DNA of 62,990 nt from assembly GCA_019459525.1 (NCBI GenBank), contig JAIBEY010000009.1, forward strand, positions 1 to 62,990, in the 5' to 3' direction. The position numbers and the translations under genes were made by a program. Below, one piece after another: positions 1 through 62,990 of this stretch (position 1 is its first letter; each line of letters starts with the position of its first letter). Under the pieces are notes generated by a model. That model was not told the origin of the DNA, did no database searches, and saw only the letters and a list, made by a program, of their open reading frames with translations. Source of the DNA: Prolixibacteraceae bacterium (GTDB lineage Bacteria; Bacteroidota; Bacteroidia; Bacteroidales; Prolixibacteraceae).

Positions 1-5
1 GAACG

Positions 6-779
6 ATGAGAAAGATGATTCAGGGAAGGCTTTCTGTATTTAAATTCGAGAGCTTCAAAAAATATAAAGGAATTGCCCATTTCATTACTACAAAAGAAGG
101 TTGGGTTTCGGGCAGCAAATCGCGTTTTACCGGCGACCAGAAGGAGGAATATGCTGAATTCCGCAAGGAGTTGGCCATTTCGTGCGAGGCAAACGCCAAT
201 CAGTTCGTATTTCCGCGGCAAACCCATTCTGACCATATTGCGGTTGTTACTTCAGCAGATGAAAATACCATTGCCGATACCGATGCGTTGATTACCAACC
301 AACCGGGATTATTTGTATGTGTGCAAACGGCCGATTGTGTTCCGGTTTTGTTGTACGATCCGCAAAAAAAAGTGGTGGCAGCCATTCATGCCGGATGGAA
401 AGGAACGGTTTCCAAAATTGTACTGAAAACGGTTCAGAAAATGACTGATCAATTCGGTTGCCAGCCATCGGATATTATGGCCGGAATCGGGCCGTCTATT
501 CACATGCATGCCTACGAAGTGGGGCCTGAAGTTGTGGAAGCCATTGTAGCCAATTTCAGCAATTCACCTGCGTTGCTCAAGCCGTCGATGAATGCAGGCA
601 GAGCTTACCTCGATTTGTGGGAAGCCAATCAGACTGCGCTGATGGAAGCTGGCATTCCGGAAGAAAATATTGAAGTGATGGGCTTGTGCTCGTTCGAACA
701 TGCCGATTTGTTTTATTCGGCCCGTCGCGACGGAGCCGATACTGGCCGAATGGTTAGCGGAATAAGGCTGGCTGATTAA
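6..779 (+). CDS. pgeF: Peptidoglycan editing factor PgeF (YfiH/multicopper polyphenol oxidase family)
   Basis: Cytoplasmic YfiH/LACC1-type protein of 257 residues, the usual family length. In this family a Zn-type site of two His and one Cys is formed by motifs that are all visible here: His74 in QTHSDH, Cys111 in QTADCVPV and His128 in IHAGWKG. E. coli YfiH removes mis-incorporated L-Ser from peptidoglycan precursors; LACC1 homologues act on purine nucleosides, so the exact reaction here is inferred. The ATG lies 6 bases from the window edge, so a start slightly further upstream cannot be excluded, though MIQGRL at residue 4 fits the family N-terminus. It is followed by a strong bidirectional terminator and a convergent dioxygenase gene. 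Confidence 0.9.
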   Translation: MRKMIQGRLSVFKFESFKKYKGIAHFITTKEGWVSGSKSRFTGDQKEEYAEFRKELAISCEANANQFVFPRQTHSDHIAVVTSADENTIADTDALITNQPGLFVCVQTADCVPVLLYDPQKKVVAAIHAGWKGTVSKIVLKTVQKMTDQFGCQPSDIMAGIGPSIHMHAYEVGPEVVEAIVANFSNSPALLKPSMNAGRAYLDLWEANQTALMEAGIPEENIEVMGLCSFEHADLFYSARRDGADTGRMVSGIRLAD

Positions 780-806
780 AGGAACGAAAGCAGATGATAT
801 AAAAGT

Positions 807-843
807 AAAACTCCCGAACCAAACCAATTGATCCGGGAGTTTT
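807..843. terminator. Bidirectional terminator between pgeF and the DODA-type dioxygenase
   Basis: A perfect 10-bp stem (AAAACTCCCG at 807-816 with CGGGAGTTTT at 834-843) encloses a 17-nt loop. It is flanked by A on the left and T on the right, so it can work for both converging genes. Confidence 0.75.
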
Positions 844-847
844 GCTT

Positions 848-1732
848 TTACCCTATTTTTACCGAAGTCATGGTTAGCGAACCCATCACGGGTTTATCGT
901 TGAAGAAAGAAACAGCTTCGTTCTCTTCTTTCAAGGCCAACGCGTATAGCAGCGGCAAATAATGATCAGGAGTTGGAATTGCTAGTTGCACCTCGCGACC
1001 TAAGGCGGTATAGTTGATCAATTCCTTATGATTTCCGGATTGAATCAGTTGCTTAAACTTATCGTTTGCGTGAATCGCCCAATCGAAACCATATTTCGGT
1101 TCGTTCATTTTGTCCCAGGCAACCATGCGCAGGTTGTGAACCATGTTTCCGCTTCCGATGATTAGTACACCTTTATTCCGGAGTGCAGCCAATTGCTTGC
1201 CCAGCTCGTAATGATACTGCGGCCCCTGACTGTAATCCATGCTCATTTCAATAACCGGAACATCAGCTTCCGGATAAATTCGCCGGATAACGCTCCATGC
1301 ACCATGATCCAGTCCCCATTTTTCATCGAGGCCAACCGTAGTTTTGGTAATGATTCGCTTGGTTTCGTGCGCCAGTTCGGGACTTCCGGGTGCAGGATAT
1401 TGTACATCGAAGAGCGCTTTTGGGAAACCGCCAAAATCGTGAATGATCTGTGGTTTCTGAACGGCAGTGACATAGGTGCCCTTTGTTTCCCAATGCGCCG
1501 AAACGCACAGAATGGCCTTTGGGCGGGGAATCGATTTCCCCAGGTTTCGCCAACCCTCCACAAACTCATTTTCTTCGATGGCGTTCATCGGACTTCCGTG
1601 CCCTACAAACAAAACCGGCATTCGGGGCGTATTTTCGCCGAAGGTCATTAACTGATTAATTTCGCTGTAATTCATGGCTTTCAGTGCAACGGGTAATAAA
1701 AAGGCTGATCCTAAAAAAGACCGACGTTTCAT
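848..1732 (-). CDS. Extradiol ring-cleavage dioxygenase, DODA/YgiD type
   Basis: Class III extradiol dioxygenase family, 294 residues. The family includes E. coli YgiD and plant DOPA 4,5-dioxygenase, which cleave catechol rings such as L-DOPA using a Zn or Fe site. Visible family motifs are GHGSPMNA near residue 45, SAHWE near 80, DHGAWSV near 140 and GSGNMVHN near 195; their histidines are the expected metal ligands. The N-terminus has a twin-arginine-like start (MKRRSFLGSA) followed by a hydrophobic stretch, so Tat export is likely and sets it apart from cytosolic YgiD. The pirin gene lies 77 nt upstream on the same strand, and both families act on phenolic or flavonoid compounds. The natural substrate is unknown. 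Confidence 0.85.
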   Translation of the reverse strand: MKRRSFLGSAFLLPVALKAMNYSEINQLMTFGENTPRMPVLFVGHGSPMNAIEENEFVEGWRNLGKSIPRPKAILCVSAHWETKGTYVTAVQKPQIIHDFGGFPKALFDVQYPAPGSPELAHETKRIITKTTVGLDEKWGLDHGAWSVIRRIYPEADVPVIEMSMDYSQGPQYHYELGKQLAALRNKGVLIIGSGNMVHNLRMVAWDKMNEPKYGFDWAIHANDKFKQLIQSGNHKELINYTALGREVQLAIPTPDHYLPLLYALALKEENEAVSFFNDKPVMGSLTMTSVKIG

Positions 1733-1809
1733 GATAGAATTTTAGATTAACGATCAACGATTAACAATTGAAGATTTGAATTTGTTAATCCGTCATCTGA
1801 TTAAGTCTA

Positions 1810-2835
1810 TCAGGATGACCTGATTTCTTCTGTACCGTTGGCATGGCGGGCAAACCTACCTTTGTCACGAGGATGTACCTGATCGCGGCGCGACCACGGC
1901 CAACCACCAAATTCTGTTCGCTGGTAATCGTGCATGGCTTGCTGAATTTCGGCTTGTGTGTTCATCACAAACGGACCGTATTGCACAACGGGTTCGTTAA
2001 TTGGTCTGCCCTGAAGCAACAGGAAATACCCGTCGGTACTGCCATTTTCAATAACCGATTCCTGATTTGGTTTAAGCTGAATAGCTTTTTCAACCGGAAT
2101 TTCTTCGCCGTCAATCCGGATGGACGAACCGCGATAGAAATACAAAGTTCGGTTGGCCTGTTCGCTGGCTGCTGCAATTTTCCACTGCGCTCCGGCTTCC
2201 ATTTTTATTGTCCAGATGGCCACTTCATTTTCTGGTTCGGCCGCCCACGAATCGGGAGCAGGATCGAGTGCAGTCACGTTTCCGACACTTCCGGCAATCA
2301 CGTTGATTTCAACCAATTTTCCACTTTCATCCAGAATCCGGATGAGCGGAATATCATCAGACCAAAGCATTTTAAAATGTGGTTTGACAAACTTTTTGGA
2401 CTTGGGCAGGTTGAGCCAAACCTGAAATAATTCAACAGGGTTCCGGCTTTCCTGATTCAGCAACGGAAACATTTCGCTGTGCTGAAGTCCTGCTCCGGCA
2501 GTCATCCACTGCACATCGCCTCCGCCATATCGGCCTGCTTGCCCATGCGAATCGGCATGATCTACCAACCCCTTCGTGACCACAGTTACTGTTTCGAAAC
2601 CGCGGTGCGGATGCGCCGGAAATCCCGGAATGGTTTCGCCATGATACATTCGCCAGCCATCTTTAATGGTAAAATCTGAACCTATTTGTCGACCTTTAAG
2701 CAACGATTTCTCAGGACCCATTTGATCGTTTCCAGCCGGAAAATCATCGAGATGATGCGCGCAAAACAAAAATGGATTTGTCACCGGCCACATAAAGCTG
2801 AGTGGTTTGATGCTGATGATGGAATTGGTTTTCAT
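1810..2835 (-). CDS. Pirin family bicupin protein
   Basis: Bicupin of 341 residues. The N-terminal cupin carries the pirin metal-site motifs HPHRGFETVT (near residue 75) and DVQWMTAGAG followed by LQHSEMF (near 110-125); in YhhW/pirin these His and Glu residues bind Fe and support quercetin 2,3-dioxygenase activity. The C-terminal half is the pirin C-terminal cupin with the GRPINEPVVQYGPFVMNT segment typical of the family. It is longer than the common pirin of about 230-290 residues but the same as the long Bacteroidota form. It lies upstream of the DODA-type dioxygenase on the same strand and may share its transcript. No signal peptide is seen. Confidence 0.88.
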   Translation of the reverse strand: MKTNSIISIKPLSFMWPVTNPFLFCAHHLDDFPAGNDQMGPEKSLLKGRQIGSDFTIKDGWRMYHGETIPGFPAHPHRGFETVTVVTKGLVDHADSHGQAGRYGGGDVQWMTAGAGLQHSEMFPLLNQESRNPVELFQVWLNLPKSKKFVKPHFKMLWSDDIPLIRILDESGKLVEINVIAGSVGNVTALDPAPDSWAAEPENEVAIWTIKMEAGAQWKIAAASEQANRTLYFYRGSSIRIDGEEIPVEKAIQLKPNQESVIENGSTDGYFLLLQGRPINEPVVQYGPFVMNTQAEIQQAMHDYQRTEFGGWPWSRRDQVHPRDKGRFARHANGTEEIRSS

Positions 2836-2870
2836 GAGTGAATAATTTTTACTTCATACAACAACTTTGG

Positions 2871-3863
2871 CTAGTTTTTCCTATTGATCAGGTTGACGAC
2901 CACCTTCGTCATAATTTCTTTTTCTTCCGGACGACTCACCGCAATCATTAGTGTAAGCGCAACCAGGGCATTGTCGGCGATTCGCTTCTGGCTATATTGA
3001 TCAAATAGGATTCCGTTCTTCTCCATAAAATACAGGAAAAGAAAAGCGGCAATTCGCTTATTCCCATCTGTAAATGAATGATTCTTGGTCACAAAATACA
3101 ATAGATTGGCGGCTTTTTCTTCGATACTCGGGTACAAATCAATTCCATTAAATGTTTGATAAATGGTCGAGACAGAGCTTTTGAAGGATTCGTCCTTTTC
3201 ATGACCGAATAAATCACTATTTCCATAAATCTCCTTTACTTTTCTGATTTGTTCGATGGCTTCCTCGTAAGTTAGCTGATAGGTCTCCTTACCTGAAGTT
3301 TCGGTAATTTCCAGATTCTGATAATCGTATTGATCCAAAATATCAAGGGCATAGGCGTAGTCTGATATTATCTTTAATAAGCCTACACTCTCTTCTTCCG
3401 AAAGTGTTTTGTAATTCAGAACGCTTCCCAACAATTTAACTGATTCCTGCAATTGCCTCAATTGCTCATTTTGCTGGAGAAGCCGTTTTTCATTCAACGA
3501 AAAACCTTTGACCAGGTATTCCTTCAGAATTTTATTTGCCCAGATGCGGAATTGGGTACCTCTTTTTGAATTAACGCGATATCCCACTGAAATAATGGCA
3601 TCAAGATTATAGACTTTAATTTTTCGGCTAACTATTCTTTTCCCTTCTTGCTGAACTACCGAGGAAAACTCGGTAGTTGAAAATTCGTCTAACTCTTCAG
3701 ATTTGAAAATACTTTTGAGATGTAACCCAATTGTGTCAGAGTCTTTACCAAACAGTTCTGCCATTTGTTTTTGTGACAGCCAAACAGTCTCATTATCGAG
3801 CTGTACCTGAATCTCTGTACTGCCATCTTCCGATTTATATATTTTGATTTCTGAGTTAGTCAT
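2871..3863 (-). CDS. RhuM-like N-terminal domain fused to a Fic/Doc domain
   Basis: Two-domain protein of 330 residues. The N-terminal half (about 1-130) is of the virulence RhuM type: WLSQKQMAELFGKD, then a KRGTQFRIWANKIL segment typical of RhuM proteins, which look like DNA-binding or phage-repressor relatives. The C-terminal half is a death-on-curing type Fic fold with HSFTDGNKRIAAFLF, whose motif His is residue 262. Doc-type proteins phosphorylate EF-Tu, whereas most Fic proteins AMPylate; which applies here cannot be told. The motif has NKR rather than the GNxR of classical AMPylators. No small antitoxin gene is adjacent, so this resembles the common standalone RhuM-Fic proteins of Bacteroidota rather than a classic toxin-antitoxin pair. 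Confidence 0.85.
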   Translation of the reverse strand: MTNSEIKIYKSEDGSTEIQVQLDNETVWLSQKQMAELFGKDSDTIGLHLKSIFKSEELDEFSTTEFSSVVQQEGKRIVSRKIKVYNLDAIISVGYRVNSKRGTQFRIWANKILKEYLVKGFSLNEKRLLQQNEQLRQLQESVKLLGSVLNYKTLSEEESVGLLKIISDYAYALDILDQYDYQNLEITETSGKETYQLTYEEAIEQIRKVKEIYGNSDLFGHEKDESFKSSVSTIYQTFNGIDLYPSIEEKAANLLYFVTKNHSFTDGNKRIAAFLFLYFMEKNGILFDQYSQKRIADNALVALTLMIAVSRPEEKEIMTKVVVNLINRKN

Positions 3864-3899
3864 TTTGATGCTTTTCCCAAAGTTAAGAATAGTAAACGT

Positions 3900-5243
3900 C
3901 TATTCCACGGCAATCAAATAATGCTGTGTCCGAAAATAAAGTGTATTGCCCGATATCGCCGGTGTAGCCATACACACATCCTTCAGCGGATTTTTAGCAA
4001 GCTGTTTAAACTCCGGACCAGCCTGAATGACATAAATATTCCCATCTTCGGAGCTAAAGTAGAGTTTCCCATCGGCTGCAATTCCTGATGCAGTGAAAGC
4101 CTCTTTCAGGCTGTCTTTGTATTTCATTTCTCCGGTAAAGGCATCGAAACACATCAGTTGTCCGTTTACCTGAAGGTTGTACAAATAACCGTTGTAAATG
4201 AGCGGCGTTTGCATGTAAGCCCCGCCACGCTTGACACTCCAGGCAATGTGCTGATTTTTGGTACTGTCGGGTGCCAAAGTGATATCGCCAGTGGCATTTG
4301 GTCGAACTGCTACAATCGGAGAGAACTTTCCATGTGCGCTGTTCAGGTAAATCAGGTCGTTGGCCACAATTGGTGTCGGAGTTGGAATATCGCCACCGCC
4401 ACCAAGTTCCCAAATTTCTTTTCCGGTCTCAAAATCGTATCCGCCCGCATGTTTATAGCCGTTGACTACAATTTGTGTCTTTCCGTTTTTGGTGTAAATC
4501 GCAGGAGTCCCAAAGGTTTCCACTTCACCCTCGCGCGAAGTTTTCCAGATTTCGTTGCCAGTTGCCAGATCGAGTGCCGTGAGGTAAGGTGTTTTGGGAA
4601 TATCACATTGCACAATGATCCGGTTTTTGTAAATAATCGGCGAGCTGGAATAACCCCACTCAATGCCGGGCATCGAATAGAATCCAGGGTTTAGCAGGCC
4701 CATGTCTTTCTTCCAGACCAAGTTCCCTTTAAAATCGTAGCAATACAATCCTTCCGATCCAAAATGTACCACCACATATTTTCCGTCAGTAGTAGCCGTA
4801 CAGTTGGCCTGCGAGGCTTTGGTGTGTCGTTTTGATTTCGGGATTCCCTTATGTGCCAGCCTTTCCCAGATAATCTTTCCGGAGTTTTTATCCAGACAAT
4901 ATACTTTGAATTCGTGAACTGCGCTATCGTTGGCTTCGCCAATGTCGCCATACAAACCTACCTTGAGCGATTCGCTACTCGTAGTATTGACGGCCGTGGT
5001 CACAAACAGGTGATTGTCCCAAATTACCGGAGAAGAGTGGCCGAGCCCCGGAATGGCAGTTTTCCATTTAATGTGTTCGCCAGTTTCGGCATTCCATGTG
5101 GTTGGAGGTTTTGAATTTTCAATGAATCCGAGTGCCCAAGGACCTCTAAACGATGGCCATTGCTGATTGTAAGGTGTTTGCGAATATCCGTTCAGAAATA
5201 GGAAACAGAAAAGCAGGAACAGAAAGTTGGCTGATGTTTTCAT
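3900..5243 (-). CDS. Secreted PQQ-like beta-propeller protein
   Basis: 447 residues with a clear signal peptide (MKTSANFLFLLFCFLFLNGYSQ), so periplasmic or exported. The mature part contains repeated tryptophan-docking blades of the PQQ/BamB-like propeller, for example DKNSGKIIWERL, DFKGNLVWKKDM, DLATGNEIWKTS, DFETGKEIWELG and DAFTGEMKYKDS, about seven or eight blades. Such Bacteroidota proteins are often labelled PQQ-binding-like. I see no evidence that PQQ itself is bound, and no CxxCH heme site is present. It is a single gene between the RhuM-Fic gene and the channel gene, and its substrate or partner is unknown. Confidence 0.85.
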   Translation of the reverse strand: MKTSANFLFLLFCFLFLNGYSQTPYNQQWPSFRGPWALGFIENSKPPTTWNAETGEHIKWKTAIPGLGHSSPVIWDNHLFVTTAVNTTSSESLKVGLYGDIGEANDSAVHEFKVYCLDKNSGKIIWERLAHKGIPKSKRHTKASQANCTATTDGKYVVVHFGSEGLYCYDFKGNLVWKKDMGLLNPGFYSMPGIEWGYSSSPIIYKNRIIVQCDIPKTPYLTALDLATGNEIWKTSREGEVETFGTPAIYTKNGKTQIVVNGYKHAGGYDFETGKEIWELGGGGDIPTPTPIVANDLIYLNSAHGKFSPIVAVRPNATGDITLAPDSTKNQHIAWSVKRGGAYMQTPLIYNGYLYNLQVNGQLMCFDAFTGEMKYKDSLKEAFTASGIAADGKLYFSSEDGNIYVIQAGPEFKQLAKNPLKDVCMATPAISGNTLYFRTQHYLIAVE

Positions 5244-5341
5244 GGCTAATGGTTTTATTTTCAGGAATAGTATAGAAACCGGACATAAAATTACGCCTTT
5301 TGACAGTCATTCTTATGATTGCCTGAAAATAAAACAAAAGA

Positions 5342-5932
5342 TCAATTGTGCTCTTCCATATTCCGCAGAATAATTTCTATTCGCTTGTCCGGAATCAGCC
5401 AAATTAAAGCTACCAGAACATAAAAGCTTCCCGAAATCCACTCGCTGATAAAACTGGACCCGATGCCCAACAAATAAAGAATGGGAGACATTTTTCCCTT
5501 GATGTCGCTCCCGATGGCACGAGCCAACAGCGAACGTTCGCCTTGTGCCCTGATGATTTGATTTTGCAGGACGAAATAGGCGATAGCGGCCATCAGCAGT
5601 ACGATACCATAAACGGCCATTGGGATGGGCGCAAAATGATTTTCTCCGATCCAGCCAGTGGTAAACGGAACCAACGACAGCCAAAACAGCAAATGCAGGT
5701 TAGCCCACAAAATGCTCCCGGAAACGTGTTTCACGGTGTGCATCATGTGGTGGTGATTGTTCCAATAAATGCCGATGTAAATGAAACTCAGGATATAGCT
5801 GATTACCACCGGAATTAACGGCTGCAAGGCTGCAAAGTCTTTGCCGTGCGGTACTTTAATTTCCAAAACCATGATGGTAATGATAATGGCCAATACACCA
5901 TCACTAAATGCTTCAAGTCGTGTGCGGTTCAT
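5342..5932 (-). CDS. TMEM175/DUF1211 family potassium channel-like membrane protein
   Basis: Integral membrane protein of 196 residues with about six hydrophobic segments. The signature FSDGV at residues 9-13, inside RLEAFSDGVLAIIIT, is the hallmark of the TMEM175 (DUF1211) family, whose bacterial members are tetrameric K+-permeable channels with one six-helix repeat per subunit. The second conserved stretch, about residues 45-75, contains YWNNHHHMMH. The length is usual for bacterial members. It stands alone; nothing nearby points to a partner. The assignment to the family is strong, but ion selectivity is known only for homologues. Confidence 0.85.
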   Translation of the reverse strand: MNRTRLEAFSDGVLAIIITIMVLEIKVPHGKDFAALQPLIPVVISYILSFIYIGIYWNNHHHMMHTVKHVSGSILWANLHLLFWLSLVPFTTGWIGENHFAPIPMAVYGIVLLMAAIAYFVLQNQIIRAQGERSLLARAIGSDIKGKMSPILYLLGIGSSFISEWISGSFYVLVALIWLIPDKRIEIILRNMEEHN

Positions 5933-6017
5933 AACGTTCTGTTTATGTGACGAAAATGAAACGTTTGGTAGTTGAAAAAGTTGGGAACGAATACATTCTG
6001 ATCAAGCCGACAGGGCA

Positions 6018-7085
6018 CTATAACTCGTTTCTCCGCATATCCTTTTTGTAGTTCTTCATTATTTTTCCAAACCCTTTTTCCCGTTTCCGCTTCTCGGCAA
6101 TTGTCGCTTCAAAATGAGCCTTCTCCCGTTCCATTTTCCGGTAATTTTCGTACGAAGCCGGATCGATTTCTCCATTTTCAACTGCCTCCAAAACGGCGCA
6201 CCCAACTTCGTTGGTATGTGTACAATCCTTGAATCTACAATCTCTGGAAAGTTGAAAGATCAGGTCAAAAGTGATTTCCAAACCGCTTCCCGAATCGGCA
6301 ATACCAACTTCCCGCATGCCCGGATTGTCGATTAAAATTTCACCATTATTTAAAACAACCAGCTCACGGTTGGTGGTTACGTGCCGTCCTTTGTGCGTGC
6401 TCTGGCTTATCGCATCGGTTCGCATCAGTGTTTTTCCTGAAAGATTATTCACCAGCGACGACTTTCCGACACCCGAAGAACCGAGCATACAATAGGTTTT
6501 TCCTTTTTCAATTAGTGCATTTACAGATTCATATCCGTCTCGGGTTTCGTTGCTGATAGCCATAACCGGAACGTGACTGATTCGCACTTTTATACTTTCA
6601 ATAATGGTGCTCAGTGCGGGTTCATCGATTAAATCAGTCTTGCTCAATACAATCACTGGCTTTACTCCGGAAGTATTGCAAATCGTCAGGTAGCGTTCCA
6701 GCCGGTTGATGTTAAAATCGCGATCGGCAGCCTGTACCAGGAACGCAAAATCGATGTTTGTTGCAATAATCTGCACTTCGCCAAACTGGCCAATGGCCTG
6801 CCTTTTAAGGACGGAGTAGCGCGGAAAAACCTGATGAATAATGGCCAGATCACCATCATAAACGATCAGGGAAACCCAGTCACCCACAGCTGGAAAATCC
6901 TCGCGGCTTTTTGCCGAAAAGCGCATATTACCGGTTATCTCCGCTTCCAGTTCGCCTTTTTCAGTCCACACCATGTACCGTTCCTTGTGCTCGGTAATCA
7001 CACGGCCAACATCAAAACTCAGGAGATTATTTTCAATCCTGAATTTTTCGAAGTCTTTGTTATATCCAAAATCTGCTAATTTCAT
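6018..7085 (-). CDS. rsgA: Ribosome small subunit-dependent GTPase RsgA
   Basis: Circularly permuted GTPase that checks late 30S subunit maturation. The order of motifs is diagnostic: an N-terminal OB-fold, then G4-type LSKTDL, then G1 GSSGVGKSSL and G3 DNPGMREVG, and finally a zinc knuckle in CRFKDCTHTNEVGC. The sequence ends with a basic lysine-rich tail. I chose the ATG at 7085 (MKLADFGYNKDF); an upstream in-frame TTG at 7100 would overlap the fic stop codon and adds only MIGLA. The gene follows the Fic gene by 11 nt, so the two are probably co-transcribed, which would put a housekeeping ribosome factor behind a Fic-controlled promoter unless it has its own. Confidence 0.93.
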   Translation of the reverse strand: MKLADFGYNKDFEKFRIENNLLSFDVGRVITEHKERYMVWTEKGELEAEITGNMRFSAKSREDFPAVGDWVSLIVYDGDLAIIHQVFPRYSVLKRQAIGQFGEVQIIATNIDFAFLVQAADRDFNINRLERYLTICNTSGVKPVIVLSKTDLIDEPALSTIIESIKVRISHVPVMAISNETRDGYESVNALIEKGKTYCMLGSSGVGKSSLVNNLSGKTLMRTDAISQSTHKGRHVTTNRELVVLNNGEILIDNPGMREVGIADSGSGLEITFDLIFQLSRDCRFKDCTHTNEVGCAVLEAVENGEIDPASYENYRKMEREKAHFEATIAEKRKREKGFGKIMKNYKKDMRRNEL

Positions 7086-7096
7086 TGCTAACCCAA

Positions 7097-8137
7097 TCAA
7101 AAGTAAGTTTTCACAGCAAATTCGAACTGGCTGATAAAGATCTTTTTAAAGGCCGCCAGATTATTTTGCTCATAAAACAACAGCATCGCTTTTTTGTACT
7201 CAACCGAATCAATCGTCCGGAATGAAATTGGGCAATAGCCGTTATGCATAAGAATAGCATTACTTACGATTCTTGCAGTTCGCTTGTTCCCATCGCCAAA
7301 CGGTTGAATGTAAGAGATAAGCAACAATACAAGCAATGCTTTCTCAAACACATTATCCCTGTTGTTTACCAGTTCACACAAATCGGTTAACGCTTCCCTG
7401 ATCTGATACTCATTATCCAAGGGTTTGTAATTTGTTCCTGAAATCCCAACTCTCCGTCTTCTGATATTCCGGTCAACGCCCAAATCTTTAATTAAAAGAC
7501 TGTGAATATCTTCAATCGTTGAAATGGTTAATGGAGTCAAGTATTCAGGATTGGCGATGATAAAATCCAATGCGTCTTTGTGGTTGAGAAGCATAATCGC
7601 GTCATCCTTTGGCTTGCCCTGAGCCGTTTCCTTATCCTTCAATAACCGCTCAGTTTCCAGCAACGAATAGGTGTTTCCTTCAATTTGCGACGACTTCCAA
7701 CTCAAATCAATGGCCAGGCGCTCCAGTTCTTTCTTATACTCTACTTCAGAGAGTTCTGCAATGTTTTCCTGGTATTTTTTCTGAAGGGTTGCCAGTTGCA
7801 GATGTTCTTCTGCCGTAAACAGTTCAATTTTGCTCAAAACATCCTTTATGAGCAATAAATTGAAGCTGTCTTTAATCTCACGTTCATCAATCTCCTTCCC
7901 GAAATATACCTCAACATCAATAGGGTAAAGCAATTCAAAAGTCGGATCGATCATGTATTTTGTTCCACGTCCTTTCCCAATTGGCAAAACCAGGTTTTCC
8001 GAGATTAATTTTGCCAGAATCCGTTTTACCGTGGCATATCCAACCTCAGATTTTAGCCCGGCGTGGATTTCTTTTGAGGAAAGTGAAGGATTTGTCTTGA
8101 TGAAATCGAGTATATTTTTGCTTATATCGCTGCCCAT
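7097..8137 (-). CDS. Winged-helix Fic family protein with Gln in place of the catalytic His
   Basis: About 346 residues from the ATG at 8137. The N-terminus (residues about 5-65) reads as a winged-helix DNA-binding domain: SLSSKEIHAGLKSEVGYATVKRIL then a wing ending GKGRGTKYMI. Next comes an inhibitory-helix motif of the class II Fic type, S149-SQI-E153-GN, and the Fic core. The core motif is QPFGDGNKRTAR where HPFxDGNGRxxR is usual: the codon is CAA at 7306-7304, so residue 278 is Gln. A GTG at 8167 also opens the frame, but it sits inside the probable -7 box, so the ATG is preferred. In homologues AMPylation needs the His, so this member may be inactive as a transferase, or act mainly as a regulator. 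It is probably autoregulated through the repeats at 8156-8188. Confidence 0.82.
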   Translation of the reverse strand: MGSDISKNILDFIKTNPSLSSKEIHAGLKSEVGYATVKRILAKLISENLVLPIGKGRGTKYMIDPTFELLYPIDVEVYFGKEIDEREIKDSFNLLLIKDVLSKIELFTAEEHLQLATLQKKYQENIAELSEVEYKKELERLAIDLSWKSSQIEGNTYSLLETERLLKDKETAQGKPKDDAIMLLNHKDALDFIIANPEYLTPLTISTIEDIHSLLIKDLGVDRNIRRRRVGISGTNYKPLDNEYQIREALTDLCELVNNRDNVFEKALLVLLLISYIQPFGDGNKRTARIVSNAILMHNGYCPISFRTIDSVEYKKAMLLFYEQNNLAAFKKIFISQFEFAVKTYF

Positions 8138-8155
8138 TTTATGCTTATTTTTAGT

Positions 8156-8188
8156 TTTGTGGCTCACAAATATATCATTTGTGGCTCA
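8156..8188 (-). promoter_or_regulatory. Promoter with tandem operator repeats for the Fic gene
   Basis: The 11-mer TTTGTGGCTCA occurs twice (8156-8166 and 8178-8188) with a 22-bp period, about two helical turns. The first copy extends to the inverted repeat TTTGTG-GCT-CACAAA (8156-8170). On the minus strand a consensus -7 box, TATATTTG, lies between and overlapping them (8174 down to 8167), which would start transcription near 8160 and leave about 23 nt before the ATG at 8137. The arrangement is what an autorepressor binding side by side on its own promoter would need; the winged-helix domain of the Fic protein is the obvious candidate. Confidence 0.6.
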
Positions 8189-8312
8189 AAATGAAGAATT
8201 AATGAGCTATAAAAGGGAGAGTGGTGAGCTTTATTTTTTTGACAGGAGAATGAAAGTTTATTTCGTTTCAAAAGACTAGCTATGCAAGTTAATAATTGTT
8301 ATTCTGTCAAAA

Positions 8313-9098
8313 TCAACCTTCGTATACAGATTTTATTATTTTCATCGCTGCTTCATGTGCATCTTTAGTATTCACAAATGTTTTAGAATAAAAATAGAAC
8401 AGTGCAATTTTAAATTCAGGTAATTCAAGGAAAATGAAATCATTTAAATGGTGAAAAAAATGGAAGCTTTCATTCTTTGTTTTAAATATGACCAATGAGT
8501 TTTCCTTTTCTTTTTTAGATTTGACTGTAATCCTTTTTTGAGCAATTCTAATTTGTGCGATAGCTTTACTCGGCGAATAATTAATATTTTCTCTCATTAT
8601 TGAAATAGGGACGTCTGCCAGATATGGTATATAATCTGCATATTTTGATTTTGTAAATTTCCTGCGGATCTCCAAAATCTGGAACTTATATTCAATTATT
8701 TCCAACCATCTTATTATATTATGAAGGTCTTTATTCGAGAAAAACGTTTTTAGAAGATCAACACCTTTAAAAATGGAAATAATATAACTTTCAATACTTG
8801 CTAAAACATTATTATTGCAATCTGCACAGGCAGGAATTGTTGTCTTATTATAAGTTTGTTCGCTACCGTTAATGTCTGTAATAAAAAACATCTCTGTACT
8901 TTTTTCGAATGTCCATTTTGGCAAAACATGTTCTTTTGTTATGTCCTCATCTGAAGCACAAAAGATGCATATTTCCTTTTTGGATTTGTCTTTCGCACTA
9001 ATTTTTGGAATATGCCTTGATAAAACATCTTCCACTACCATTTTAGAATTTTGCCTCAACTTAACTCTCAGGCATTTAAAATTATAGCTTACATCCAT
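8313..9098 (-). CDS. HNH-like zinc-binding protein, function unknown
   Basis: 261 residues. The N-terminal third carries an HNH-nuclease-like zinc-knuckle pattern: Cys44-x2-Cys47, then Glu56-His57 in KEHVLPKW, then Cys91-x2-Cys94-Asn95-Asn96. This spacing of CxxC, EHVLPxW and CxxCNN is typical of HNH proteins that cut nucleic acid, but the rest (about 110-261) resembles nothing I recognise and has no second catalytic signature. The gene is visibly richer in A and T than its neighbours. It stands alone next to the Fic gene and reads in the same direction. It could be a defence nuclease, a remnant of a mobile element or a housekeeping zinc protein; I cannot decide. An internal Met at residue 20 is an alternative start. 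Confidence 0.55.
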   Translation of the reverse strand: MDVSYNFKCLRVKLRQNSKMVVEDVLSRHIPKISAKDKSKKEICIFCASDEDITKEHVLPKWTFEKSTEMFFITDINGSEQTYNKTTIPACADCNNNVLASIESYIISIFKGVDLLKTFFSNKDLHNIIRWLEIIEYKFQILEIRRKFTKSKYADYIPYLADVPISIMRENINYSPSKAIAQIRIAQKRITVKSKKEKENSLVIFKTKNESFHFFHHLNDFIFLELPEFKIALFYFYSKTFVNTKDAHEAAMKIIKSVYEG

Positions 9099-9240
9099 GT
9101 TTTCACATCACTGCTTTATAAACCGACTCATTTGTTTCTCCGAATAAATATACACCATTTATGTAAACAAACCTGACTCCAAAAACCAAATTTTTCTTCC
9201 CACCTTTTTGTATCTTCGTCAGCAAATCTACATTCTCTCT

Positions 9241-10488
9241 ATGAGCAACGAAAACAACCGGAAAACATGGGCACAGCCTTGGTCGTACCGTGAAGGAACG
9301 ATCGTTACTGCGGCAATTCTTTTGCTTGGATTTGCCCTTCAGGCTGCGGGTGGTGGTATCGTGCTTCGTGTTGCTGCTTTTCCCTGGAATTTGGTTGCCG
9401 GGCTGGTTTTTCTGGCTTTGCTCATTTCAGCATTTGTGTTGTGGCAAAAGCATCAGGTAATGAAATGGCTGGGCGGCGTGAAAGCTGCTTTGCCTGCCAT
9501 TCTGGGTTTCACTTTTCTGGTTTTGCTCATGGGTTTTGTGAAACAGGATGTGGAACCGAAATCAGCATTGGTCAGGCTTTTGGGCTTAACTCATCTGGTC
9601 AAAACCTGGCCGTTTATCCTGATCAACCTGTATTTGATGATTTTGTTGGGAATTGTCACCCTGAGAAGGTTGACTCCTTTCAGCCTGAAAAATGCCGGTT
9701 TTTTCCTCAACCATTTTGGTTTGTTTCTGGTGCTGTTTTCAACGGCTTTGGGAAGCAGCGATATGCAGCGGTTACGAATGAATTGCTACGAAGACCAAAC
9801 CGAATGGCGTGCGATGGATAATTCAGGAAAAACAGTTGAATTGCCTGTTGCCATCAAATTACTGAATTTCAACATCGACGAATTTCGCCCGAAAGTAACT
9901 ATCATCGATAACCAATCCGGACAAATCGTACTCAATAAAGGCAAAAATCAGTTCGAATTATTGGATCGGAATGCACTGGATTTGTTCGGATATCATGTTG
10001 ACGTGGAGCAGTTTTTGGAATCTTCGGGAAAAGTGGGCGATGCGTATTTTCCGGTGAACGAACCCGGTTCAGCACCTTCAGCAAAAGTGAAAGTCACCAA
10101 AGACGGCACCGAAATTTCAGGTTGGGTTTGCAGCGGAAGTTACGTCAATCAGCCCGAAGCGCTGAAGTTAAACGAAACGCATTCGCTGGTGATGCTGCCT
10201 GCCGAACCTCGCAAATTCAGTTCGGAACTACATATTCAGACTAAAAGTGGAAAAAATATAAAGACGACTATTGAGGTTAACCGCCCGTTTAAAGTTGATG
10301 GCTGGACCATTTACCAGTTGAGTTACGACACCGAAATGGGTCGCTGGTCGAACCTGAGCGTGTTGGAACTGGTGCGCGATCCGTGGCTGCCTGTTGTTTA
10401 TTTCGGCATCTTTTTGATGATGGCTGGCGCCGGATTTTTATTCATTTACGGAAAACCAAAAAATGGAGGAACTGAACATGTGGCTTGA
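9241..10488 (+). CDS. Cytochrome c biogenesis protein ResB/CcsB-like
   Basis: Membrane half of the system II cytochrome c synthetase. The first half has four hydrophobic segments (about residues 17-40, 48-68, 80-100 and 125-145, then HFGLFLVLFSTAL), followed by a large periplasmic domain and a final transmembrane helix (about 390-410), the ResB layout. I use the ATG at 9241 (MSNENNRKTW); an in-frame TTG at 9208 lies upstream of a probable -7 box (TATCTTCG, 9211-9218) and is unlikely. It overlaps the start of ccsA by 26 nt, so the two are translationally coupled. Many Bacteroidota fuse these two proteins; here they are separate. They would mature the c-type hemes of proteins such as the tetraheme protein at 43002-44555. 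Confidence 0.85.
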   Translation: MSNENNRKTWAQPWSYREGTIVTAAILLLGFALQAAGGGIVLRVAAFPWNLVAGLVFLALLISAFVLWQKHQVMKWLGGVKAALPAILGFTFLVLLMGFVKQDVEPKSALVRLLGLTHLVKTWPFILINLYLMILLGIVTLRRLTPFSLKNAGFFLNHFGLFLVLFSTALGSSDMQRLRMNCYEDQTEWRAMDNSGKTVELPVAIKLLNFNIDEFRPKVTIIDNQSGQIVLNKGKNQFELLDRNALDLFGYHVDVEQFLESSGKVGDAYFPVNEPGSAPSAKVKVTKDGTEISGWVCSGSYVNQPEALKLNETHSLVMLPAEPRKFSSELHIQTKSGKNIKTTIEVNRPFKVDGWTIYQLSYDTEMGRWSNLSVLELVRDPWLPVVYFGIFLMMAGAGFLFIYGKPKNGGTEHVA

Positions 10489-11272
10489 TTTTCCGATATA
10501 TGCATCCGTTGCCATTCTTTGCTGGCTGGCAGCTTCGGGCTTGTTTTTATCTTCCGGTAAAAAGGTGATGAATCAGTTGGCAGCCGGACTTTCGTTTACC
10601 GGAACTGCCTTTTTGTTGATTTTTATTACGATCCTTTGGCTGCATATTCAACGCCCACCTATGCGAACTTTGGGCGAAACACGGCTTTGGTATGCTATTT
10701 TTCTTTCCGGAATTGGTTTGGCAACCTACCTGCGCTGGAAATACAAATGGCTGGTTTCATATAGTTTAGGGCTGTCTGTTGTATTTTTAATCATCAACCT
10801 GCAACATCCTGAAACGTACGATAAAACGTTGATGCCTGCACTTCAAAGTCCGTGGTTTATTCCGCACGTTATCGTTTATATTTTTGCTTATGCGCTGTTG
10901 GGTGCTTCGTCGTTGGTAGCTTTGCGCAACCTGTTTTTTAAACCTACCGAAAAAACCATTACCGGCCCGATACAAATGGCCGATAACCTGGTTTATCTCG
11001 GTTTTTCGTTCCTGACATTCGGGTTACTTTTTGGAGCGCTTTGGGCCAAAGAAGCGTGGGGACATTACTGGACCTGGGATCCCAAAGAAACCTGGGCATT
11101 CATCACCTGGATGTTTTACCTCGTTTACATTCACTACCGTTTCCGCCATCCGTCGGAACATAAAAGGGCGATGACTATTCTGGCCGTTTCGTTTGCCATT
11201 TTATTGATTTGCTGGTTTGGCGTGAATTACCTGCCAAGCGCACAAAATAGCGTACACGTTTATTCCGAATAA
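10463..11272 (+). CDS. ccsA: Cytochrome c biogenesis protein CcsA
   Basis: Heme-handling partner of the ResB-like protein, in the CcmC/CcmF/CcsA family. The 269-residue protein has about eight hydrophobic helices and the tryptophan-rich heme-binding WWD-type motif in GHYWTWDPKETWAFITW near residues 198-214. Conserved histidines before and after the motif, in the HVIVYIFAY and HYRFRHPSEHK regions, are the expected axial ligands. Its start overlaps the resB end; the second Met (10478) is another possible start. A long terminator hairpin follows, so the operon holds just the two genes. Confidence 0.9.
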   Translation: MEELNMWLDFPIYASVAILCWLAASGLFLSSGKKVMNQLAAGLSFTGTAFLLIFITILWLHIQRPPMRTLGETRLWYAIFLSGIGLATYLRWKYKWLVSYSLGLSVVFLIINLQHPETYDKTLMPALQSPWFIPHVIVYIFAYALLGASSLVALRNLFFKPTEKTITGPIQMADNLVYLGFSFLTFGLLFGALWAKEAWGHYWTWDPKETWAFITWMFYLVYIHYRFRHPSEHKRAMTILAVSFAILLICWFGVNYLPSAQNSVHVYSE

Positions 11273-11322
11273 ATTTTAATAGTATCCCGCATCGCACCAA
11301 ATTCTCAATAAGGAGTCATAAA

Positions 11323-11372
11323 ATGGTCATTCGCAGTCATTAGGTGGAACTCAAATGACTACGAATGACCAT
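11323..11372. terminator. Terminator after ccsA, convergent with the lipase gene
   Basis: Hairpin with arms 11323-11341 and 11354-11372: an 11-bp part (ATGGTCATTCG with its complement) and a 7-bp part (AGTCATT with AATGACT), separated by a single C/A mismatch. The loop is 12 nt and a GTTTTT run follows. It serves ccsA and may also serve the convergent gene. Confidence 0.75.
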
Positions 11373-11427
11373 GTTTTTCAAAGTGAAAAGCTTAGTAGTT
11401 ACGGATAAGGATATTCAGAAAATTGCC

Positions 11428-12663
11428 TTATTTTTTCAGGGTTAAAAACCACAAAATAGTTTGAAATCCAACTGGGATAACTCCAAGCGAATGATCGACA
11501 CCTGGTATTACAATCGACTCAATTTTGGTGTCGGAAACGCCTTTCGCTTTAAAATCGAGCAACATTTTTTGGCTAAGGGCTGGCGGAATAAATTCGTCGT
11601 TGGCTCCATGATACAATCGGGTAGGGGTGCTGATTAACCACGGCTCGATGCTATTGGCTACAAATGCACTCCGGACTCCCGCAAATTTGGTATCTGTAGC
11701 AAATCCGGTCCGGTATTCAGTAGTTAACAGTGTTGACATTTGAGTGGTTAATTCGGCATTGATTTCGCCGCCACTGTGTTTTCCGTCAAACAATCCCGGA
11801 ATTTTTGCCGCGTAAGGCGCCTGAATAAAATCGCTAAGCGGATTGGTAACCAACCCTATCGCAGTGTACGAATTCAATAAATAGGTCAGAAAATATGGCA
11901 TTGGATAGTCTTCTTTTTCTGTGATAAATTTATTCATGTATTCGATTGAGTATGGTCCGGCGGCGCATGAACTGGCGATCAGGTTAAACTCGGTGGAATA
12001 GTCTTTTTCAATTGATTTCTGGAGCTGCATGGTCGCCCAACCTCCCTGCGAGTATCCGAAAATAAAGAGGTCTTTGGTTGGTTTAGCCAGCACATCGTCT
12101 TCGGTACCAAACTGATTGACGGCCCGAAGCATATCAAGGATACTTTTGGTAGTCGATTCGGCGTGCAGGTATGGATGAGTAAGTTTCGACGAAGCACCAA
12201 AGCCAATGTAGTCGGGAATTACCACGATAAAACCCATTGAGGCAACACTCTCCAAAATGGATAAAAGATCGCTTTTCGGATTTTCAGTCGGGGCCTCACT
12301 ATGCAGGGTATTTGTTCCGTTCTGAAAACACAGAACCGGATAATCGCCGGCAGTTTTAGGCAAGCAGACCAATCCCGATGCCTGAATATTTGCTTCCTTA
12401 AAGGTAGTTTTGTAAGTGATCTTGTGAACTTCAATGTCACTTTTTACCACAGCGCCCAACAACGAAGTTTCGGGCATAATGGCAGCAAAGGTGGTTAATT
12501 TGGCAATGGCCTCCTGGGTAGTTATTTCAAACTTTAGTTCATTCGAAATAAAGTTATCGTAAACCTTATCTTCCGGTTCGTCGGTCTGATCGCAGGAATG
12601 CAGGAACAGACCGGCAAAAAGAATCATCAGAAAATAATAACTGTAAAATTTAATGCGTTTCAT
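11428..12663 (-). CDS. Lipoprotein alpha/beta hydrolase, secretory-lipase type
   Basis: 411 residues with a lipoprotein signal (FLMILFAGLFLHSC, Cys near residue 24), so probably anchored to the outer membrane or periplasmic face. The core is an alpha/beta hydrolase: a nucleophile elbow GYSQGG near residue 200, an oxyanion-side VCLPKTAGDYPVLCFQNGT earlier, an acidic residue in HGANDEFIPP and the catalytic His in GVDHSLG near the C-terminus. The layout resembles the LIP secretory lipases and esterases. It stands alone between the terminator of the cytochrome maturation operon and the folate cluster, facing ccsA. The substrate cannot be predicted. Confidence 0.82.
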   Translation of the reverse strand: MKRIKFYSYYFLMILFAGLFLHSCDQTDEPEDKVYDNFISNELKFEITTQEAIAKLTTFAAIMPETSLLGAVVKSDIEVHKITYKTTFKEANIQASGLVCLPKTAGDYPVLCFQNGTNTLHSEAPTENPKSDLLSILESVASMGFIVVIPDYIGFGASSKLTHPYLHAESTTKSILDMLRAVNQFGTEDDVLAKPTKDLFIFGYSQGGWATMQLQKSIEKDYSTEFNLIASSCAAGPYSIEYMNKFITEKEDYPMPYFLTYLLNSYTAIGLVTNPLSDFIQAPYAAKIPGLFDGKHSGGEINAELTTQMSTLLTTEYRTGFATDTKFAGVRSAFVANSIEPWLISTPTRLYHGANDEFIPPALSQKMLLDFKAKGVSDTKIESIVIPGVDHSLGVIPVGFQTILWFLTLKK

Positions 12664-12767
12664 GTCTCTCTATTTAGTTTATAATTGTTATTTGCCACAG
12701 GTAATATCGCACGGATGTGTGGGTTCACCTCATTGGGCTTGTTCATGGTATCAAATTTTGCAAATAT

Positions 12768-13151
12768 TCAGATGCTGATTTCGAAACCCAGTTCTGCTGC
12801 CGAATTCCGAAGAAAATCACGGGTATAATAGTCCGGATCAATCACGGTGTTATTCCAAATCAGGATGTCGAGATCGATATTTCGGGGTCCAAATTTCTTT
12901 TGACTTCGGTCTCTCCCCATACGATCTTCAAGCTGTTTCAAATACGATGCCAGAGCGGCCATTTCCATTTTTGTCCGGATACGGACAGCGCCGTTGGTAT
13001 AATCAGGCTGTTCTTTAATGCCGATTGGTTTGGTCTGAACCATTTGTGAAACCGCTACAATTTCAATGTCTTTGGCCAGAAGTCGTAACATCTCCGGAAT
13101 GTGGATTTCTGCTTCGATATTCGAGCCAATTCCTATAATACAATCGTTCAT
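12768..13151 (-). CDS. folK: 6-hydroxymethyl-7,8-dihydropterin pyrophosphokinase
   Basis: HPPK transfers pyrophosphate from ATP to hydroxymethyldihydropterin in folate synthesis. The 127-residue protein is at the short end of the family (commonly 130-160) but has the main features: IGIGSNI at the N-terminus, NGAVRIRT, and RSQKKFGPRNIDLDILIW, which contains the R..FGPRxIDLDIL signature with the Mg-binding Asp pair. It overlaps folB by 4 nt (ATGA), which shows translational coupling. It is last in the aldo/keto reductase-SDR-folB-folK run. Confidence 0.9.
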   Translation of the reverse strand: MNDCIIGIGSNIEAEIHIPEMLRLLAKDIEIVAVSQMVQTKPIGIKEQPDYTNGAVRIRTKMEMAALASYLKQLEDRMGRDRSQKKFGPRNIDLDILIWNNTVIDPDYYTRDFLRNSAAELGFEISI

Positions 13152-13501
13152 CGTTTGGTCTCCATTTCGAACGAAACTGATTCGGCAAACCGAAGGGCAT
13201 GTGGTTTGTCAACCTCCACTTTTGCCCGAATTACCCGTTCGTCGCGCATAATCAGGTCGAGAATATTTTTTGTAAGCACCTCAAGCAATTTAAACCGGTT
13301 ATCCTGAACCAGTTCTATAATTTGCTTGGTAATGGTTTTATAATTATAAATACCTGCTGGTTCATCGGCCAGCAAAGCTTCTTCCGAAATATCGGCTTCA
13401 ATCTGAATGTTGATGATCACATCCTGCATGTTGGCAATTTCTTCGGGGTTAAAGCCGATATAAGTTCGCAACAGTAAGTTTTTAACGCGTATTAATGCCA
13501 T
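13148..13501 (-). CDS. folB: Dihydroneopterin aldolase
   Basis: Cleaves dihydroneopterin to hydroxymethyldihydropterin and glycolaldehyde, the step just before FolK. It is 117 residues long, the usual length. It starts with the family opening IRVKNLLLRTYIGFNPEE, where the Tyr and Glu are conserved. The NYKTITKQI segment in the middle and RVIRAKVEVDKPHALRFA near the end, with the conserved Lys and Pro-His-Ala, follow the family pattern. It is co-transcribed with folK and 10 nt downstream of the SDR gene. Confidence 0.93.
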   Translation of the reverse strand: MALIRVKNLLLRTYIGFNPEEIANMQDVIINIQIEADISEEALLADEPAGIYNYKTITKQIIELVQDNRFKLLEVLTKNILDLIMRDERVIRAKVEVDKPHALRFAESVSFEMETKR

Positions 13502-13511
13502 GTTGACTATT

Positions 13512-14243
13512 TTATTCGTTCGTTTGACCCAGGTTTTCGCCTCCGTCGCAAAATAAAAGTTGGCCGGTCAGGTAATCGTTATTCAGGATATAGTCCAGAC
13601 TTTTCAGGATTGGATCAACTCCTCCGGGGCGTTTCATGGCGATTTTTCCGGCCAGTTTCCAGAGGTAATCTTCTGTTTTTTCTTCCGGAGGAAGCGTGAG
13701 ACCGGGAGCAATTCCATTAATCCTGATGTTCGGTCCAAATTCGAGAGCAGCCATTTTGCTCATTTCCCACAGAACTTTTTTCGACAGCGAATACGCTGCA
13801 AAGTTCGATTGGTTAGTAACAATCCGCGTGTCGATAAAGTTGACGATCACCCCGGAAGTAAAAGCCCTGGCAAAGTTACGGGTAAGTATGAATGGCGCCC
13901 TGAAATTGACGTTCATCTGCCGTTCGAGAAAATCAGAAGTTGTTTTTGCCAGTGTGGCTGGTTCAAAAACCGATGCGTTATTGATGAGCAAATCAACAGG
14001 CCCCATAGCAGGAATAACCTGCGGGAAAAGATTCTCAACCTCACTCATTACACTCAGGTTGGCCCTGAAAATTCCGAACTGCTGATTGGGGTAACTGGTT
14101 GTCAGCTCCTCACAAAACCTTTTGGCGTCGAGCTCTGAGGTGTTGAAATGAATGGCAATGTTCCATCCCTGTTTGGCCAGGTGAATGGCCATTGCTTTTC
14201 CCAAACGTTTGGCTGCTCCGGTTATCAGTGCTGTTTTTCTCAT
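13512..14243 (-). CDS. SDR oxidoreductase, pteridine reductase/FolM-like
   Basis: Short-chain dehydrogenase of 243 residues. The cofactor loop is TGAAKRLG at residues 8-15; the Arg in place of the usual Gly is typical of NADPH-dependent pteridine reductases (PTR1) and FolM. Further motifs are NNAS near 90 and the catalytic YSLSK near 155. Because folB and folK follow directly, a role in reducing dihydropterin or dihydromonapterin is the natural reading. It could also serve as a dihydrofolate reductase substitute. The family call is firm; the pterin substrate is inferred from the motif and the neighbours. Confidence 0.85.
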   Translation of the reverse strand: MRKTALITGAAKRLGKAMAIHLAKQGWNIAIHFNTSELDAKRFCEELTTSYPNQQFGIFRANLSVMSEVENLFPQVIPAMGPVDLLINNASVFEPATLAKTTSDFLERQMNVNFRAPFILTRNFARAFTSGVIVNFIDTRIVTNQSNFAAYSLSKKVLWEMSKMAALEFGPNIRINGIAPGLTLPPEEKTEDYLWKLAGKIAMKRPGGVDPILKSLDYILNNDYLTGQLLFCDGGENLGQTNE

Positions 14244-14249
14244 ATGTTT

Positions 14250-15365
14250 CTATTCTCTGCTGTCGAATCTTTTCGCCAGATTTTTAATAAAATCGCTTCT
14301 CGACGGAATATTACCGGAACTGCGTTCATTTCTCGTAACGACTTTTTCAACCGACTCCCGATGATGTTCCTGCGATTTATTTTCCGAAAGAATAAGTTCT
14401 ATTTGGTTTAGTTCGCTGGTTGTAAAAGTGAGGTTATTCAATGCCGCAACATTATCTTCCAGTTGTTTAACTGAACTTGCGCCAATCAGAACCGATGTTA
14501 CCCTGGAGTCCTTTAGTAGCCAGACCAATGCCATTTGAGCCAGAGTTTGTCCTCTTTTCAGGGCAATTTTATTTAGCATTTTTACCTTTTCAAGGGCGGG
14601 TTCAACTTGTTCGGGTTTCAGGAAACCCCAGGACTTTGCGGCTCTCGAACCTTCAGGGATACCATTCAGGTATTTGTCGGTAAGCAACCCTTGTGCCAGC
14701 GGTGAAAATGGGATACACCCGATTCCTTCTTTTTCCAGAACGTCCAGTAATCCGCCTTCAACCCAACGTTCGAACATCGAATATTTGGGCTGGTGGATCA
14801 GGCATGGTGTTCCGAGTTCTTTCAGTATTTTTGATGCTTCGGCTGCCATTGGAGCAGGATAATTGGAGATTCCGGCATACAGTGCTTTGCCTTGGCGAAC
14901 GGCCTGGTCGAGAGCCATCATGGTTTCTTCCAGCGGTGTGTTGGGGTCGGGGCGGTGCGAATAGAAAATATCTACATAGTCGAGTTTCATCCGTTTCAGG
15001 CTCTGGTTTAAGCTCGATAACAAATTTTTACGGCTGCCCCATTCTCCGTAAGGGCCCGGCCACATCAGGTATCCGGCCTTTGTCGAGATAATCAGTTCGT
15101 CGCGGTAAGGAGCCAGATCGAGTTGCATTATTTTTCCGAAATTTTCTTCGGCAGATCCGGGAGGCGGGCCATAATTATTTGCCAGATCAAAATGTGTAAT
15201 ACCCAAATCGAAAGCACGGCGGCACATCGCACGACCGTTTTCAAAAACATCGACCCCACCGAAGTTATGCCACAATCCCAGGGAAATGGCGGGTAGTTTT
15301 AATCCCCATTTTCCACATTTGTAGTAAGGCATTTGAGCATAACGATTTTCGTCAGCAATGTACAT
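14250..15365 (-). CDS. Aldo/keto reductase, YghZ/GpR type
   Basis: TIM-barrel NAD(P)H-dependent reductase of 371 residues. The tetrad motifs of the AKR superfamily are present: Asp and Tyr in FDLANNYGPPPGSAEENFG, Lys in IISTKAGYLMWPGPYGEWGS and His in YVDIFYSHRPDP. The GPYGEWGSRKNLLSSL stretch marks the YghZ group, which reduces L-glyceraldehyde 3-phosphate and methylglyoxal. The C-terminal 35 residues are hydrophilic and vary in the family. It lies 6 nt upstream of the SDR gene and probably heads the folate-cluster transcript, though it need not share its function. Confidence 0.9.
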   Translation of the reverse strand: MYIADENRYAQMPYYKCGKWGLKLPAISLGLWHNFGGVDVFENGRAMCRRAFDLGITHFDLANNYGPPPGSAEENFGKIMQLDLAPYRDELIISTKAGYLMWPGPYGEWGSRKNLLSSLNQSLKRMKLDYVDIFYSHRPDPNTPLEETMMALDQAVRQGKALYAGISNYPAPMAAEASKILKELGTPCLIHQPKYSMFERWVEGGLLDVLEKEGIGCIPFSPLAQGLLTDKYLNGIPEGSRAAKSWGFLKPEQVEPALEKVKMLNKIALKRGQTLAQMALVWLLKDSRVTSVLIGASSVKQLEDNVAALNNLTFTTSELNQIELILSENKSQEHHRESVEKVVTRNERSSGNIPSRSDFIKNLAKRFDSRE

Positions 15366-15722
15366 ATTGTTTTATTTAGTAGTTAAGTAATATAGACTAA
15401 GCCAAATTAAGAAATAAACTTAGTTGAAAGAACATAAATCCTGTTTTTTTTCGCATAAACCCTGATTATTGATAAGGAATTCAGGTAGGTTGTGGTAGAT
15501 GGCTACGCCATTTGTCCGTCGAAAATAGATATCCTATATAATGTTGCCCGGCAGATTAAGAATTCAAATTTTATTGTAGCTTCAGAACCAGTGCAAATAC
15601 AGAATTGTTTATATCTATATCGTTGAAATACACTATGAAACGAGCCATTCGGGATGACTGCATACAAGTGAATGACTGTAATGGCGAGTTCCATCTGGCA
15701 ATTAAAAACAAATTACAGACAC
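15366..15722. other. Gap between divergent genes; no gene seen
   Basis: AT-rich 357-nt spacer between the aldo/keto reductase (minus) and the PPSR kinase (plus). I see no RNA gene or convincing reading frame. A TTAATTTG box facing the reductase and a TATCGTTG box facing the kinase each differ by one base from TAnnTTTG, so both promoters probably lie here. Confidence 0.4.
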
Positions 15723-16601
15723 ATGAAAGAACATAAGAAGGAAAGGCAGGCAGAACCAATTTATATTGTTTCAGGAGGGAAAGGACTTGCCGGAAACAAT
15801 ATGGTACAATCTCTGCTGATTCAGTATCCCAACAATAATGTCCCGGTAATTATTGTTCCTCAGGTACACGAAAAGCAGCAGCTCATTGATTTAGCCGAAA
15901 AGGCCAAACTCGATGGCGGATTGATAACTCACACCTTGGTTGATAGGGAATTACGTGATTTTTTGAAGCAACTCTGTTTGGAGAGCGGGATCAGAAATAT
16001 TGATTATATGGGCGAACTGGCCGACTATCTGGATGAAAAGCTGCACATTCCCTCACTTCAATCGCCTGGGTTATACCGTGAAATTAATCAGCAATATTAT
16101 GATCGCATTGAGGCCATTGAATTTACGCTGAATCACGATGACGGCCTTCGCCCGAATAAGCTGCATAAAGCTGAAATTATCCTGACGGGTGTTTCACGTT
16201 CAGGAAAAACACCGTTGAGTGTTTACCTGGCCATGTATGGCTGGAAAGTGGCCAATATTCCGTTGGTGAATGGAATTAATCCGCCTAGAGAGCTGTTTGA
16301 AGTTGACCCTAATCGTGTTTTCGGGCTCAGCATCAGTTCCGGTCAGTTGATTTCGCACCGGATGAAACGATTGAAAAGTTTGGAAAATACCAGCAATACC
16401 AATTATGTGGATGAGCGACTGGTTATGCAGGAATTGCGCAATGCAAGTTTCATTTTCGAAAAGGGCGGTTTTACGGTGATTAACGTCTCGAATAAGCCTG
16501 TTGAAACCAGTGCCAACGAAATTCTGAATATCATGGCCAACCGTTTTGAATACCGTGGGCGGAAACTTTCGTCTCCGTATATAAAGGAAGAAGAAGATTA
16601 G
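15723..16601 (+). CDS. Pyruvate phosphate dikinase regulatory-type kinase/pyrophosphorylase (PPSR, DUF299)
   Basis: Bifunctional regulatory protein family that phosphorylates, with ADP, and dephosphorylates pyruvate phosphate dikinase or PEP synthase. The 292-residue protein has the P-loop-like GVSRSGKTPLSVYLA near residue 160, the best signature of the family, and IPLVNGINPP soon after. Its N-terminus begins with IYIVSGGKGLAGN, as usual in Bacteroidota members. I use the ATG at 15723 (MKEHKKERQ); an in-frame ATG at 15672 adds 17 residues with no family similarity. The PPDK gene itself is not in the window. Confidence 0.85.
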   Translation: MKEHKKERQAEPIYIVSGGKGLAGNNMVQSLLIQYPNNNVPVIIVPQVHEKQQLIDLAEKAKLDGGLITHTLVDRELRDFLKQLCLESGIRNIDYMGELADYLDEKLHIPSLQSPGLYREINQQYYDRIEAIEFTLNHDDGLRPNKLHKAEIILTGVSRSGKTPLSVYLAMYGWKVANIPLVNGINPPRELFEVDPNRVFGLSISSGQLISHRMKRLKSLENTSNTNYVDERLVMQELRNASFIFEKGGFTVINVSNKPVETSANEILNIMANRFEYRGRKLSSPYIKEEED

Positions 16602-16638
16602 GGCTCATTCACACAAATGGAAGATGCTGTAAAGAAAA

Positions 16639-16659
16639 GAACCCCGATTTTCGGGGTTC
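16639..16659. terminator. Terminator between the PPSR gene and glmS
   Basis: Perfect 9-bp GC-rich stem, GAACCCCGA (16639-16647) with TCGGGGTTC (16651-16659), and a TTT loop. It lies between converging genes; an A-rich run on the left makes it a good terminator for glmS on the minus strand. Confidence 0.7.
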
Positions 16660-16695
16660 CGTTGTATTGTAAAATCAGAATGAACCCTTTCGTGA

Positions 16696-18534
16696 CTACT
16701 CCACAGTAACCGATTTTGCCAGGTTTCGGGGTTGATCCACATCGCAACCACGCAATACGGCAATGTAATACGAAAATAACTGTAGCGGAATGATTGCCAG
16801 CAAAGCTGAAACTGCCGGATGTGATTTTGGAATCTCGAACAGGTCGTTCACCATGTTCTTCAATCCGTCATCACCTTCGGTAACTACCGCAATAATATTT
16901 CCTTTCCGGGCTTTTACTTCCTGAATGTTACTCACGATTTTTTCGTAATAATGATCCTTGGCTGCTACCACGATTACCGGTAAGTTGTCGTCAACAAGGG
17001 CAATAGGCCCGTGTTTCATTTCGCCGGCAGCATAACCTTCGGCATGAATGTACGAAATTTCTTTTAGTTTAAGTGCGCCTTCCAAAGCAACCGGGAAAAG
17101 ATATCCCCGTCCGAGGTACAGGGCATTTATGGAATCTTTGTATTTGGCCGCAACTTCTTTAATGTGCGGATGCTTCACTAAAATAGACTTAACCTTTTCA
17201 GGGATTTCAGCCAGCTCTTTAATTAAATCGAGGTAAAGTGCTGCGGAAATTTGTCCTTTTTCTTTAGCCAGCTTCAGCGCTAAGAGTGTGATTACAGTAA
17301 CTTGGGCAGTAAATGCTTTGGTAGAGGCTACGCCAATTTCAACACCGGCATGGGTATAAACACCGGCATCGGTTTCGCGGGCAATGCTCGAACCAACCAC
17401 ATTGCAGATACCGAGAATAGTTGCACCTTTTTCTTTGGCCATGCGTAAGGCAGCCAGTGTATCGGCGGTTTCTCCACTTTGGCTAATGGCAATCACCACA
17501 TCGTCGCTGTTTAATATGGGGTTTCGGTAGCGAAATTCCGAGGCATATTCCACTTCAACCGGAATGCGGGCATATTCTTCAATCAGGTATTCGCCAACAA
17601 GGGCAGCATGCCACGAGGTTCCGCAACCGATAATAATAATTCGTCTGGCATTCAGTATTTTGGGGAATACATCGAGCAGGCCACCCAATACAATTTCTGA
17701 ATGATCGGGTGCAATTCGTCCCCTGAACGTATCTTCAATGGTTTTGGGTTGCTCAAAAATTTCTTTCAGCATAAAGTGCTCGAAATCTCCTTTTTCCAGA
17801 TCGCCAATCGTCATGTCAACTTTCGTGATTTTGAAAGCAACCGGATTGTTCTCGACGGTTTTCAGGGTAAGGCTGTCTTTGTTGATGATGGCCACATCGT
17901 GGTCATTCAGATAAATAACACTGTCGGTATAATTTACAATCGGGGTAGCATCAGAAGCAATAAAATATTCGCCACGGCCAATGCCAATCACCAGCGGACT
18001 TCCTTTTCGTGCTGCTATCAGTTGTGTTTTTTCATTTTTGCAGATAACCACAATGCCATAGGCTCCAACTACTTTCGAGAGTGCCAGCCTCACTGCAATT
18101 TCGGCATCAACATCCTCAGCATTGCGGTAAAAGTATTCGATTAGGTTTACTAAAACTTCGGTATCGGTATCTGATTGAAAAGTGTATCCTTTTTTCTGTA
18201 AATCCGATTTCAGTTCGGCGTAATTTTCAATGATTCCATTGTGAACCAATACAAAGTCGCCATTCATGGAGGTGTGAGGGTGTGCATTCCGGTCATTTGG
18301 TTCGCCGTGAGTGGCCCACCGGGTATGTCCAATCCCGACATGCCCGCTAACATCTTCGGTCGCCACATGCTTTTCAAGATCAGAAACGCGACCCTTGCAT
18401 TTGTAAACATGTAAGGATTCATTATAGATTGCAAGACCTGCCGAGTCGTAGCCACGGTATTCGAGCCGTTGAAGTCCTTGTATCAGAATAGGATAAACAT
18501 TTTTATCTCCAATATAACCTACAATTCCACACAT
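16696..18534 (-). CDS. glmS: Glutamine-fructose-6-phosphate aminotransferase (isomerizing)
   Basis: Makes glucosamine-6-phosphate from fructose-6-phosphate and glutamine, the entry to cell-wall and lipid A amino sugars. It is 612 residues, full length. The N-terminal class II amidotransferase begins with Cys2 in MCGIVGYIG and contains HTRWATHGEPN and HNGIIENY. Two SIS sugar-isomerase domains follow (GCGTSWHAALVGEYLIE, ISQSGETADTLAAL, STKAFTAQV), and the C-terminus ends in DQPRNLAKSVTVE, which forms the family's C-tail loop. A consensus -7 box lies just upstream. The neighbours DUF4270 and glycogen synthase are a common Bacteroidota arrangement. Confidence 0.97.
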   Translation of the reverse strand: MCGIVGYIGDKNVYPILIQGLQRLEYRGYDSAGLAIYNESLHVYKCKGRVSDLEKHVATEDVSGHVGIGHTRWATHGEPNDRNAHPHTSMNGDFVLVHNGIIENYAELKSDLQKKGYTFQSDTDTEVLVNLIEYFYRNAEDVDAEIAVRLALSKVVGAYGIVVICKNEKTQLIAARKGSPLVIGIGRGEYFIASDATPIVNYTDSVIYLNDHDVAIINKDSLTLKTVENNPVAFKITKVDMTIGDLEKGDFEHFMLKEIFEQPKTIEDTFRGRIAPDHSEIVLGGLLDVFPKILNARRIIIIGCGTSWHAALVGEYLIEEYARIPVEVEYASEFRYRNPILNSDDVVIAISQSGETADTLAALRMAKEKGATILGICNVVGSSIARETDAGVYTHAGVEIGVASTKAFTAQVTVITLLALKLAKEKGQISAALYLDLIKELAEIPEKVKSILVKHPHIKEVAAKYKDSINALYLGRGYLFPVALEGALKLKEISYIHAEGYAAGEMKHGPIALVDDNLPVIVVAAKDHYYEKIVSNIQEVKARKGNIIAVVTEGDDGLKNMVNDLFEIPKSHPAVSALLAIIPLQLFSYYIAVLRGCDVDQPRNLAKSVTVE

Positions 18535-18560
18535 ACGATCTTTTTTAGAGGTTTGACTTT

Positions 18561-18568
18561 CAAATTTA
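18561..18568 (-). promoter_or_regulatory. -7 promoter box of glmS
   Basis: TAAATTTG on the minus strand is a full match to the Bacteroidota TAnnTTTG element, 26 nt before the glmS ATG. No good -33 TTG is present at the expected spacing. Confidence 0.5.
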
Positions 18569-18651
18569 GCTATTCACAAACAGAGAAATTACTCAAGATT
18601 TGCAGCACCAACCTTACTAAGTTCTATAAAATATTTACTGTCGTATTTTTT

Positions 18652-18736
18652 ACCCCAAACCCCTGAAGGGGCTTATGCTGTGAATATCACAACCGATTAT
18701 CAATGCGCTAAGTCCCCTTTAGGGGATTTAGGGGTT
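18652..18736. repeat. Intergenic palindromic element of CCCCTAAA type
   Basis: An imperfect long inverted repeat. The left end has CCCCAAACCCC followed by the mini-hairpin CCCCTGAAGGGG (18660-18671). The right end has TCCCCTTTAGGGGA (18713-18726) followed by TTTAGGGG. The two ends are roughly complementary and enclose about 40 nt. It lies 118 nt upstream of glmS and 104 nt beyond the end of the DUF4270 gene in a 305-nt gap that otherwise holds only the glmS promoter. It looks like a dispersed REP-like element, but only one copy is in the window. Confidence 0.5.
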
Positions 18737-18839
18737 GACAAAAAATGGAATACGGCATTATTTCATTCTCATTACTTAAATACTTTTGCTTGTCGGCATT
18801 TTTTACGTTTCCCTGTCTGAGATTATCGCAAATGGGGGA

Positions 18840-20177
18840 TTATTTTAGTTTGGAATACGTTATTTCAAGCCGGACTCCAGTCTTGCTGGTGGCTCCTTTT
18901 AAAACCGTTCTCCGGAATGTTGCACTCCTGAATGCAGTTGCCAGGTAGAACCCATGATTTTCCTTTTTCCCTTCAATTACTTCCTGCATGTGTTTGGCTA
19001 TGTTAAACCGGTAGGTTTTGTCGGTTTTGTTGTAAAAACCTCCGTAATAGACCGAAGAGAAAGCAACATCTGAAGGAAGGTATTCTTTTCCGTCCTTATC
19101 AATGGCGGTTAAAACCAATTGTTCAGGAGAAATATATTTCGCGGTGTCGGAAACAATCGTATCAATCTGGAAAATAAGTTCGGCCTGGTTAATAGCAAAA
19201 TTGGTTGAATCGCTCCATGTTCCCAGATTTGGAATCATTATTTTGGTTCTTAATCCACCGGTGGTTTGCAAATAAATTAAGCTATCCATATTTTCCTCTT
19301 TGTCGAGGTTAGCAGCAAAATCTGTTGTTGAGTAGTCGTGAACAAAACGGCTGACCCGTGCTGCATTTTCGTTAATGTTGTAGTTGTAAAACAATGAATC
19401 TTTTTCGCTGTTGTGGTAATGCATTACCATGCGCGACCCGGTGGCGAGGGTATAAATTTTCATAATGGATCCACCTTGATTCAAATCGCCTGCTTCAATG
19501 TATAAGCCTTTAAAATATTGTAAAAACTTGTCGTTATCCGACCAGGTAAGCGAATCGGCAGCCATCAGTTTTTCAATCAGTTTTTGATCCAGTTTTATAG
19601 CTATTTCCTGAATAACAGTGTCTTTAGGATCTTTTTTTGTCGATCCGTAGTTGTTTGTTAATGAGTCGAGTTTGAATTTGGGAACGTAATCAAAATCGGC
19701 AAGTACTTCACCTTTTGCCAAGCTCTTCAGGTTAATATCCTGATAATATTTTTGGTCGATATCCAGATCCGAAGCCAATTCATAAATCTTCAGCTTTTGC
19801 GGGGTTAAGGTATCTCCATAAACTTCGTTATACAGCAGATAAAGAACCAGTGAGTCGATTTGTGCATTTTTTGAGAAATCAGGATATCCGGTTAAACGAA
19901 ACTGGCAGGCAAAATCGGCAGTTGTCTTGCCAAAAACCGGATCGTTAAATGTTCCGAGTAAATTGTATCCGGGTTCGTCTGTTCTTTGTTTTTCGTCGGT
20001 CTTGTTATACGCTTTTATCGTTGCTTTTTCAACAACCTTTCCAACGCGAACCAAATCTCCGGTAGGTAACAATCCAAGACCAACACTGCTTAGTTCGTCT
20101 GTACAACTCCAAAAGGTAATTACTATAAATGCAAATCCGAATACGAATTTGTAAATTGTTGCATGTTGTTTTTTCAC
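18840..20177 (-). CDS. DUF4270 family lipoprotein
   Basis: Bacteroidota-specific lipoprotein of about 445 residues. I chose a GTG start at 20177, which gives a compact lipoprotein signal (KKQHATIYKF, a hydrophobic run, Cys25 in FWSC). In-frame ATGs at 20246, 20237 and 20228 would place a long basic tail before the signal and overlap the upstream gene. After the Cys come TDELSSVGLGLLP and then a beta-rich body with the DUF4270 pattern (GTFNDPVFGKTTADF, IDSLVLYLLY). The function of the family is unknown; the adjacent glycogen synthase-like gene and glmS are usual neighbours. It sits 34 nt after the synthase and shares its promoter. Confidence 0.8.
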   Translation of the reverse strand: MKKQHATIYKFVFGFAFIVITFWSCTDELSSVGLGLLPTGDLVRVGKVVEKATIKAYNKTDEKQRTDEPGYNLLGTFNDPVFGKTTADFACQFRLTGYPDFSKNAQIDSLVLYLLYNEVYGDTLTPQKLKIYELASDLDIDQKYYQDINLKSLAKGEVLADFDYVPKFKLDSLTNNYGSTKKDPKDTVIQEIAIKLDQKLIEKLMAADSLTWSDNDKFLQYFKGLYIEAGDLNQGGSIMKIYTLATGSRMVMHYHNSEKDSLFYNYNINENAARVSRFVHDYSTTDFAANLDKEENMDSLIYLQTTGGLRTKIMIPNLGTWSDSTNFAINQAELIFQIDTIVSDTAKYISPEQLVLTAIDKDGKEYLPSDVAFSSVYYGGFYNKTDKTYRFNIAKHMQEVIEGKKENHGFYLATAFRSATFRRTVLKGATSKTGVRLEITYSKLK

Positions 20178-20211
20178 CAATAAATGTTTTAAATTGTTTA
20201 ACCTAACTGTC

Positions 20212-21015
20212 TTACAAAATTTTGTCATACAGGTCATTGTAAGCATCAATATAGGTGTTTTCAGGTTGGTAATCTAAAAATAATTTTCCTGACGTTTGGA
20301 TATATTCTGTTATTTCACTGTTAATTTTCGGGCTTCCCTGAATGACTGCATCGGAGTATTGAACCGCAAGTTTACTTACGTTTACATAGCTTGGATCATC
20401 AACAACATCAACATCTTCGTTCTCGATTTTACCCATCTTCAATTTATTGATGAAGGTGGAATCCAATGGTTTCTTAAAATCATCGTGATAAACCGAATAA
20501 ACTACTTTTGAGTTTACAAACAAGGGATCGTCGTTGTAGGCTTTCTTAATGTATAAAGGTACAAGAGAAGTTAACCAGCCGTGACAATGAATTAGATCTG
20601 GCGCCCAGCGTAACTTGATTACCGTTTCCAGAACTCCCCGGGCGAAAAAGATGGCTCGTTCATCGTTGTCGGCGAATTCGTTTCCTTTCGGATCTTTTAA
20701 TACATGCTTTCGCTGAAAATAATCTTCATTATCGATAAAATAAACCTGCATTCGTGCCGATTGGATTGAGGCTACCTTAATGATTAACGGATGGTCTGTA
20801 TCATCAATAATTAAGTTCATCCCCGATAAGCGTATCACCTCATGTAATTGATTTCTACGTTCATTCACACAACCATACCTTGGCATAAAAGTCCGGATTT
20901 CCTTTCCTCTCTCCTGAATTCCCTGTGGCAGGAACCTGGATTTTTTCGACATTTCTGTCTCCGGAAGATAAGGGGTAATTTCTGAAGAAATAAATAAGAC
21001 TTTTTTCTTTTCCAT
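20212..21015 (-). CDS. Single-domain glycogen/starch synthase (GT5 N-terminal domain only)
   Basis: 267 residues that match the N-terminal GT5 domain: KKVLFISSEITPYLPETEMS with the family opening, FMPRYG, DNDERAIFFARGVLETV and the WAPDLIHCHGWLTSLVPLYIKK stretch. The second GT-B Rossmann domain, which carries the nucleotide-sugar E-x7-E site, is missing; full enzymes have about 480 residues. The ADP-glucose-binding Lys motif KTGGL near the N-terminus is also replaced (ETEMSKKSRF). The protein therefore probably cannot synthesise glycogen alone. The short form is common in Bacteroidota, so it is not likely a recent deletion. It may bind a glucan or act with a partner. Confidence 0.85.
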   Translation of the reverse strand: MEKKKVLFISSEITPYLPETEMSKKSRFLPQGIQERGKEIRTFMPRYGCVNERRNQLHEVIRLSGMNLIIDDTDHPLIIKVASIQSARMQVYFIDNEDYFQRKHVLKDPKGNEFADNDERAIFFARGVLETVIKLRWAPDLIHCHGWLTSLVPLYIKKAYNDDPLFVNSKVVYSVYHDDFKKPLDSTFINKLKMGKIENEDVDVVDDPSYVNVSKLAVQYSDAVIQGSPKINSEITEYIQTSGKLFLDYQPENTYIDAYNDLYDKIL

Positions 21016-21039
21016 TTATATCGCCTGAGTTTAATTGTG

Positions 21040-21069
21040 CAAAATTAGTAAAATATCGGCAATATTCAA
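21040..21069 (-). promoter_or_regulatory. Promoter of the glycogen synthase-DUF4270 operon
   Basis: Minus-strand TTG (21069-21067), a 19-bp spacer and TAATTTTG (21047-21040): a full match to the Bacteroidota primary-sigma promoter, 24 nt before the start codon. Confidence 0.7.
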
Positions 21070-21292
21070 TTCCAGTCGGTTACAGTGGTCTTAAAAAACC
21101 TTAAGAAGCGTGTATATAGTGTTAAATATATTAAATGTCTTCAGCTAACTTTAATCAGATTAAAATACTGAAATACTGCATTTTCTGTACAGAACAGGCC
21201 AGCTAAACATTAAACTTTATATTTTCAGGGCGAAACGGCATACTATCGTGTTGAATTATTTATTTACTTTGCACCCTCATTTTTAATCCAAA

Positions 21293-22135
21293 ATGCAGGT
21301 AGTAAAGCACATAAACGATCTTCAGACAATACTTGACGGCAAAAGAGAGGAAGGATTGAGTATCGGTTTTGTTCCAACCATGGGGGCATTGCATAATGGA
21401 CATCTTTCTTTGGTGGAACAGGCCGGACAGCAAACCGGATTTGTTGTTGTCAGTATTTTTGTAAACCCCACCCAGTTTAACGACAAAGGTGATTTAGAAC
21501 GGTACCCGCGCGATTTGCAGAAAGATGTTGACTTATTGACTTCTACCTGCTGCCAGTTGGTTTTTGCCCCCGAATCGGATGAAATTTATCCGGAACCCGA
21601 TACCCGGCAATTTAATTTTGGCACACTCGAACAGGTGATGGAAGGCAAATTCAGGCCCGGACATTTTAACGGAGTAGCCCAGGTGGTAAGCCGTTTATTC
21701 GACCTTGTACAACCCGATAAAGCCTTTTTCGGGCAGAAGGATTTTCAGCAACTGGCTATAATTAACGAGATGGTTAGGAAATTAAAACTTCCGGTAGAGA
21801 TCATCGCTTGCCCGATAATCCGGGAATCAGATGGTTTGGCCATGAGCTCCCGTAATATGTTGCTCTCACCCGAACAACGAAAAAATGCGGTACATATTTC
21901 GGCTACTTTATTTGAGGCCGCAAACAAAATTTCCGGATCGTCCGTAGAAGAACTTTGTAAATGGGTTACGAACCGTATTAACGAAAACGAGTATCTGGAT
22001 ACTGAATACTTTGAAATTGTTGATTCGGTCACGCTTTTGCCAGTTAATAGCTGGGACGAGCCTTGCGTAAAAGTGGGTTGCATTGCCGTCCATTGTGGAA
22101 AAATCAGGTTAATTGATAATATTGAATTCAAGTAA
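21293..22135 (+). CDS. panC: Pantothenate synthetase
   Basis: Condenses pantoate and beta-alanine with ATP in the cytoplasm. It has 280 residues and all family signatures: [13 protein letters not shown] with the HIGH-like motif near residue 28, [18 protein letters not shown] near 149 and MSSRN near 185 (the KMSKS-like loop). panD follows 10 nt downstream, so the two genes for beta-alanine and pantothenate form an operon. A weak -7 box (TTACTTTG, 21264-21271) lies 21 nt before the ATG, and the gene is divergent from the glycogen synthase gene. Confidence 0.96.
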
Positions 22136-22145
22136 AATCGATATC

Positions 22146-22496
22146 ATGATCATAGAAGTTTGCAAATCGAAAATACATAAAGTTACTGTTACCGAAGCCA
22201 ACTTACAGTATGTAGGTAGCATTACCATTGATCAGGATTTGATGGATGCTGCTAACCTGCTCGAAAATGAAAAGGTTCAGGTTGTAAACATCAACAATGG
22301 CGAGCGCCTTGAAACCTATGTGATAAAGGGCGAACGGGGCTCAGGAATTATCTGCCTGAATGGCCCTGCCGCACGTAAAGTTGCCGTAGGCGATGTGGTT
22401 ATTATTATTTCGTATGCTCAAATAGATTTTGAAGAAGCTAAAACATTTAAGCCTTGGTTAGTCTTTCCGGATACCGAAACCAACAAGCTGATTTGA
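22146..22496 (+). CDS. panD: Aspartate 1-decarboxylase proenzyme
   Basis: Makes beta-alanine for PanC. The proenzyme cuts itself between Gly and Ser to form a pyruvoyl group; the site GS is visible in [10 protein letters not shown] at residues 24-25. Other signatures are the catalytic Lys9 in [11 protein letters not shown], the [15 protein letters not shown] stretch and LNGPAARK. With the ATG at 22146 the protein has 116 residues, the usual length; an in-frame ATG at 22113 lies inside panC and gives an extra tail, so it is rejected. A strong terminator follows. Confidence 0.96.
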
Positions 22497-22520
22497 TTTT
22501 ATTCAGAAAAAGATAAGATT

Positions 22521-22552
22521 AAACCTCATTGCTTCGGTTCGCAATGAGGTTT
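22521..22552 (+). terminator. Terminator of the panC-panD operon
   Basis: Perfect 12-bp stem (AAACCTCATTGC, 22521-22532, with its complement at 22541-22552) around an 8-nt TTCG-containing loop, followed by TGTTATTTTTG. Confidence 0.85.
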
Positions 22553-22555
22553 TGT

Positions 22556-22563
22556 TATTTTTG
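22556..22563 (+). promoter_or_regulatory. -7 promoter box of the heptose adenylyltransferase gene
   Basis: TATTTTTG matches TAnnTTTG exactly and begins 4 nt after the panD terminator stem, 18 nt before the ATG. Termination and re-initiation are thus packed into about 45 bp. No clear -33 element. Confidence 0.5.
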
Positions 22564-22580
22564 CAGAAATTTTTTCAAGA

Positions 22581-23093
22581 ATGGACACTTCAGAGATTAT
22601 TCAATCTAAAATATTCGAAAATGCGCAGAACTTTAAACCTGTTCTGGATCAATGGCGAGCGGCCGGGTTTACTGTAGTATTTACCAACGGTTGCTTTGAT
22701 CTGGTCCATCGCGGACACATCGATTCGCTTGCCAAAGCAGCCGAACTGGGCGACCGCCTTATTGTTGGATTAAACTCTGATACCTCCGTTACCTTGTTGA
22801 AAGGAATTAGCCGCCCTTTAATTGACCAGCAATCGCGCACCATATTATTGGCATCGCTGTTGATGGTAGATGCTGTGATTATTTTTGATGAAGAAACTCC
22901 CTACGAACTAATTAAGGCGATTAAGCCGGATATTTTGGCCAAAGGAAGTGAATATGAGCTTGAAGAAATTGCAGGATACGACATTGTTTTAGCTAATGGC
23001 GGGCGTGTTGAACGAATTGAGCTTACTGAAGGATTTTCTACTACCGACATTATTCATAAGATCAAGACTAACCTGATGTACTATACCGATTAA
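22581..23093 (+). CDS. rfaE2: D-glycero-beta-D-manno-heptose 1-phosphate adenylyltransferase
   Basis: Nucleotidyltransferase of the RfaE/HldE C-terminal type: it activates heptose-1-phosphate with ATP for LPS core synthesis. The 170-residue single-domain form is typical where kinase and transferase are separate. Signatures are TNGCFDLVHRGHIDSL near residue 35 (the HxGH motif), GLNSDTSVTLLKG and RPLIDQQSRTILLASL. The ending GFSTTDIIHKI is also conserved. The heptosyltransferase-like GT9 at 30975-31958 could use the product. Other heptose genes are not in the window. Confidence 0.93.
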   Translation: MDTSEIIQSKIFENAQNFKPVLDQWRAAGFTVVFTNGCFDLVHRGHIDSLAKAAELGDRLIVGLNSDTSVTLLKGISRPLIDQQSRTILLASLLMVDAVIIFDEETPYELIKAIKPDILAKGSEYELEEIAGYDIVLANGGRVERIELTEGFSTTDIIHKIKTNLMYYTD

Positions 23094-23155
23094 GGTTAAT
23101 CGACCATTCGCCCGGATTGAGGGAAACAGCATTCTGAAACCTAATACACCATCAG

Positions 23156-24526
23156 ATGGCCAAAGTTAAAACCAGTTTTTTCTGTCAGAATTGCGGCGCA
23201 CAATCACCCAAATGGGTTGGTAAGTGTAGTTCGTGTGGTGAGTGGAATTCGTTTGTGGAAGAAATTGTAGAGCGTGAAAGCAGCGCTGTTACTTCTTTTT
23301 TGACCGGTACGGGCAATCAACCCAAACTGTTGCACGAGGTTTCGTCGGAAAATACCGAACGCATTGATACCTGCAACCAGGAGTTAAACCGGGTTTTGGG
23401 TGGTGGACTTGTTCCAGGATCAATGGTGCTGATTGGGGGTGAACCCGGCATTGGCAAATCAACGCTGGTCTTACAGCTTGCTTTGGATCTGAAAAGCAAA
23501 AAAATCTTGTACGTTTCAGGTGAAGAGAGTATTCAGCAAATTAAAATACGGGCGCAACGTCTCCAGAAAGAAAACCAGAATTGTTACTTCCTGAGCGAAA
23601 CCTCACTCGAACATATTCTCGGACAAAGCAAACAAGTCGCTCCTGAATTACTGATTATCGACTCTATCCAAACCGTTTCAACCGAGTCAATCGAATCATC
23701 ACCAGGTTCGGTAGGGCAAATTCGCGAGTGTACCAATGGTATTCTGAAGTATGCCAAAGAAAACAATGTGCCGGTAATTTTAATTGGACACATTACCAAA
23801 GAAGGTAGCCTTGCTGGCCCTAAGGTGCTGGAACACATTGTTGATACGGTACTTCAGTTCGAAGGTGAAAACCAGTATATGTATCGAATTTTACGCGCCA
23901 TCAAAAACCGTTTTGGCTCCACTTCCGAACTGGGTATTTTCGAGATGGGAAATTCGGGTTTACGCGAGGTTTCCAATCCGTCGGAACTATTAATTAACAG
24001 GGCGCACGAGGGCCTGAGTGGTACCGCAATTTCTGCCGCTATCGAAGGTATCCGTCCGCTACTGATTGAAATACAGGCATTGGTAAGTACCGCCGCTTAT
24101 GGTACACCTCAGCGGTCGTCAACCGGATTCGATTTGCGCCGGCTCAACATGTTGCTGGCAGTGCTCGAAAAACGGGCCGGTTTTAAACTGGCAACCAAAG
24201 ATGTATTTTTGAATATTGCCGGTGGTATCAAAGTTGACGACCCTGCTATTGATTTAACTGTGATTACAGCGATCCTGTCTTCCAATTTCGATTTACCGAT
24301 CAGGAAGAATGTTTGTTTTGCTGGTGAAATCGGGCTTTCCGGAGAAATTCGGTCGGTTAACCGGCTTGAACAGCGTATTGCTGAAGCTGAGAAATTAGGC
24401 TTCGACAGCATTTTTGTTCCCAAAGCCGGAAAAGGAATCAACCTGCAAAAATTTACAATTGAAATACTTCAGTTCGATCGGGTTGACGAGTTTTTCAGGC
24501 ATGTTTTCCGCAAAGAATCGCGATAA
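23156..24526 (+). CDS. radA: DNA repair protein RadA
   Basis: RecA-like helicase that drives branch migration in recombination. The 456 residues show the three family parts: an N-terminal C4 zinc finger (CQNCG ... CSSCGEW), a RecA core with Walker A GGEPGIGKSTL near residue 93, Walker B LLIIDSIQT and the RadA-specific KNRFGSTSELG near 250, and a C-terminal Lon-like domain (about 300-456) that includes GEIGLSGEIRSV. Full length with no oddities. It follows the heptose gene by 62 nt on the same strand and ends at a terminator shared with efp. Confidence 0.97.
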   Translation: MAKVKTSFFCQNCGAQSPKWVGKCSSCGEWNSFVEEIVERESSAVTSFLTGTGNQPKLLHEVSSENTERIDTCNQELNRVLGGGLVPGSMVLIGGEPGIGKSTLVLQLALDLKSKKILYVSGEESIQQIKIRAQRLQKENQNCYFLSETSLEHILGQSKQVAPELLIIDSIQTVSTESIESSPGSVGQIRECTNGILKYAKENNVPVILIGHITKEGSLAGPKVLEHIVDTVLQFEGENQYMYRILRAIKNRFGSTSELGIFEMGNSGLREVSNPSELLINRAHEGLSGTAISAAIEGIRPLLIEIQALVSTAAYGTPQRSSTGFDLRRLNMLLAVLEKRAGFKLATKDVFLNIAGGIKVDDPAIDLTVITAILSSNFDLPIRKNVCFAGEIGLSGEIRSVNRLEQRIAEAEKLGFDSIFVPKAGKGINLQKFTIEILQFDRVDEFFRHVFRKESR

Positions 24527-24568
24527 GGCCGCAGAATATTAGCTTTACGGCGACTTTATGGCAAAAAA

Positions 24569-24592
24569 AAATGGCCCTGTTACAGGCCATTT
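24569..24592. terminator. Bidirectional terminator between radA and efp
   Basis: Stem AAATGGCC (24569-24576) with GGCCATTT (24585-24592) and a short loop that can extend by CTG/CAG pairing. It is preceded by eight or more A residues, which serve as the T-run for efp on the minus strand. Confidence 0.7.
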
Positions 24593-24613
24593 CCAGGATC
24601 TTACTCCAACAAT

Positions 24614-25186
24614 TTATTTCTTAACACGTTCGTAATACGAACGGTCGCGGGTATCAATTTTAAGCAAATCGCCTTCGTTGATAAACATCGGAACCATAAT
24701 TTCAGCTCCGGTTTCAAGTGTTGAAGGTTTAAGTGCATTTGAACTGGCGGTATTTCCTTTTTCGCCTGCCATGGTTGAGGTAACCATCAATTCAACAAAT
24801 GGAGGTAAATCAACTGTAAGCGGGGTTTCCGTTTCGGCATGTACGTTTATTTCAACAATCTGTCCTTCTTTCATCAGGTCAGCATTATCAATCAAATCAG
24901 CATTAATCGAAATCTGTTCAAAAGTTTCGGCATGCATAAAATTAAAACCGGTTTCGTCCTGGTACAAATACTGGTATGGACGACGCTCAACTCTAACTAC
25001 ATCAATTCGTACTCCCGAACTAAAAGTGTTTTCAATGGTTCTGCCTGTTTTAAGGTTCTTGAGTTTCGTTCTTACGAAAGCCGGTCCCTTGCCTGGTTTA
25101 ACGTGCTGGAACGATACAATTTGGAACAACTGTTCGTTAAATTCAATTGTCAATCCGTTTTTAATATCTGCAGTAGTAATTGCCAT
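24614..25186 (-). CDS. efp: Translation elongation factor P
   Basis: EF-P relieves ribosomes stalled at polyproline. It has 190 residues and three OB-like domains: an N-terminal KOW-like part (about 1-64) with Lys33 at the tip of the loop [10 protein letters not shown], an OB domain with FMHAETFEQ, and a C-terminal domain with [30 protein letters not shown] and the end [13 protein letters not shown]. The Lys33 loop is the place that is modified in many bacteria. No EpmA/EpmB or EarP gene is seen here, so the modification, if any, is unknown. It has its own promoter at 25219-25246. Confidence 0.95.
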
Positions 25187-25218
25187 ATAAAATGTTTAGA
25201 ATATTTTCAAATCGGGTG

Positions 25219-25246
25219 CAAAAATAAAGAAATATTGCTGAATCAA
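25219..25246 (-). promoter_or_regulatory. Promoter of efp
   Basis: Minus-strand TTG (25246-25244), a 17-bp spacer and TATTTTTG (25226-25219). The -7 box is a full match to TAnnTTTG and lies 33 nt before the efp ATG; the spacer is slightly short. Confidence 0.55.
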
Positions 25247-25288
25247 AATTTTTCGCCTATTTTTTTCAAACATTTCACTATCAACTTA

Positions 25289-26026
25289 TTATTGTTTGGT
25301 CATTTGGCTTACCCCGTTAATTTTATACGAGTTCAGTTCGCATTTCAGCGCCCCTACCACCAAATCGAATTCGGCATATATGGGGAGTCTGTTGTCATCT
25401 TTGGTTATGTAGATCTTTAATCCGTCAGATCCCTTGAGTAATTTTCCCTTCGGAACTTTGGGCGAAACCACATAACACTGCTTGTTTCCTATTTTTGTTT
25501 CAATCGATTCAACGCCAAGATATTCCAACTCCATCATAAATAATTCGTTGCCGTGATGAACTGGTATCTGGAATTTCTTACCGGCAAGCAAAGCCTCAAA
25601 ATAGTGGTTTTGCCTGATGTAAAAAAACACACTGATTAAATCATTCAGATTGCTGGGCACCTTTTTCTTCCCCGATTTTAAACTGGAAATCGAATCGTTT
25701 ACATGATCGAAAAGGACCTCGTCATAGAACCGGTACTTTTGCTCCTTCACATTACGAACCGACTTATACGGAAGAAATGATTCCGGATCGACCCAACTTT
25801 CATATACATCATTTACCTCGTATATTTTATCTACCAGTCCGGTTGTACGCCCACGCATGTGGTAATGTATGGTTTGTTTCTTATTTAGTTTTTCTTTTTG
25901 GGCGGTTAGAGTAGCCTTTCCTCCCTTAATAAAACCAAAGCGAAGTATATATTCCATTTCTTCAAGTGGCTGTGCCTGAACCTGAAGTGCGATAAAGAAT
26001 AACCAAATTATGAATAAACCTTTCAT
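25289..26026 (-). CDS. DUF3108 family periplasmic protein
   Basis: 245 residues with an N-terminal signal peptide (MKGLFIIWLFFIALQVQAQ). The rest is a beta-rich DUF3108 pattern: EEMEYILRFGFIKGGKATL at the start, RGRTTGLVDKIYEVNDVYESWVD, and GLKIYITKDDNRLPIYAEFDLVVGALKCEL near the end, which is the best conserved part. The family is periplasmic and of unknown function; the fold suggests a lipid- or ligand-binding barrel. It is downstream of tsaB with a 157-nt gap holding a hairpin, so it may be transcribed separately. Confidence 0.82.
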   Translation of the reverse strand: MKGLFIIWLFFIALQVQAQPLEEMEYILRFGFIKGGKATLTAQKEKLNKKQTIHYHMRGRTTGLVDKIYEVNDVYESWVDPESFLPYKSVRNVKEQKYRFYDEVLFDHVNDSISSLKSGKKKVPSNLNDLISVFFYIRQNHYFEALLAGKKFQIPVHHGNELFMMELEYLGVESIETKIGNKQCYVVSPKVPKGKLLKGSDGLKIYITKDDNRLPIYAEFDLVVGALKCELNSYKINGVSQMTKQ

Positions 26027-26128
26027 GTGTTTATTTTTTCAATATTGATCGTGTAATTTTCGTACTAACTATTGTTTTTCAATTAAGTCTTCAACGCATG
26101 GAATTGAGCTTGCGAAATCCGCGAAGCG

Positions 26129-26183
26129 AATAGCCATAAATAACCATTTTCGGTTGGCATGAGCTTTAGCCCTTATGGCTATT
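26129..26183. repeat. Long inverted repeat between tsaB and the DUF3108 gene
   Basis: Perfect 11-bp arms, AATAGCCATAA (26129-26139) and TTATGGCTATT (26173-26183), enclose 33 nt that can pair further in part (AACCATTTTCGGTTGG). The right arm touches the tsaB stop codon. It may end tsaB transcription, but the T-run is poor and it looks more like a REP-type element. Confidence 0.45.
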
Positions 26184-26894
26184 TCATCCCAGCATGTTTT
26201 TTTTTGATACTGTTGCCACAAAATCTTTCAAATAAAATGGCTCAAAGTAAGCAACGTCTTCAAATTGATTTTTGATATAAGCCAGCCAAACCAATTCGCA
26301 CATGTGTTTGGCCGAAGCAGAAATGTTGTTTAGAAAGACTGCATTTTCTGAAAGTAATACTTTTCGGCATTTTTCCGAACCATTCCCAAAAAAAACAATC
26401 TGATAATCATTCAGTTCATTTGCCAGAAAAGTATGGTCAATAATGTCTGCGGAAATGGGTTTGATAATCTTTCCGGTTTCATCTAAAAGCATTGAAAAGA
26501 CCTCCATCCGGCGGGCATCAATCATTGGGCAATAAAGGGTAGGCTTATGGTTCGGAATGCCATATTGAGTTTGGTTTAGCGAAACATGTTTAGTCATGGC
26601 TTCGAGCGTGCCAATAGCTATAAGCGGCACTTGTGCAGCAAAACAAAACCCCTTGGCTGTTGATACTCCAATTCTTAACCCGGTGTACGATCCCGGTCCT
26701 TTACTTACAGCCACAGCACTAATCTCTTTTGAATCGATGTTATTTCTGCCTAGTAATTGTTCCGTAAAAACCGTTGTTAAGCGGGCGTGGTTTTGTCCTT
26801 CGCTGGATTCAATTAAGTCGATAAACTGTCCGTCGCGCATGAGGGCAACGCTGCATATTTCGGTAGATGTTTCGATAATTATAATTACTGCCAT
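26184..26894 (-). CDS. tsaB: tRNA threonylcarbamoyladenosine biosynthesis protein TsaB
   Basis: Inactive homologue of the TsaD ATPase that pairs with TsaD and TsaE to make the t6A modification at tRNA position 37. The 236 residues begin with IIIIETSTEICSVALMRDGQ, and continue with NHARLTT, the diagnostic VSKGPGSYTGLRIGVSTAKGF near residue 65 and PMIDARRMEVFS near 125. All are typical. It lacks the metal-binding HxxxH of TsaD, as expected. It is read leftward from a gap divergent to the LytTR regulator. Confidence 0.93.
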   Translation of the reverse strand: MAVIIIIETSTEICSVALMRDGQFIDLIESSEGQNHARLTTVFTEQLLGRNNIDSKEISAVAVSKGPGSYTGLRIGVSTAKGFCFAAQVPLIAIGTLEAMTKHVSLNQTQYGIPNHKPTLYCPMIDARRMEVFSMLLDETGKIIKPISADIIDHTFLANELNDYQIVFFGNGSEKCRKVLLSENAVFLNNISASAKHMCELVWLAYIKNQFEDVAYFEPFYLKDFVATVSKKNMLG

Positions 26895-27073
26895 TTCAGA
26901 TGTTTTCAGGTATAATTTGATGACAAAATTATGGATATTAACAATCTAATTGTCTTTTCGATGAAAAGAAATGCAATAAATCAAAAATCAAGCCGGTTAT
27001 TTTTAACACGAGAGTAGGTATTAATCCGATCATTTGTACTATTTTTAAACAAAATAATAGAACCATTTTTTAG

Positions 27074-27826
27074 ATGTATCATACGATAATAATAGACGAC
27101 GATCAACTGGCAAGAAAGGTACTGAAACGCATTTTAGAACAGAATTTTAATGAAATCGAAGTTATGGGAGAAGCTGATTCCGTTGCTTCTGGCTTGTCGC
27201 TTATTAATGATGTTGATCCGGATTTGGTTTTTCTGGATATAGAAATGCCCGATGGAACCGGATTTAGTCTTTTGGAACAGCTAACCAAAATAAATTTTAA
27301 AGTCGTTTTTACTACTTCCTACAGCGATTATGCAATTACTGCGTTTAAGTATTCGGCATTTGATTATATCGTAAAACCTGTTTTAATAGAAAACGTTCGG
27401 TCAACAATGGGGCGGATTAAAGATATTCCGGTGCTCCATGAAAAGCAACGGGTTGAAGCGCTTAAGCGGAACCTTGAACGCAACAGTGAAGATGACCACA
27501 CCATCGCTTTGCCCGAGATAAATGGGTTCACAATCGTTAAGGTTAAAGATATTGTAAGGTGTGAAGGCGAACGAAATTATTCGCGGATTTTTTTCAAAGA
27601 CGGAACTTCTGTTTTAGTGAGCCGAACCTTGCTCGATTTCGACAACCTGTTGGTTCCTCACGGTTTTTTCCGGATTCACCGATCGCACTTAATCTGTTTG
27701 AAATACGTGAACAGGTACCTGAAAACCGATGGTGGCCTAGTTGAAATGATGGATAAAACGCAACTTTCGGTTTCCCCCAAATTTAAAGACGAGCTGCTTA
27801 ACCGGTTGTTGTACAATCGCATATAA
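27074..27826 (+). CDS. LytTR-family response regulator
   Basis: Two-domain regulator of 250 residues. The receiver domain (1-120) has the acidic pair DDD at 8-10, the phosphoacceptor Asp55 in LVFLDIEMPDGTG, and the conserved Lys in FDYIVKPV. The LytTR DNA-binding domain follows (about 148-247) with IVRCEGERNYSRIFFKDGTSVLVSRTL and GFFRIHRSHLICLKYVNRY. Its partner histidine kinase, usually a LytS/YehU type, is not adjacent, so it is an orphan in this window. A terminator follows directly. Confidence 0.92.
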   Translation: MYHTIIIDDDQLARKVLKRILEQNFNEIEVMGEADSVASGLSLINDVDPDLVFLDIEMPDGTGFSLLEQLTKINFKVVFTTSYSDYAITAFKYSAFDYIVKPVLIENVRSTMGRIKDIPVLHEKQRVEALKRNLERNSEDDHTIALPEINGFTIVKVKDIVRCEGERNYSRIFFKDGTSVLVSRTLLDFDNLLVPHGFFRIHRSHLICLKYVNRYLKTDGGLVEMMDKTQLSVSPKFKDELLNRLLYNRI

Positions 27827-27846
27827 AAAATCAGGATGACCGAGCT

Positions 27847-27882
27847 AAAGCCTGAACGTTTAAAGTCAAGCGTTCAGGCTTT
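27847..27882 (+). terminator. Terminator after the LytTR regulator
   Basis: Perfect 12-bp stem, AAAGCCTGAACG (27847-27858) with its complement (27871-27882), a 12-nt loop and a following T-rich run. Confidence 0.85.
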
Positions 27883-27992
27883 TTAACTTTTAAAATAATC
27901 AGATAATATCTATTTTCGTTCAACCAATTCTGCCATTATTCTTTCAAATCTTCACATTTCTATTTCTGGTTTGAAAACACTTGTTGGAATAA

Positions 27993-28021
27993 TTGATGCA
28001 GAAAAGTTGAAAATTCCTTTG
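27993..28021 (+). promoter_or_regulatory. Promoter of the polyprenyl synthase gene
   Basis: TTG (27993-27995), an 18-bp spacer and TTCCTTTG (28014-28021), which differs from TAnnTTTG at one base, 17 nt before the ATG. Confidence 0.5.
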
Positions 28022-28038
28022 CAAGATTAACAACACCT

Positions 28039-29022
28039 ATGTACACAATAGAAGAATTACAAGTACTCTTTTCTGAAAGGATAGATCTGGAGATGAATCA
28101 GATTAACCTGACTGAACCCCGGAATCTGTATAACCCGGTGGCTTATGCTTTGGGTATGGGTGGGAAAAGATTGCGGCCTGTTATGGTGCTCCTGGCCTGT
28201 AACCTGTTCCGGAAAACGGTTGATAATGCCTTTCCTGCCGCTTTGGCTATTGAGGTGTTTCACAACTTCACGTTGTTGCACGACGACATCATGGATAAAG
28301 CCGAAATGAGGCGAAATTCCCTGTCGGTTTACAAAAAATACAACGAAAATATTGCCATTCTATCGGGCGACGCCATGTCGATTATGGCTTACAATTATTT
28401 ATTACAAAGCAACTCTGCCAACTTGGTTGAGATGATACGGTTATTTTCGAAAACTGCCCTTGAAGTGTGTGAAGGCCAGCAATTTGATATGGATTTTGAA
28501 ACCAGAACAGATGTTTCGATTCCGGAATACCTAAACATGATTCGATTAAAAACTGCGGTTCTGTTAGCGTGTAGCCTCAAAATTGGAGCGTTAACTGCTG
28601 ATGCTCCGCAGAAAACTGCTGATTTGCTGTACAAGTATGGTTTAAATCTTGGAATTGCTTTTCAGCTACAGGATGATTTGCTTGATGTTTTTGCCAATCA
28701 GGATAAATTTGGTAAAAAAATCGGGGGCGATATCGTGTCGAACAAAAAGACTTTTCTTCTGTTAAAGGCACTGGAATTAGCAGACGGACAATCGAAGTCG
28801 GTACTTCAGGATTGGATTTTCAGGAAAGAATTTGATGATGTGGAAAAGATAACAGCTATTACAGAAATATATAATAAATTGAATATTAAAAGCATAACTG
28901 AAGAATGTATTGATGAGTATTACCGGTCAGCACTGACGGTTTTGCAAGAGATTGATTTACCCGAAGTCAATAAAAAAGAATTACTTCATTTAGGAGAAAT
29001 GATCATGAACCGTGATCATTAA
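28039..29022 (+). CDS. Polyprenyl diphosphate synthase (trans, long-chain type)
   Basis: Class I trans-prenyltransferase of 327 residues that adds isopentenyl units to allylic diphosphates, probably for the menaquinone side chain. The first aspartate-rich motif is LLHDDIMDKAEMRR near residue 80 and the second LQDDLLDVFANQDKFGKKIGGD near 215; GGKRLRP at about 36 binds IPP. Residues before the first DD motif set the chain length, but I cannot predict it. It is followed 18 nt later by the atpD promoter box, and a terminator precedes it, so it is likely a one-gene unit. Confidence 0.92.
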   Translation: MYTIEELQVLFSERIDLEMNQINLTEPRNLYNPVAYALGMGGKRLRPVMVLLACNLFRKTVDNAFPAALAIEVFHNFTLLHDDIMDKAEMRRNSLSVYKKYNENIAILSGDAMSIMAYNYLLQSNSANLVEMIRLFSKTALEVCEGQQFDMDFETRTDVSIPEYLNMIRLKTAVLLACSLKIGALTADAPQKTADLLYKYGLNLGIAFQLQDDLLDVFANQDKFGKKIGGDIVSNKKTFLLLKALELADGQSKSVLQDWIFRKEFDDVEKITAITEIYNKLNIKSITEECIDEYYRSALTVLQEIDLPEVNKKELLHLGEMIMNRDH

Positions 29023-30633
<1,611 letters not shown>

Positions 30634-30667
30634 TTTAAACAGAAATAACTCATAACTACTCATTTCC

Positions 30668-30910
30668 ATGCTACTCGAAATTATTACACCCGATAAAAGT
30701 ATCTATTCCGGACTCGTAAAACTGGTACAATTGCCTGGAGCAAAAGGTACATTCGAAATCCTGAACAACCACGCTCCGATTATTTCTATTTTGCAGAAAG
30801 GAAAGATTAAGGTGGTAGAAGAGAACGGGAATGAAATTTTTTTTGAAGTTGATGGCGGTGTTGCCGAGAATAAAGACAACAAAATTATTGTATTGGCCGA
30901 GTCGGTTTAA
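30668..30910 (+). CDS. atpC: ATP synthase F1 subunit epsilon (short form)
   Basis: 80-residue epsilon subunit consisting of the N-terminal beta-sandwich only (LEIITPDKSIYSGLVKLVQLPGAKGTFEILNNHAPIIS ... VDGGVAENKDNKIIVLAES, in two parts). The C-terminal helical hairpin that inhibits ATP hydrolysis in E. coli and Bacillus, about 50 residues, is missing. This short form is usual in Bacteroidota, so it is not a truncation. It follows atpD by 34 nt and is followed by a terminator hairpin. Confidence 0.93.
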   Translation: MLLEIITPDKSIYSGLVKLVQLPGAKGTFEILNNHAPIISILQKGKIKVVEENGNEIFFEVDGGVAENKDNKIIVLAESV

Positions 30911-30939
30911 CCAACAGATGCAATAATCTGATTATATTT

Positions 30940-30970
30940 AAACCCTGAAGTTTCATCAGCTTCAGGGTTT
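30940..30970 (+). terminator. Terminator of atpD-atpC
   Basis: Perfect 11-bp stem, AAACCCTGAAG (30940-30950) with CTTCAGGGTTT (30960-30970), 9-nt loop, then AATTTTG. It ends 4 nt before the TTG start of the next gene, so it also lies where that gene's ribosome would bind. Confidence 0.75.
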
Positions 30971-30974
30971 AATT

Positions 30975-31958
30975 TTGAAGAAAAAATTCCTTGTTATCCG
31001 TTTTAGCTCCATTGGCGATATTGTCCTTACTTCGCCGGTTGTCCGCTGCCTGAAAAATCAATTTCCGGAGGTTGAAATTCATTACCTGACCAAAAGGCGA
31101 AATTTAGATCTTCTTGAAGCAAATCCATACATCGATAAAATTCATTTATTTGGTGACTCGCTTTCTGATACCATCCAGGAGCTGAAAACTGAAAAATTTG
31201 ATTACGTGATAGACCTGCACAACAATCTGCGCAGTCTGCGGGTCAAGTGTGGGTTGAAAGTTAAATCATACAGCTTCAATAAGCTCAATATTCCGAAACT
31301 ATTACTTACCAAGTTCAGAATCAATATAATGCCTGAAGGTCATATTGTTGACCGGAATTTGCAGACCTTGTCGCATTTTGGTATTGTAAACGATGGGAAT
31401 GGGTTAGATCATTTTATTCCGGATGAAGATGAATTTCCACTCAGCCAATTGCCTCACGGGTTTCAGGATGGTTATCTGGTGTTGGTTTTGGCTGGCACCT
31501 ATTCGACCAAGCGAATGCCCGTGGAGAAATACCGAAGTTTGATTGCCGAAATGCAATTCCCAATCATTCTGTTAGGCGGAAAAAGTGAAAGGCCAATGGC
31601 GGCCCGGATTATGGATTGGAGAATCGGGAATGTGATCGATTTTACAGGAAAGCTGCGGATTAACCAGTCGGCGTCGCTGGTAAAGAATGCCAGGTTGGTA
31701 ATCTCCAATGATACCGGATTGATGCATATTGCCGCCGCCTACCGCAAAAAAATACTGTCGGTGTGGGGAAACACTTCGCCGGAATTAGGCATGTATCCTT
31801 ATATGCCCGAAAAAGCTTCAGAAATTCTGGAAGTAAAAGGATTAACCTGTCGTCCGTGCTCCAAACTGGGGTATCACAAATGCCCGAAAAAGCATTTTCG
31901 CTGCATGAACGACATTCCCGAAGAGCGCATTGTTGAGTGGGTTAAACGCGGGTTTTAG
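30975..31958 (+). CDS. Glycosyltransferase family 9 (heptosyltransferase-like)
   Basis: GT9 enzyme of 327 residues, the family of ADP-heptose:LPS heptosyltransferases acting at the inner face of the inner membrane. It opens with KKKFLVIRFSSIGDIVLTSP, where the Asp of IGD is the catalytic base in WaaC, and has DYVIDLHNNLRS, PVEKYRSLIAEM and the donor site SNDTGLMHIAAAYRKK near residue 245. The C-terminus carries a CRPCSKLGYHKCPKKHFRCM cluster that is usual in Bacteroidota members. The start is a TTG just after the atpC terminator; no other start fits. Use of heptose is plausible given rfaE2 in the window. Confidence 0.88.
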   Translation: MKKKFLVIRFSSIGDIVLTSPVVRCLKNQFPEVEIHYLTKRRNLDLLEANPYIDKIHLFGDSLSDTIQELKTEKFDYVIDLHNNLRSLRVKCGLKVKSYSFNKLNIPKLLLTKFRINIMPEGHIVDRNLQTLSHFGIVNDGNGLDHFIPDEDEFPLSQLPHGFQDGYLVLVLAGTYSTKRMPVEKYRSLIAEMQFPIILLGGKSERPMAARIMDWRIGNVIDFTGKLRINQSASLVKNARLVISNDTGLMHIAAAYRKKILSVWGNTSPELGMYPYMPEKASEILEVKGLTCRPCSKLGYHKCPKKHFRCMNDIPEERIVEWVKRGF

Positions 31959-31988
31959 TTCCGGATAATGCCTCCATTTTCAAACCGA

Positions 31989-33158
31989 TTATTCCCGAAA
32001 CGTATTTTCTATGCGGATTAAAGCCTCTTCCAGAATCGAACGCGGACAGCCAATGTTGATGCGCATATATCCGCTGCCTTGTTTGCCAAATTGTACTCCG
32101 CGGTTTAACCCGATTCCGTTGTCGATCAATTTCTGATTGAGGACTTCATCGGTAAGCCCAAAAGCCGAAAAATCGAGCCAGATTAAATAAGTAGCCTCCG
32201 GGCGCATTACTTTTACTTCAGGAAGGTGGTCGTTAAAAAACTGCTCCAGAAACGTATAATTACCCTGAAGATATTGTATGAGCTGCGAAAGCCATTTTTC
32301 TCCGTGCGTATAAGCCGCTTCGAGGGCCACGGTTCCGAAGATATTTCCCATGTGCAAATGTGGAAGGCGCATAACACGTTCGTAAGCAACGAAATGCCTT
32401 TTATTGGGGATAACCAGAAACGAAGTGGTTAGTCCGGCAGTATTAAAGGTTTTACTGGGAGCCATGCAAATCACACAATTCTGTGCAATTTCTTCTGATA
32501 TCCCGGCTAGCGGAGTGTGTTTGAATCCATCAAAGATCAGGTCTGAATGAATTTCATCTGAAATAATAAGAATTTTATTCTCGAGGCAGATTTCTGCCAG
32601 CTCCTTGAGTTCTGTCTCATTCCAGGCCATTCCTCCCGGATTGTGCGGATTACTCAGTAATAATAACCGTGTGGTTGGCGTAATTTTGCTTTTTAGATCT
32701 TCCAGGTCAAAATAGTAGCGCCCGTTTTCAAGCCGGAGGGGATTTTCAATCATTTCGCGTCCGGTGCCTTTTACCGAGTCAAAAAATGGAAAATAGACAG
32801 GAGGCTGCACAATAACGCCATCTCCCGGTTTCGAGAAAGCTTCGATGGCAAGAGTTAATCCGGCAACAACTCCGGGGCTAAACGAAATCCATTCGGGTTT
32901 TATTTCCCAATTGTGGCGGCGTTTTAACCAGTTCACAATCGATTGATTGTACGACTCTGCCCTAAAAGTATATCCGAATATCTCGTGTTCTGCTCTCTTT
33001 TTTACAGCATCTACAATAAAATCAGGGGTTCTGAAATCCATGTCGGCCACCCAAAGTGGCAGTAAATCGGCATTCCCGAAAAACATTTTACGTCCGTCGT
33101 ATTTTATACTGTTGGTTTGGGTACGGTCAATCCGTTCATCAAAATTGTATGTTTTCAT
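31989..33158 (-). CDS. MalY/PatB family PLP-dependent C-S lyase (cystathionine beta-lyase-like)
   Basis: Fold type I PLP enzyme of 389 residues that cleaves C-S bonds in cystathionine or related amino acids. It has the family's WVADMDF near residue 37, SPGVVAGLTLAI, LLLSNPHNPGG near 170, DEIHSDLIF near 205 and the PLP lysine in MAPSKTFNTAGL near 240. I use the ATG at 33158 (MKTYNFDERIDR); a TTG at 33170 adds only four residues. Its end faces the end of the GT9 gene 30 nt away without a clear terminator in between. It lies downstream of comB on the same strand. Confidence 0.9.
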   Translation of the reverse strand: MKTYNFDERIDRTQTNSIKYDGRKMFFGNADLLPLWVADMDFRTPDFIVDAVKKRAEHEIFGYTFRAESYNQSIVNWLKRRHNWEIKPEWISFSPGVVAGLTLAIEAFSKPGDGVIVQPPVYFPFFDSVKGTGREMIENPLRLENGRYYFDLEDLKSKITPTTRLLLLSNPHNPGGMAWNETELKELAEICLENKILIISDEIHSDLIFDGFKHTPLAGISEEIAQNCVICMAPSKTFNTAGLTTSFLVIPNKRHFVAYERVMRLPHLHMGNIFGTVALEAAYTHGEKWLSQLIQYLQGNYTFLEQFFNDHLPEVKVMRPEATYLIWLDFSAFGLTDEVLNQKLIDNGIGLNRGVQFGKQGSGYMRINIGCPRSILEEALIRIENTFRE

Positions 33159-33219
33159 TTTCTTGTACAATCAAATTAATAGGGTAAAAGTCTTGTTTCT
33201 TCTGCAATTTATATCCGTG

Positions 33220-33909
33220 TCAAACAGCTATCCGGGTAAGATAGTTTACTCCGTTTTCCTGCTCCACTTTCAGTACAAAGTTGAATCGGTTGAGCGAAAG
33301 GCACAAATCGAAATCGGCAGCCGGTGCCCATTCCTGTTTTTCAGGGGCAAAGAACCGGGCGCCATCTCCATTTCTGATTTGCTCTACCATGGCTGTAAAA
33401 TCATTGGGCTTTCCTTCCAGTTCATTCTTAACGTAAACGGCCAGTAGCGTATCTTCATCGGTTGGATACCGACAACTATAGCCCATACAGACCAGCGAAA
33501 CCTCAGCCGGATTTTGTTTCCGGATGTAATTAATAATAGCCTGGGCATTTACAAAACTTCCGGTAATAATTTCATTGGCCTTGGTGGCATTGGCTATTCC
33601 CTGAGTTCCTGAACTGGTGGTATGCACCATGGTTTTCCCATGCAGGTTGGCAGTTAAAAGCTGCGACGGCGAATTTCCGAAGTCAAAGCCTTCAGGTTTT
33701 TGTTCATTTCGTTCGCCAACCAGCAGGTAATCGGGGTTTTGCGCCTTTAGCTGATAAGCAATTTCAAGGTCACCAACCGGATATATCCGTTCAATTCCGT
33801 TCCCAAAAGCGTAGCAGGCTGTAGAAAATGCCCGAAAAACATCAATAATTACGGTCAACCCCTGTGATTTTTGGGCTCCTTCGAGTAATTGCAGTATTTT
33901 TATTTCCAT
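33220..33909 (-). CDS. comB: 2-phosphosulfolactate phosphatase (ComB family)
   Basis: ComB removes phosphate from 2-phospho-3-sulfolactate in a route first described for coenzyme M. The 229-residue protein has the family pattern: IDVFRAFSTACYAFGNG near residue 23, LVGERN, GFDFGNSPSQL, MVHTTSSGTQGI and CMGYSCRYPTDEDTLLAVYV. Bacteria outside methanogens that carry comB often use sulfolactate for other ends, such as spore or sulfonate metabolism. No comA, comC or cysteate synthase gene is near. Function at the family level is sound; the pathway role here is open. It is 61 nt upstream of the MalY/PatB gene. Confidence 0.85.
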   Translation of the reverse strand: MEIKILQLLEGAQKSQGLTVIIDVFRAFSTACYAFGNGIERIYPVGDLEIAYQLKAQNPDYLLVGERNEQKPEGFDFGNSPSQLLTANLHGKTMVHTTSSGTQGIANATKANEIITGSFVNAQAIINYIRKQNPAEVSLVCMGYSCRYPTDEDTLLAVYVKNELEGKPNDFTAMVEQIRNGDGARFFAPEKQEWAPAADFDLCLSLNRFNFVLKVEQENGVNYLTRIAV

Positions 33910-34034
33910 TAATTAGCGCTAAAATTCCTATTTTTATATTTGTTAATTCACGTTATATCAGCAGGTTAATTGTTTTTATTTACATTGTTTTAATGTTGCC
34001 CGGGTTCGTTAACAAAAGGATAATACATCATTAA

Positions 34035-34076
34035 CGTATGTTTTTCAGCATGTATGTTGCAAAACATGTATGTTTG
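34035..34076 (+). promoter_or_regulatory. Promoter with three TATGTT repeats before a small secreted protein
   Basis: CGTATGTTT (34035-34043), CATGTATGTTG (34049-34059) and CATGTATGTTTG (34065-34076). The last contains TATGTTTG (34069-34076), a full -7 match 26 nt before the ATG. The 16-bp step between the second and third copies suggests repeated binding sites or duplicated promoter elements. Confidence 0.5.
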
Positions 34077-34102
34077 TAGTGTAATTAAAACAGAGAAAAA
34101 AC

Positions 34103-34702
34103 ATGAAAACAATTAATTCAATTTCAAAAGTAACAATGTTGATTGCATTTGTAGCATTTGCAAACACATTAATGGCAACAGGAAACTTAAAAGTTAACAT
34201 CCTACCTTTAACAGCCGAAAAAGCTGTAGTTGCAATTTCGAATACCGCGGTAGCCAATTTCCAGATCAGCATAGCAAACGAAAAAGGCGAAGTCGTTTAT
34301 TACAAGGAAACCGATGCTGACAGCAAAGACTTCCGTAAAGTTTTCGATTTTTCGAACCTCGACAAAGGCGACTACAAACTTTCAGTAACTGTTAACGAAT
34401 CAACTACCGAGCGTCCGTTCAAAATTGAAAACAAGAACATCGCAGTAGGAAAAGAAAAAAGCATCATGGAACCCTACTTTGCTTACAAAGATGGTGTGTT
34501 GAAACTTTCTTACCTGAATTTTTCTGAAGAAAACCTTAGCCTGAATTTCTACGATAAAAACGACTTGGTTTATTCAAAAGAAATTGGCGATAAATTCAGT
34601 GTAAATGAGGGATTTAATCTTTCAAAACTGGATAAGGGAGTTTATTCTGTGGTACTTTCAACTGACGAAAAAAGTTATACATACAACGTAAATGTGGAAT
34701 AA
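34103..34702 (+). CDS. Small secreted two-repeat beta-sandwich protein, function unknown
   Basis: 199 residues. An N-terminal signal peptide (TMLIAFVAFANTLMA) is followed by two similar halves. The first holds VFDFSNLDKGDYKLSVTVN near residue 90-108, and the second FNLSKLDKGVYSVVLSTD near 171-188; each is preceded by a strand with a FYDK/KGEVVY-type turn. This resembles the carbohydrate- or surface-protein beta-sandwich modules of Bacteroidota, and the second half also resembles sorting-domain ends, although no clear Por sorting signal is seen. The codon choice and strong upstream -7 repeats hint at high expression. It is a single gene closed by a canonical terminator. I do not recognise a named family. 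Confidence 0.75.
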   Translation: MKTINSISKVTMLIAFVAFANTLMATGNLKVNILPLTAEKAVVAISNTAVANFQISIANEKGEVVYYKETDADSKDFRKVFDFSNLDKGDYKLSVTVNESTTERPFKIENKNIAVGKEKSIMEPYFAYKDGVLKLSYLNFSEENLSLNFYDKNDLVYSKEIGDKFSVNEGFNLSKLDKGVYSVVLSTDEKSYTYNVNVE

Positions 34703-34728
34703 TTTAATTGTAATTTCCTTCAAAAAGT

Positions 34729-34761
34729 AATGCGGCTTCAAAAAGAGGTCGCATTTTTTTT
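34729..34761 (+). terminator. Canonical terminator after the small secreted protein
   Basis: Stem AATGCGGC (34729-34736) with GTCGCATT (34748-34755), one G-U pair, 11-nt loop, followed by a run of eight T residues. Confidence 0.85.
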
Positions 34762-34821
34762 GCTTCCTACAAAATCAAAAACAATGGAATTTGCAAAACC
34801 GATGCAAGCCAAAATAAAGAT

Positions 34822-34829
34822 TAAATTTG
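34822..34829 (+). promoter_or_regulatory. -7 promoter box of the U32 gene
   Basis: TAAATTTG, a full match to TAnnTTTG, ends 21 nt before the ATG at 34851. The nearest TTTG upstream (34790-34793) is too far for a normal -33 element. Confidence 0.45.
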
Positions 34830-34850
34830 CAGTTCAATAATTATTAGTTT

Positions 34851-36107
34851 ATGAGAAGGGATGAGGTTGAAATAATGGCTCCGGTGGGTTCGTACGAATC
34901 GCTTATGGCTGCCATTCAGGCAGGGGCCGGTTCGGTTTATTTTGGAGTGGAGCAATTAAACATGCGGGCTCGCTCGTCGAATAATTTTACGATTGAAGAT
35001 TTAAAGAAAATAACTGAAATAGCGCATTCAAAGGGTGTTAAGACTTATTTGACTGTAAACGTGGTTGTTTTCGACAACGAGCTTGACCAGCTTCGCCTGA
35101 TTATTGATGCCGCCAAAGAAGCCGGAGTTTCGGCGATCATTGCTTCCGATATTTCGGCTATTATGTATGCCCGCCAAAAAGGTGTTGAGGTACATATTTC
35201 AACCCAGGTAAACATTACGAATATCGAAGCCGTTCGTTTTTATGCGCAGTTTGCTGATGTGGTGGTGCTTGCCCGCGAAATGAATATTGGACGGGTTTGG
35301 GAAATTTCACGTCAAATCAGGGAGGAGAAAATTACCGGCCCTTCAGGCGAATTGGTAAAACTCGAAATGTTTGTGCACGGCGCGCTGTGTATGGCCGTTT
35401 CGGGCAAATGCTACCTGAGTCTCAACGAAATGAACTCGTCAGCCAACCGCGGAAGTTGCATGCAATCGTGCCGTCGTGCCTATCTGGTGACCGATAAGGA
35501 AACCGGAGCCGAACTGGAAGTTGACAACGAATACATCATGTCGCCCAAAGATCTGAAAACCATCCATTTCCTGAATAAATTACTTGATGCAGGCGTTTCG
35601 GTACTGAAAATTGAAGGAAGGGCACGCTCTCCTGAATACGTTTATACCGTTGTTGAATGCTATCGTGAAGCGGTTCAGGCTTATTTTGATGACCAGTTTA
35701 CCGATGAAAAAATAACCGATTGGGATAACCGGCTGGCAAGTGTATTTAACCGCGGGTTTTGGGATGGCTATTACCTGGGGCAACGCCTCGGCGAATGGAG
35801 CAAAAACTACGGTTCGCTGGCTACTCACCGGAAAGTTTATGTGGGCAAAGGGCTCAACTACTTCTCGAACCTGAAAGTTGCTGAATTTAAACTTGAAACC
35901 GGACCATTGAAAGTGGGTGACGAAATATACATTACCGGCCCCACAACCGGGCTGGTGAAAACGGTTGTGACCGAAATTCAGTTGGACAAACAATCGGTTT
36001 CTGAAGCTCCGAAGGGATCATACATTTCTATTCCGGTTGAAACCAAGATCAGGAAATCGGACAAATTGTATAAAATTGTGGAAGCTTCTGAGGTTAAACA
36101 GCAATAG
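34851..36107 (+). CDS. U32 family protein, TrhP-type tRNA hydroxylation protein
   Basis: U32 'peptidase' family, 418 residues. E. coli TrhP (YegQ) acts in prephenate-dependent 5-hydroxyuridine formation at tRNA U34 rather than as a protease. The opening EIMAPVGSYESLMAAIQAGA and the HGALCMAVSGKCYLS ... SCMQSCRRAY region near residues 175-210, with four conserved Cys that bind an Fe-S cluster in this family, are diagnostic. KIEGRARSPEYV follows near 255 and the C-terminal barrel-like part is typical of TrhP. RlhA is a longer relative with extra domains. No other tRNA modification gene is adjacent. Confidence 0.88.
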   Translation: MRRDEVEIMAPVGSYESLMAAIQAGAGSVYFGVEQLNMRARSSNNFTIEDLKKITEIAHSKGVKTYLTVNVVVFDNELDQLRLIIDAAKEAGVSAIIASDISAIMYARQKGVEVHISTQVNITNIEAVRFYAQFADVVVLAREMNIGRVWEISRQIREEKITGPSGELVKLEMFVHGALCMAVSGKCYLSLNEMNSSANRGSCMQSCRRAYLVTDKETGAELEVDNEYIMSPKDLKTIHFLNKLLDAGVSVLKIEGRARSPEYVYTVVECYREAVQAYFDDQFTDEKITDWDNRLASVFNRGFWDGYYLGQRLGEWSKNYGSLATHRKVYVGKGLNYFSNLKVAEFKLETGPLKVGDEIYITGPTTGLVKTVVTEIQLDKQSVSEAPKGSYISIPVETKIRKSDKLYKIVEASEVKQQ

Positions 36108-36109
36108 TC

Positions 36110-36186
36110 TGGAGTCTTGAATCTTGAATAATTTCTACTCAAGACTCATCATTCAAGATTCTAATATTCAAGATTCCAATACTCCA
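36110..36186. repeat. Palindromic element built from ATTCAAGATTC
   Basis: The left arm (36110-36130, TGGAGTCTTGAATCTTGAATA) and the right arm (36165-36186) are near-perfect complements. The 11-mer ATTCAAGATTC occurs twice directly (36151-36161, 36166-36176) and once inverted (36119-36129), with a variant CTCAAGACTC at 36139. It starts 3 nt after the U32 stop codon and fills most of the gap before the next gene. It has no T-run, so it looks more like a dispersed repeat than a plain terminator. Confidence 0.6.
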
Positions 36187-36196
36187 ACAAGCTTTG

Positions 36197-36204
36197 TATT
36201 TTTG
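36197..36204 (+). promoter_or_regulatory. -7 promoter box of the 925-residue membrane-anchored gene
   Basis: TATTTTTG, a full match to TAnnTTTG, 18 nt before the ATG at 36223 and directly after the palindromic element. No -33 element recognised. Confidence 0.45.
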
Positions 36205-36222
36205 AGATAAATTTTACCCTTT

Positions 36223-39000
36223 ATGCGAAAAATAATCGTCATTTCAGGAATTGTTTTGCTAGTGGCAGGTGCCGCTTTTTTGGGCATCAGGTATTTTCCT
36301 GTAAAATCGGAGCAGCCTGTAATTCAAACTTTTTCTACCAAGCAGAATCCTGCTTTTAAAGCTGTTCCCCGGAAAAGTCCGTTGGTTATCGAGGTGAAAA
36401 ATCAAAATGGATTTTTTGAAGCACTAAAGGGTGAAAATGCGTCGTTTGCCGAGCTCCGGGGCGTTACAGCATTTGAAAACATTTTTCAGGGGATTAGTAA
36501 ATTCCGGGATTTTGTTGGCTCGCGCCCGGGTATTGGCAACCTGTTAAAAAGTAAGTCGGTAATTATTTCGGTTAACCTAACCGGCAAAAATCAGCTTACC
36601 AATCTGTTCCTGGTACAACTAAACGATCAAAACGAATCGAATTTGGCCACTCAGCTTGTTTCTTCAGAATTGGGTTCGGCTTACACCATCAATCGGCGGA
36701 ATTATGACAATACGCCCATTTTTACAGCAAACTCGGCCAACGGGAGTTTTAGTTTTGCTTGTGTAAACGATATTTTTATGGCCAGCGAAGATTTTATCCT
36801 GGTTGAAGAAGCGATCCGGCATTCCAACTCGCAAAATTTGCTTAACAGCGAAGAATTTACCGAAACCTATAAAACCATTGAAGAAACCGCATTAGCCAAT
36901 ATCTTTATAAATCATGCAACTATTCATCAGCTTTTGGCTAAAATAGTTGCGCCTGAAATCAGGAAAACAATCAGCCAGCTTGCATCTTATTCGAGCTGGA
37001 CCGGACTCGATCTGGAGGCTGGCAAAACTGACCTGGAATTGAACGGCTACAGCTATTCGAAAGATTCGAGTGACAATTTCCTGAATATTTTTCAGGGCCA
37101 GGAGGCTCAGAAGTTGACGATTGATCAGGCAATTCCTTCACATGCGTCGTATTTTGTATCAATCAACCTGAACAATACCTCTGCTTTCCTTAATAAATAC
37201 GAAGCTTACATTAAAGCAAACGGTGTTTTTTATCCCAGGGAAATGGATTTGATCGCGTTTCAGAAAAAGACAAAGACTGACCCGGTTAAACTATTTAAAG
37301 AGGTTGCCGGAACTCAGTTTGCCGGTGTTTATACCAATATCAATAAATCGAACCCAACTCAAAACCGTTTTTTTGTTGCCGAAATTCTAAACCCGTCGGA
37401 TGCCAAAGAGAAATTAGGAAAAGCCGTTGCAGAATACAGCCGGACAAGTAAAATTGAGCAAAGTAAACTTCATACGGCATACCCAATCAACAGCAAAGTG
37501 TCTGCTGATATCTTTCAGCTTCCTATTGGAAATATGGCCGAGTCGCTTTTTGGCCGGGTTTTTTCCGGAATTGTTGGTGAGTATTTTGCGCTGTACGATA
37601 CTTACCTGATTTGGGGCGATAACCTGCCCGGAATGAAGATGTACCTGCAAAAACTTGCATCGGATCAAACTTTGGCAAACGACTCTATTTATAAAGTTTA
37701 CACGCAAAAAGGGCAGGCGAAACCCAATTTGTACCTGTATGCCAAAATTCCAAAAGTTTTCAGGTTAAAAGATGCGCTTTTAAAACCTGAAGTCAGTGCC
37801 ACCATTTCTGATCAGGAAGATATTATCCGCAAATTCAGTATTTTCTCCTGGCAGTTCTCCGTTTCTGATCATATGATTAAAAATCAGCTCAGGCTAAAAT
37901 ATGATCCAAACTTTAAAGAAGAACCGCAGGCTGTATGGCAACTTCGGCTCGATGGCGAACTGGCTCAAAAACCGAAACTGGGATATAACCATAAAGACCT
38001 TGCCAATCGTGAGGTTATTGTTTGCGACAAACAGAATAATTTATCGCTCATAACAAAAGAAGGAGTGGTTCTGTGGACGATTAAGCTTCCCGGAGAAATT
38101 ATTTCTGAAATTCACCAGGTTGATATTTACCAGACCAAGCGGTATCAGTACCTTTTCAATACGAAAACCCAGTTGTATCTGATCGACCGGATGGGAAACA
38201 ATGTGCGCAAATTTCCGGTAACCCTGAAATCGATGGCTACGAATGGAGTTTCGGTTGCCGAATACGGAAAAAACAGGGAATATCGCTTTTTTATTGCCGG
38301 GGAAGATAACCAGGTTTATGTATTCGACCGCGATGGCAAGCTAATTCCGAAATGGAATTTTAAAGGAGCTGAAAGCACAATTACCAAACCAATCAGACAT
38401 TATGAAATCGGAGACAAGGATTATTTGGTGTTTTCTGATATACAAAACACCTATTTTCTTGATCGCCAGGGGAAAAGTCGTGGAATAGAATCGGCTCCGT
38501 TTGATCGCTCCGGAAATCAGATGTATTTTATAAACGATGGAAATCCGCGGTTGATTTCTACTGACCTTTCAGGAAAAATCCACATTCAGGATTTTACCGG
38601 ACAAGCTGAAATTAAAGAATTGGGTAAATATGGCGCCGGACACCATTTTGCTGTTGATGATATTGACGGAAACGGATCGGTTGAATATCTTTTTGCTGAA
38701 GGCCGGAAACTTACCGTTTTTGCTGCTGATGGTAAAAAACTGTTCGATCGCACATTCCCTGATAATATATCCGAAACACCGTTGGTTTATTCCTTTGGTT
38801 CCGAAAACCGAAAGATTGGCGTGGTTGTGGGAGGTGAGAATAAGATTTATTTACTGGAAAAGAGTGGTTCGGTTACCAAAGGATTTCCTCTTGACGGAAA
38901 TACCTCTTTTGTTCTGGATAAATTTAACGATACCTCTACCTGGTACAACCTGGTTGTTGGCGGTGAAGGCAATTCGTTGATGAATTACCGGATTGAATAG
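36223..39000 (+). CDS. Membrane-anchored DUF3352-like and beta-propeller protein, function unknown
   Basis: 925 residues. One N-terminal transmembrane helix (IIVISGIVLLVAGAAFLGI, about 4-22) anchors it with the bulk outside the cytoplasm. Residues about 45-560 resemble DUF3352-type proteins: long mixed alpha/beta stretches with repeated IFINHATIHQLLAKI and ASYFVSINLNNTSAFLNKYEAYI-like segments. From about 600 onward it turns into a propeller-like repeat of short strands (ANREVIVCDKQNNLSLI, YLFNTKTQLYLIDRMG, VYVFDRDGKLIPKW, VEYLFAEGRKLTVFAADGKKLFD, KIYLLEKSG), about seven blades. No catalytic motif is visible. It is a single gene. A role in envelope protein interaction is possible but not shown. 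Confidence 0.75.
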   Translation: MRKIIVISGIVLLVAGAAFLGIRYFPVKSEQPVIQTFSTKQNPAFKAVPRKSPLVIEVKNQNGFFEALKGENASFAELRGVTAFENIFQGISKFRDFVGSRPGIGNLLKSKSVIISVNLTGKNQLTNLFLVQLNDQNESNLATQLVSSELGSAYTINRRNYDNTPIFTANSANGSFSFACVNDIFMASEDFILVEEAIRHSNSQNLLNSEEFTETYKTIEETALANIFINHATIHQLLAKIVAPEIRKTISQLASYSSWTGLDLEAGKTDLELNGYSYSKDSSDNFLNIFQGQEAQKLTIDQAIPSHASYFVSINLNNTSAFLNKYEAYIKANGVFYPREMDLIAFQKKTKTDPVKLFKEVAGTQFAGVYTNINKSNPTQNRFFVAEILNPSDAKEKLGKAVAEYSRTSKIEQSKLHTAYPINSKVSADIFQLPIGNMAESLFGRVFSGIVGEYFALYDTYLIWGDNLPGMKMYLQKLASDQTLANDSIYKVYTQKGQAKPNLYLYAKIPKVFRLKDALLKPEVSATISDQEDIIRKFSIFSWQFSVSDHMIKNQLRLKYDPNFKEEPQAVWQLRLDGELAQKPKLGYNHKDLANREVIVCDKQNNLSLITKEGVVLWTIKLPGEIISEIHQVDIYQTKRYQYLFNTKTQLYLIDRMGNNVRKFPVTLKSMATNGVSVAEYGKNREYRFFIAGEDNQVYVFDRDGKLIPKWNFKGAESTITKPIRHYEIGDKDYLVFSDIQNTYFLDRQGKSRGIESAPFDRSGNQMYFINDGNPRLISTDLSGKIHIQDFTGQAEIKELGKYGAGHHFAVDDIDGNGSVEYLFAEGRKLTVFAADGKKLFDRTFPDNISETPLVYSFGSENRKIGVVVGGENKIYLLEKSGSVTKGFPLDGNTSFVLDKFNDTSTWYNLVVGGEGNSLMNYRIE

Positions 39001-39391
39001 ACCTACCTTTATATCTTATTTTCGATATTTTTCATAGTCAGTATTGAAATCATTGAAACGCTTAGTAATCACCATTCCTATCAGTGCCAGGCAAATCGGG
39101 AAATATGAAGTTTAATGCCTGAAAGATGCCAGTGGTTTGCTAAAACAGTGTTGATGAATACGCTGACCGGTTGAAAATTGCGGACACAGGGAGCCGCATA
39201 TTTTACATCGACAAGGTTTTTTCAATGCTTATCCCAACTTCCTACTGAAGATTTGGCACCGGCAGGACAGAAATCTAGTTTTGCAATGTATTTTATGCAA
39301 ATTTAAAGTTAAACTTTAAATTTGCATAAAGTAGATTGCTTTTTATTTTTATTTATATATTTTTAAATTTCGATTTTAAAATTGCATAATT
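39001..39391. other. Gap with a possible gene remnant and a large palindrome
   Basis: 391 nt without an intact gene. On the minus strand, a 31-codon open stretch ending at 39016 reads like a membrane-protein tail (LALIGMVITKRFNDF ... NTDYEKYRK) and continues upstream only after a one-base shift and then a stop, so it may be the end of a decayed gene. The right part (39292-39390) holds the palindrome and half-site described separately. Confidence 0.3.
39292..39330. repeat. Perfect 39-bp palindrome upstream of the DUF4143 ATPase gene
   Basis: Two perfect 19-bp arms, TTTATGCAAATTTAAAGTT (39292-39310) and its complement (39312-39330), around a single A. A third, imperfect half (TTTAAAATTGCATAA-like, 39375-39390; 14 of 16 bases match) ends directly before the GTG start of the ATPase gene. 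The position suggests an operator or a strong transcript hairpin; the symmetry and AT content would also allow cruciform extrusion. Confidence 0.65.
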
Positions 39392-40552
39392 GTGTTTATC
39401 TCACGCGAAATTTATAATGAACTGATCGAATCGTGTAACACCTTTCCGGTAGTTACCATCACCGGACCAAGGCAATCGGGAAAAACAACCTTACTCAAAA
39501 ATGTTTTTCCTGATAAGAAATATGTTTCGCTCGAAGATCCGGATGTACGTCAGCTTGCTTTGGCAGACCCACGAACATTCCTAAATCAATCGGATACAGG
39601 ATTGATTATTGATGAAATCCAGCGGGTTCCTGAATTGGTTTCGTATATACAGGGAATTGTAGATCGGCTTCAACTTCCTGGTTATTATATCCTCTCCGGA
39701 AGTCAGCAGTTCGAACTCTCGCAAACGATTTCACAATCACTGGCCGGACGAACGGCAATCCTACGATTATTGCCTTTTTCGTTGCATGAAATTCAAGTCG
39801 TTTCAACCAATTCAACAGTTGATGAAATCATTTATAAAGGTTTTTATCCAAGAGTGTACAACCAGCCAGAGATAAATCCAACGCGATATTACAGCAGTTA
39901 CCTGGAAACCTATATCGAACGCGATCTGCGACAATTGATTAACGTGAAAGATTTGCGGCAGTTTGAACTGTTTTTGCGTTTGTGTGCCGGAAGGGTCGGG
40001 CAGATTTTTGTTGCAAGCAATCTGGCTAACGAGGTTGGGGTAACAGTGCCAACTATCCAATCGTGGCTTTCTATTCTCGAAGCATCTTATGTTGTGTATC
40101 TGCTTCAGCCTTTTCATGCTAATATCAGTAAACGCCTGATTAAATCACCCAAGATTTTCTTTTACGATGTGGGTTTGGCTGCATTCCTTTCAGGAATAAA
40201 TGAACAGTACCAGCTTTTCAACAGTCCGTTAAAAGGGTCCCTGTTCGAAAATCTGGTTGTGATGGAAATGCTCAAAAATAAATACAATCGCTTTAAACCC
40301 TATCAACTTTATCATTACCGCGATAGTAACAGCAATGAGGTTGATTTGATCATGGATTATTCTACCCATCTTGATGCTATGGAGATCAAATCGTCACAAA
40401 CTTTTGACAGCAGCTTCTTAAAAGGACTCAAGTATATTCGCGAACTTCTGCCCCAAAAGATAAGAAACACAACAGTTTGCTATTCCGGCGAAATTGAGCA
40501 AACAGTTGGAGATAGCAAGCTGGTGAATTATAAAAATATTGCGAGAGGTTAA
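39392..40552 (+). CDS. DUF4143 AAA-type ATPase
   Basis: 386 residues. The N-terminal AAA ATPase (about 15-200) has Walker A TGPRQSGKTTLLKN, Walker B TGLIIDEIQRVPEL and a sensor segment YILSGSQQFELSQTISQSLAGRTA. The C-terminal DUF4143 part ends in a nuclease-like signature, YHYRDSNSNEVDLIMD ... AMEIKSSQ, which has the D/E-x-K pattern of PD-(D/E)xK folds. These proteins are widespread in Bacteroidota, often horizontally moved, and their role is unsettled; transcription repair, DNA handling and defence are all suggested for relatives. The start is GTG, since no ATG fits. A palindrome and half-site stand directly upstream. Confidence 0.85.
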   Translation: MFISREIYNELIESCNTFPVVTITGPRQSGKTTLLKNVFPDKKYVSLEDPDVRQLALADPRTFLNQSDTGLIIDEIQRVPELVSYIQGIVDRLQLPGYYILSGSQQFELSQTISQSLAGRTAILRLLPFSLHEIQVVSTNSTVDEIIYKGFYPRVYNQPEINPTRYYSSYLETYIERDLRQLINVKDLRQFELFLRLCAGRVGQIFVASNLANEVGVTVPTIQSWLSILEASYVVYLLQPFHANISKRLIKSPKIFFYDVGLAAFLSGINEQYQLFNSPLKGSLFENLVVMEMLKNKYNRFKPYQLYHYRDSNSNEVDLIMDYSTHLDAMEIKSSQTFDSSFLKGLKYIRELLPQKIRNTTVCYSGEIEQTVGDSKLVNYKNIARG

Positions 40553-40567
40553 TCTACCAATAACAGA

Positions 40568-40595
40568 AAACCCGGACTCTTCTGAATCCGGGTTT
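40568..40595. terminator. Terminator between the DUF4143 gene and the TIM-barrel gene
   Basis: Perfect 9-bp stem, AAACCCGGA (40568-40576) with TCCGGGTTT (40587-40595), 10-nt loop, A-rich left and TTTG right. It lies between converging genes and can serve either direction. Confidence 0.75.
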
Positions 40596-40648
40596 GTATG
40601 TATTCCAATTGATTTTTTACTGGAAACGGAGCACTGTCCACTTTTTTA

Positions 40649-41554
40649 TCAGGCTTCCTTCCACTGTTCGCGCATCAGTTTTACTGCGGCAGGTAAGGTG
40701 ATTTTTGAATCGCCCACCGATCCGCATTCAAAACTCACATAGTCCTGATAGTTAATTTCTTTCAGGCCACGGAACCCATTGACGTAGATATCTGCATCTC
40801 CATCTTCTCCGGGCATTTTACGGCGTTTGCGGCTGGCGATATGTACATGGTGCAAATAATCGCCTGCTGCCAGAAATGCCGCGCGGTCGTTGGTTTCTTC
40901 CCAGGTCATGTGCCAGAAGTCGCCCATTACCGCAGCGCCAGCGCTGTTTACGTCACGAATAATGGCAGCGCCATCGGCAACCTGACGGCAGAAATAGCAT
41001 TCCTGACGGTTGAGTGGTTCGAGCAAAAGCCGGGTTTTATGCTGAAGTGCGTAATCGCCGAGTTCTTTCATTTGTCCAACCAGCAATTCGCGGGCTTCTT
41101 TGTCGGGCAACGATTTTTGGTTGTTAAAGGCAGGTACAAAAATTACCCCGGTTGAACCCAGTTCGCCAGCCGCACCAATAATCACTTTCAACGAATCCAT
41201 GCACTTTTTCTGAATGGCAGGATCGTCGGCAATCAGCCAGCCTTCAAATCCGGCGCAAATCGCACTCACTTTCACGTTGCGGTTCTGCAAAGCTAGTTGT
41301 ATTTCATTCACTCTTTTTTCAAGACCACCACCCCAAATTTCAAGGCCAACAATATCCAAAGATTCCATGAAATCGAGTTTTTCGGTCAGTGTGTTGCCTG
41401 GGGCAACGCCTTCCTGACACGAAATTTTCAATTTGGCGGATTTCTTTTTGCCTGAGGCCGGCTCACCCTTAAAAGAAGAGAAAAGGCCGCCTGATGCAGC
41501 TAATGCTGCACCAGAAACGGCTGTTCCTAAAAAAGATCTTCTGTTAAGCGGCAT
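40649..41554 (-). CDS. Tat-exported sugar phosphate isomerase/epimerase-like TIM-barrel protein
   Basis: 301 residues with a twin-arginine signal, NRRSFLGTAVSGAALAASGG, so it is probably folded in the cytoplasm and exported. The mature part is a xylose isomerase-like TIM barrel with the usual metal ligands: Glu in LLLEPLNR, Asp in GDFWHM, His in HHVHIASRKRR and Glu in SFECGS. Such proteins isomerise or epimerise sugars, hydroxypyruvate or keto-sugars; the substrate is unknown. It is last in a three-gene operon with a Gfo/Idh/MocA oxidoreductase 3 nt upstream and a tetraheme cytochrome-SUMF1 protein, which suggests it processes the oxidised product. Confidence 0.85.
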   Translation of the reverse strand: MPLNRRSFLGTAVSGAALAASGGLFSSFKGEPASGKKKSAKLKISCQEGVAPGNTLTEKLDFMESLDIVGLEIWGGGLEKRVNEIQLALQNRNVKVSAICAGFEGWLIADDPAIQKKCMDSLKVIIGAAGELGSTGVIFVPAFNNQKSLPDKEARELLVGQMKELGDYALQHKTRLLLEPLNRQECYFCRQVADGAAIIRDVNSAGAAVMGDFWHMTWEETNDRAAFLAAGDYLHHVHIASRKRRKMPGEDGDADIYVNGFRGLKEINYQDYVSFECGSVGDSKITLPAAVKLMREQWKEA

Positions 41555-41557
41555 ACC

Positions 41558-42967
41558 TTATCGTGTTTGGTTTCCCTGCGGCGTTCCTGCAATGTGAATA
41601 AATTCGGGCAGTATAAATTCTTTCCCTGCACCGTACCCTTCTTTGGCAGCAGCCATCGTTTTGGTCATGTCAATATCTTTTGGCATAAGGTCAAGCGGCG
41701 AAGCAGTCATTTCATCCCAGGTGATTTTCTTTCCGGTGTAAGCCGATTCTCGCCCCATGATGGCAGCCATGTTGGCAACAGCCGTTTCTGATGCCTGTTC
41801 AATCGGCTTTCCGGCGCGGATATGGTTAATCCAGTTCACATGTTCCAAGGTATATGGATCGGTTTGTTTGAAATTGGCTTTTTCGGCTTCGTAGTCGTAT
41901 TTCCATATTTCGTTGCCAGTCAGGTCTTTGATGATGTGTCCGTCGGAAGTCCATGATCCTTTGGTGCCCTGAATAAATTCCCATACGCCACCTTCAGTTC
42001 CGTTGAGCTGGCGACAGGTGCTGTGAATGTGAATACCGTTTTCCATTTCAAAATCGACGCTGAAATTGTCGAACTGGTTACCGGTAACGCGACGCTGGCG
42101 CGAGCCGAATCCAAGTGATGATTTTGGTTTTAATCCTGAAAACCAAGTGAATACATCCAGATTGTGAACATGCTGTTCAACAATATGGTCGCCCGAAAGC
42201 CATCCCCAGTTTACCCAGTCGCGAATCATCCATTCCAGATCCGACCATTGCGGGTTGCGGTCCTTGTACCAGAGCATACCTCCACACCAGTAAACAGTTC
42301 CACCGGTTATTTCGCCGATAGCGCCGTTCATGATTTGTTCGTATGAAGCTACATAATCGCGTTTATGGTGACGTTGCGTACCTGTTACCACGCAAAGGCC
42401 TTTAGCCTGTGCCTGCTTGGCTGTAGCCACAATGGTGCGGTAACCTACCGGATCAACGCAAATCGGTTTTTCGAGGAAGCAATGTTTGCCTTTTTCCACC
42501 GCGTACTTGAAAATTTCGGGGCGGAAATTGGGCGGAGTAGCGGTAATAATCACGTCCACATCGCTGTCAATAACTTTTTGATAAGCGTCGAGCCCCACAA
42601 ATTTTTTGTCTGCCGCAATGTCGATATTTTTCTCTTTTTTCAGGTTTGCAGCTAACTCTTCCAGACGGTCGGCGAAAGTATCGCCTAAAGCCACAATAGT
42701 AACATTATCGGCCGCGTTAAGGAAATTAAACGCAGCACCGGAGCCACGCCCGCCACAGCCGATTATTCCGGCTCTCAGCGGTTTGCCGTCTGTAGCCTTA
42801 TCAACCAGGTTGGGTAAGTAATAAGAGCCTGGCTCTTTCAAAGGTTGTATTTTTGGAGTACTGCTGCACGATGACAACGCTGCAACACTTCCTGTACCAA
42901 TTGCGCCCAATGCCCCGGCCAAAGCCGAGCTTTTCAAGAATGAACGTCTGTCAACACCTTTTTTCAT
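41558..42967 (-). CDS. Tat lipoprotein Gfo/Idh/MocA family oxidoreductase
   Basis: 469 residues. The signal combines a twin-arginine motif (DRRSFLKSSALAGALGA) with a lipobox ending ALSSC, so the protein is probably a Tat-exported lipoprotein with its cofactor already bound. The nucleotide site is AGIIGCGGRGSGAA near residue 66, followed by the family's EKPICVDP near 165 (catalytic Lys) and GDHIVEQHVHNLDVFTW near 268, with the His-x-x-Asn-x-Asp pattern. Family members oxidise or reduce sugars and cyclitols with NAD(P). In the periplasm a bound NADH must be recycled by another electron acceptor; the cytochrome gene just upstream (34 nt) is a candidate. The substrate is unknown. Confidence 0.88.
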   Translation of the reverse strand: MKKGVDRRSFLKSSALAGALGAIGTGSVAALSSCSSTPKIQPLKEPGSYYLPNLVDKATDGKPLRAGIIGCGGRGSGAAFNFLNAADNVTIVALGDTFADRLEELAANLKKEKNIDIAADKKFVGLDAYQKVIDSDVDVIITATPPNFRPEIFKYAVEKGKHCFLEKPICVDPVGYRTIVATAKQAQAKGLCVVTGTQRHHKRDYVASYEQIMNGAIGEITGGTVYWCGGMLWYKDRNPQWSDLEWMIRDWVNWGWLSGDHIVEQHVHNLDVFTWFSGLKPKSSLGFGSRQRRVTGNQFDNFSVDFEMENGIHIHSTCRQLNGTEGGVWEFIQGTKGSWTSDGHIIKDLTGNEIWKYDYEAEKANFKQTDPYTLEHVNWINHIRAGKPIEQASETAVANMAAIMGRESAYTGKKITWDEMTASPLDLMPKDIDMTKTMAAAKEGYGAGKEFILPEFIHIAGTPQGNQTR

Positions 42968-43001
42968 AACGGATAAATTTTAAATGTGGATAGTCAGTTA
43001 T

Positions 43002-44555
43002 CTATTGAATTTTTATTGAATGGTCTGGTTCACAAACAACCCTGAACCCGATGCTTTTAATATCGGAATACCACCAGATGCTTTTAGGTTGCTGCGGATC
43101 GGTTTTCAGCCATACATCGTGTTGGCTGTGGTCGCGGGCTGCTGCGCGCACGTCGGCTGCATCCGAAATATAATTGCCCCCGCGCACAACCCATTCCTCG
43201 CCTTCAGTTACGAGTGGGTTAGTCACTTTCCCGCTGTTTTTGGCATAAGCGTCAGGTGCATAGCGGTCAGCGCAATATTCCATTACGTTGCCCAGCATAT
43301 TTTTCAGGCCGAACGGATTAGGCTTGACCTCGTCGGGCAAGTGCGTTTTGCCTTTGCCATTGTTTGCATAAATGATGTACTGCGAAATCGGTTCGGTTTC
43401 GGCAGCCGATATTTTACGCCATAATCCTTTGTTGGAAAACTTATCCGGTTTACCGTCAAAGAAATACGGTGTTTCCGTGCCACCTCGGGCCGCATATTCC
43501 CATTCGGCTTCTGTGGGCAGTCGGTATTTTTTTCCGGTTTTCTTCGAAAGCCACTGGCAGAAGGTTTCCGCTGCATAATGGGTCATGGTGATTGCCGGGC
43601 GTTTGCCAAACCCCCAGTTCTGGTCGGGGCGCCCATAAGGCGGAGTGGGGCCTGAAATGGCATCCACGTTCGGGTTACTGTTGTTGGCATAAATCTGTTC
43701 GGGCGGGGTGCGTCCTTCGCTCATGGTGTTACCGTAAAATGCCCAGTACTCTTCCCAGGTTGTCTCCACTTCGGCCATGAAAAATGGGCTGACAGTAACT
43801 TGGCGCACCGGCGATTCGTCGGGCTGGTGGAAAGGTTCCTTTTCGGGGCTACCCATGTTGAAGGTGCCTCCTTTGATAGCTATCATCTTGAACGACACGG
43901 ATGTACCTGGAATCTGCTCGGTGTAATCTGCAAAAGTTGATACTGTTGTCGGTTGTTCAAAAACGGGTTTCGAACTGTCGGTGTTGCCGTCGGTTTGCCC
44001 CGGAATGCCGGTCATCTTGCCGTGCTTGTAGTTTGGGTTATGATGCCCGACGTCGAGGTGGCAACTGATGCACTGCAAATCCAGTTTCTTCTCGTTATTT
44101 TCGTAGTAAAGGTGGGCAGCAATGCCCGCGTCAGCTAAATTTTTCGGGAATAGGTTCTGGTGACAATGCTTACACGATGCGTTCGGGATATATTTCACGG
44201 CATGTTCCAGTTCAGACTTCATCTCCCAGTTAAATTCAGCCGAATCTTTGAAGAGAAAACCGTAAACGTCTTTGAGCCCAAGTCTGGTTTTTTCTACCAG
44301 GTAGCCTTGTCCTTTGGGCGGAAGGTGGCAATCGACACAATGCACCTGAATACCACCTTTATTGTCGTAGTGTGTCGATAATTTCCACGATTCAAACACA
44401 TGCGGGTGAACATGGCACGAGGCACAAAATTCATCGGTTGAAGTATATTCGATAGCATGATTGGTAAAAACGGTGGCTAAAATTCCAACGACAAAGGAGA
44501 AAAACAGAACAAGTAAAATACGTTTTCGGATAAAGCTTCCTATCTTTTTTAACAT
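43002..44555 (-). CDS. Tetraheme NapC/NirT-type cytochrome c fused to a SUMF1 domain
   Basis: 517 residues with an unusual two-part build. A transmembrane helix (about 13-30) leads into a NapC/NirT/NrfH-like domain with four CxxCH heme sites at 44-48, 73-77, 128-132 and 162-166. In that family the domain takes electrons from menaquinol and passes them to periplasmic enzymes. A linker follows, and then a full SUMF1/formylglycine-enzyme-like domain (about 217-507) starting MIAIKGGTFNMGS, with RLPTEAEWEYAARGG and NPFGLKNMLGNVMEYC. The region that holds the two catalytic Cys in true formylglycine enzymes reads GGNYISDAADVRAAAR here, without Cys, so sulfatase activation is unlikely and a binding or scaffold role is more probable. 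It heads the operon and has a consensus promoter. Confidence 0.88.
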   Translation of the reverse strand: MLKKIGSFIRKRILLVLFFSFVVGILATVFTNHAIEYTSTDEFCASCHVHPHVFESWKLSTHYDNKGGIQVHCVDCHLPPKGQGYLVEKTRLGLKDVYGFLFKDSAEFNWEMKSELEHAVKYIPNASCKHCHQNLFPKNLADAGIAAHLYYENNEKKLDLQCISCHLDVGHHNPNYKHGKMTGIPGQTDGNTDSSKPVFEQPTTVSTFADYTEQIPGTSVSFKMIAIKGGTFNMGSPEKEPFHQPDESPVRQVTVSPFFMAEVETTWEEYWAFYGNTMSEGRTPPEQIYANNSNPNVDAISGPTPPYGRPDQNWGFGKRPAITMTHYAAETFCQWLSKKTGKKYRLPTEAEWEYAARGGTETPYFFDGKPDKFSNKGLWRKISAAETEPISQYIIYANNGKGKTHLPDEVKPNPFGLKNMLGNVMEYCADRYAPDAYAKNSGKVTNPLVTEGEEWVVRGGNYISDAADVRAAARDHSQHDVWLKTDPQQPKSIWWYSDIKSIGFRVVCEPDHSIKIQ

Positions 44556-44598
44556 CTATGGTTTAGTTTTTTGTTAATACATTAAGGTTTCAGGTGCC

Positions 44599-44627
44599 CA
44601 AAAATAATAAAAATGCACTGATAGCAA
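44599..44627 (-). promoter_or_regulatory. Promoter of the cytochrome-SUMF1 operon
   Basis: Minus-strand TTG (44627-44625), an 18-bp spacer and TATTTTTG (44606-44599), a full match to the Bacteroidota promoter. Transcription would begin near 44592, giving a leader of about 37 nt. Confidence 0.65.
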
Positions 44628-44837
44628 GTACCGATTCCCCTCAAAAGTAAAAATCGAATATAACTCCATAATAAAACAGAATTTGTCCATATTTGAAACG
44701 CAATGGTATGAACAATTCTTCCGGAAATAAATCAAGAACAATTGCAGGAATGGGAAGACAATACCAAATGAAGTTTAGACAATCTACGGAGCGGATATAT
44801 TTTCCGGTGAAAAGTGATACAAAACAGGAATAGAATC

Positions 44838-44869
44838 GTGTTTAAACACCAAAATGGAGTATATCTTTG
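44838..44869 (+). promoter_or_regulatory. Promoter and palindromic operator of the NahK-like operon
   Basis: TATCTTTG (44862-44869) is a full -7 match. Twelve bases upstream lies the perfect palindrome GTGTTTAAACAC (44838-44849), which overlaps where a -33 element would be. A repressor or activator bound there would control the kinase operon. The 298-nt gap between the divergent operons holds this and the leftward promoter, and nothing else that I recognise. Confidence 0.55.
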
Positions 44870-44895
44870 GATTTTTTACAAAAAGACTAAAACCA

Positions 44896-46002
44896 ATGGA
44901 ATTAAAACAAATAGCCGGCAATTTTCAACTGGAAGGAAATGTTGAAAACGTACAACAATTGGGTGAAGGATTTATAAATGATACCTACATAATCCGAACT
45001 ACCGGAGATGTTACTCCTGATTATTTGTTGCAACGGAAAAATAAGAAGATTTTTACTGATGTTCCGGCTATGATGGAGAACATCCGGAAAGTAACCACGC
45101 ACATGAAAAAGAAGGTGATGGCCCGCAATGGAGATCCGCTGCGCGAAGTGCTGACTGTAGTTCCGGCCAACGATGGCAAACTTTATTTTCAGGATGAAGA
45201 AAACGAGTTCTGGGCTGTTTGTATTTTCATTGCCGACACCATTACTCACCAGGCCGCAAAAACTCCGGAACTGGCATTTTTTGGCGGGGAAGGGGTCGGG
45301 AAATTTCAATCGATGGTGGCCGACCTGAAAGAGCCACTTACGGATATTTTGCCCGGATTCCACAACATGAGGTTCCGTTTTAATCAATGGGATGCTGTTT
45401 TGCAGAAAGATCCCGTTGGTCGTAAAGCAAAACTGTCAACCGAAATCAGTTGGATTGAAAGTCGTCGCGAAGAGATGCTCCATTTCTGGTCGTTGGTTGA
45501 AAACGGCGAAATACCTACCCGCATTACCCACAACGATACTAAAATAAACAATATCCTGTTCGATCTGGAAGGCAAAGTGCTGTGTATGATTGATCTGGAT
45601 ACGGTTTTAAACAGCACCTGCCTCAACGATTTTGGCGATGCCATGCGCACGTTTACCAATACAGGGCTTGAAGATGATGAAAACTTGGATGCTGTTTCGA
45701 GTGATATCGCCATTTTCGAAGGATTTACCAAAGGTTATTTGTCGCAGGCCATCAGCTTCCTGAACGAAAAAGAACTGGAATACCTGGCGTTTTCAGCGAA
45801 GTACATCACCTTCGAACAAGTCTTACGGTTTTTGATGGATTACATCGATGGCGACAACTATTACCGGATTAAAAGTCCGGAACACAATTATCAACGAACA
45901 GTGGCTCAGTACAAATTGCTGACCAGCATGGAGGAAAAATATGATGAAATGTGCCGGATTGTGCGCACTTCTGTTAATGACCTGGCTCAATCAGCTTCCT
46001 GA
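44896..46002 (+). CDS. NahK-like sugar 1-kinase (phosphotransferase enzyme family)
   Basis: 368 residues from the ATG at 44896; an earlier in-frame ATG (44854) would put the start ahead of the -7 box and is rejected. The protein follows Bifidobacterium N-acetylhexosamine 1-kinase NahK along its length: EGFINDTYIIRTTG in the N-lobe, the catalytic loop ITHNDTKINNILFD with Asp214, the Mg site MIDLDTVL and the conserved DFGDAMRTFTNTGLEDD and FLMDYIDGDNYYR segments. Such kinases phosphorylate C1 of GlcNAc, GalNAc or a related sugar. Exact specificity is not predictable. The CBM9-like gene follows after 52 nt. Confidence 0.87.
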   Translation: MELKQIAGNFQLEGNVENVQQLGEGFINDTYIIRTTGDVTPDYLLQRKNKKIFTDVPAMMENIRKVTTHMKKKVMARNGDPLREVLTVVPANDGKLYFQDEENEFWAVCIFIADTITHQAAKTPELAFFGGEGVGKFQSMVADLKEPLTDILPGFHNMRFRFNQWDAVLQKDPVGRKAKLSTEISWIESRREEMLHFWSLVENGEIPTRITHNDTKINNILFDLEGKVLCMIDLDTVLNSTCLNDFGDAMRTFTNTGLEDDENLDAVSSDIAIFEGFTKGYLSQAISFLNEKELEYLAFSAKYITFEQVLRFLMDYIDGDNYYRIKSPEHNYQRTVAQYKLLTSMEEKYDEMCRIVRTSVNDLAQSAS

Positions 46003-46054
46003 ATCTTACGGGAACAAAAAAACAATTCAAAATCTTGATTTTAAAAACGAAACG

Positions 46055-46699
46055 ATGAAAATCCAACAAATACTGGAAGGTTTTACCCAACCGCCATTGG
46101 AGCTGGTTGCCGAAACATTTGATCTGGAAGTTGCCCCGCTTAAACTTGAAGTGGTGAATTGGGACGAGTTTCCTTACCATCCGGAAGTTTTCGTGCAAAT
46201 TGCATATAACGACGATGAATTGTTTCTGCAATATCGGGTGAACGAACAATCGGTAAAAGCCGAAATCGCGAAAAGTAATGGCCGTGTCTGGACAGACAGT
46301 TGTGTCGAGTTTTTTCTTTCTCCTGAGGGCAATGACGTTTATTACAATCTCGAAATGAGTTGCATTGGAACAGCTTTGCTTGGATATCGAAAAAAGGGAG
46401 AACCAACAGTCCATGCCACCGATGAGCAAATTGCTACCATTCGGAGAACTTCAAGCCTGGGGGAATCTCCGTTTGCTGAGCGAAAAGAACAAACCGATTG
46501 GGAAATCACGATGGCCATTCCGTGGAAGGTATTTTTCAAGCACGAGCTTACATCGGGTTCAGGCATGAAAATGCGTGGTAATTTTTACAAATGCGGCGAC
46601 GAACTGACGGTTCCCCATTTTGTTTCGTGGACCAAAATTAAAACACCTCAGCCTTCATTTCATATGCCTGAATTTTTTGGCGGGTTGGAGTTTGAGTAG
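46055..46699 (+). CDS. Carbohydrate-binding family 9-like protein
   Basis: 214 residues. After a short N-terminus (MKIQQILEGF) comes a CBM9/DOMON-like beta-sandwich: PEVFVQIAYNDDELFLQYRVNEQSV, then VWTDSCVEFFLSP with the characteristic D-S-C/VE-F-F pattern, YYNLEMSCIGTAL, TDWEITMAIPW near 155 and MRGNFYKCGDE. I use the ATG at 46055. A longer frame from 45941 has a signal-like start but lies inside the end of the kinase gene, so it is probably a chance overlap. Thus the protein is likely cytoplasmic. Its role with the kinase is unknown; it may bind a sugar or glycan fragment. Confidence 0.75.
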   Translation: MKIQQILEGFTQPPLELVAETFDLEVAPLKLEVVNWDEFPYHPEVFVQIAYNDDELFLQYRVNEQSVKAEIAKSNGRVWTDSCVEFFLSPEGNDVYYNLEMSCIGTALLGYRKKGEPTVHATDEQIATIRRTSSLGESPFAERKEQTDWEITMAIPWKVFFKHELTSGSGMKMRGNFYKCGDELTVPHFVSWTKIKTPQPSFHMPEFFGGLEFE

Positions 46700-46731
46700 C
46701 GGAGGGCATACGCGCGGAGGGCAAAGCGTAT
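46700..46731. repeat. Short tandem and inverted repeats after the CBM9-like gene
   Basis: CGGAGGGCA occurs twice (46700-46708 and 46715-46723) with a 15-bp step. ATACGC (46708-46713) and GCGTAT (46726-46731) form a small hairpin across the second copy. It sits in the 80-nt gap ahead of the ECF sigma gene and may terminate the upstream transcript or mark a boundary. Confidence 0.35.
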
Positions 46732-46779
46732 AGCGGAATTATTTACCTGGTAGTGTATTCCGGAAATTGATCGAGAAAA

Positions 46780-47325
46780 ATGGAATTGACCGACGAGATA
46801 TTAATAACGGGTATAAAACGGAATGATTATTCGTGTTATAATCAGCTTTTCGTGCGCTATTACAGTAGGCTGTGTGCTTTTGTTTTTAACCAGACTCAGA
46901 ACTATACCGCTTCTGAAGATGTGGTTCAAGAGCTTTTCATCAGGCTTTGGATTCAGCGGGGGCGACTCGAAATAAAAGAAAGCATCTCCGGATATTTATA
47001 TAAAGCCTCTAAGAATGCAGCCCTCAATTACCTTCGCGCTGAAAAAAGCCGCAGGAAATCGATTCAAAACATACCGGTTCAGGAATGGCAAACCGATGAG
47101 AACCTGATTGAACAGATCGAATTCAGTGCGGCACTAAATCAATGTATTGGCCAATTACCGGAACGAAGCCGCGATGTATTTATGAAAAGCCGTTTCGATG
47201 GACTCAAACAACAGGAAATTGCAGACCAACTGGGTATTTCGGTAAAAACAATCAAAAACCAAATCTGGAAATCACTTCAATTTCTGAAAGCTTGCCTTGA
47301 GCTGCACGATGCGTTTGAGCCTTGA
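46780..47325 (+). CDS. ECF-family RNA polymerase sigma factor, PUL-associated
   Basis: Sigma-70 family factor of 181 residues with region 2 (CYNQLFVRYYSRLCAFVFNQTQNYTASEDVVQELFIRLW in pieces, about 18-60) and region 4 (LPERSRDVFMKSRFDGLKQQEIADQLGISVKTIKNQIW, about 125-165), and no region 3. This is the Bacteroidota RpoE-like type paired with FecR anti-sigma factors in the control of SusC/D systems. The FecR gene is 219 nt downstream. When the SusC STN domain receives the signal, FecR would release the sigma factor to transcribe the locus. Confidence 0.92.
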   Translation: MELTDEILITGIKRNDYSCYNQLFVRYYSRLCAFVFNQTQNYTASEDVVQELFIRLWIQRGRLEIKESISGYLYKASKNAALNYLRAEKSRRKSIQNIPVQEWQTDENLIEQIEFSAALNQCIGQLPERSRDVFMKSRFDGLKQQEIADQLGISVKTIKNQIWKSLQFLKACLELHDAFEP

Positions 47326-47380
47326 GGAGAACGAAGACCGGGGACCGGAAAATGGGGGGGTGAGCATTCAATTGTTGCGT

Positions 47381-47423
47381 GTTTCGGGTTTAGGGATTTA
47401 CCGCGCATCGTATAACCCGAAAC
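47381..47423 (+). terminator. Hairpin between the ECF sigma and FecR genes
   Basis: Perfect 10-bp stem, GTTTCGGGTT (47381-47390) with AACCCGAAAC (47414-47423), a 23-nt loop, then ATTTTTG. It may terminate or attenuate transcription before fecR. The loop is long for a classical terminator. Confidence 0.55.
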
Positions 47424-47544
47424 ATTTTTGCCACAGCTATTTTCTTGCTTCTGCCTGAAAACTTCCACCTTTCTAAAAAAAAAAACTATTTCCCGATAGG
47501 ACCTTTTCTGTTTTGATGTGTCAGCAGTATAAATAAACAGAAAA

Positions 47545-48534
47545 ATGGAACAGCAATTTCCAATCGGAGAACATATCGTCGATCATTTGCTGGACGGAAA
47601 ACAGTCCGCTTCAGGAGATGCAAAACTGGAGGAATGGCAAAAGGCCAATCCTGAAAATATAAATGATTTAAGGAAATATCAGAAAATATGGACTGCAACA
47701 GCCGATGTTTCAACCCTGCAAAAATTCGATTCTGAAAAAGCATGGAATCAGGTTAATTCGAAACTCGAAACCCGAAAGAACCGTACCCGACAACTTAAAA
47801 ATATAGCACTGGTGGTTTCCGGAATGGCTGCATCGTTGCTGATTTTCCTGAGCCTTACTTTTTATACCAGCCTGTTTTCAAGTTCAGAAGCTACTTTGGC
47901 AATGAGCACCACTTATGGAAGCCGCTCCGAAGTGATCCTTCCCGATGGATCAGTGGTTAAACTCAATGCCGGATCGACTCTGGAATACCACTACGATCAG
48001 ATCAGCCAAACCCGAAAGGTTGATTTTAGTGGCGAAGCATTTTTTGAAGTCGCCAAAAGCAAAAAACCGTTTGTGATTGAAACTGCTGACGGCTTGAAAG
48101 TGAAAGTTCTGGGAACCAAATTTAACCTGAGTGCATATCCGGAAGACCGAATGGCCCAGACTTCGCTCGTTGAAGGGAAAGTTGAACTAAGTCAGAATGG
48201 TTCGCCCAATCTGATCCTGATGCCTGGCCAGATTGCCTCTCTGGATAAAAAATCGAACGAAATCAGATACACCGAAGGAGAAATATCGCACATCACAAGC
48301 TGGATGGAGAACAAACTGTACATGGAAAACATGTCGCTTCAGGAAGTTTGTACCAAAATGGAACGGTGGTACGACGTAAAGATTACACTCAGCGATAAAA
48401 GTCTGGGAGAAAAGATCCATTATACCGGAGTGTTAAAAGAACAAACTGTGTTGGATGTATTGAATGCCCTGTGCCAGTTAAGTTCAATCCGATATGAATT
48501 AAAAGGGAAAGATATTCTGATTTCAGGAAGATAA
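47545..48534 (+). CDS. FecR-family anti-sigma factor
   Basis: Inner-membrane regulator of 329 residues. The N-terminal cytoplasmic part (about 1-80) binds the sigma factor; the transmembrane helix is about 84-105 (ALVVSGMAASLLIFLSLTFY); the periplasmic FecR domain (about 115-210) has TTYGSRSEVILPDGSVVKLNAGSTLEY in two pieces and FSGEAFFEVAKSKKPFVIET, and the C-terminal DUF4974/secretin-like end (about 250-325) has YMENMSLQEVCTKMERWYDVKI. It receives a signal from the SusC STN domain. The next gene is SusC after 124 nt, with a weak hairpin at 48559-48584. Confidence 0.93.
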   Translation: MEQQFPIGEHIVDHLLDGKQSASGDAKLEEWQKANPENINDLRKYQKIWTATADVSTLQKFDSEKAWNQVNSKLETRKNRTRQLKNIALVVSGMAASLLIFLSLTFYTSLFSSSEATLAMSTTYGSRSEVILPDGSVVKLNAGSTLEYHYDQISQTRKVDFSGEAFFEVAKSKKPFVIETADGLKVKVLGTKFNLSAYPEDRMAQTSLVEGKVELSQNGSPNLILMPGQIASLDKKSNEIRYTEGEISHITSWMENKLYMENMSLQEVCTKMERWYDVKITLSDKSLGEKIHYTGVLKEQTVLDVLNALCQLSSIRYELKGKDILISGR

Positions 48535-48558
48535 AATTCTGATTTGATTAAATGAAAA

Positions 48559-48593
48559 ACGGAAGATGTTTCAGCATCCCCCGTCTGTTTTTT
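48559..48593 (+). terminator. Possible weak terminator between fecR and susC
   Basis: ACGG (48559-48562) with CCGT (48581-48584) and GATG (48565-48568) with CATC (48575-48578) form a stem with an internal loop, followed within 3 nt by six T residues. It is weaker than the other hairpins; read-through is likely. Confidence 0.35.
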
Positions 48594-48602
48594 AGATAAT
48601 AA

Positions 48603-48629
48603 AATTGAATGCTACGAACATTCAATTTG
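48603..48629 (+). promoter_or_regulatory. Inverted repeat and -7-like box upstream of susC
   Basis: AATTGAATG (48603-48611) and CATTCAATT (48619-48627) form a perfect 9-bp inverted repeat with a 7-nt loop. The right arm overlaps TCAATTTG (48622-48629), one base off the TAnnTTTG box, 29 nt before the ATG. The same 9-mer CATTCAATT also occurs upstream of fecR (47365-47373). It may be a binding site for a regulator or a leader hairpin. Confidence 0.4.
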
Positions 48630-48658
48630 GAGTAATTAACTAATTGCATTACAAATTT

Positions 48659-51600
48659 ATGAAAAAAATTTATGAATCAGGGAAAGGCGTATGCCATATT
48701 CCCAAAAAGCTCTTGTTGGTTATGAAACTAACTGCCTTTTTAATTGTGGTTCTAACGATGCAGGTTACAGCAACTGTTTATTCGCAGAACAAAAAGTTGT
48801 CGTTGAACATGCAGGGGAATTCCATCAAAGAAGTGCTTCAGCAAATTGAAGCACAGTCGGAGTATCGGTTTATTTACGAGAACGAGAAAGTGAACCTGGA
48901 TGCCATAGTGAGTATCCGGGTAAACGATGAAGTGGTTGAGAAAATCCTAAAACTTTTGTTCGAAAAAGATGGAATTAATTATTCGATAACGGATAATAAT
49001 TTGATTTTGATTAATCCTTCGGAAAAACAGTTGAAGAATTTAGGCCAGGAATTTCTCAATTCTCAGCAACAAAAATCGGTATCGGGTAAAGTCACAGATT
49101 CTTTCGGTAGTTCATTGCCTGGGGTATCGGTAGTGGTAAAAGGCTCTACTAACGGAACCATTACAGACAGTGAAGGACATTATTTACTGCCCAATGTTCC
49201 GGCAAATGCAACCTTGCAATTTACTTTTGTAGGGATGAAAACGCAGGAAATTGCGGTTGGAAGCAATCCAACAATAAACGTAACTCTTGCTGAAGAAACG
49301 ATCGGAATTGAAGAAGTTGTGGCGATTGGTTATGGAACACAGAGGAAAGCTGACGTTACGAGTTCAGTGGCAACAGTAAAATCATCTGATTTTTTGAAAG
49401 GTAATGTGAAAGATGCCGGACAGTTAATTCAGGGAAAAGTAGCCGGGTTAACTATTGTCACTCCCAACGGTGATCCAAGCGGTACTTCTCAAATCATATT
49501 ACGGGGAAATACAACACTGATAGGAGCAAGCATCAGCCCATTGGTACTTGTTGATGGAATTCCCGGAGACTTGAAAACGGTTGCGCCACAAGACATTGAA
49601 TCGATGGACGTTTTAAAAGACGGTTCTGCTGCCGCCATCTACGGAACACGTGGTACGAATGGTGTAATCCTGATCACCACCCGCAGGGCAAGCGGCATAT
49701 ATAAAAGCTCAGTTGAATACAGCAGTTATGCAAGTGTCCAATCCATAGCCCGTAAGCTAAACCTATCAACATCCGAAGATTTCCGTCAGCAAATTAAAGA
49801 TGGGTTCCGGGCTGCAAATACCGATCTGGGTACAACAACCGATTGGTTAGACGAAATATCACGTCAACCGGTCAACCATGTGCACAATCTGACATTCAGG
49901 GGCGGAAATGCAACTACAAACTACCTGGTAAATGTGAACTACAATTCAGCCGAAGGTGTTTTCCTGAAATCGTACAATGAAGCGTTTATCGGACGTGCGG
50001 ACATCAATCATACGATGCTTGATGGAAAACTAAAGATCAACCTGGGGATATTGAATTCTACGAAAAAACTGAATGGCTTCAATGGATACATATACAGACA
50101 GGCCATGTTACAGAATCCTACAGCTCCTATAAAAAATGCAGACGGAACATGGTTCCAGGAACTTTCTAAATTCGAATACGAAAACCCGGTTTCCGATTTA
50201 ATGGAAAGTGATGGTCGTACCAACGAACATCTTTCAAGGTTCAACAATACCATATCTTTAACTCCAATAGAAGGACTAAAACTAACCAGCGTGCTTTCTG
50301 TTTCGAAGTGGAACCAGAATAATGGTTATTCCGAAACAAAACAACACGTTTCAACCTTGCGGGATAGCAGAAACGGATATGCGTCAATTGGTGCAGCTGA
50401 ATCATCTGATAAATTGGCTGAGCTAACTGCCGAATATTCTAAATCAATTGGCAACCACCAATTCAAAGCTCTGGCCGGTTACAGTTATCAGGAAAATGTT
50501 TACACCAATATGTCCATGCAAAACTGGGATTTTCCAACCGACCAGTTTGGCTATTACAACATCGGGCTTGGCGAAGCTAATAAAAATGGAAAAGTTACCG
50601 ATCCACAATCGAGTTACCATGCTGAAACCAATTTAATTGGATTCTTCGGAAGGTTGACTTACAACTACAACGACAAATACCTGTTGATGGCCAGTCTTCG
50701 TCGTGAAGAAGCCAGCCAATTGGTCGGAACAAAAGATCCATGGGGATTATTTCCAGCAGTTTCGGCTGGTTGGAGATTGACCAACGAACCATTTATGAAG
50801 AACCAGCATATTTTCAACGACATCAAATTGAGGGCAGGTTATGGTGTAACTGGTACACAGCCATCTGATTTGTTTCGGGGGGTTGGTATGATCGGATATT
50901 CGGAGTACGTCCTTTCTGATGGGAAATGGGTACGAACCTTAATCCCCACTCAAAACTCAAATCCTGATTTGAGATGGGAAGAAAAACACGAAACAGACTT
51001 TGGTGTTGATTTCAGTATGCTCAATAGCAGGATTAGCGGAAGCATCGATTATTACGTCCGCAAAATAGATGGATTACTTTTTGACTATGCCGTTCCAAGT
51101 CCTCCTAACTTATATTCAACTACCAGAGCTAATGTTGGTAAGATGGAAAATAAAGGGTTGGAAGTTTTAGTTAATGTAGTACCAGTAAAAGCTGAAAATT
51201 TTGAATGGACAAGTAGTGTTTCTTTTTCGACCAATACTAATAAGTTGGTTAGTTTAACAAACGATGTATATACAACATCAAGCGACTACTTTACCACCGG
51301 ATATACAGGTCCTCCGGTACAATCATTTACACACATTGTAAAAGTTGGTGAGCCAATTGGTAATTTTTATGGCTTCAAGGTGATTGGAATTGGCGACGAC
51401 AAAACAGATGTTGCCAATTATGGCCAATGGATTTACGAAGGCGCTGATGGATCAGCGGTCAAGTATAAAGATTTCAAGCATTCTTTTGGCGATAAAAAAG
51501 TGATTGGGAACGGACTTCCTAAATACTATGCTGGCTGGGTCAATAATTTCAGGTATAAAAATTGGGATTTGAGCATTTCGCAACGTGGCGCTTTCAAATT

Positions 51601-52024
51601 TCAGGTAGCTAATTTCCAGCGCATGATGTACGAAAACCCAACTTATACCCAGTATAACCTGCTGAAAACAGCGTTTGATCCGGTATTCGGGAAAACTCAA
51701 TTAAAATCTCCACAGGAATTTAACAGTTATTACATCGAGGACGGCGACTACTGGAAAATTGACAACATCACGTTGGGATATAACATTCCGAAAACCGGAA
51801 TCAAGTATATCCAATCTGCCAGATTTTATGTCTCTTCTTTAAATACGTTCATTATTACCGGCTATAAAGGAATTGATCCTGAAGTCAGCCTGGTTACCAG
51901 TGGCGGAGGTTCTCAGGGCGGTATCAACATCAACAGCGGGGCCGGTTTGGCTCCAGGTGTTGACCAGCGGGATAAATATCCGACAATGAGAACATTTACC
52001 CTAGGACTTAATGTTACATTCTAA
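48659..52024 (+). CDS. susC: SusC/RagA TonB-dependent outer-membrane transporter with STN domain
   Basis: 1121 residues from the ATG at 48659; the TTG at 48644 adds five residues. After the signal (MKLTAFLIVVLTMQVTATVYSQ, cleaved near 43) come an STN secretin/TonB N-terminal domain (about 47-115), which signals to FecR, a carboxypeptidase-D-like sandwich (KVTDSFGSSLPGVSVVVKG), the TonB box and plug (ATVKSSDFLKGNVKDAGQL ... AAAIYGTRGTNGVILITTRR), and a 22-strand barrel ending in TLGLNVTF. It imports glycan fragments with the SusD partner, whose gene starts within its stop codon. The STN domain and the ECF/FecR genes mark it as a self-signalling system. Confidence 0.95.
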   Translation: MKKIYESGKGVCHIPKKLLLVMKLTAFLIVVLTMQVTATVYSQNKKLSLNMQGNSIKEVLQQIEAQSEYRFIYENEKVNLDAIVSIRVNDEVVEKILKLLFEKDGINYSITDNNLILINPSEKQLKNLGQEFLNSQQQKSVSGKVTDSFGSSLPGVSVVVKGSTNGTITDSEGHYLLPNVPANATLQFTFVGMKTQEIAVGSNPTINVTLAEETIGIEEVVAIGYGTQRKADVTSSVATVKSSDFLKGNVKDAGQLIQGKVAGLTIVTPNGDPSGTSQIILRGNTTLIGASISPLVLVDGIPGDLKTVAPQDIESMDVLKDGSAAAIYGTRGTNGVILITTRRASGIYKSSVEYSSYASVQSIARKLNLSTSEDFRQQIKDGFRAANTDLGTTTDWLDEISRQPVNHVHNLTFRGGNATTNYLVNVNYNSAEGVFLKSYNEAFIGRADINHTMLDGKLKINLGILNSTKKLNGFNGYIYRQAMLQNPTAPIKNADGTWFQELSKFEYENPVSDLMESDGRTNEHLSRFNNTISLTPIEGLKLTSVLSVSKWNQNNGYSETKQHVSTLRDSRNGYASIGAAESSDKLAELTAEYSKSIGNHQFKALAGYSYQENVYTNMSMQNWDFPTDQFGYYNIGLGEANKNGKVTDPQSSYHAETNLIGFFGRLTYNYNDKYLLMASLRREEASQLVGTKDPWGLFPAVSAGWRLTNEPFMKNQHIFNDIKLRAGYGVTGTQPSDLFRGVGMIGYSEYVLSDGKWVRTLIPTQNSNPDLRWEEKHETDFGVDFSMLNSRISGSIDYYVRKIDGLLFDYAVPSPPNLYSTTRANVGKMENKGLEVLVNVVPVKAENFEWTSSVSFSTNTNKLVSLTNDVYTTSSDYFTTGYTGPPVQSFTHIVKVGEPIGNFYGFKVIGIGDDKTDVANYGQWIYEGADGSAVKYKDFKHSFGDKKVIGNGLPKYYAGWVNNFRYKNWDLSISQRGAFKFQVANFQRMMYENPTYTQYNLLKTAFDPVFGKTQLKSPQEFNSYYIEDGDYWKIDNITLGYNIPKTGIKYIQSARFYVSSLNTFIITGYKGIDPEVSLVTSGGGSQGGININSGAGLAPGVDQRDKYPTMRTFTLGLNVTF

Positions 52025-53679
52025 TGATTAAAGAAATGGATATGAAGAATTTTAAAAATATAAGAAAGATCGGAATCTCAGTTGTTGTTTTTCTGACCAT
52101 CATGGTTTCATCGTGTACAGAATTAAAGGATGAAAGCTACAATACCATTATTGGCAGCCAATTTACAGCTACCGATTCGGACCTGGCAGCGCTGGCCGGT
52201 TCGGCCTATGTCAACTGGCGTATCGTTTTGAATGATTGGAACGGGCTTTACCGCGCCAACGAGGTTTCGGGCGACGAAATGTTGACTCCTGCCCGTCCAA
52301 ACGGATGGGTTGATGGTGGCGTTTACCGACGCATTCATGAACACAAATGGACCACGGATGATGATATCGTAGTAAATACATGGAGTAGGACTTATGCTGG
52401 GATTACCAATTGCAACCGTGTTATTTTTCAGGTCGAATCCAATGCTATTCCGGTACCCGAAGCTGATAAAGCGGCTTTAATTGCTGAAATGAAAATACTC
52501 CGCGCTTCTTACTACTGGGTTTTGTGCGATTTCTTCGGAAACGTTCCGATCGTTGATAAATTCGATGTTCCTGAAGGTTTCTTACCTAAACAGAATACCC
52601 GGAAGGAAGTGTATGATTTTATCGTTAAGGAGGTTACCGAGAATATCTCGAAAGTTAGTGCTGAAAAAAATCAGAAGACTTACGGAAAGTTCAATCAGTG
52701 GGCAGCTCATGCGCTTTTGGCCAAAGTTTACCTCAATGCAGGCGTTTACACTGGAACACCAGCTTGGGATAAATGTATCACAGAATGCGACGCCATTATC
52801 AATTCAGGAGTTGGGTATGGCTTGGAATCGAACCAGAAAGATGTTTTTGTGACCAACAACGAAAACTCGAAGGAAATCATTTTCGCTTTGCCTTTCGATT
52901 CGAAATACGTAACCAACTGGAATGCTTTCGATATTCACATGCAAACCTTGCAGCCTGAAAATCAGGCTACTTACAATCTGGAGTCTAGCCCTTGGGGAGG
53001 CGTTTGTGCCGTTCCTCAGTATATCAATACTTTTGATACTGACGATTCACGCTATAAGGACAACTACATTAAAGGCCTGCAGTACAAAGCCAATGGTGAC
53101 GTTATTTTAGCAACACTTGGCGAATACAAAGGGAAACCGCTTGCCTACATTAACGAATTGCCCGGAGTTGATTTTTCGGAAGAAGTACACGGTTTCCGTT
53201 TAGGAAAATTCGAAATTGCCATGGGTGCAACGAACCGTTTGAGCAACGACTTTCCAATATTCCGTTATGCCGATGTTCTCCTGATGAAAGCTGAATGTTT
53301 GTTGCGTCAGGGTAAAGCCGACGAAGCTGCTGTTATTGTGACTCAGGTTAGGGCACGGAATTTCAAATCAGCTCCTGAAAAGGCAACTGTTACCGGAGCA
53401 CAATTGATGGGTGGAAGCACATACGACTATGGGCTTCGCAACCACATCACTTCTACGACTGAAGGTGGAGCTGATATTCAATATGGCCGTTTCCTGGATG
53501 AGTTAGGTTATGAATTCTGCCAGGAAGGTCGTCGCAGAACCGACATGATCCGTTTTGGAATGTTTACTAAAAAATCATGGTTATCGCATTCTCCAAATGG
53601 CGACTACAGGGTTTTGTTCCCCATTCCACTCGGCGAAATCCAGAAAAATGCTAACCTGAAACAAAACACCGGTTATTAA
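52024..53679 (+). CDS. susD: SusD/RagB nutrient-binding outer-membrane lipoprotein
   Basis: 551 residues. A lipoprotein signal ends with SSC (Cys31, or Cys25 from the second Met at 52042). The TPR-rich SusD fold follows: YVNWRIVLNDWNGLYRANEVSGDEML, AEMKILRASYYWVLCDFFGNVPIVDK near residues 155-180, KFNQWAAHALLAKVYLNAGVY and the C-terminal LGYEFCQEGRRRTDMIRFG and FPIPLGEIQKNANLKQNTGY, all family hallmarks. It caps the SusC barrel on the cell surface. Its start codon overlaps the susC stop by one base. A strong hairpin follows, so the enzymes downstream may be expressed at a different level. Confidence 0.95.
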   Translation: MIKEMDMKNFKNIRKIGISVVVFLTIMVSSCTELKDESYNTIIGSQFTATDSDLAALAGSAYVNWRIVLNDWNGLYRANEVSGDEMLTPARPNGWVDGGVYRRIHEHKWTTDDDIVVNTWSRTYAGITNCNRVIFQVESNAIPVPEADKAALIAEMKILRASYYWVLCDFFGNVPIVDKFDVPEGFLPKQNTRKEVYDFIVKEVTENISKVSAEKNQKTYGKFNQWAAHALLAKVYLNAGVYTGTPAWDKCITECDAIINSGVGYGLESNQKDVFVTNNENSKEIIFALPFDSKYVTNWNAFDIHMQTLQPENQATYNLESSPWGGVCAVPQYINTFDTDDSRYKDNYIKGLQYKANGDVILATLGEYKGKPLAYINELPGVDFSEEVHGFRLGKFEIAMGATNRLSNDFPIFRYADVLLMKAECLLRQGKADEAAVIVTQVRARNFKSAPEKATVTGAQLMGGSTYDYGLRNHITSTTEGGADIQYGRFLDELGYEFCQEGRRRTDMIRFGMFTKKSWLSHSPNGDYRVLFPIPLGEIQKNANLKQNTGY

Positions 53680-53702
53680 TTAATTCTCTGTTGTTTCAGT
53701 CT

Positions 53703-53740
53703 GTAAGGTTCATCTGTTGTCGAAAATAGGTGAACCTTAC
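53703..53740 (+). terminator. Hairpin between susD and the GH31 gene
   Basis: GTAAGGTTCATCT (53703-53715) pairs with AGGTGAACCTTAC (53728-53740) over 13 bp with one T-G pair, a 12-nt loop and a following TTTT. It lies 24 nt after susD. It could terminate, stabilise the 3' end of susCD mRNA, or do both. Confidence 0.65.
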
Positions 53741-53778
53741 TTTTAAAACAAAGTTGAGAATGACCTAAATTCAAGAAA

Positions 53779-56184
53779 ATGTATAAAAACAAAACAATAC
53801 TCCTTCTAATTTTAACTTTGTTTGCGTCGAATGTTTGGTCGCAGAAATACCAGGAAACAGAGCTTGGGGCCAGTACCACAATAAACTCGGTTACCACTGA
53901 AATCCAGTTTTATTCTCCGGAAATCGTTCGCGTTATCAAATTTCCTGAAGGAGAAATAGTGAATAAACAAAGCCTTTCGGTAATTAAGGCTCCCGAAAAA
54001 ACGGATGTAAAGATCGGCCAAAACGGACAAGTTGTGACTTTAAGCAGCTCAGCTTTAGCTGTTGACTTAAACCTCGAAACCGGGAAAATAACTTATCGTG
54101 ATGCAAAGGGAAACCTGCTGTTTACAGAAAAGGATTATGGAATTCAATTTACAGCTGTTAAGGATGTTGACGACGATACATATATCGTCAGGCAGGCGTT
54201 TTTGCTCGACAAGGATGAAGCCATCTACGGCTTAGGTCAACACCAAAAAGGAACGATGAACCAACGGATGCAGAAACTGTTTCTGCGCCAGGAAAATATG
54301 CAGATTTGCATCCCGTTTTTCCAGTCGGTGAAAGGGTATGGCCTTTTCTGGGACAACTATTCGCCTACCACTTTTGTCGATAATTTGCAGGAAACTTCTT
54401 TCGAATCGCAGGTTGGCGATTGCGCCGATTACTATTTCATGTATGGCGCAAATGCCGATGGGGTAATTGTCGGTATGCGCAGCCTGACCGGGCAAGCGCC
54501 CATGTTCCCATACTGGACTTTCGGGTATTGGCAGAGCAAAGAGCGGTATAAAAGTCAGGATGAAATCGTTGGCGTTGTGAAAAAGTACCGCGAAATAGGT
54601 GTGCCGCTCGATGGTATTATTCAGGATTGGCAATACTGGGGCGACAACTACCACTGGAATGCCATGGAATTTTTGAACCCTGCTTTCCCCGAACCCAGAA
54701 AGATGATTAACGATATACACAACATGAATGCACACATCATCATTTCGTGCTGGGAATCGTTTGGGCCTAAAACCAAAGCGTTCGAAATCATGGATAAGAA
54801 AGGCATGTTGCTGAACTTTAAAACATGGCCTCCTAGTTCGGAAGACAAGTGGCCGCCAGATCCGGCAAAACCTTCAGGAGTAAAACCTTATGATGTTTAT
54901 AACCCCGAGGCTCGCGACATATACTGGGATTTCATGAACCGTGGCATCTTCTCGCTGGGTATGGACGGCTGGTGGCTCGATTCTACCGAACCCGATCATC
55001 TGGAAGTGAAAGAAGAAGATTTTGATAACAAAACCTACCTGGGGTCATTTCGTAAAGTGCGCAATGCTTACCCTTTGATGGCAGTGGGCGGGGTATCCGA
55101 TCACCAACGCCAAACCTCTGCCAATAAACGGGTTTTCATCCTTACCCGTTCGGCGTTTGCCGGGCAACAGCGTTATGGTGCTAACTCGTGGAGTGGCGAT
55201 GTGGTTTCGGACTGGAATGTGCTTCGCAACCAGATTTCAGGAGGACTCAATTTTTCTCTGTGCGGAATCCCCTACTGGAATTGCGATATTGGCGGCTTCT
55301 TTCCCTGGAATTATCGCGGTGGAGTAGGAAACGTAGCTTACAGAGAATTGTATGTCCGTTGGTTACAGTTTGGCGCCTTTACGCCAATGATGCGCTCGCA
55401 TGGAACCGATACGCCGCGCGAAATCTGGAACTTTGGAGAAAAAGAAAGCTGGGAATATAATACCATTGAAAAGTACATTAATCTGCGTTACTGTTTATTG
55501 CCTTACATCTACTCAACTTCATGGCAGGTTACTGCCAACGCTTCGAGCATGATGCGCGCCCTGATGATGGACTTCGCCAGCGACAAGAAAGTCCTCGACA
55601 TCAACAACGAATATATGTTCGGAAAATCAATTCTGGTCAGCCCTGTTACCGAACCGCTTTATACTGAAAACAAAAAGGAAGGTTCAACCAGCGATTTCAG
55701 TAAAGTAAAAAGTAGCAAAACATACTTGCCGGAAGGTGCCGAATGGTACGACTTCTGGTCGGGCGTAAAACTACAGGGCGGACAAGAAGTGGAACGGCCA
55801 ACGCCAATAGACATTATGCCTTTGTACGTAAAAGCGGGATCAATTATTCCGATGGGCCCAACGGTTCAATATGCTGCCGAAAAGCAAGATCCAATCGAAA
55901 TCCGTATTTATCCGGGAGCCAATGGGACATTTGTACTGTATGATGACGAAAAGGACAACTATAACTACGAAAAAGGAATGTATGCTACCATTGACCTGAA
56001 GTGGGACGATGCCACAAAAACCCTAACCATTGGTGATCGGAAAGGCAAATTCCCCGGGATGCTGAAAAACCGCAAATTCGAAGTTGTTGTGGTAAACGAA
56101 AAATCAGGAACAGGAACAGAAGTTTCAAAAACTGTAAAAACAATTAATTATTCGGGGGAAGGGATAGTTGTTGAGCTTAGATAA
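53779..56184 (+). CDS. GH31 glycoside hydrolase, alpha-xylosidase-like
   Basis: 801 residues with a signal peptide (KTILLLILTLFASNVWSQ). An N-terminal beta-sandwich (about 20-230) leads into the GH31 TIM barrel with QDWQYWGD, the nucleophile Asp401 in DGWWLDSTEPD, and the acid/base Asp474 in SWSGDVVSDW, then a C-terminal DUF5110 part (IRIYPGANGTFVLYDDE). The WWLDSTEPD form of the nucleophile motif is close to Bacteroidota and Cellvibrio alpha-xylosidases that act on xyloglucan oligosaccharides, but the PA14 insert found in several of those is not seen. Alpha-glucosidase activity cannot be excluded. It follows susD after 99 nt and precedes GH127. Confidence 0.9.
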   Translation: MYKNKTILLLILTLFASNVWSQKYQETELGASTTINSVTTEIQFYSPEIVRVIKFPEGEIVNKQSLSVIKAPEKTDVKIGQNGQVVTLSSSALAVDLNLETGKITYRDAKGNLLFTEKDYGIQFTAVKDVDDDTYIVRQAFLLDKDEAIYGLGQHQKGTMNQRMQKLFLRQENMQICIPFFQSVKGYGLFWDNYSPTTFVDNLQETSFESQVGDCADYYFMYGANADGVIVGMRSLTGQAPMFPYWTFGYWQSKERYKSQDEIVGVVKKYREIGVPLDGIIQDWQYWGDNYHWNAMEFLNPAFPEPRKMINDIHNMNAHIIISCWESFGPKTKAFEIMDKKGMLLNFKTWPPSSEDKWPPDPAKPSGVKPYDVYNPEARDIYWDFMNRGIFSLGMDGWWLDSTEPDHLEVKEEDFDNKTYLGSFRKVRNAYPLMAVGGVSDHQRQTSANKRVFILTRSAFAGQQRYGANSWSGDVVSDWNVLRNQISGGLNFSLCGIPYWNCDIGGFFPWNYRGGVGNVAYRELYVRWLQFGAFTPMMRSHGTDTPREIWNFGEKESWEYNTIEKYINLRYCLLPYIYSTSWQVTANASSMMRALMMDFASDKKVLDINNEYMFGKSILVSPVTEPLYTENKKEGSTSDFSKVKSSKTYLPEGAEWYDFWSGVKLQGGQEVERPTPIDIMPLYVKAGSIIPMGPTVQYAAEKQDPIEIRIYPGANGTFVLYDDEKDNYNYEKGMYATIDLKWDDATKTLTIGDRKGKFPGMLKNRKFEVVVVNEKSGTGTEVSKTVKTINYSGEGIVVELR

Positions 56185-56241
56185 AGCATCTAAAACATAA
56201 ACCTAAAGCTATCTGACAATTAAAAAACAAATTATCGACAG

Positions 56242-58197
56242 ATGAAAAATAACTATGTTGCAACAATTCTACTGTTAGTGGGGCTGGTGGCCTGTAAAAA
56301 TCAACCTGAAAAGGCCGATTATAAAATCCAGGGCGTTCCGTTTAACGAAGTAAAAATCAACGACCAGTTCTGGTTGCCTAAAATTGAGACCAACCGAACC
56401 GTTACAATTCCGGCATCGTTTGCCAAATGTGAAGAAACGGGCAGGGTTGAGAGTTTTGTAAAAGCCGCCCAAAAGGAAGGTAAATTCAATACTGAGTTCC
56501 CGTTCGACGATACCGATATTTACAAAACCATTGAAGGGGCAGCCTATTCGATGACAGTTCATCCCGATCCAAAGCTCGACCGATATGTCGATAGTTTGAT
56601 CACTATTCTTGGGAAAGCTCAGGAACCGGATGGCTATTTGTACACTGCACGAACCATCGATCCTTTGCATCCGCACAAATGGTCGGGTAACGAACGCTGG
56701 GTGCAGGAATCGGTACTTAGCCACGAATTGTACAACTCCGGGCATTTGTTCGAAGCTGCCGCTGCTCATTTTCAGGCAACCGGGAAACGTAATTTTCTGG
56801 ACATTGCCCTGAAAAATGCTGATCTGCTCGATCATGTTTTTGGTCCCGGAAAACGTAATGATGCTCCCGGTCACGAAATTGTGGAAATGGGGCTGGTAAA
56901 ACTATACCGCATAACCGGAGAGAAAAAATACCTCGATCTGGCAAAGTTCTTTATCGACAGTCGCGGAAAAGAAAACGATCAGAAAAAAGCCTATTCACAA
57001 GATCACAAACCACTCATTCAGCAGGACGAAGCGGTTGGCCATGCTGTTCGCGCGGGATACCTGTATGCTGGAGTTGCAGACGTTGCCGCTCTTACCGGAA
57101 ATACCGAATATTTATTGGCAATAGATAAAATTTGGGAAAACATGGTTTCCAAAAAACTTTACATCACCGGCGGAATTGGTGCCCGTCATCAGGGCGAAGC
57201 TTTTGGCGATAATTATGAGCTGCCCAATCTTACGGCCTACAACGAAACCTGCGCCGCCATTGCCAATGTGTACTGGAACTATCGCATGTTTTTGCTTCAC
57301 GGCGATTCGAAATACATCGATGTGCTTGAAAGGAGTTTGTACAACGGAGTAATTTCAGGAATCGGACTCGACGGAAAATCTTTCTTTTACCCGAATCCTT
57401 TGGAATGCGACATGCATTTCAAATTTAACCGCGGCGAAACACTCGATCGCCAGCCCTGGTTCGATTGTTCATGTTGTCCAACCAATATGTGCCGGTTTTT
57501 GGCGTCAGTTCCCGGATATATTTATGCGCAAGGTGCAAGTTGTGTGTATGTTAACCTGTTTGCCCAAAGTTCGTCAACCATTCAGTTGAATAAAAAATTA
57601 TTGGTTACCATTTTGCAGGAAACACAATATCCGTGGGATGGAGGGGTGAAGATTTCGGTTTCACCCGAAAAGGTCAGCCAGTTTGCTTTATGCCTGAGAA
57701 TTCCGGGTTGGGCTGGCAATCAGGTTGTTCCAAGTGATTTATATTCTTTTATCACTCCTGAAACCGATTCTGTATTGGTTACGATCAACGGCGAAAAATT
57801 TCAGTATAAAACCGAAAAAGGTTATGCTGTTATCGACCGAGAATGGAAACAGGGCGATGTGGTGAATTACAACTTACCGATGAGCATCCGCCGGGTGGAA
57901 GCAAATAAAAATGTGACCGACAATGCTGGTAAAGTTGCTCTTGAACGCGGTCCGATTGTGTATTGTCTTGAAGGAAAAGACAATGGACCGGAACTGCTGA
58001 AGCTTTCTTTGGCTGATTCTTCAAAACTGACAAAATCATTTAATTCAGGAGAATTAAGCGGAGTCGTTTCAATTTCCGGAGAAGCACAAATGGAGGACGG
58101 CAAAAAAGTAACCTCCCAAAAATTTACCGCCATTCCTTATTTTGCATGGAATAACCGAGGAGCCAACGAAATGATGGTTTGGATAAACCGAAAGTAA
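56242..58197 (+). CDS. GH127 beta-L-arabinofuranosidase-like lipoprotein
   Basis: 651 residues (DUF1680 family) with a lipoprotein signal ending VGLVAC (Cys19). The (alpha/alpha)6 barrel carries the zinc-dependent cysteine site of GH127: Glu335 and Cys337 in YNETCAAI, and Cys411-Cys412 in WFDCSCCPTN. In Bifidobacterium HypBA1 the matching residues are Glu338, Cys340, Cys417 and Cys418, with Cys417 as nucleophile. All four are present. HypBA1 removes beta-1,2-linked L-arabinofuranose from hydroxyproline-linked glycans. The linkage here is not known, but removal of beta-L-Araf is the likely role. A terminator hairpin follows. Confidence 0.9.
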   Translation: MKNNYVATILLLVGLVACKNQPEKADYKIQGVPFNEVKINDQFWLPKIETNRTVTIPASFAKCEETGRVESFVKAAQKEGKFNTEFPFDDTDIYKTIEGAAYSMTVHPDPKLDRYVDSLITILGKAQEPDGYLYTARTIDPLHPHKWSGNERWVQESVLSHELYNSGHLFEAAAAHFQATGKRNFLDIALKNADLLDHVFGPGKRNDAPGHEIVEMGLVKLYRITGEKKYLDLAKFFIDSRGKENDQKKAYSQDHKPLIQQDEAVGHAVRAGYLYAGVADVAALTGNTEYLLAIDKIWENMVSKKLYITGGIGARHQGEAFGDNYELPNLTAYNETCAAIANVYWNYRMFLLHGDSKYIDVLERSLYNGVISGIGLDGKSFFYPNPLECDMHFKFNRGETLDRQPWFDCSCCPTNMCRFLASVPGYIYAQGASCVYVNLFAQSSSTIQLNKKLLVTILQETQYPWDGGVKISVSPEKVSQFALCLRIPGWAGNQVVPSDLYSFITPETDSVLVTINGEKFQYKTEKGYAVIDREWKQGDVVNYNLPMSIRRVEANKNVTDNAGKVALERGPIVYCLEGKDNGPELLKLSLADSSKLTKSFNSGELSGVVSISGEAQMEDGKKVTSQKFTAIPYFAWNNRGANEMMVWINRK

Positions 58198-58216
58198 TTT
58201 GGAGTGATCGAACATT

Positions 58217-58256
58217 AAGTTTGCCCCTTTGCCGTTGCTGGCAAGGGGGCAAACTT
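58217..58256 (+). terminator. Strong terminator after the GH127 gene
   Basis: 17-bp stem, AAGTTTGCCCCTTTGCC (58217-58233) with 58240-58256, one T-G pair, a 6-nt loop, and then TGTT. It is the strongest hairpin in the window and would isolate the next gene. Confidence 0.8.
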
Positions 58257-58291
58257 TGTTATCGAAGATTCGTAATCACAAATTAACGTCA

Positions 58292-58323
58292 TTTGTACAC
58301 TTCTAATTATTTTCCCATATTTG
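58292..58323 (+). promoter_or_regulatory. Internal promoter before the GH51 gene
   Basis: TTTG (58292-58295), a 20-bp spacer, and CATATTTG (58316-58323), one base off the TAnnTTTG box. It would start transcription near 58330, 28 nt before the ATG, and restart the locus after the terminator. Confidence 0.6.
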
Positions 58324-58357
58324 TTGGCAGTAACCCATTCCCTAAACTAAACCTCTG

Positions 58358-60970
58358 ATGAAACGAACTTTCCTGCTCCTGTGTTTGACCATAATGTTCA
58401 TTGGACAGACGACTTTTGGCGCTGTTCTCCCAATAAGCGATCAACCCGATTCGGTTTACCTTTTCTCGTACGCAACAACCAAAAATTCGAATACGAACGG
58501 TTTGCATTTTGCATGGAGTACCGACCAGGAAGACTGGACTTCCATTGGCCCGGAGATGCGTTTCCTGTTTTGTGACTACGGACGATGGGGCGTCGAAAAG
58601 CGCATGATCACTCCTTTTTTATTTCTGGCACCGGACGGAATGTGGCACTGTGTGTGGAGTTTGAACGAACATACCGGAACGTTTGCTCACGCCGAATCGG
58701 AAGATCTGATTTACTGGTTTCCGCAGACTTACCCCATCGTGATGAAAGACAACAATTGTCTGGAACCCGAAGTGTTGTGCAAGACTAATGGGAAATATGA
58801 AATAACCTGGCTGAGCACGGCCAACGGTGCAAAAAAAGCTTTTAGCGTAACAACTACTGATTTTAAAAACTACAGTCAGGCGAATGAATTATCGTTGAGC
58901 GACCGCTTGAACCAGCGTAAGAAAGTAAACATTTCAGGAAATACCGAAACCGGAACCGTGCATAAAGTGGCCTGGGAACTTGTTGAGAGTTTACTGAATA
59001 AGCAGAGATTGAATGCGTACCGCGATCTGCAATGGTCGGAGACGACCAAAACTGATTCGATACGTTTTGCATCGCTTAAAGCCTTGGACGCAACAATTAC
59101 GATTGACAATTCGAAAAGCAAAAAAATCAGCGACATGTTGATTGGCGTGTTCTTCGAAGACATTAATTATGCCGCCGATGGCGGACTTTATGCCGAATTG
59201 CTTCAAAACCGCGACTTTGAATACGCTTTAAGCGATAAAGAAGGGCGCGATAAAACCTGGAATAGTACCAAAGCCTGGCGTTTGAACGGCAACGGAACGG
59301 CCTTTTCAATCGATTCAGTTTCTCCGATTCATGCAAACAATGCGCATTATGCTGTCCTGAAAACTACGGAAACGGGTTCCGGATTGGTTAATGAAGGATT
59401 TGATGGAATCGCAATAAAGTCCGGAGAAAAATATAATTTTTCTGTTTTCGTGAGCAATCCGGATAAAAAGAGCAAAAAATTGCTTGTCCGCCTGATCGGT
59501 AAAAACGGTGAGAGTTATGGAGCAACGACTATTTCGGTCAACTCTTCCGGATGGAAAAAGGTTGAAGCAGTCCTGACTGCCAGCCAAACGGCAACAGATG
59601 CTCAACTGGAGATTGTTCCGCAAACCGCCGGAACTGTCCATCTGGATATGATTTCGCTGTTTCCGCAAAAGACATTTATGGGGCGTAAAAATGGTTTACG
59701 AGCCGATCTGGCGCAAGCCATTGCCGACATCCATCCCCGGTTCATTCGTTTCCCCGGAGGTTGTGTGGCTCACGGCGACGGGATAGACAACATTTATCGC
59801 TGGAAAAACACGGTTGGTCCGCTGGAATCGCGCAGACCATTGAAAAATTTGTGGGGCTATCACCAAACTGTCGGACTGGGTTATTTCGAGTATTTTCAGT
59901 TCTGCGAGGATATCGGCGCCGCGCCACTACCCGTTATCGCGGCCGGCGTTCCCTGCCAGAATTCAGCAACCGGTGGCGCAGGTCAGCAGGGTGGTATCCC
60001 GATGTGCGACATGGACGACTATGTTCAGGAAGTGCTAGACTTGATTGAATGGGCCAATGGCGATGCAACAACCAAATGGGGAAAAATTCGTGCGGAAGCC
60101 GGTCACCCCAAACCATTCAACCTGAAATATGTCGGAATTGGAAACGAAGACCTGATCAATGCTATTTTCGAGGAACGTTTTACGATGATCTTCAACGCGG
60201 TGAAAGTAAAGCACCCTGAAATTACAGTGATTGGAACCGTTGGGCCATCGTTCGAAGGAACCGACTATGTGGAAGGCTGGAAAATCGCGACTAAGTTGCA
60301 GGTTCCGATGGTTGACGAACATTACTATCAGTCGCCGGGCTGGTTTATTCACAATCAGGATTACTACGATAAATACGACCGCTCCAAACCAAAAGTATAT
60401 TTGGGTGAATACGCCTCGCACTTGCCCGGACGAGTTACCAACATCGAAACGGCACTTTCGGAAGCGCTTTACCTGACCGCTTGCGAGCGCAACGGCGACG
60501 TGGTGAGCATGACTTCGTATGCGCCCTTGCTGGCCAAAGAGGGACACACCCAATGGAATCCCGACCTGATTTATTTCAACAATTCCGAAGTAAAACCGAC
60601 GGTTGATTACTTTATACAGCAACTTTACGGGCAAAATTCAGGCGATACTTACCTGACCAGCGACATAAAACTTTCCGATAAAAATGAGTCCGTCAGGAAA
60701 CGGGTGGCTGTTTCGGTGGTTCGCGACAGCAAGAGTAACGATCTGATCGTGAAAATGGTGAACATGCTTCCGGTAGCGGTTAACTCGAATGTCCGTCTGG
60801 ATGGAATGGGCGATTTTAGCACTTCGGCAATCCGGACTGTGCTCTCCGGAACCCCGACCGATAAAAAGGCAAGGCCGGTAACCGATCAGATAGCTGTAAG
60901 CGGCGAATTCCCATGTACTTTACCTGCCTATTCGTTTTCAGTAATCCGGATAAAACGAAAAATGGAATAG
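58358..60970 (+). CDS. GH51 alpha-L-arabinofuranosidase with an N-terminal GH43-like domain
   Basis: 870 residues with a signal peptide (TFLLLCLTIMFIGQTTFG). Residues about 28-200 form a GH43/GH32-like propeller fragment (LHFAWSTDQEDWTSIG, ITPFLFLAPDGMWHCVWS, SEDLIYWFPQTYPIV, EPEVLCKTNGKYEITWL). Next is a CBM4-like beta-sandwich (about 290-440), and the GH51 TIM barrel with acid/base Glu597 in GIGNED and nucleophile Glu684 in YLGEYAS, then a GH51 C-terminal beta domain. A full five-bladed GH43 catalytic domain needs about 300 residues, so the N-terminal part is probably non-catalytic. It would release alpha-L-Araf side chains. It has its own promoter. Confidence 0.9.
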   Translation: MKRTFLLLCLTIMFIGQTTFGAVLPISDQPDSVYLFSYATTKNSNTNGLHFAWSTDQEDWTSIGPEMRFLFCDYGRWGVEKRMITPFLFLAPDGMWHCVWSLNEHTGTFAHAESEDLIYWFPQTYPIVMKDNNCLEPEVLCKTNGKYEITWLSTANGAKKAFSVTTTDFKNYSQANELSLSDRLNQRKKVNISGNTETGTVHKVAWELVESLLNKQRLNAYRDLQWSETTKTDSIRFASLKALDATITIDNSKSKKISDMLIGVFFEDINYAADGGLYAELLQNRDFEYALSDKEGRDKTWNSTKAWRLNGNGTAFSIDSVSPIHANNAHYAVLKTTETGSGLVNEGFDGIAIKSGEKYNFSVFVSNPDKKSKKLLVRLIGKNGESYGATTISVNSSGWKKVEAVLTASQTATDAQLEIVPQTAGTVHLDMISLFPQKTFMGRKNGLRADLAQAIADIHPRFIRFPGGCVAHGDGIDNIYRWKNTVGPLESRRPLKNLWGYHQTVGLGYFEYFQFCEDIGAAPLPVIAAGVPCQNSATGGAGQQGGIPMCDMDDYVQEVLDLIEWANGDATTKWGKIRAEAGHPKPFNLKYVGIGNEDLINAIFEERFTMIFNAVKVKHPEITVIGTVGPSFEGTDYVEGWKIATKLQVPMVDEHYYQSPGWFIHNQDYYDKYDRSKPKVYLGEYASHLPGRVTNIETALSEALYLTACERNGDVVSMTSYAPLLAKEGHTQWNPDLIYFNNSEVKPTVDYFIQQLYGQNSGDTYLTSDIKLSDKNESVRKRVAVSVVRDSKSNDLIVKMVNMLPVAVNSNVRLDGMGDFSTSAIRTVLSGTPTDKKARPVTDQIAVSGEFPCTLPAYSFSVIRIKRKME

Positions 60971-61135
60971 AAACGGTTTTATAAGCAGCTGAAATTCCGC
61001 ATAGAAAGAGTCGCTTTTTGTTTTTATTGCTAATTTTATCCGCCTGAAAATTGCATTTTAACTGTTGGAAGGTATCAGACCTTGCATTTTATGTAACTGT
61101 TCTGTATAGATTTTCAAACCTAAACAAAAAGAACC

Positions 61136-62395
61136 ATGACCAAAAACCTATTTGCCTGCCTCCTGATGGCTGGAACATTGCTTTTGTTCGCCTGTAATCC
61201 TGCTGCCAAACAAGAACCCGAAGCCCAATCCACTTTCATGAAGATTGATGGCCCGAACCTGATTGCGCCCAATGGAGAAAAATTCTTTATTCAGGGAACA
61301 AATCTGGGTAACTGGCTTAATCCGGAAGGATACATGTTCGGTTTCAAAAAAGCCAGCTCGGCCCGCTTGATTGATCAGGCTTTTCGTGAAATGGTCGGTC
61401 CCGATTTTACCAATCAGTTCTGGAAACAGTTTAAAGACAATTACATTACCCGCGAGGATATCCGCTACATCCGCGAAACAGGGATGAATACCATCCGGAT
61501 ACCGTTTCATTACAAATTATTTACCGATGAAGATTACATGGGTTTGTCGGCCAACCAGGATGGATTCCAACGGTTGGACAGTCTGGTTAGCTGGTGTCGC
61601 GAATCGGAGATTTACCTGATTCTGGACATGCACGATGCGCCAGGCGGACAAACCGGTGACAATATTGATGATAGTTACGGCTATCCGTGGCTGATGACCA
61701 GCGAAGAAAGTCAAAACCTGTTTGTTTCGATCTGGAAAAAGATTGCCGAACACTACCAAAATGAACCTGTTATTTTAGGTTACGACCTTCTGAATGAGCC
61801 TATTGCTACCTATTTTGTGGATGAGGACCGGGCAAAACTAAATGCCGCTTTGGAACCTGTTTATAAAAAAGCCGTTGCTGCCATTCGTGAAGTGGATAAA
61901 AACCACATCGTTATGCTGGGTGGGGCGCAATGGAACAGCAACTTTAAGGTTTTTACCGATTCGAAATTCGACGATAAACTGATGTACACCTGTCACCGCT
62001 ATTGGTGCGATACCCTTCAGGCTAACATTGAGGATTTTGTGCATTTCCGCGACTCGGTTAACTTACCCATGTTTATGGGCGAAACCGGCGAGAATACTGA
62101 CGAATGGATTGGTGCATGGACCCGCCTGATGAACCGAAACAATATTGGCTGGACCTACTGGCCATATAAAAGGATGGGTAATCCGAGTTCGATGAGGAAC
62201 ATTGCAAAACCAGAAAACTGGGATAAAATTATTGAATTTACTGAAGCTTCGCGAAACGGGTTCGATGAGATCCGCAAAGCACGTCCCGATCAGGAATTGG
62301 CAAAAAAGGCAATGTTTGAGCTTATTGAAAACTGCAAATACACCAATAGTAACGTGAATGAAAACTATGTGAAGGCAATGGGAATGAAACCGTAA
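61136..62395 (+). CDS. GH5 glycoside hydrolase lipoprotein
   Basis: 419 residues with a lipoprotein signal (LLMAGTLLLFAC, Cys near 20). The TIM barrel begins GTNLGNWLNPEGYMFG, then MNTIRIPFHYKLF, LILDMHDAPGGQ, the acid/base Glu221 in DLLNEP and the nucleophile Glu316 in FMGETGEN. GH5 includes endoglucanases, xyloglucanases, mannanases and several exo-enzymes, and some subfamilies act on arabinofuranose or galactofuranose. I cannot assign the subfamily by eye. The long N-terminal segment before the first strand is unlike short endo-cellulases. It is the last enzyme of the locus, 165 nt after GH51, with no clear promoter between. Confidence 0.85.
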   Translation: MTKNLFACLLMAGTLLLFACNPAAKQEPEAQSTFMKIDGPNLIAPNGEKFFIQGTNLGNWLNPEGYMFGFKKASSARLIDQAFREMVGPDFTNQFWKQFKDNYITREDIRYIRETGMNTIRIPFHYKLFTDEDYMGLSANQDGFQRLDSLVSWCRESEIYLILDMHDAPGGQTGDNIDDSYGYPWLMTSEESQNLFVSIWKKIAEHYQNEPVILGYDLLNEPIATYFVDEDRAKLNAALEPVYKKAVAAIREVDKNHIVMLGGAQWNSNFKVFTDSKFDDKLMYTCHRYWCDTLQANIEDFVHFRDSVNLPMFMGETGENTDEWIGAWTRLMNRNNIGWTYWPYKRMGNPSSMRNIAKPENWDKIIEFTEASRNGFDEIRKARPDQELAKKAMFELIENCKYTNSNVNENYVKAMGMKP

Positions 62396-62482
62396 CCGTT
62401 TTATCCGCCCCAGTTTTCCCGATCCAGACTTCGGTACTGAATGGCTTCCGATGATGTGTCTTGCATTCACCCAATAAATTTA

Positions 62483-62869
62483 TCAGCTATTATTCCTTTT
62501 AAACCCGATCAGTTTATGCGGCTTGGGGTTCTCCTGTTTTTCAATGAGTTCGTCCAGATAATTAAATACCAATTCAATGTTTTTGTCTTGGTTTGCCAGT
62601 TTCTTTTTGATTTCTTCAATTTCAAGTTTTGCACTTAAATTATCGGTAAGCAGTTGACGGACTTTTGTGAAAATCCGCATGATCTGTATATTTACTTTTA
62701 TTGCTCTTTCACTGTTTAAAACGCTAGACAGCATCAAAACTCCGTGTTCGGTAAACACAAAAGGTGGTTTCCGACGACCTCCCCAACTTGATGTCGCAAT
62801 TTGCGATTTCAAGTTATTAACCTTAGTTCGATATTTAATTGAATATTTAATGACTGAAATACAGTACAT
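62483..62869 (-). pseudogene. 5'-truncated ORF6N domain gene
   Basis: The 128-codon frame matches only the C-terminal half of ORF6N-type (KilA-N-like, phage antirepressor-related) proteins: NNLKSQIATSSWGGRRK-like sequence from about residue 18, FTEHGVLMLSSVL, then a coiled-coil-like tail (LEIEEIKKKLANQDKNIEL). Full proteins begin with about 80 further residues that bind DNA; none of them can be read in any frame of the 170 nt upstream. The first 17 codons are unrelated, so the break lies near 62818. It is likely a remnant, though a short functional protein cannot be excluded. A 20-bp palindrome lies just beyond. Confidence 0.55.
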
Positions 62870-62924
62870 TAATAAGGTTAGATATGTTTGTGCATACCAT
62901 TTCTACTTAGGTTGCCCGAGAAAA

Positions 62925-62944
62925 ATAAGGTTTTAAAACCTTAT
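62925..62944. repeat. 20-bp perfect palindrome near the window edge
   Basis: ATAAGGTTTTAAAACCTTAT is perfectly self-complementary. AATAAGGTT also occurs at 62870-62878 near the truncated ORF6N start. It could be a terminator or operator; the context beyond the window is missing. Confidence 0.4.
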
Positions 62945-62990
62945 CCTGCATTTTTAACCTCAGTAGTCAGGGCAAACACCAATGATTGTA

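Follow-up and report, generated by a model that had tools for sequence, protein, structure and literature searches.

At positions 43002..44555 (minus strand) of the window, by which we mean the whole 62,990-nucleotide stretch analyzed here (contig JAIBEY010000009.1, Prolixibacteraceae bacterium, assembly GCA_019459525.1), we identified a gene for a 517-amino-acid protein in which a tetraheme cytochrome of the quinol dehydrogenase type is fused to a SUMF1 domain. The fusion is real, far beyond chance, and it lies upstream of genes for an exported Gfo/Idh/MocA oxidoreductase and a TIM-barrel protein, with which it forms a trio. With a confidence somewhat short of even, we hypothesize that the fusion protein is a membrane adaptor that docks a lipid-anchored, NAD-type sugar dehydrogenase and links it to menaquinone.

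The open reading frame is intact and, as the preliminary description had reported, joins a membrane helix, four CxxCH sites, and a SUMF1 domain in one frame. The N-terminal helix spans approximately residues 13 to 35 (delimited by eye). Residues 12 to 175 (44031..44522, minus strand) match the tetraheme domain Cytochrom_NNT (PF03264; E 8.1e-34 to 3.3e-33) with 115.3 bits, and residues 223 to 478 (43122..43889, minus strand, coordinates from residue numbers) match the FGE-sulfatase (SUMF1) domain (PF03781; E 9.2e-40) with 137.3 bits; both scores are far above the curated cutoffs of 24.1 and 23.3, respectively. The heme motifs are CASCH at residue 44, CVDCH at 73, CKHCH at 128, and CISCH at 162, a linker occupies approximately residues 176 to 222, and the SUMF1-like part, starting at residue 223, is conserved to about residue 508. 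We found no account of a NapC/NirT-SUMF1 fusion in the open literature, most subscription papers lying outside this search.

A genome scan gave 375 stretches related to the fusion, and the best 80 of these, from Prolixibacteraceae, Tannerella, Parabacteroides, Dysgonomonas, and others, were examined; the closest among the relatives listed are unclassified Bacteroidetes and Prolixibacteraceae assemblies at 88 to 92% identity. Among 393 genomes sampled from the order, 52 contain a match at an E value of <= 1e-40. A search of other genomes for the same fusion had been proposed, and the architecture indeed recurs in 137 aligned full-length rows, drawn from both samples, the window, and a paralogue in its own genome (length of at least 480 amino acids, with order-sample rows matching both halves). 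Duplicates (the window twice, and pairs common to two samples) reduce them to 133 distinct sequences, window included. All keep four CxxCH motifs, and their identity to the window has a median of 67% and a minimum of 46%. A sequencing or assembly error that joins two genes, named beforehand as a possible refutation, has a vanishingly small probability because 133 distinct sequences share the architecture with all four CxxCH motifs. Six of the 60 order-sample loci stand outside the 137 rows. Five of them (L146, L147, L148, L198, and L205) are partial genes that stop a few bases from contig ends, which speaks against reading them as assembly errors, and the sixth (L164) has four CxxCH motifs and no stop codon. 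Alignment A1 holds 44 of 46 references, without L061, which has two stops in the range, and L052.

A second fusion in the window's genome, 56% identical to the first, is followed by its own Gfo gene and then by another one. Of 296 genomes sampled across the phylum, none but the window's own was matched over both halves, and the NNT family had a match in just one of 14 controls, Escherichia coli. No fusion was seen outside Bacteroidales among the best 80 of 375 relatives, the 296 phylum genomes, and the 14 controls, a coverage that barely extends to other phyla. As a branch supported at 100/100 separates the fused SUMF1 domains from the free ones (unrooted tree of 32 free domains and 42 of the 137 fused ones), a single fusion event is the simplest account.

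The first half was correctly described as a quinol-dehydrogenase-type tetraheme domain. In addition to the PF03264 score above its cutoff, it conserves the equivalents of NrfH Lys82 and Asp89 (alignment to 2j7a) as K89 in 133/133 and D96 in 132/133 distinct rows. Both NrfH residues are named in connection with the quinone pool in one source (PMC4683180). The fusion shares with NrfH (Desulfovibrio NrfHA, PDB 2j7a/2vr0) and with NapC/NirT a single N-terminal helix, four CxxCH motifs, and the Lys82/Asp89 equivalents; unlike NrfH, it has a C-terminal SUMF1 domain and neighbors a Gfo dehydrogenase rather than a nitrite reductase. The CxxCHxM motif of heme 1 in NrfH, whose Met49 we take to be the heme-1 ligand, has become CxxCHxH, with Met49 replaced by His50 in 133/133 distinct rows. 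The fusion scores below the NCBIfam cutoffs for both NrfH (TIGR03153, 75.2 of 134.2 bits) and NapC-NirT (TIGR02161, 70.6 of 310.6 bits). A role as the NrfH of this genome's nitrite reductase was rejected: the sole NrfA-type match adjoins another NNT protein, on contig C74, and this NrfH-like protein of the genome itself has the motif CVNCHIM (CxxCHxM).

The Gfo/Idh/MocA oxidoreductase gene (41558..42967, minus strand; open reading frame, Pfam, and alignment) encodes 469 amino acids with the Tat signal RRSFLK and a lipobox-type Cys34. The TIM-barrel gene (40649..41554, minus strand) begins 3 bases after it and encodes a 301-amino-acid AP_endonuc_2 protein, sugar isomerase/epimerase-like, with a Tat-like signal. 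The preliminary description had asked whether the fusion always neighbors a Tat-exported Gfo/Idh/MocA gene, and this is nearly but not always so: by tblastn, 134 of 139 loci have such a gene no more than 700 bases downstream of the fusion and in the same orientation, including all of the best 80 (of 375) relatives' loci. These counts derive from 141 loci (the best 80, 60 from the order sample, and the window genome's own paralogue), from which L146 and L147, where the contig ends inside the fusion, are set apart. The five exceptions comprise one locus with a Gfo of the partner family 3 kb downstream (L160), two in which the nearest Gfo is on the opposite strand (L162 and L163), and two with no Gfo in the fetched stretch around the fusion (L161 and L173).

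The partner Gfo, at an E value of <= 1e-90, likewise occurs in 52 of the 393 genomes, and 51 genomes have both genes, although the Fisher value of this co-occurrence is inflated by relatedness. In the fusion-only genome (G448) the fusion gene is cut by a contig end; in the Gfo-only genome (G454, locus L206) no fusion lies near the Gfo. Since the order sample holds at least 84 Gfo matches (with up to four Gfo candidates scored per genome) versus 62 fusion matches, many close Gfo paralogues stand without a matching fusion. Genomes such as G333, G563, G612, and G630 carry at least four close Gfo paralogues and one fusion match each. By tblastn, 92 of the 141 loci gave a TIM-barrel match.

The window Gfo keeps the motif GCGGRG, Asp96, the EKP lysine K167, and His268; the last three occur in each of the 154 rows counted, the Rossmann glycines are nearly invariant, and we assume for the Rossmann motif, the EKP lysine, and the catalytic histidine the roles that they have in the family. 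Its model (mean pLDDT, 78.6) matches the Gfo/Idh/MocA family fold (Foldseek, VIA lists). DgpA, levoglucosan dehydrogenase, NAD-dependent sulfoquinovosidases, and GFOR are among many matches of similar Z, with no substrate singled out. The nearest solved relatives of the TIM barrel are the putative sugar isomerase 3kws (389.5 bits) and the 3-keto-D-glucoside 4-epimerase 6wn6 (82.8 bits). These resemblances point to keto-sugar chemistry for the trio but stay short of every equivalog cutoff, the window Gfo scoring 29.2 of 750 bits against the NCBIfam equivalog for the BT_2158 glycoside 3-dehydrogenase. Locus L183 has, further along, a second Gfo that reaches 167.6 of 750 bits with the BT_2158 model, followed by a ThuA protein (Pfam). 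The known 3-keto-glycoside systems (BT2156-2160, DgpA, and LacABC) similarly combine keto-sugar enzymes with a 3-dehydrogenase, which in BT2158 and DgpA is of the Gfo type. LacABC, a glucoside 3-dehydrogenase, works with a flavin and a cytochrome c subunit. We know of no NapC-SUMF1 fusion in any of the three.

Several other genes surround the trio. In the window, a divergent kinase-like gene (APH family) and a CBM9_2 protein gene occupy 44854-46699 next to the fusion, an arrangement shared by the close relatives L007-L011 and L013. A polysaccharide utilization locus at 46780-62395, probably for arabinose-containing glycans, starts approximately 2 kb from the fusion and encodes an ECF sigma factor, FecR, a TonB receptor, SusD, GH31, GH127, an arabinofuranosidase, and GH5. 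A CcsB/CcsA-like cytochrome c assembly pair lies on the plus strand at 9208..11272, 30 kb from the fusion (Pfam: ResB-like, 9208-10488; Cytochrom_C_asm, 10463-11272), and may belong to the fusion system; in four relatives (L062, L069, L073, and L081), the gene immediately after the trio is a CcsBA-type member of this cluster (by Pfam for the L069 copy). A divergent cydA-like gene adjoins the fusion on its upstream side in L170 and L190, and in L176 and L177 one open reading frame separates the two; the cydAB identity is by Pfam for L170 only. Paralogue-type clusters (L183, L116, and similar ones) run from the fusion through its Gfo and a second Gfo to a glycosyltransferase-like gene (by eye), which in several of them is preceded by a gene of approximately 400 amino acids, ThuA by Pfam in L183. 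In Parabacteroides distasonis (L224), two LuxR-type regulator genes and a TonB receptor gene follow the trio according to the annotation.

The second half was described as a complete SUMF1 fold. By profile the domain is indeed complete; lacking the catalytic cysteine pair, however, it is no formylglycine-generating enzyme (FGE). FGE/SUMF1 proteins share the PF03781 profile over residues 223 to 478 and FGE structures align over most of the domain, yet both active-site cysteines are without counterpart: at the alignment positions where we place the catalytic pair (464/466/469), no Cys occurs at 466 or 469 in 133 rows or at 464 in the 132 rows listed. The nearby Cys471 is found in 37% of the fused and 50% of the free SUMF1 rows. 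The segment from W482 to TDPQxPKSxWW495 is conserved in the fused SUMF1 domains and largely also in the free forms. From its sequence, we read this half as a non-FGE partner module.

What the partner may be is suggested by free forms of the domain. The best matches outside the order cover only residues ~200 to 508, in open frames mostly of 315 to 440 amino acids, and we examined the best 32 of these loci, down to an E value of 2.4e-35. In 26 of the 32, a Gfo of the partner family lies directly downstream on the same strand; in two others the Gfo is divergent (L207) or within 4 kb (L115), and none was found at L097, L098, L099, and L217. Separate halves with unrelated neighbors had been named as a second possible refutation; instead, the free SUMF1 mostly stands beside the same Gfo family. 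No multiheme gene (open reading frame with at least two CxxCH motifs) was found in the fetched stretches of the 26 loci, and one-CxxCH frames occur at L108 (where the frame encodes a Tll0287-like protein), L209, and L212. As the free SUMF1 keeps its Gfo neighbor without an adjoining multiheme gene, we regard SUMF1 as the Gfo's partner, so that SUMF1-Gfo looks like a shared unit to which the tetraheme domain was added in Bacteroidales. The earlier suggestion that SUMF1 docks a periplasmic enzyme gains support from this retained Gfo neighbor, while the docking as such stays inferred. Another connection between this SUMF1 group and c-type cytochromes, distinct from the fusion, appears at two free SUMF1 loci of one family (L097 and L099). 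There, in place of Gfo, the SUMF1 gene is followed by a 180-amino-acid gene and, further on, by a two-CxxCH gene, which in L097 is PSCyt1/DUF1549/DUF1553 (Pfam) and is accompanied by a DUF1501 gene.

The lipobox-type Cys after the Tat signal of Gfo follows the cytochrome closely, being present in 133/133 distinct fusion-locus rows (118 with the strict lipobox pattern and 15 in a looser motif, 8 of them listed) versus 0/26 beside free SUMF1, where the signals of two Gfo proteins (L096 and L102) contain an earlier Cys that is not in a lipobox. The 26 include the adjoining Gfo of L109 but not its second one, and the divergent Gfo of L207, without a lipobox Cys, stands outside them, as does that of the Gfo-only genome G454, which was left out of the classification. 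The count of 26 leaves out four of the 17 outside Gfo rows (L116, two of L115, and the second Gfo of L109); the L116 Gfo, which is the partner of the own-genome paralogue, has a lipobox-type Cys, and so does one of the two non-adjacent Gfo at the free SUMF1 locus L115. Both partners are thus predicted to be membrane tethered only where the cytochrome is present, and the correlation probably reflects a single evolutionary event. Four Gfo residues (H201, W241, M247, and N253) are fixed in the fusion partners and mostly different in outside Gfo, making them a candidate cytochrome interface.

In the adaptor mechanism that we favor, the tetraheme half would sit at the inner membrane, facing the periplasm, and trade electrons with menaquinone, whereas the SUMF1-like half would dock the neighboring Tat-exported Gfo, itself lipid anchored and carrying its own NAD. 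In the periplasm, this Gfo would oxidize its sugar or glycoside substrate, perhaps at C3, the TIM-barrel protein may epimerize or cleave the keto product, and the reducing equivalents would pass through the hemes into the quinone pool. We infer docking, heme loading, NAD retention, lipid attachment, substrate, and the flow and direction of electrons; the AlphaFold model of the fusion was poor (mean pLDDT, 50.6) and was discarded. A conduit would be weakest where a hydride carrier has to feed one-electron hemes with no flavin in between. Transfer from NADH to heme normally needs a flavin, and no flavin protein was seen as a constant neighbor of the fusion. With considerable doubt, we extend the adaptor reading to a new kind of respiratory sugar dehydrogenase, in which a quinone-linked tetraheme cytochrome, docked through SUMF1, would reoxidize the bound NADH of an exported, lipid-anchored Gfo in the periplasm, with neither free NAD nor flavin involved.

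Alternatively, Gfo might cycle its bound NAD without net redox change, as NAD-dependent sulfoquinovosidases and GH109-type enzymes do, with the fusion serving only as an anchor or chaperone and the hemes rescuing an NADH-stuck enzyme or sensing the quinone state. Sulfoquinovosidases of this kind and GFOR are among the fold neighbors of Gfo, and SUMF1-Gfo pairs occur without an adjoining multiheme gene. BT2158 of B. theta is a periplasmic glycoside 3-dehydrogenase, and the available part of its description mentions no cytochrome (PMC11300592), so cofactor recycling in such Gfo enzymes may be redox neutral. However, heme sites kept in 133/133 and the quinol-site pair in 132/133 sequences are more than an anchor needs, and we rate this alternative as unlikely, if still a serious contender.

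A reversed flow is less probable still. Characterized NapC/NrfH relatives are quinol oxidizers, and by analogy with NrfHA the trio could act as a terminal reductase in which menaquinol reduces a keto-sugar or bound NAD via the tetraheme domain. The reduction of NAD by menaquinol is, however, thermodynamically unfavorable as judged from the potentials, and because menaquinol cannot easily reduce NAD, the direction from sugar to quinone is the most likely one. Several loci also look catabolic, such as L020 with its GH2 and TonB receptor genes (Pfam), members of whose clusters lie beside 15 and 20 loci.

We consider it similarly improbable that the SUMF1 half is itself an oxidoreductase, like PvdO (named dihydropyoverdine dehydrogenase), using the hemes in place of oxygen, with Gfo acting before or after it. 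A single-sequence search gives PvdO as the best solved match (5hha, E 4.9e-18), NCBIfam likewise ranks it first (E 1.2e-25), and most free SUMF1 proteins lack an adjoining cytochrome, as an oxygen-using oxidase would need none. The NCBIfam score is nevertheless only 90.1 of 500 bits, far below the cutoff, and a profile search ranks FGEs above PvdO even though the cysteine pair is absent; no alternative metal site was found, and Cys471 is present in only 37% of the fused and 50% of the free rows. GldK, EgtB, and other NCBIfam models gave sub-threshold matches only. PvdO and PorK/GldK, against whose equivalog cutoffs the fusion falls far short, are envelope proteins whose SUMF1-type domain has no formylglycine function and whose partner genes differ from those of the fusion.

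To our knowledge, there is no settled account of cofactor recycling in exported Gfo/Idh/MocA dehydrogenases, which fresh cofactor cannot reach from the cytoplasm by diffusion, and a conserved cytochrome almost always paired with one of these enzymes offers a direct test. If our adaptor reading is true, it would give a role to a gene that the Parabacteroides distasonis record annotates only as "SUMF1/EgtB/PvdO family nonheme iron enzyme," and it would mean that a SUMF1 domain can serve as a partner-specific module. The more doubtful extension to a respiratory sugar dehydrogenase would further imply that anaerobic Bacteroidales can respire glycosides via keto intermediates outside the cytoplasm. 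The cytochrome-SUMF1 fusion beside an exported Gfo thus suggests that extracytoplasmic sugar oxidation may be wired into respiration in both gut and environmental bacteria.
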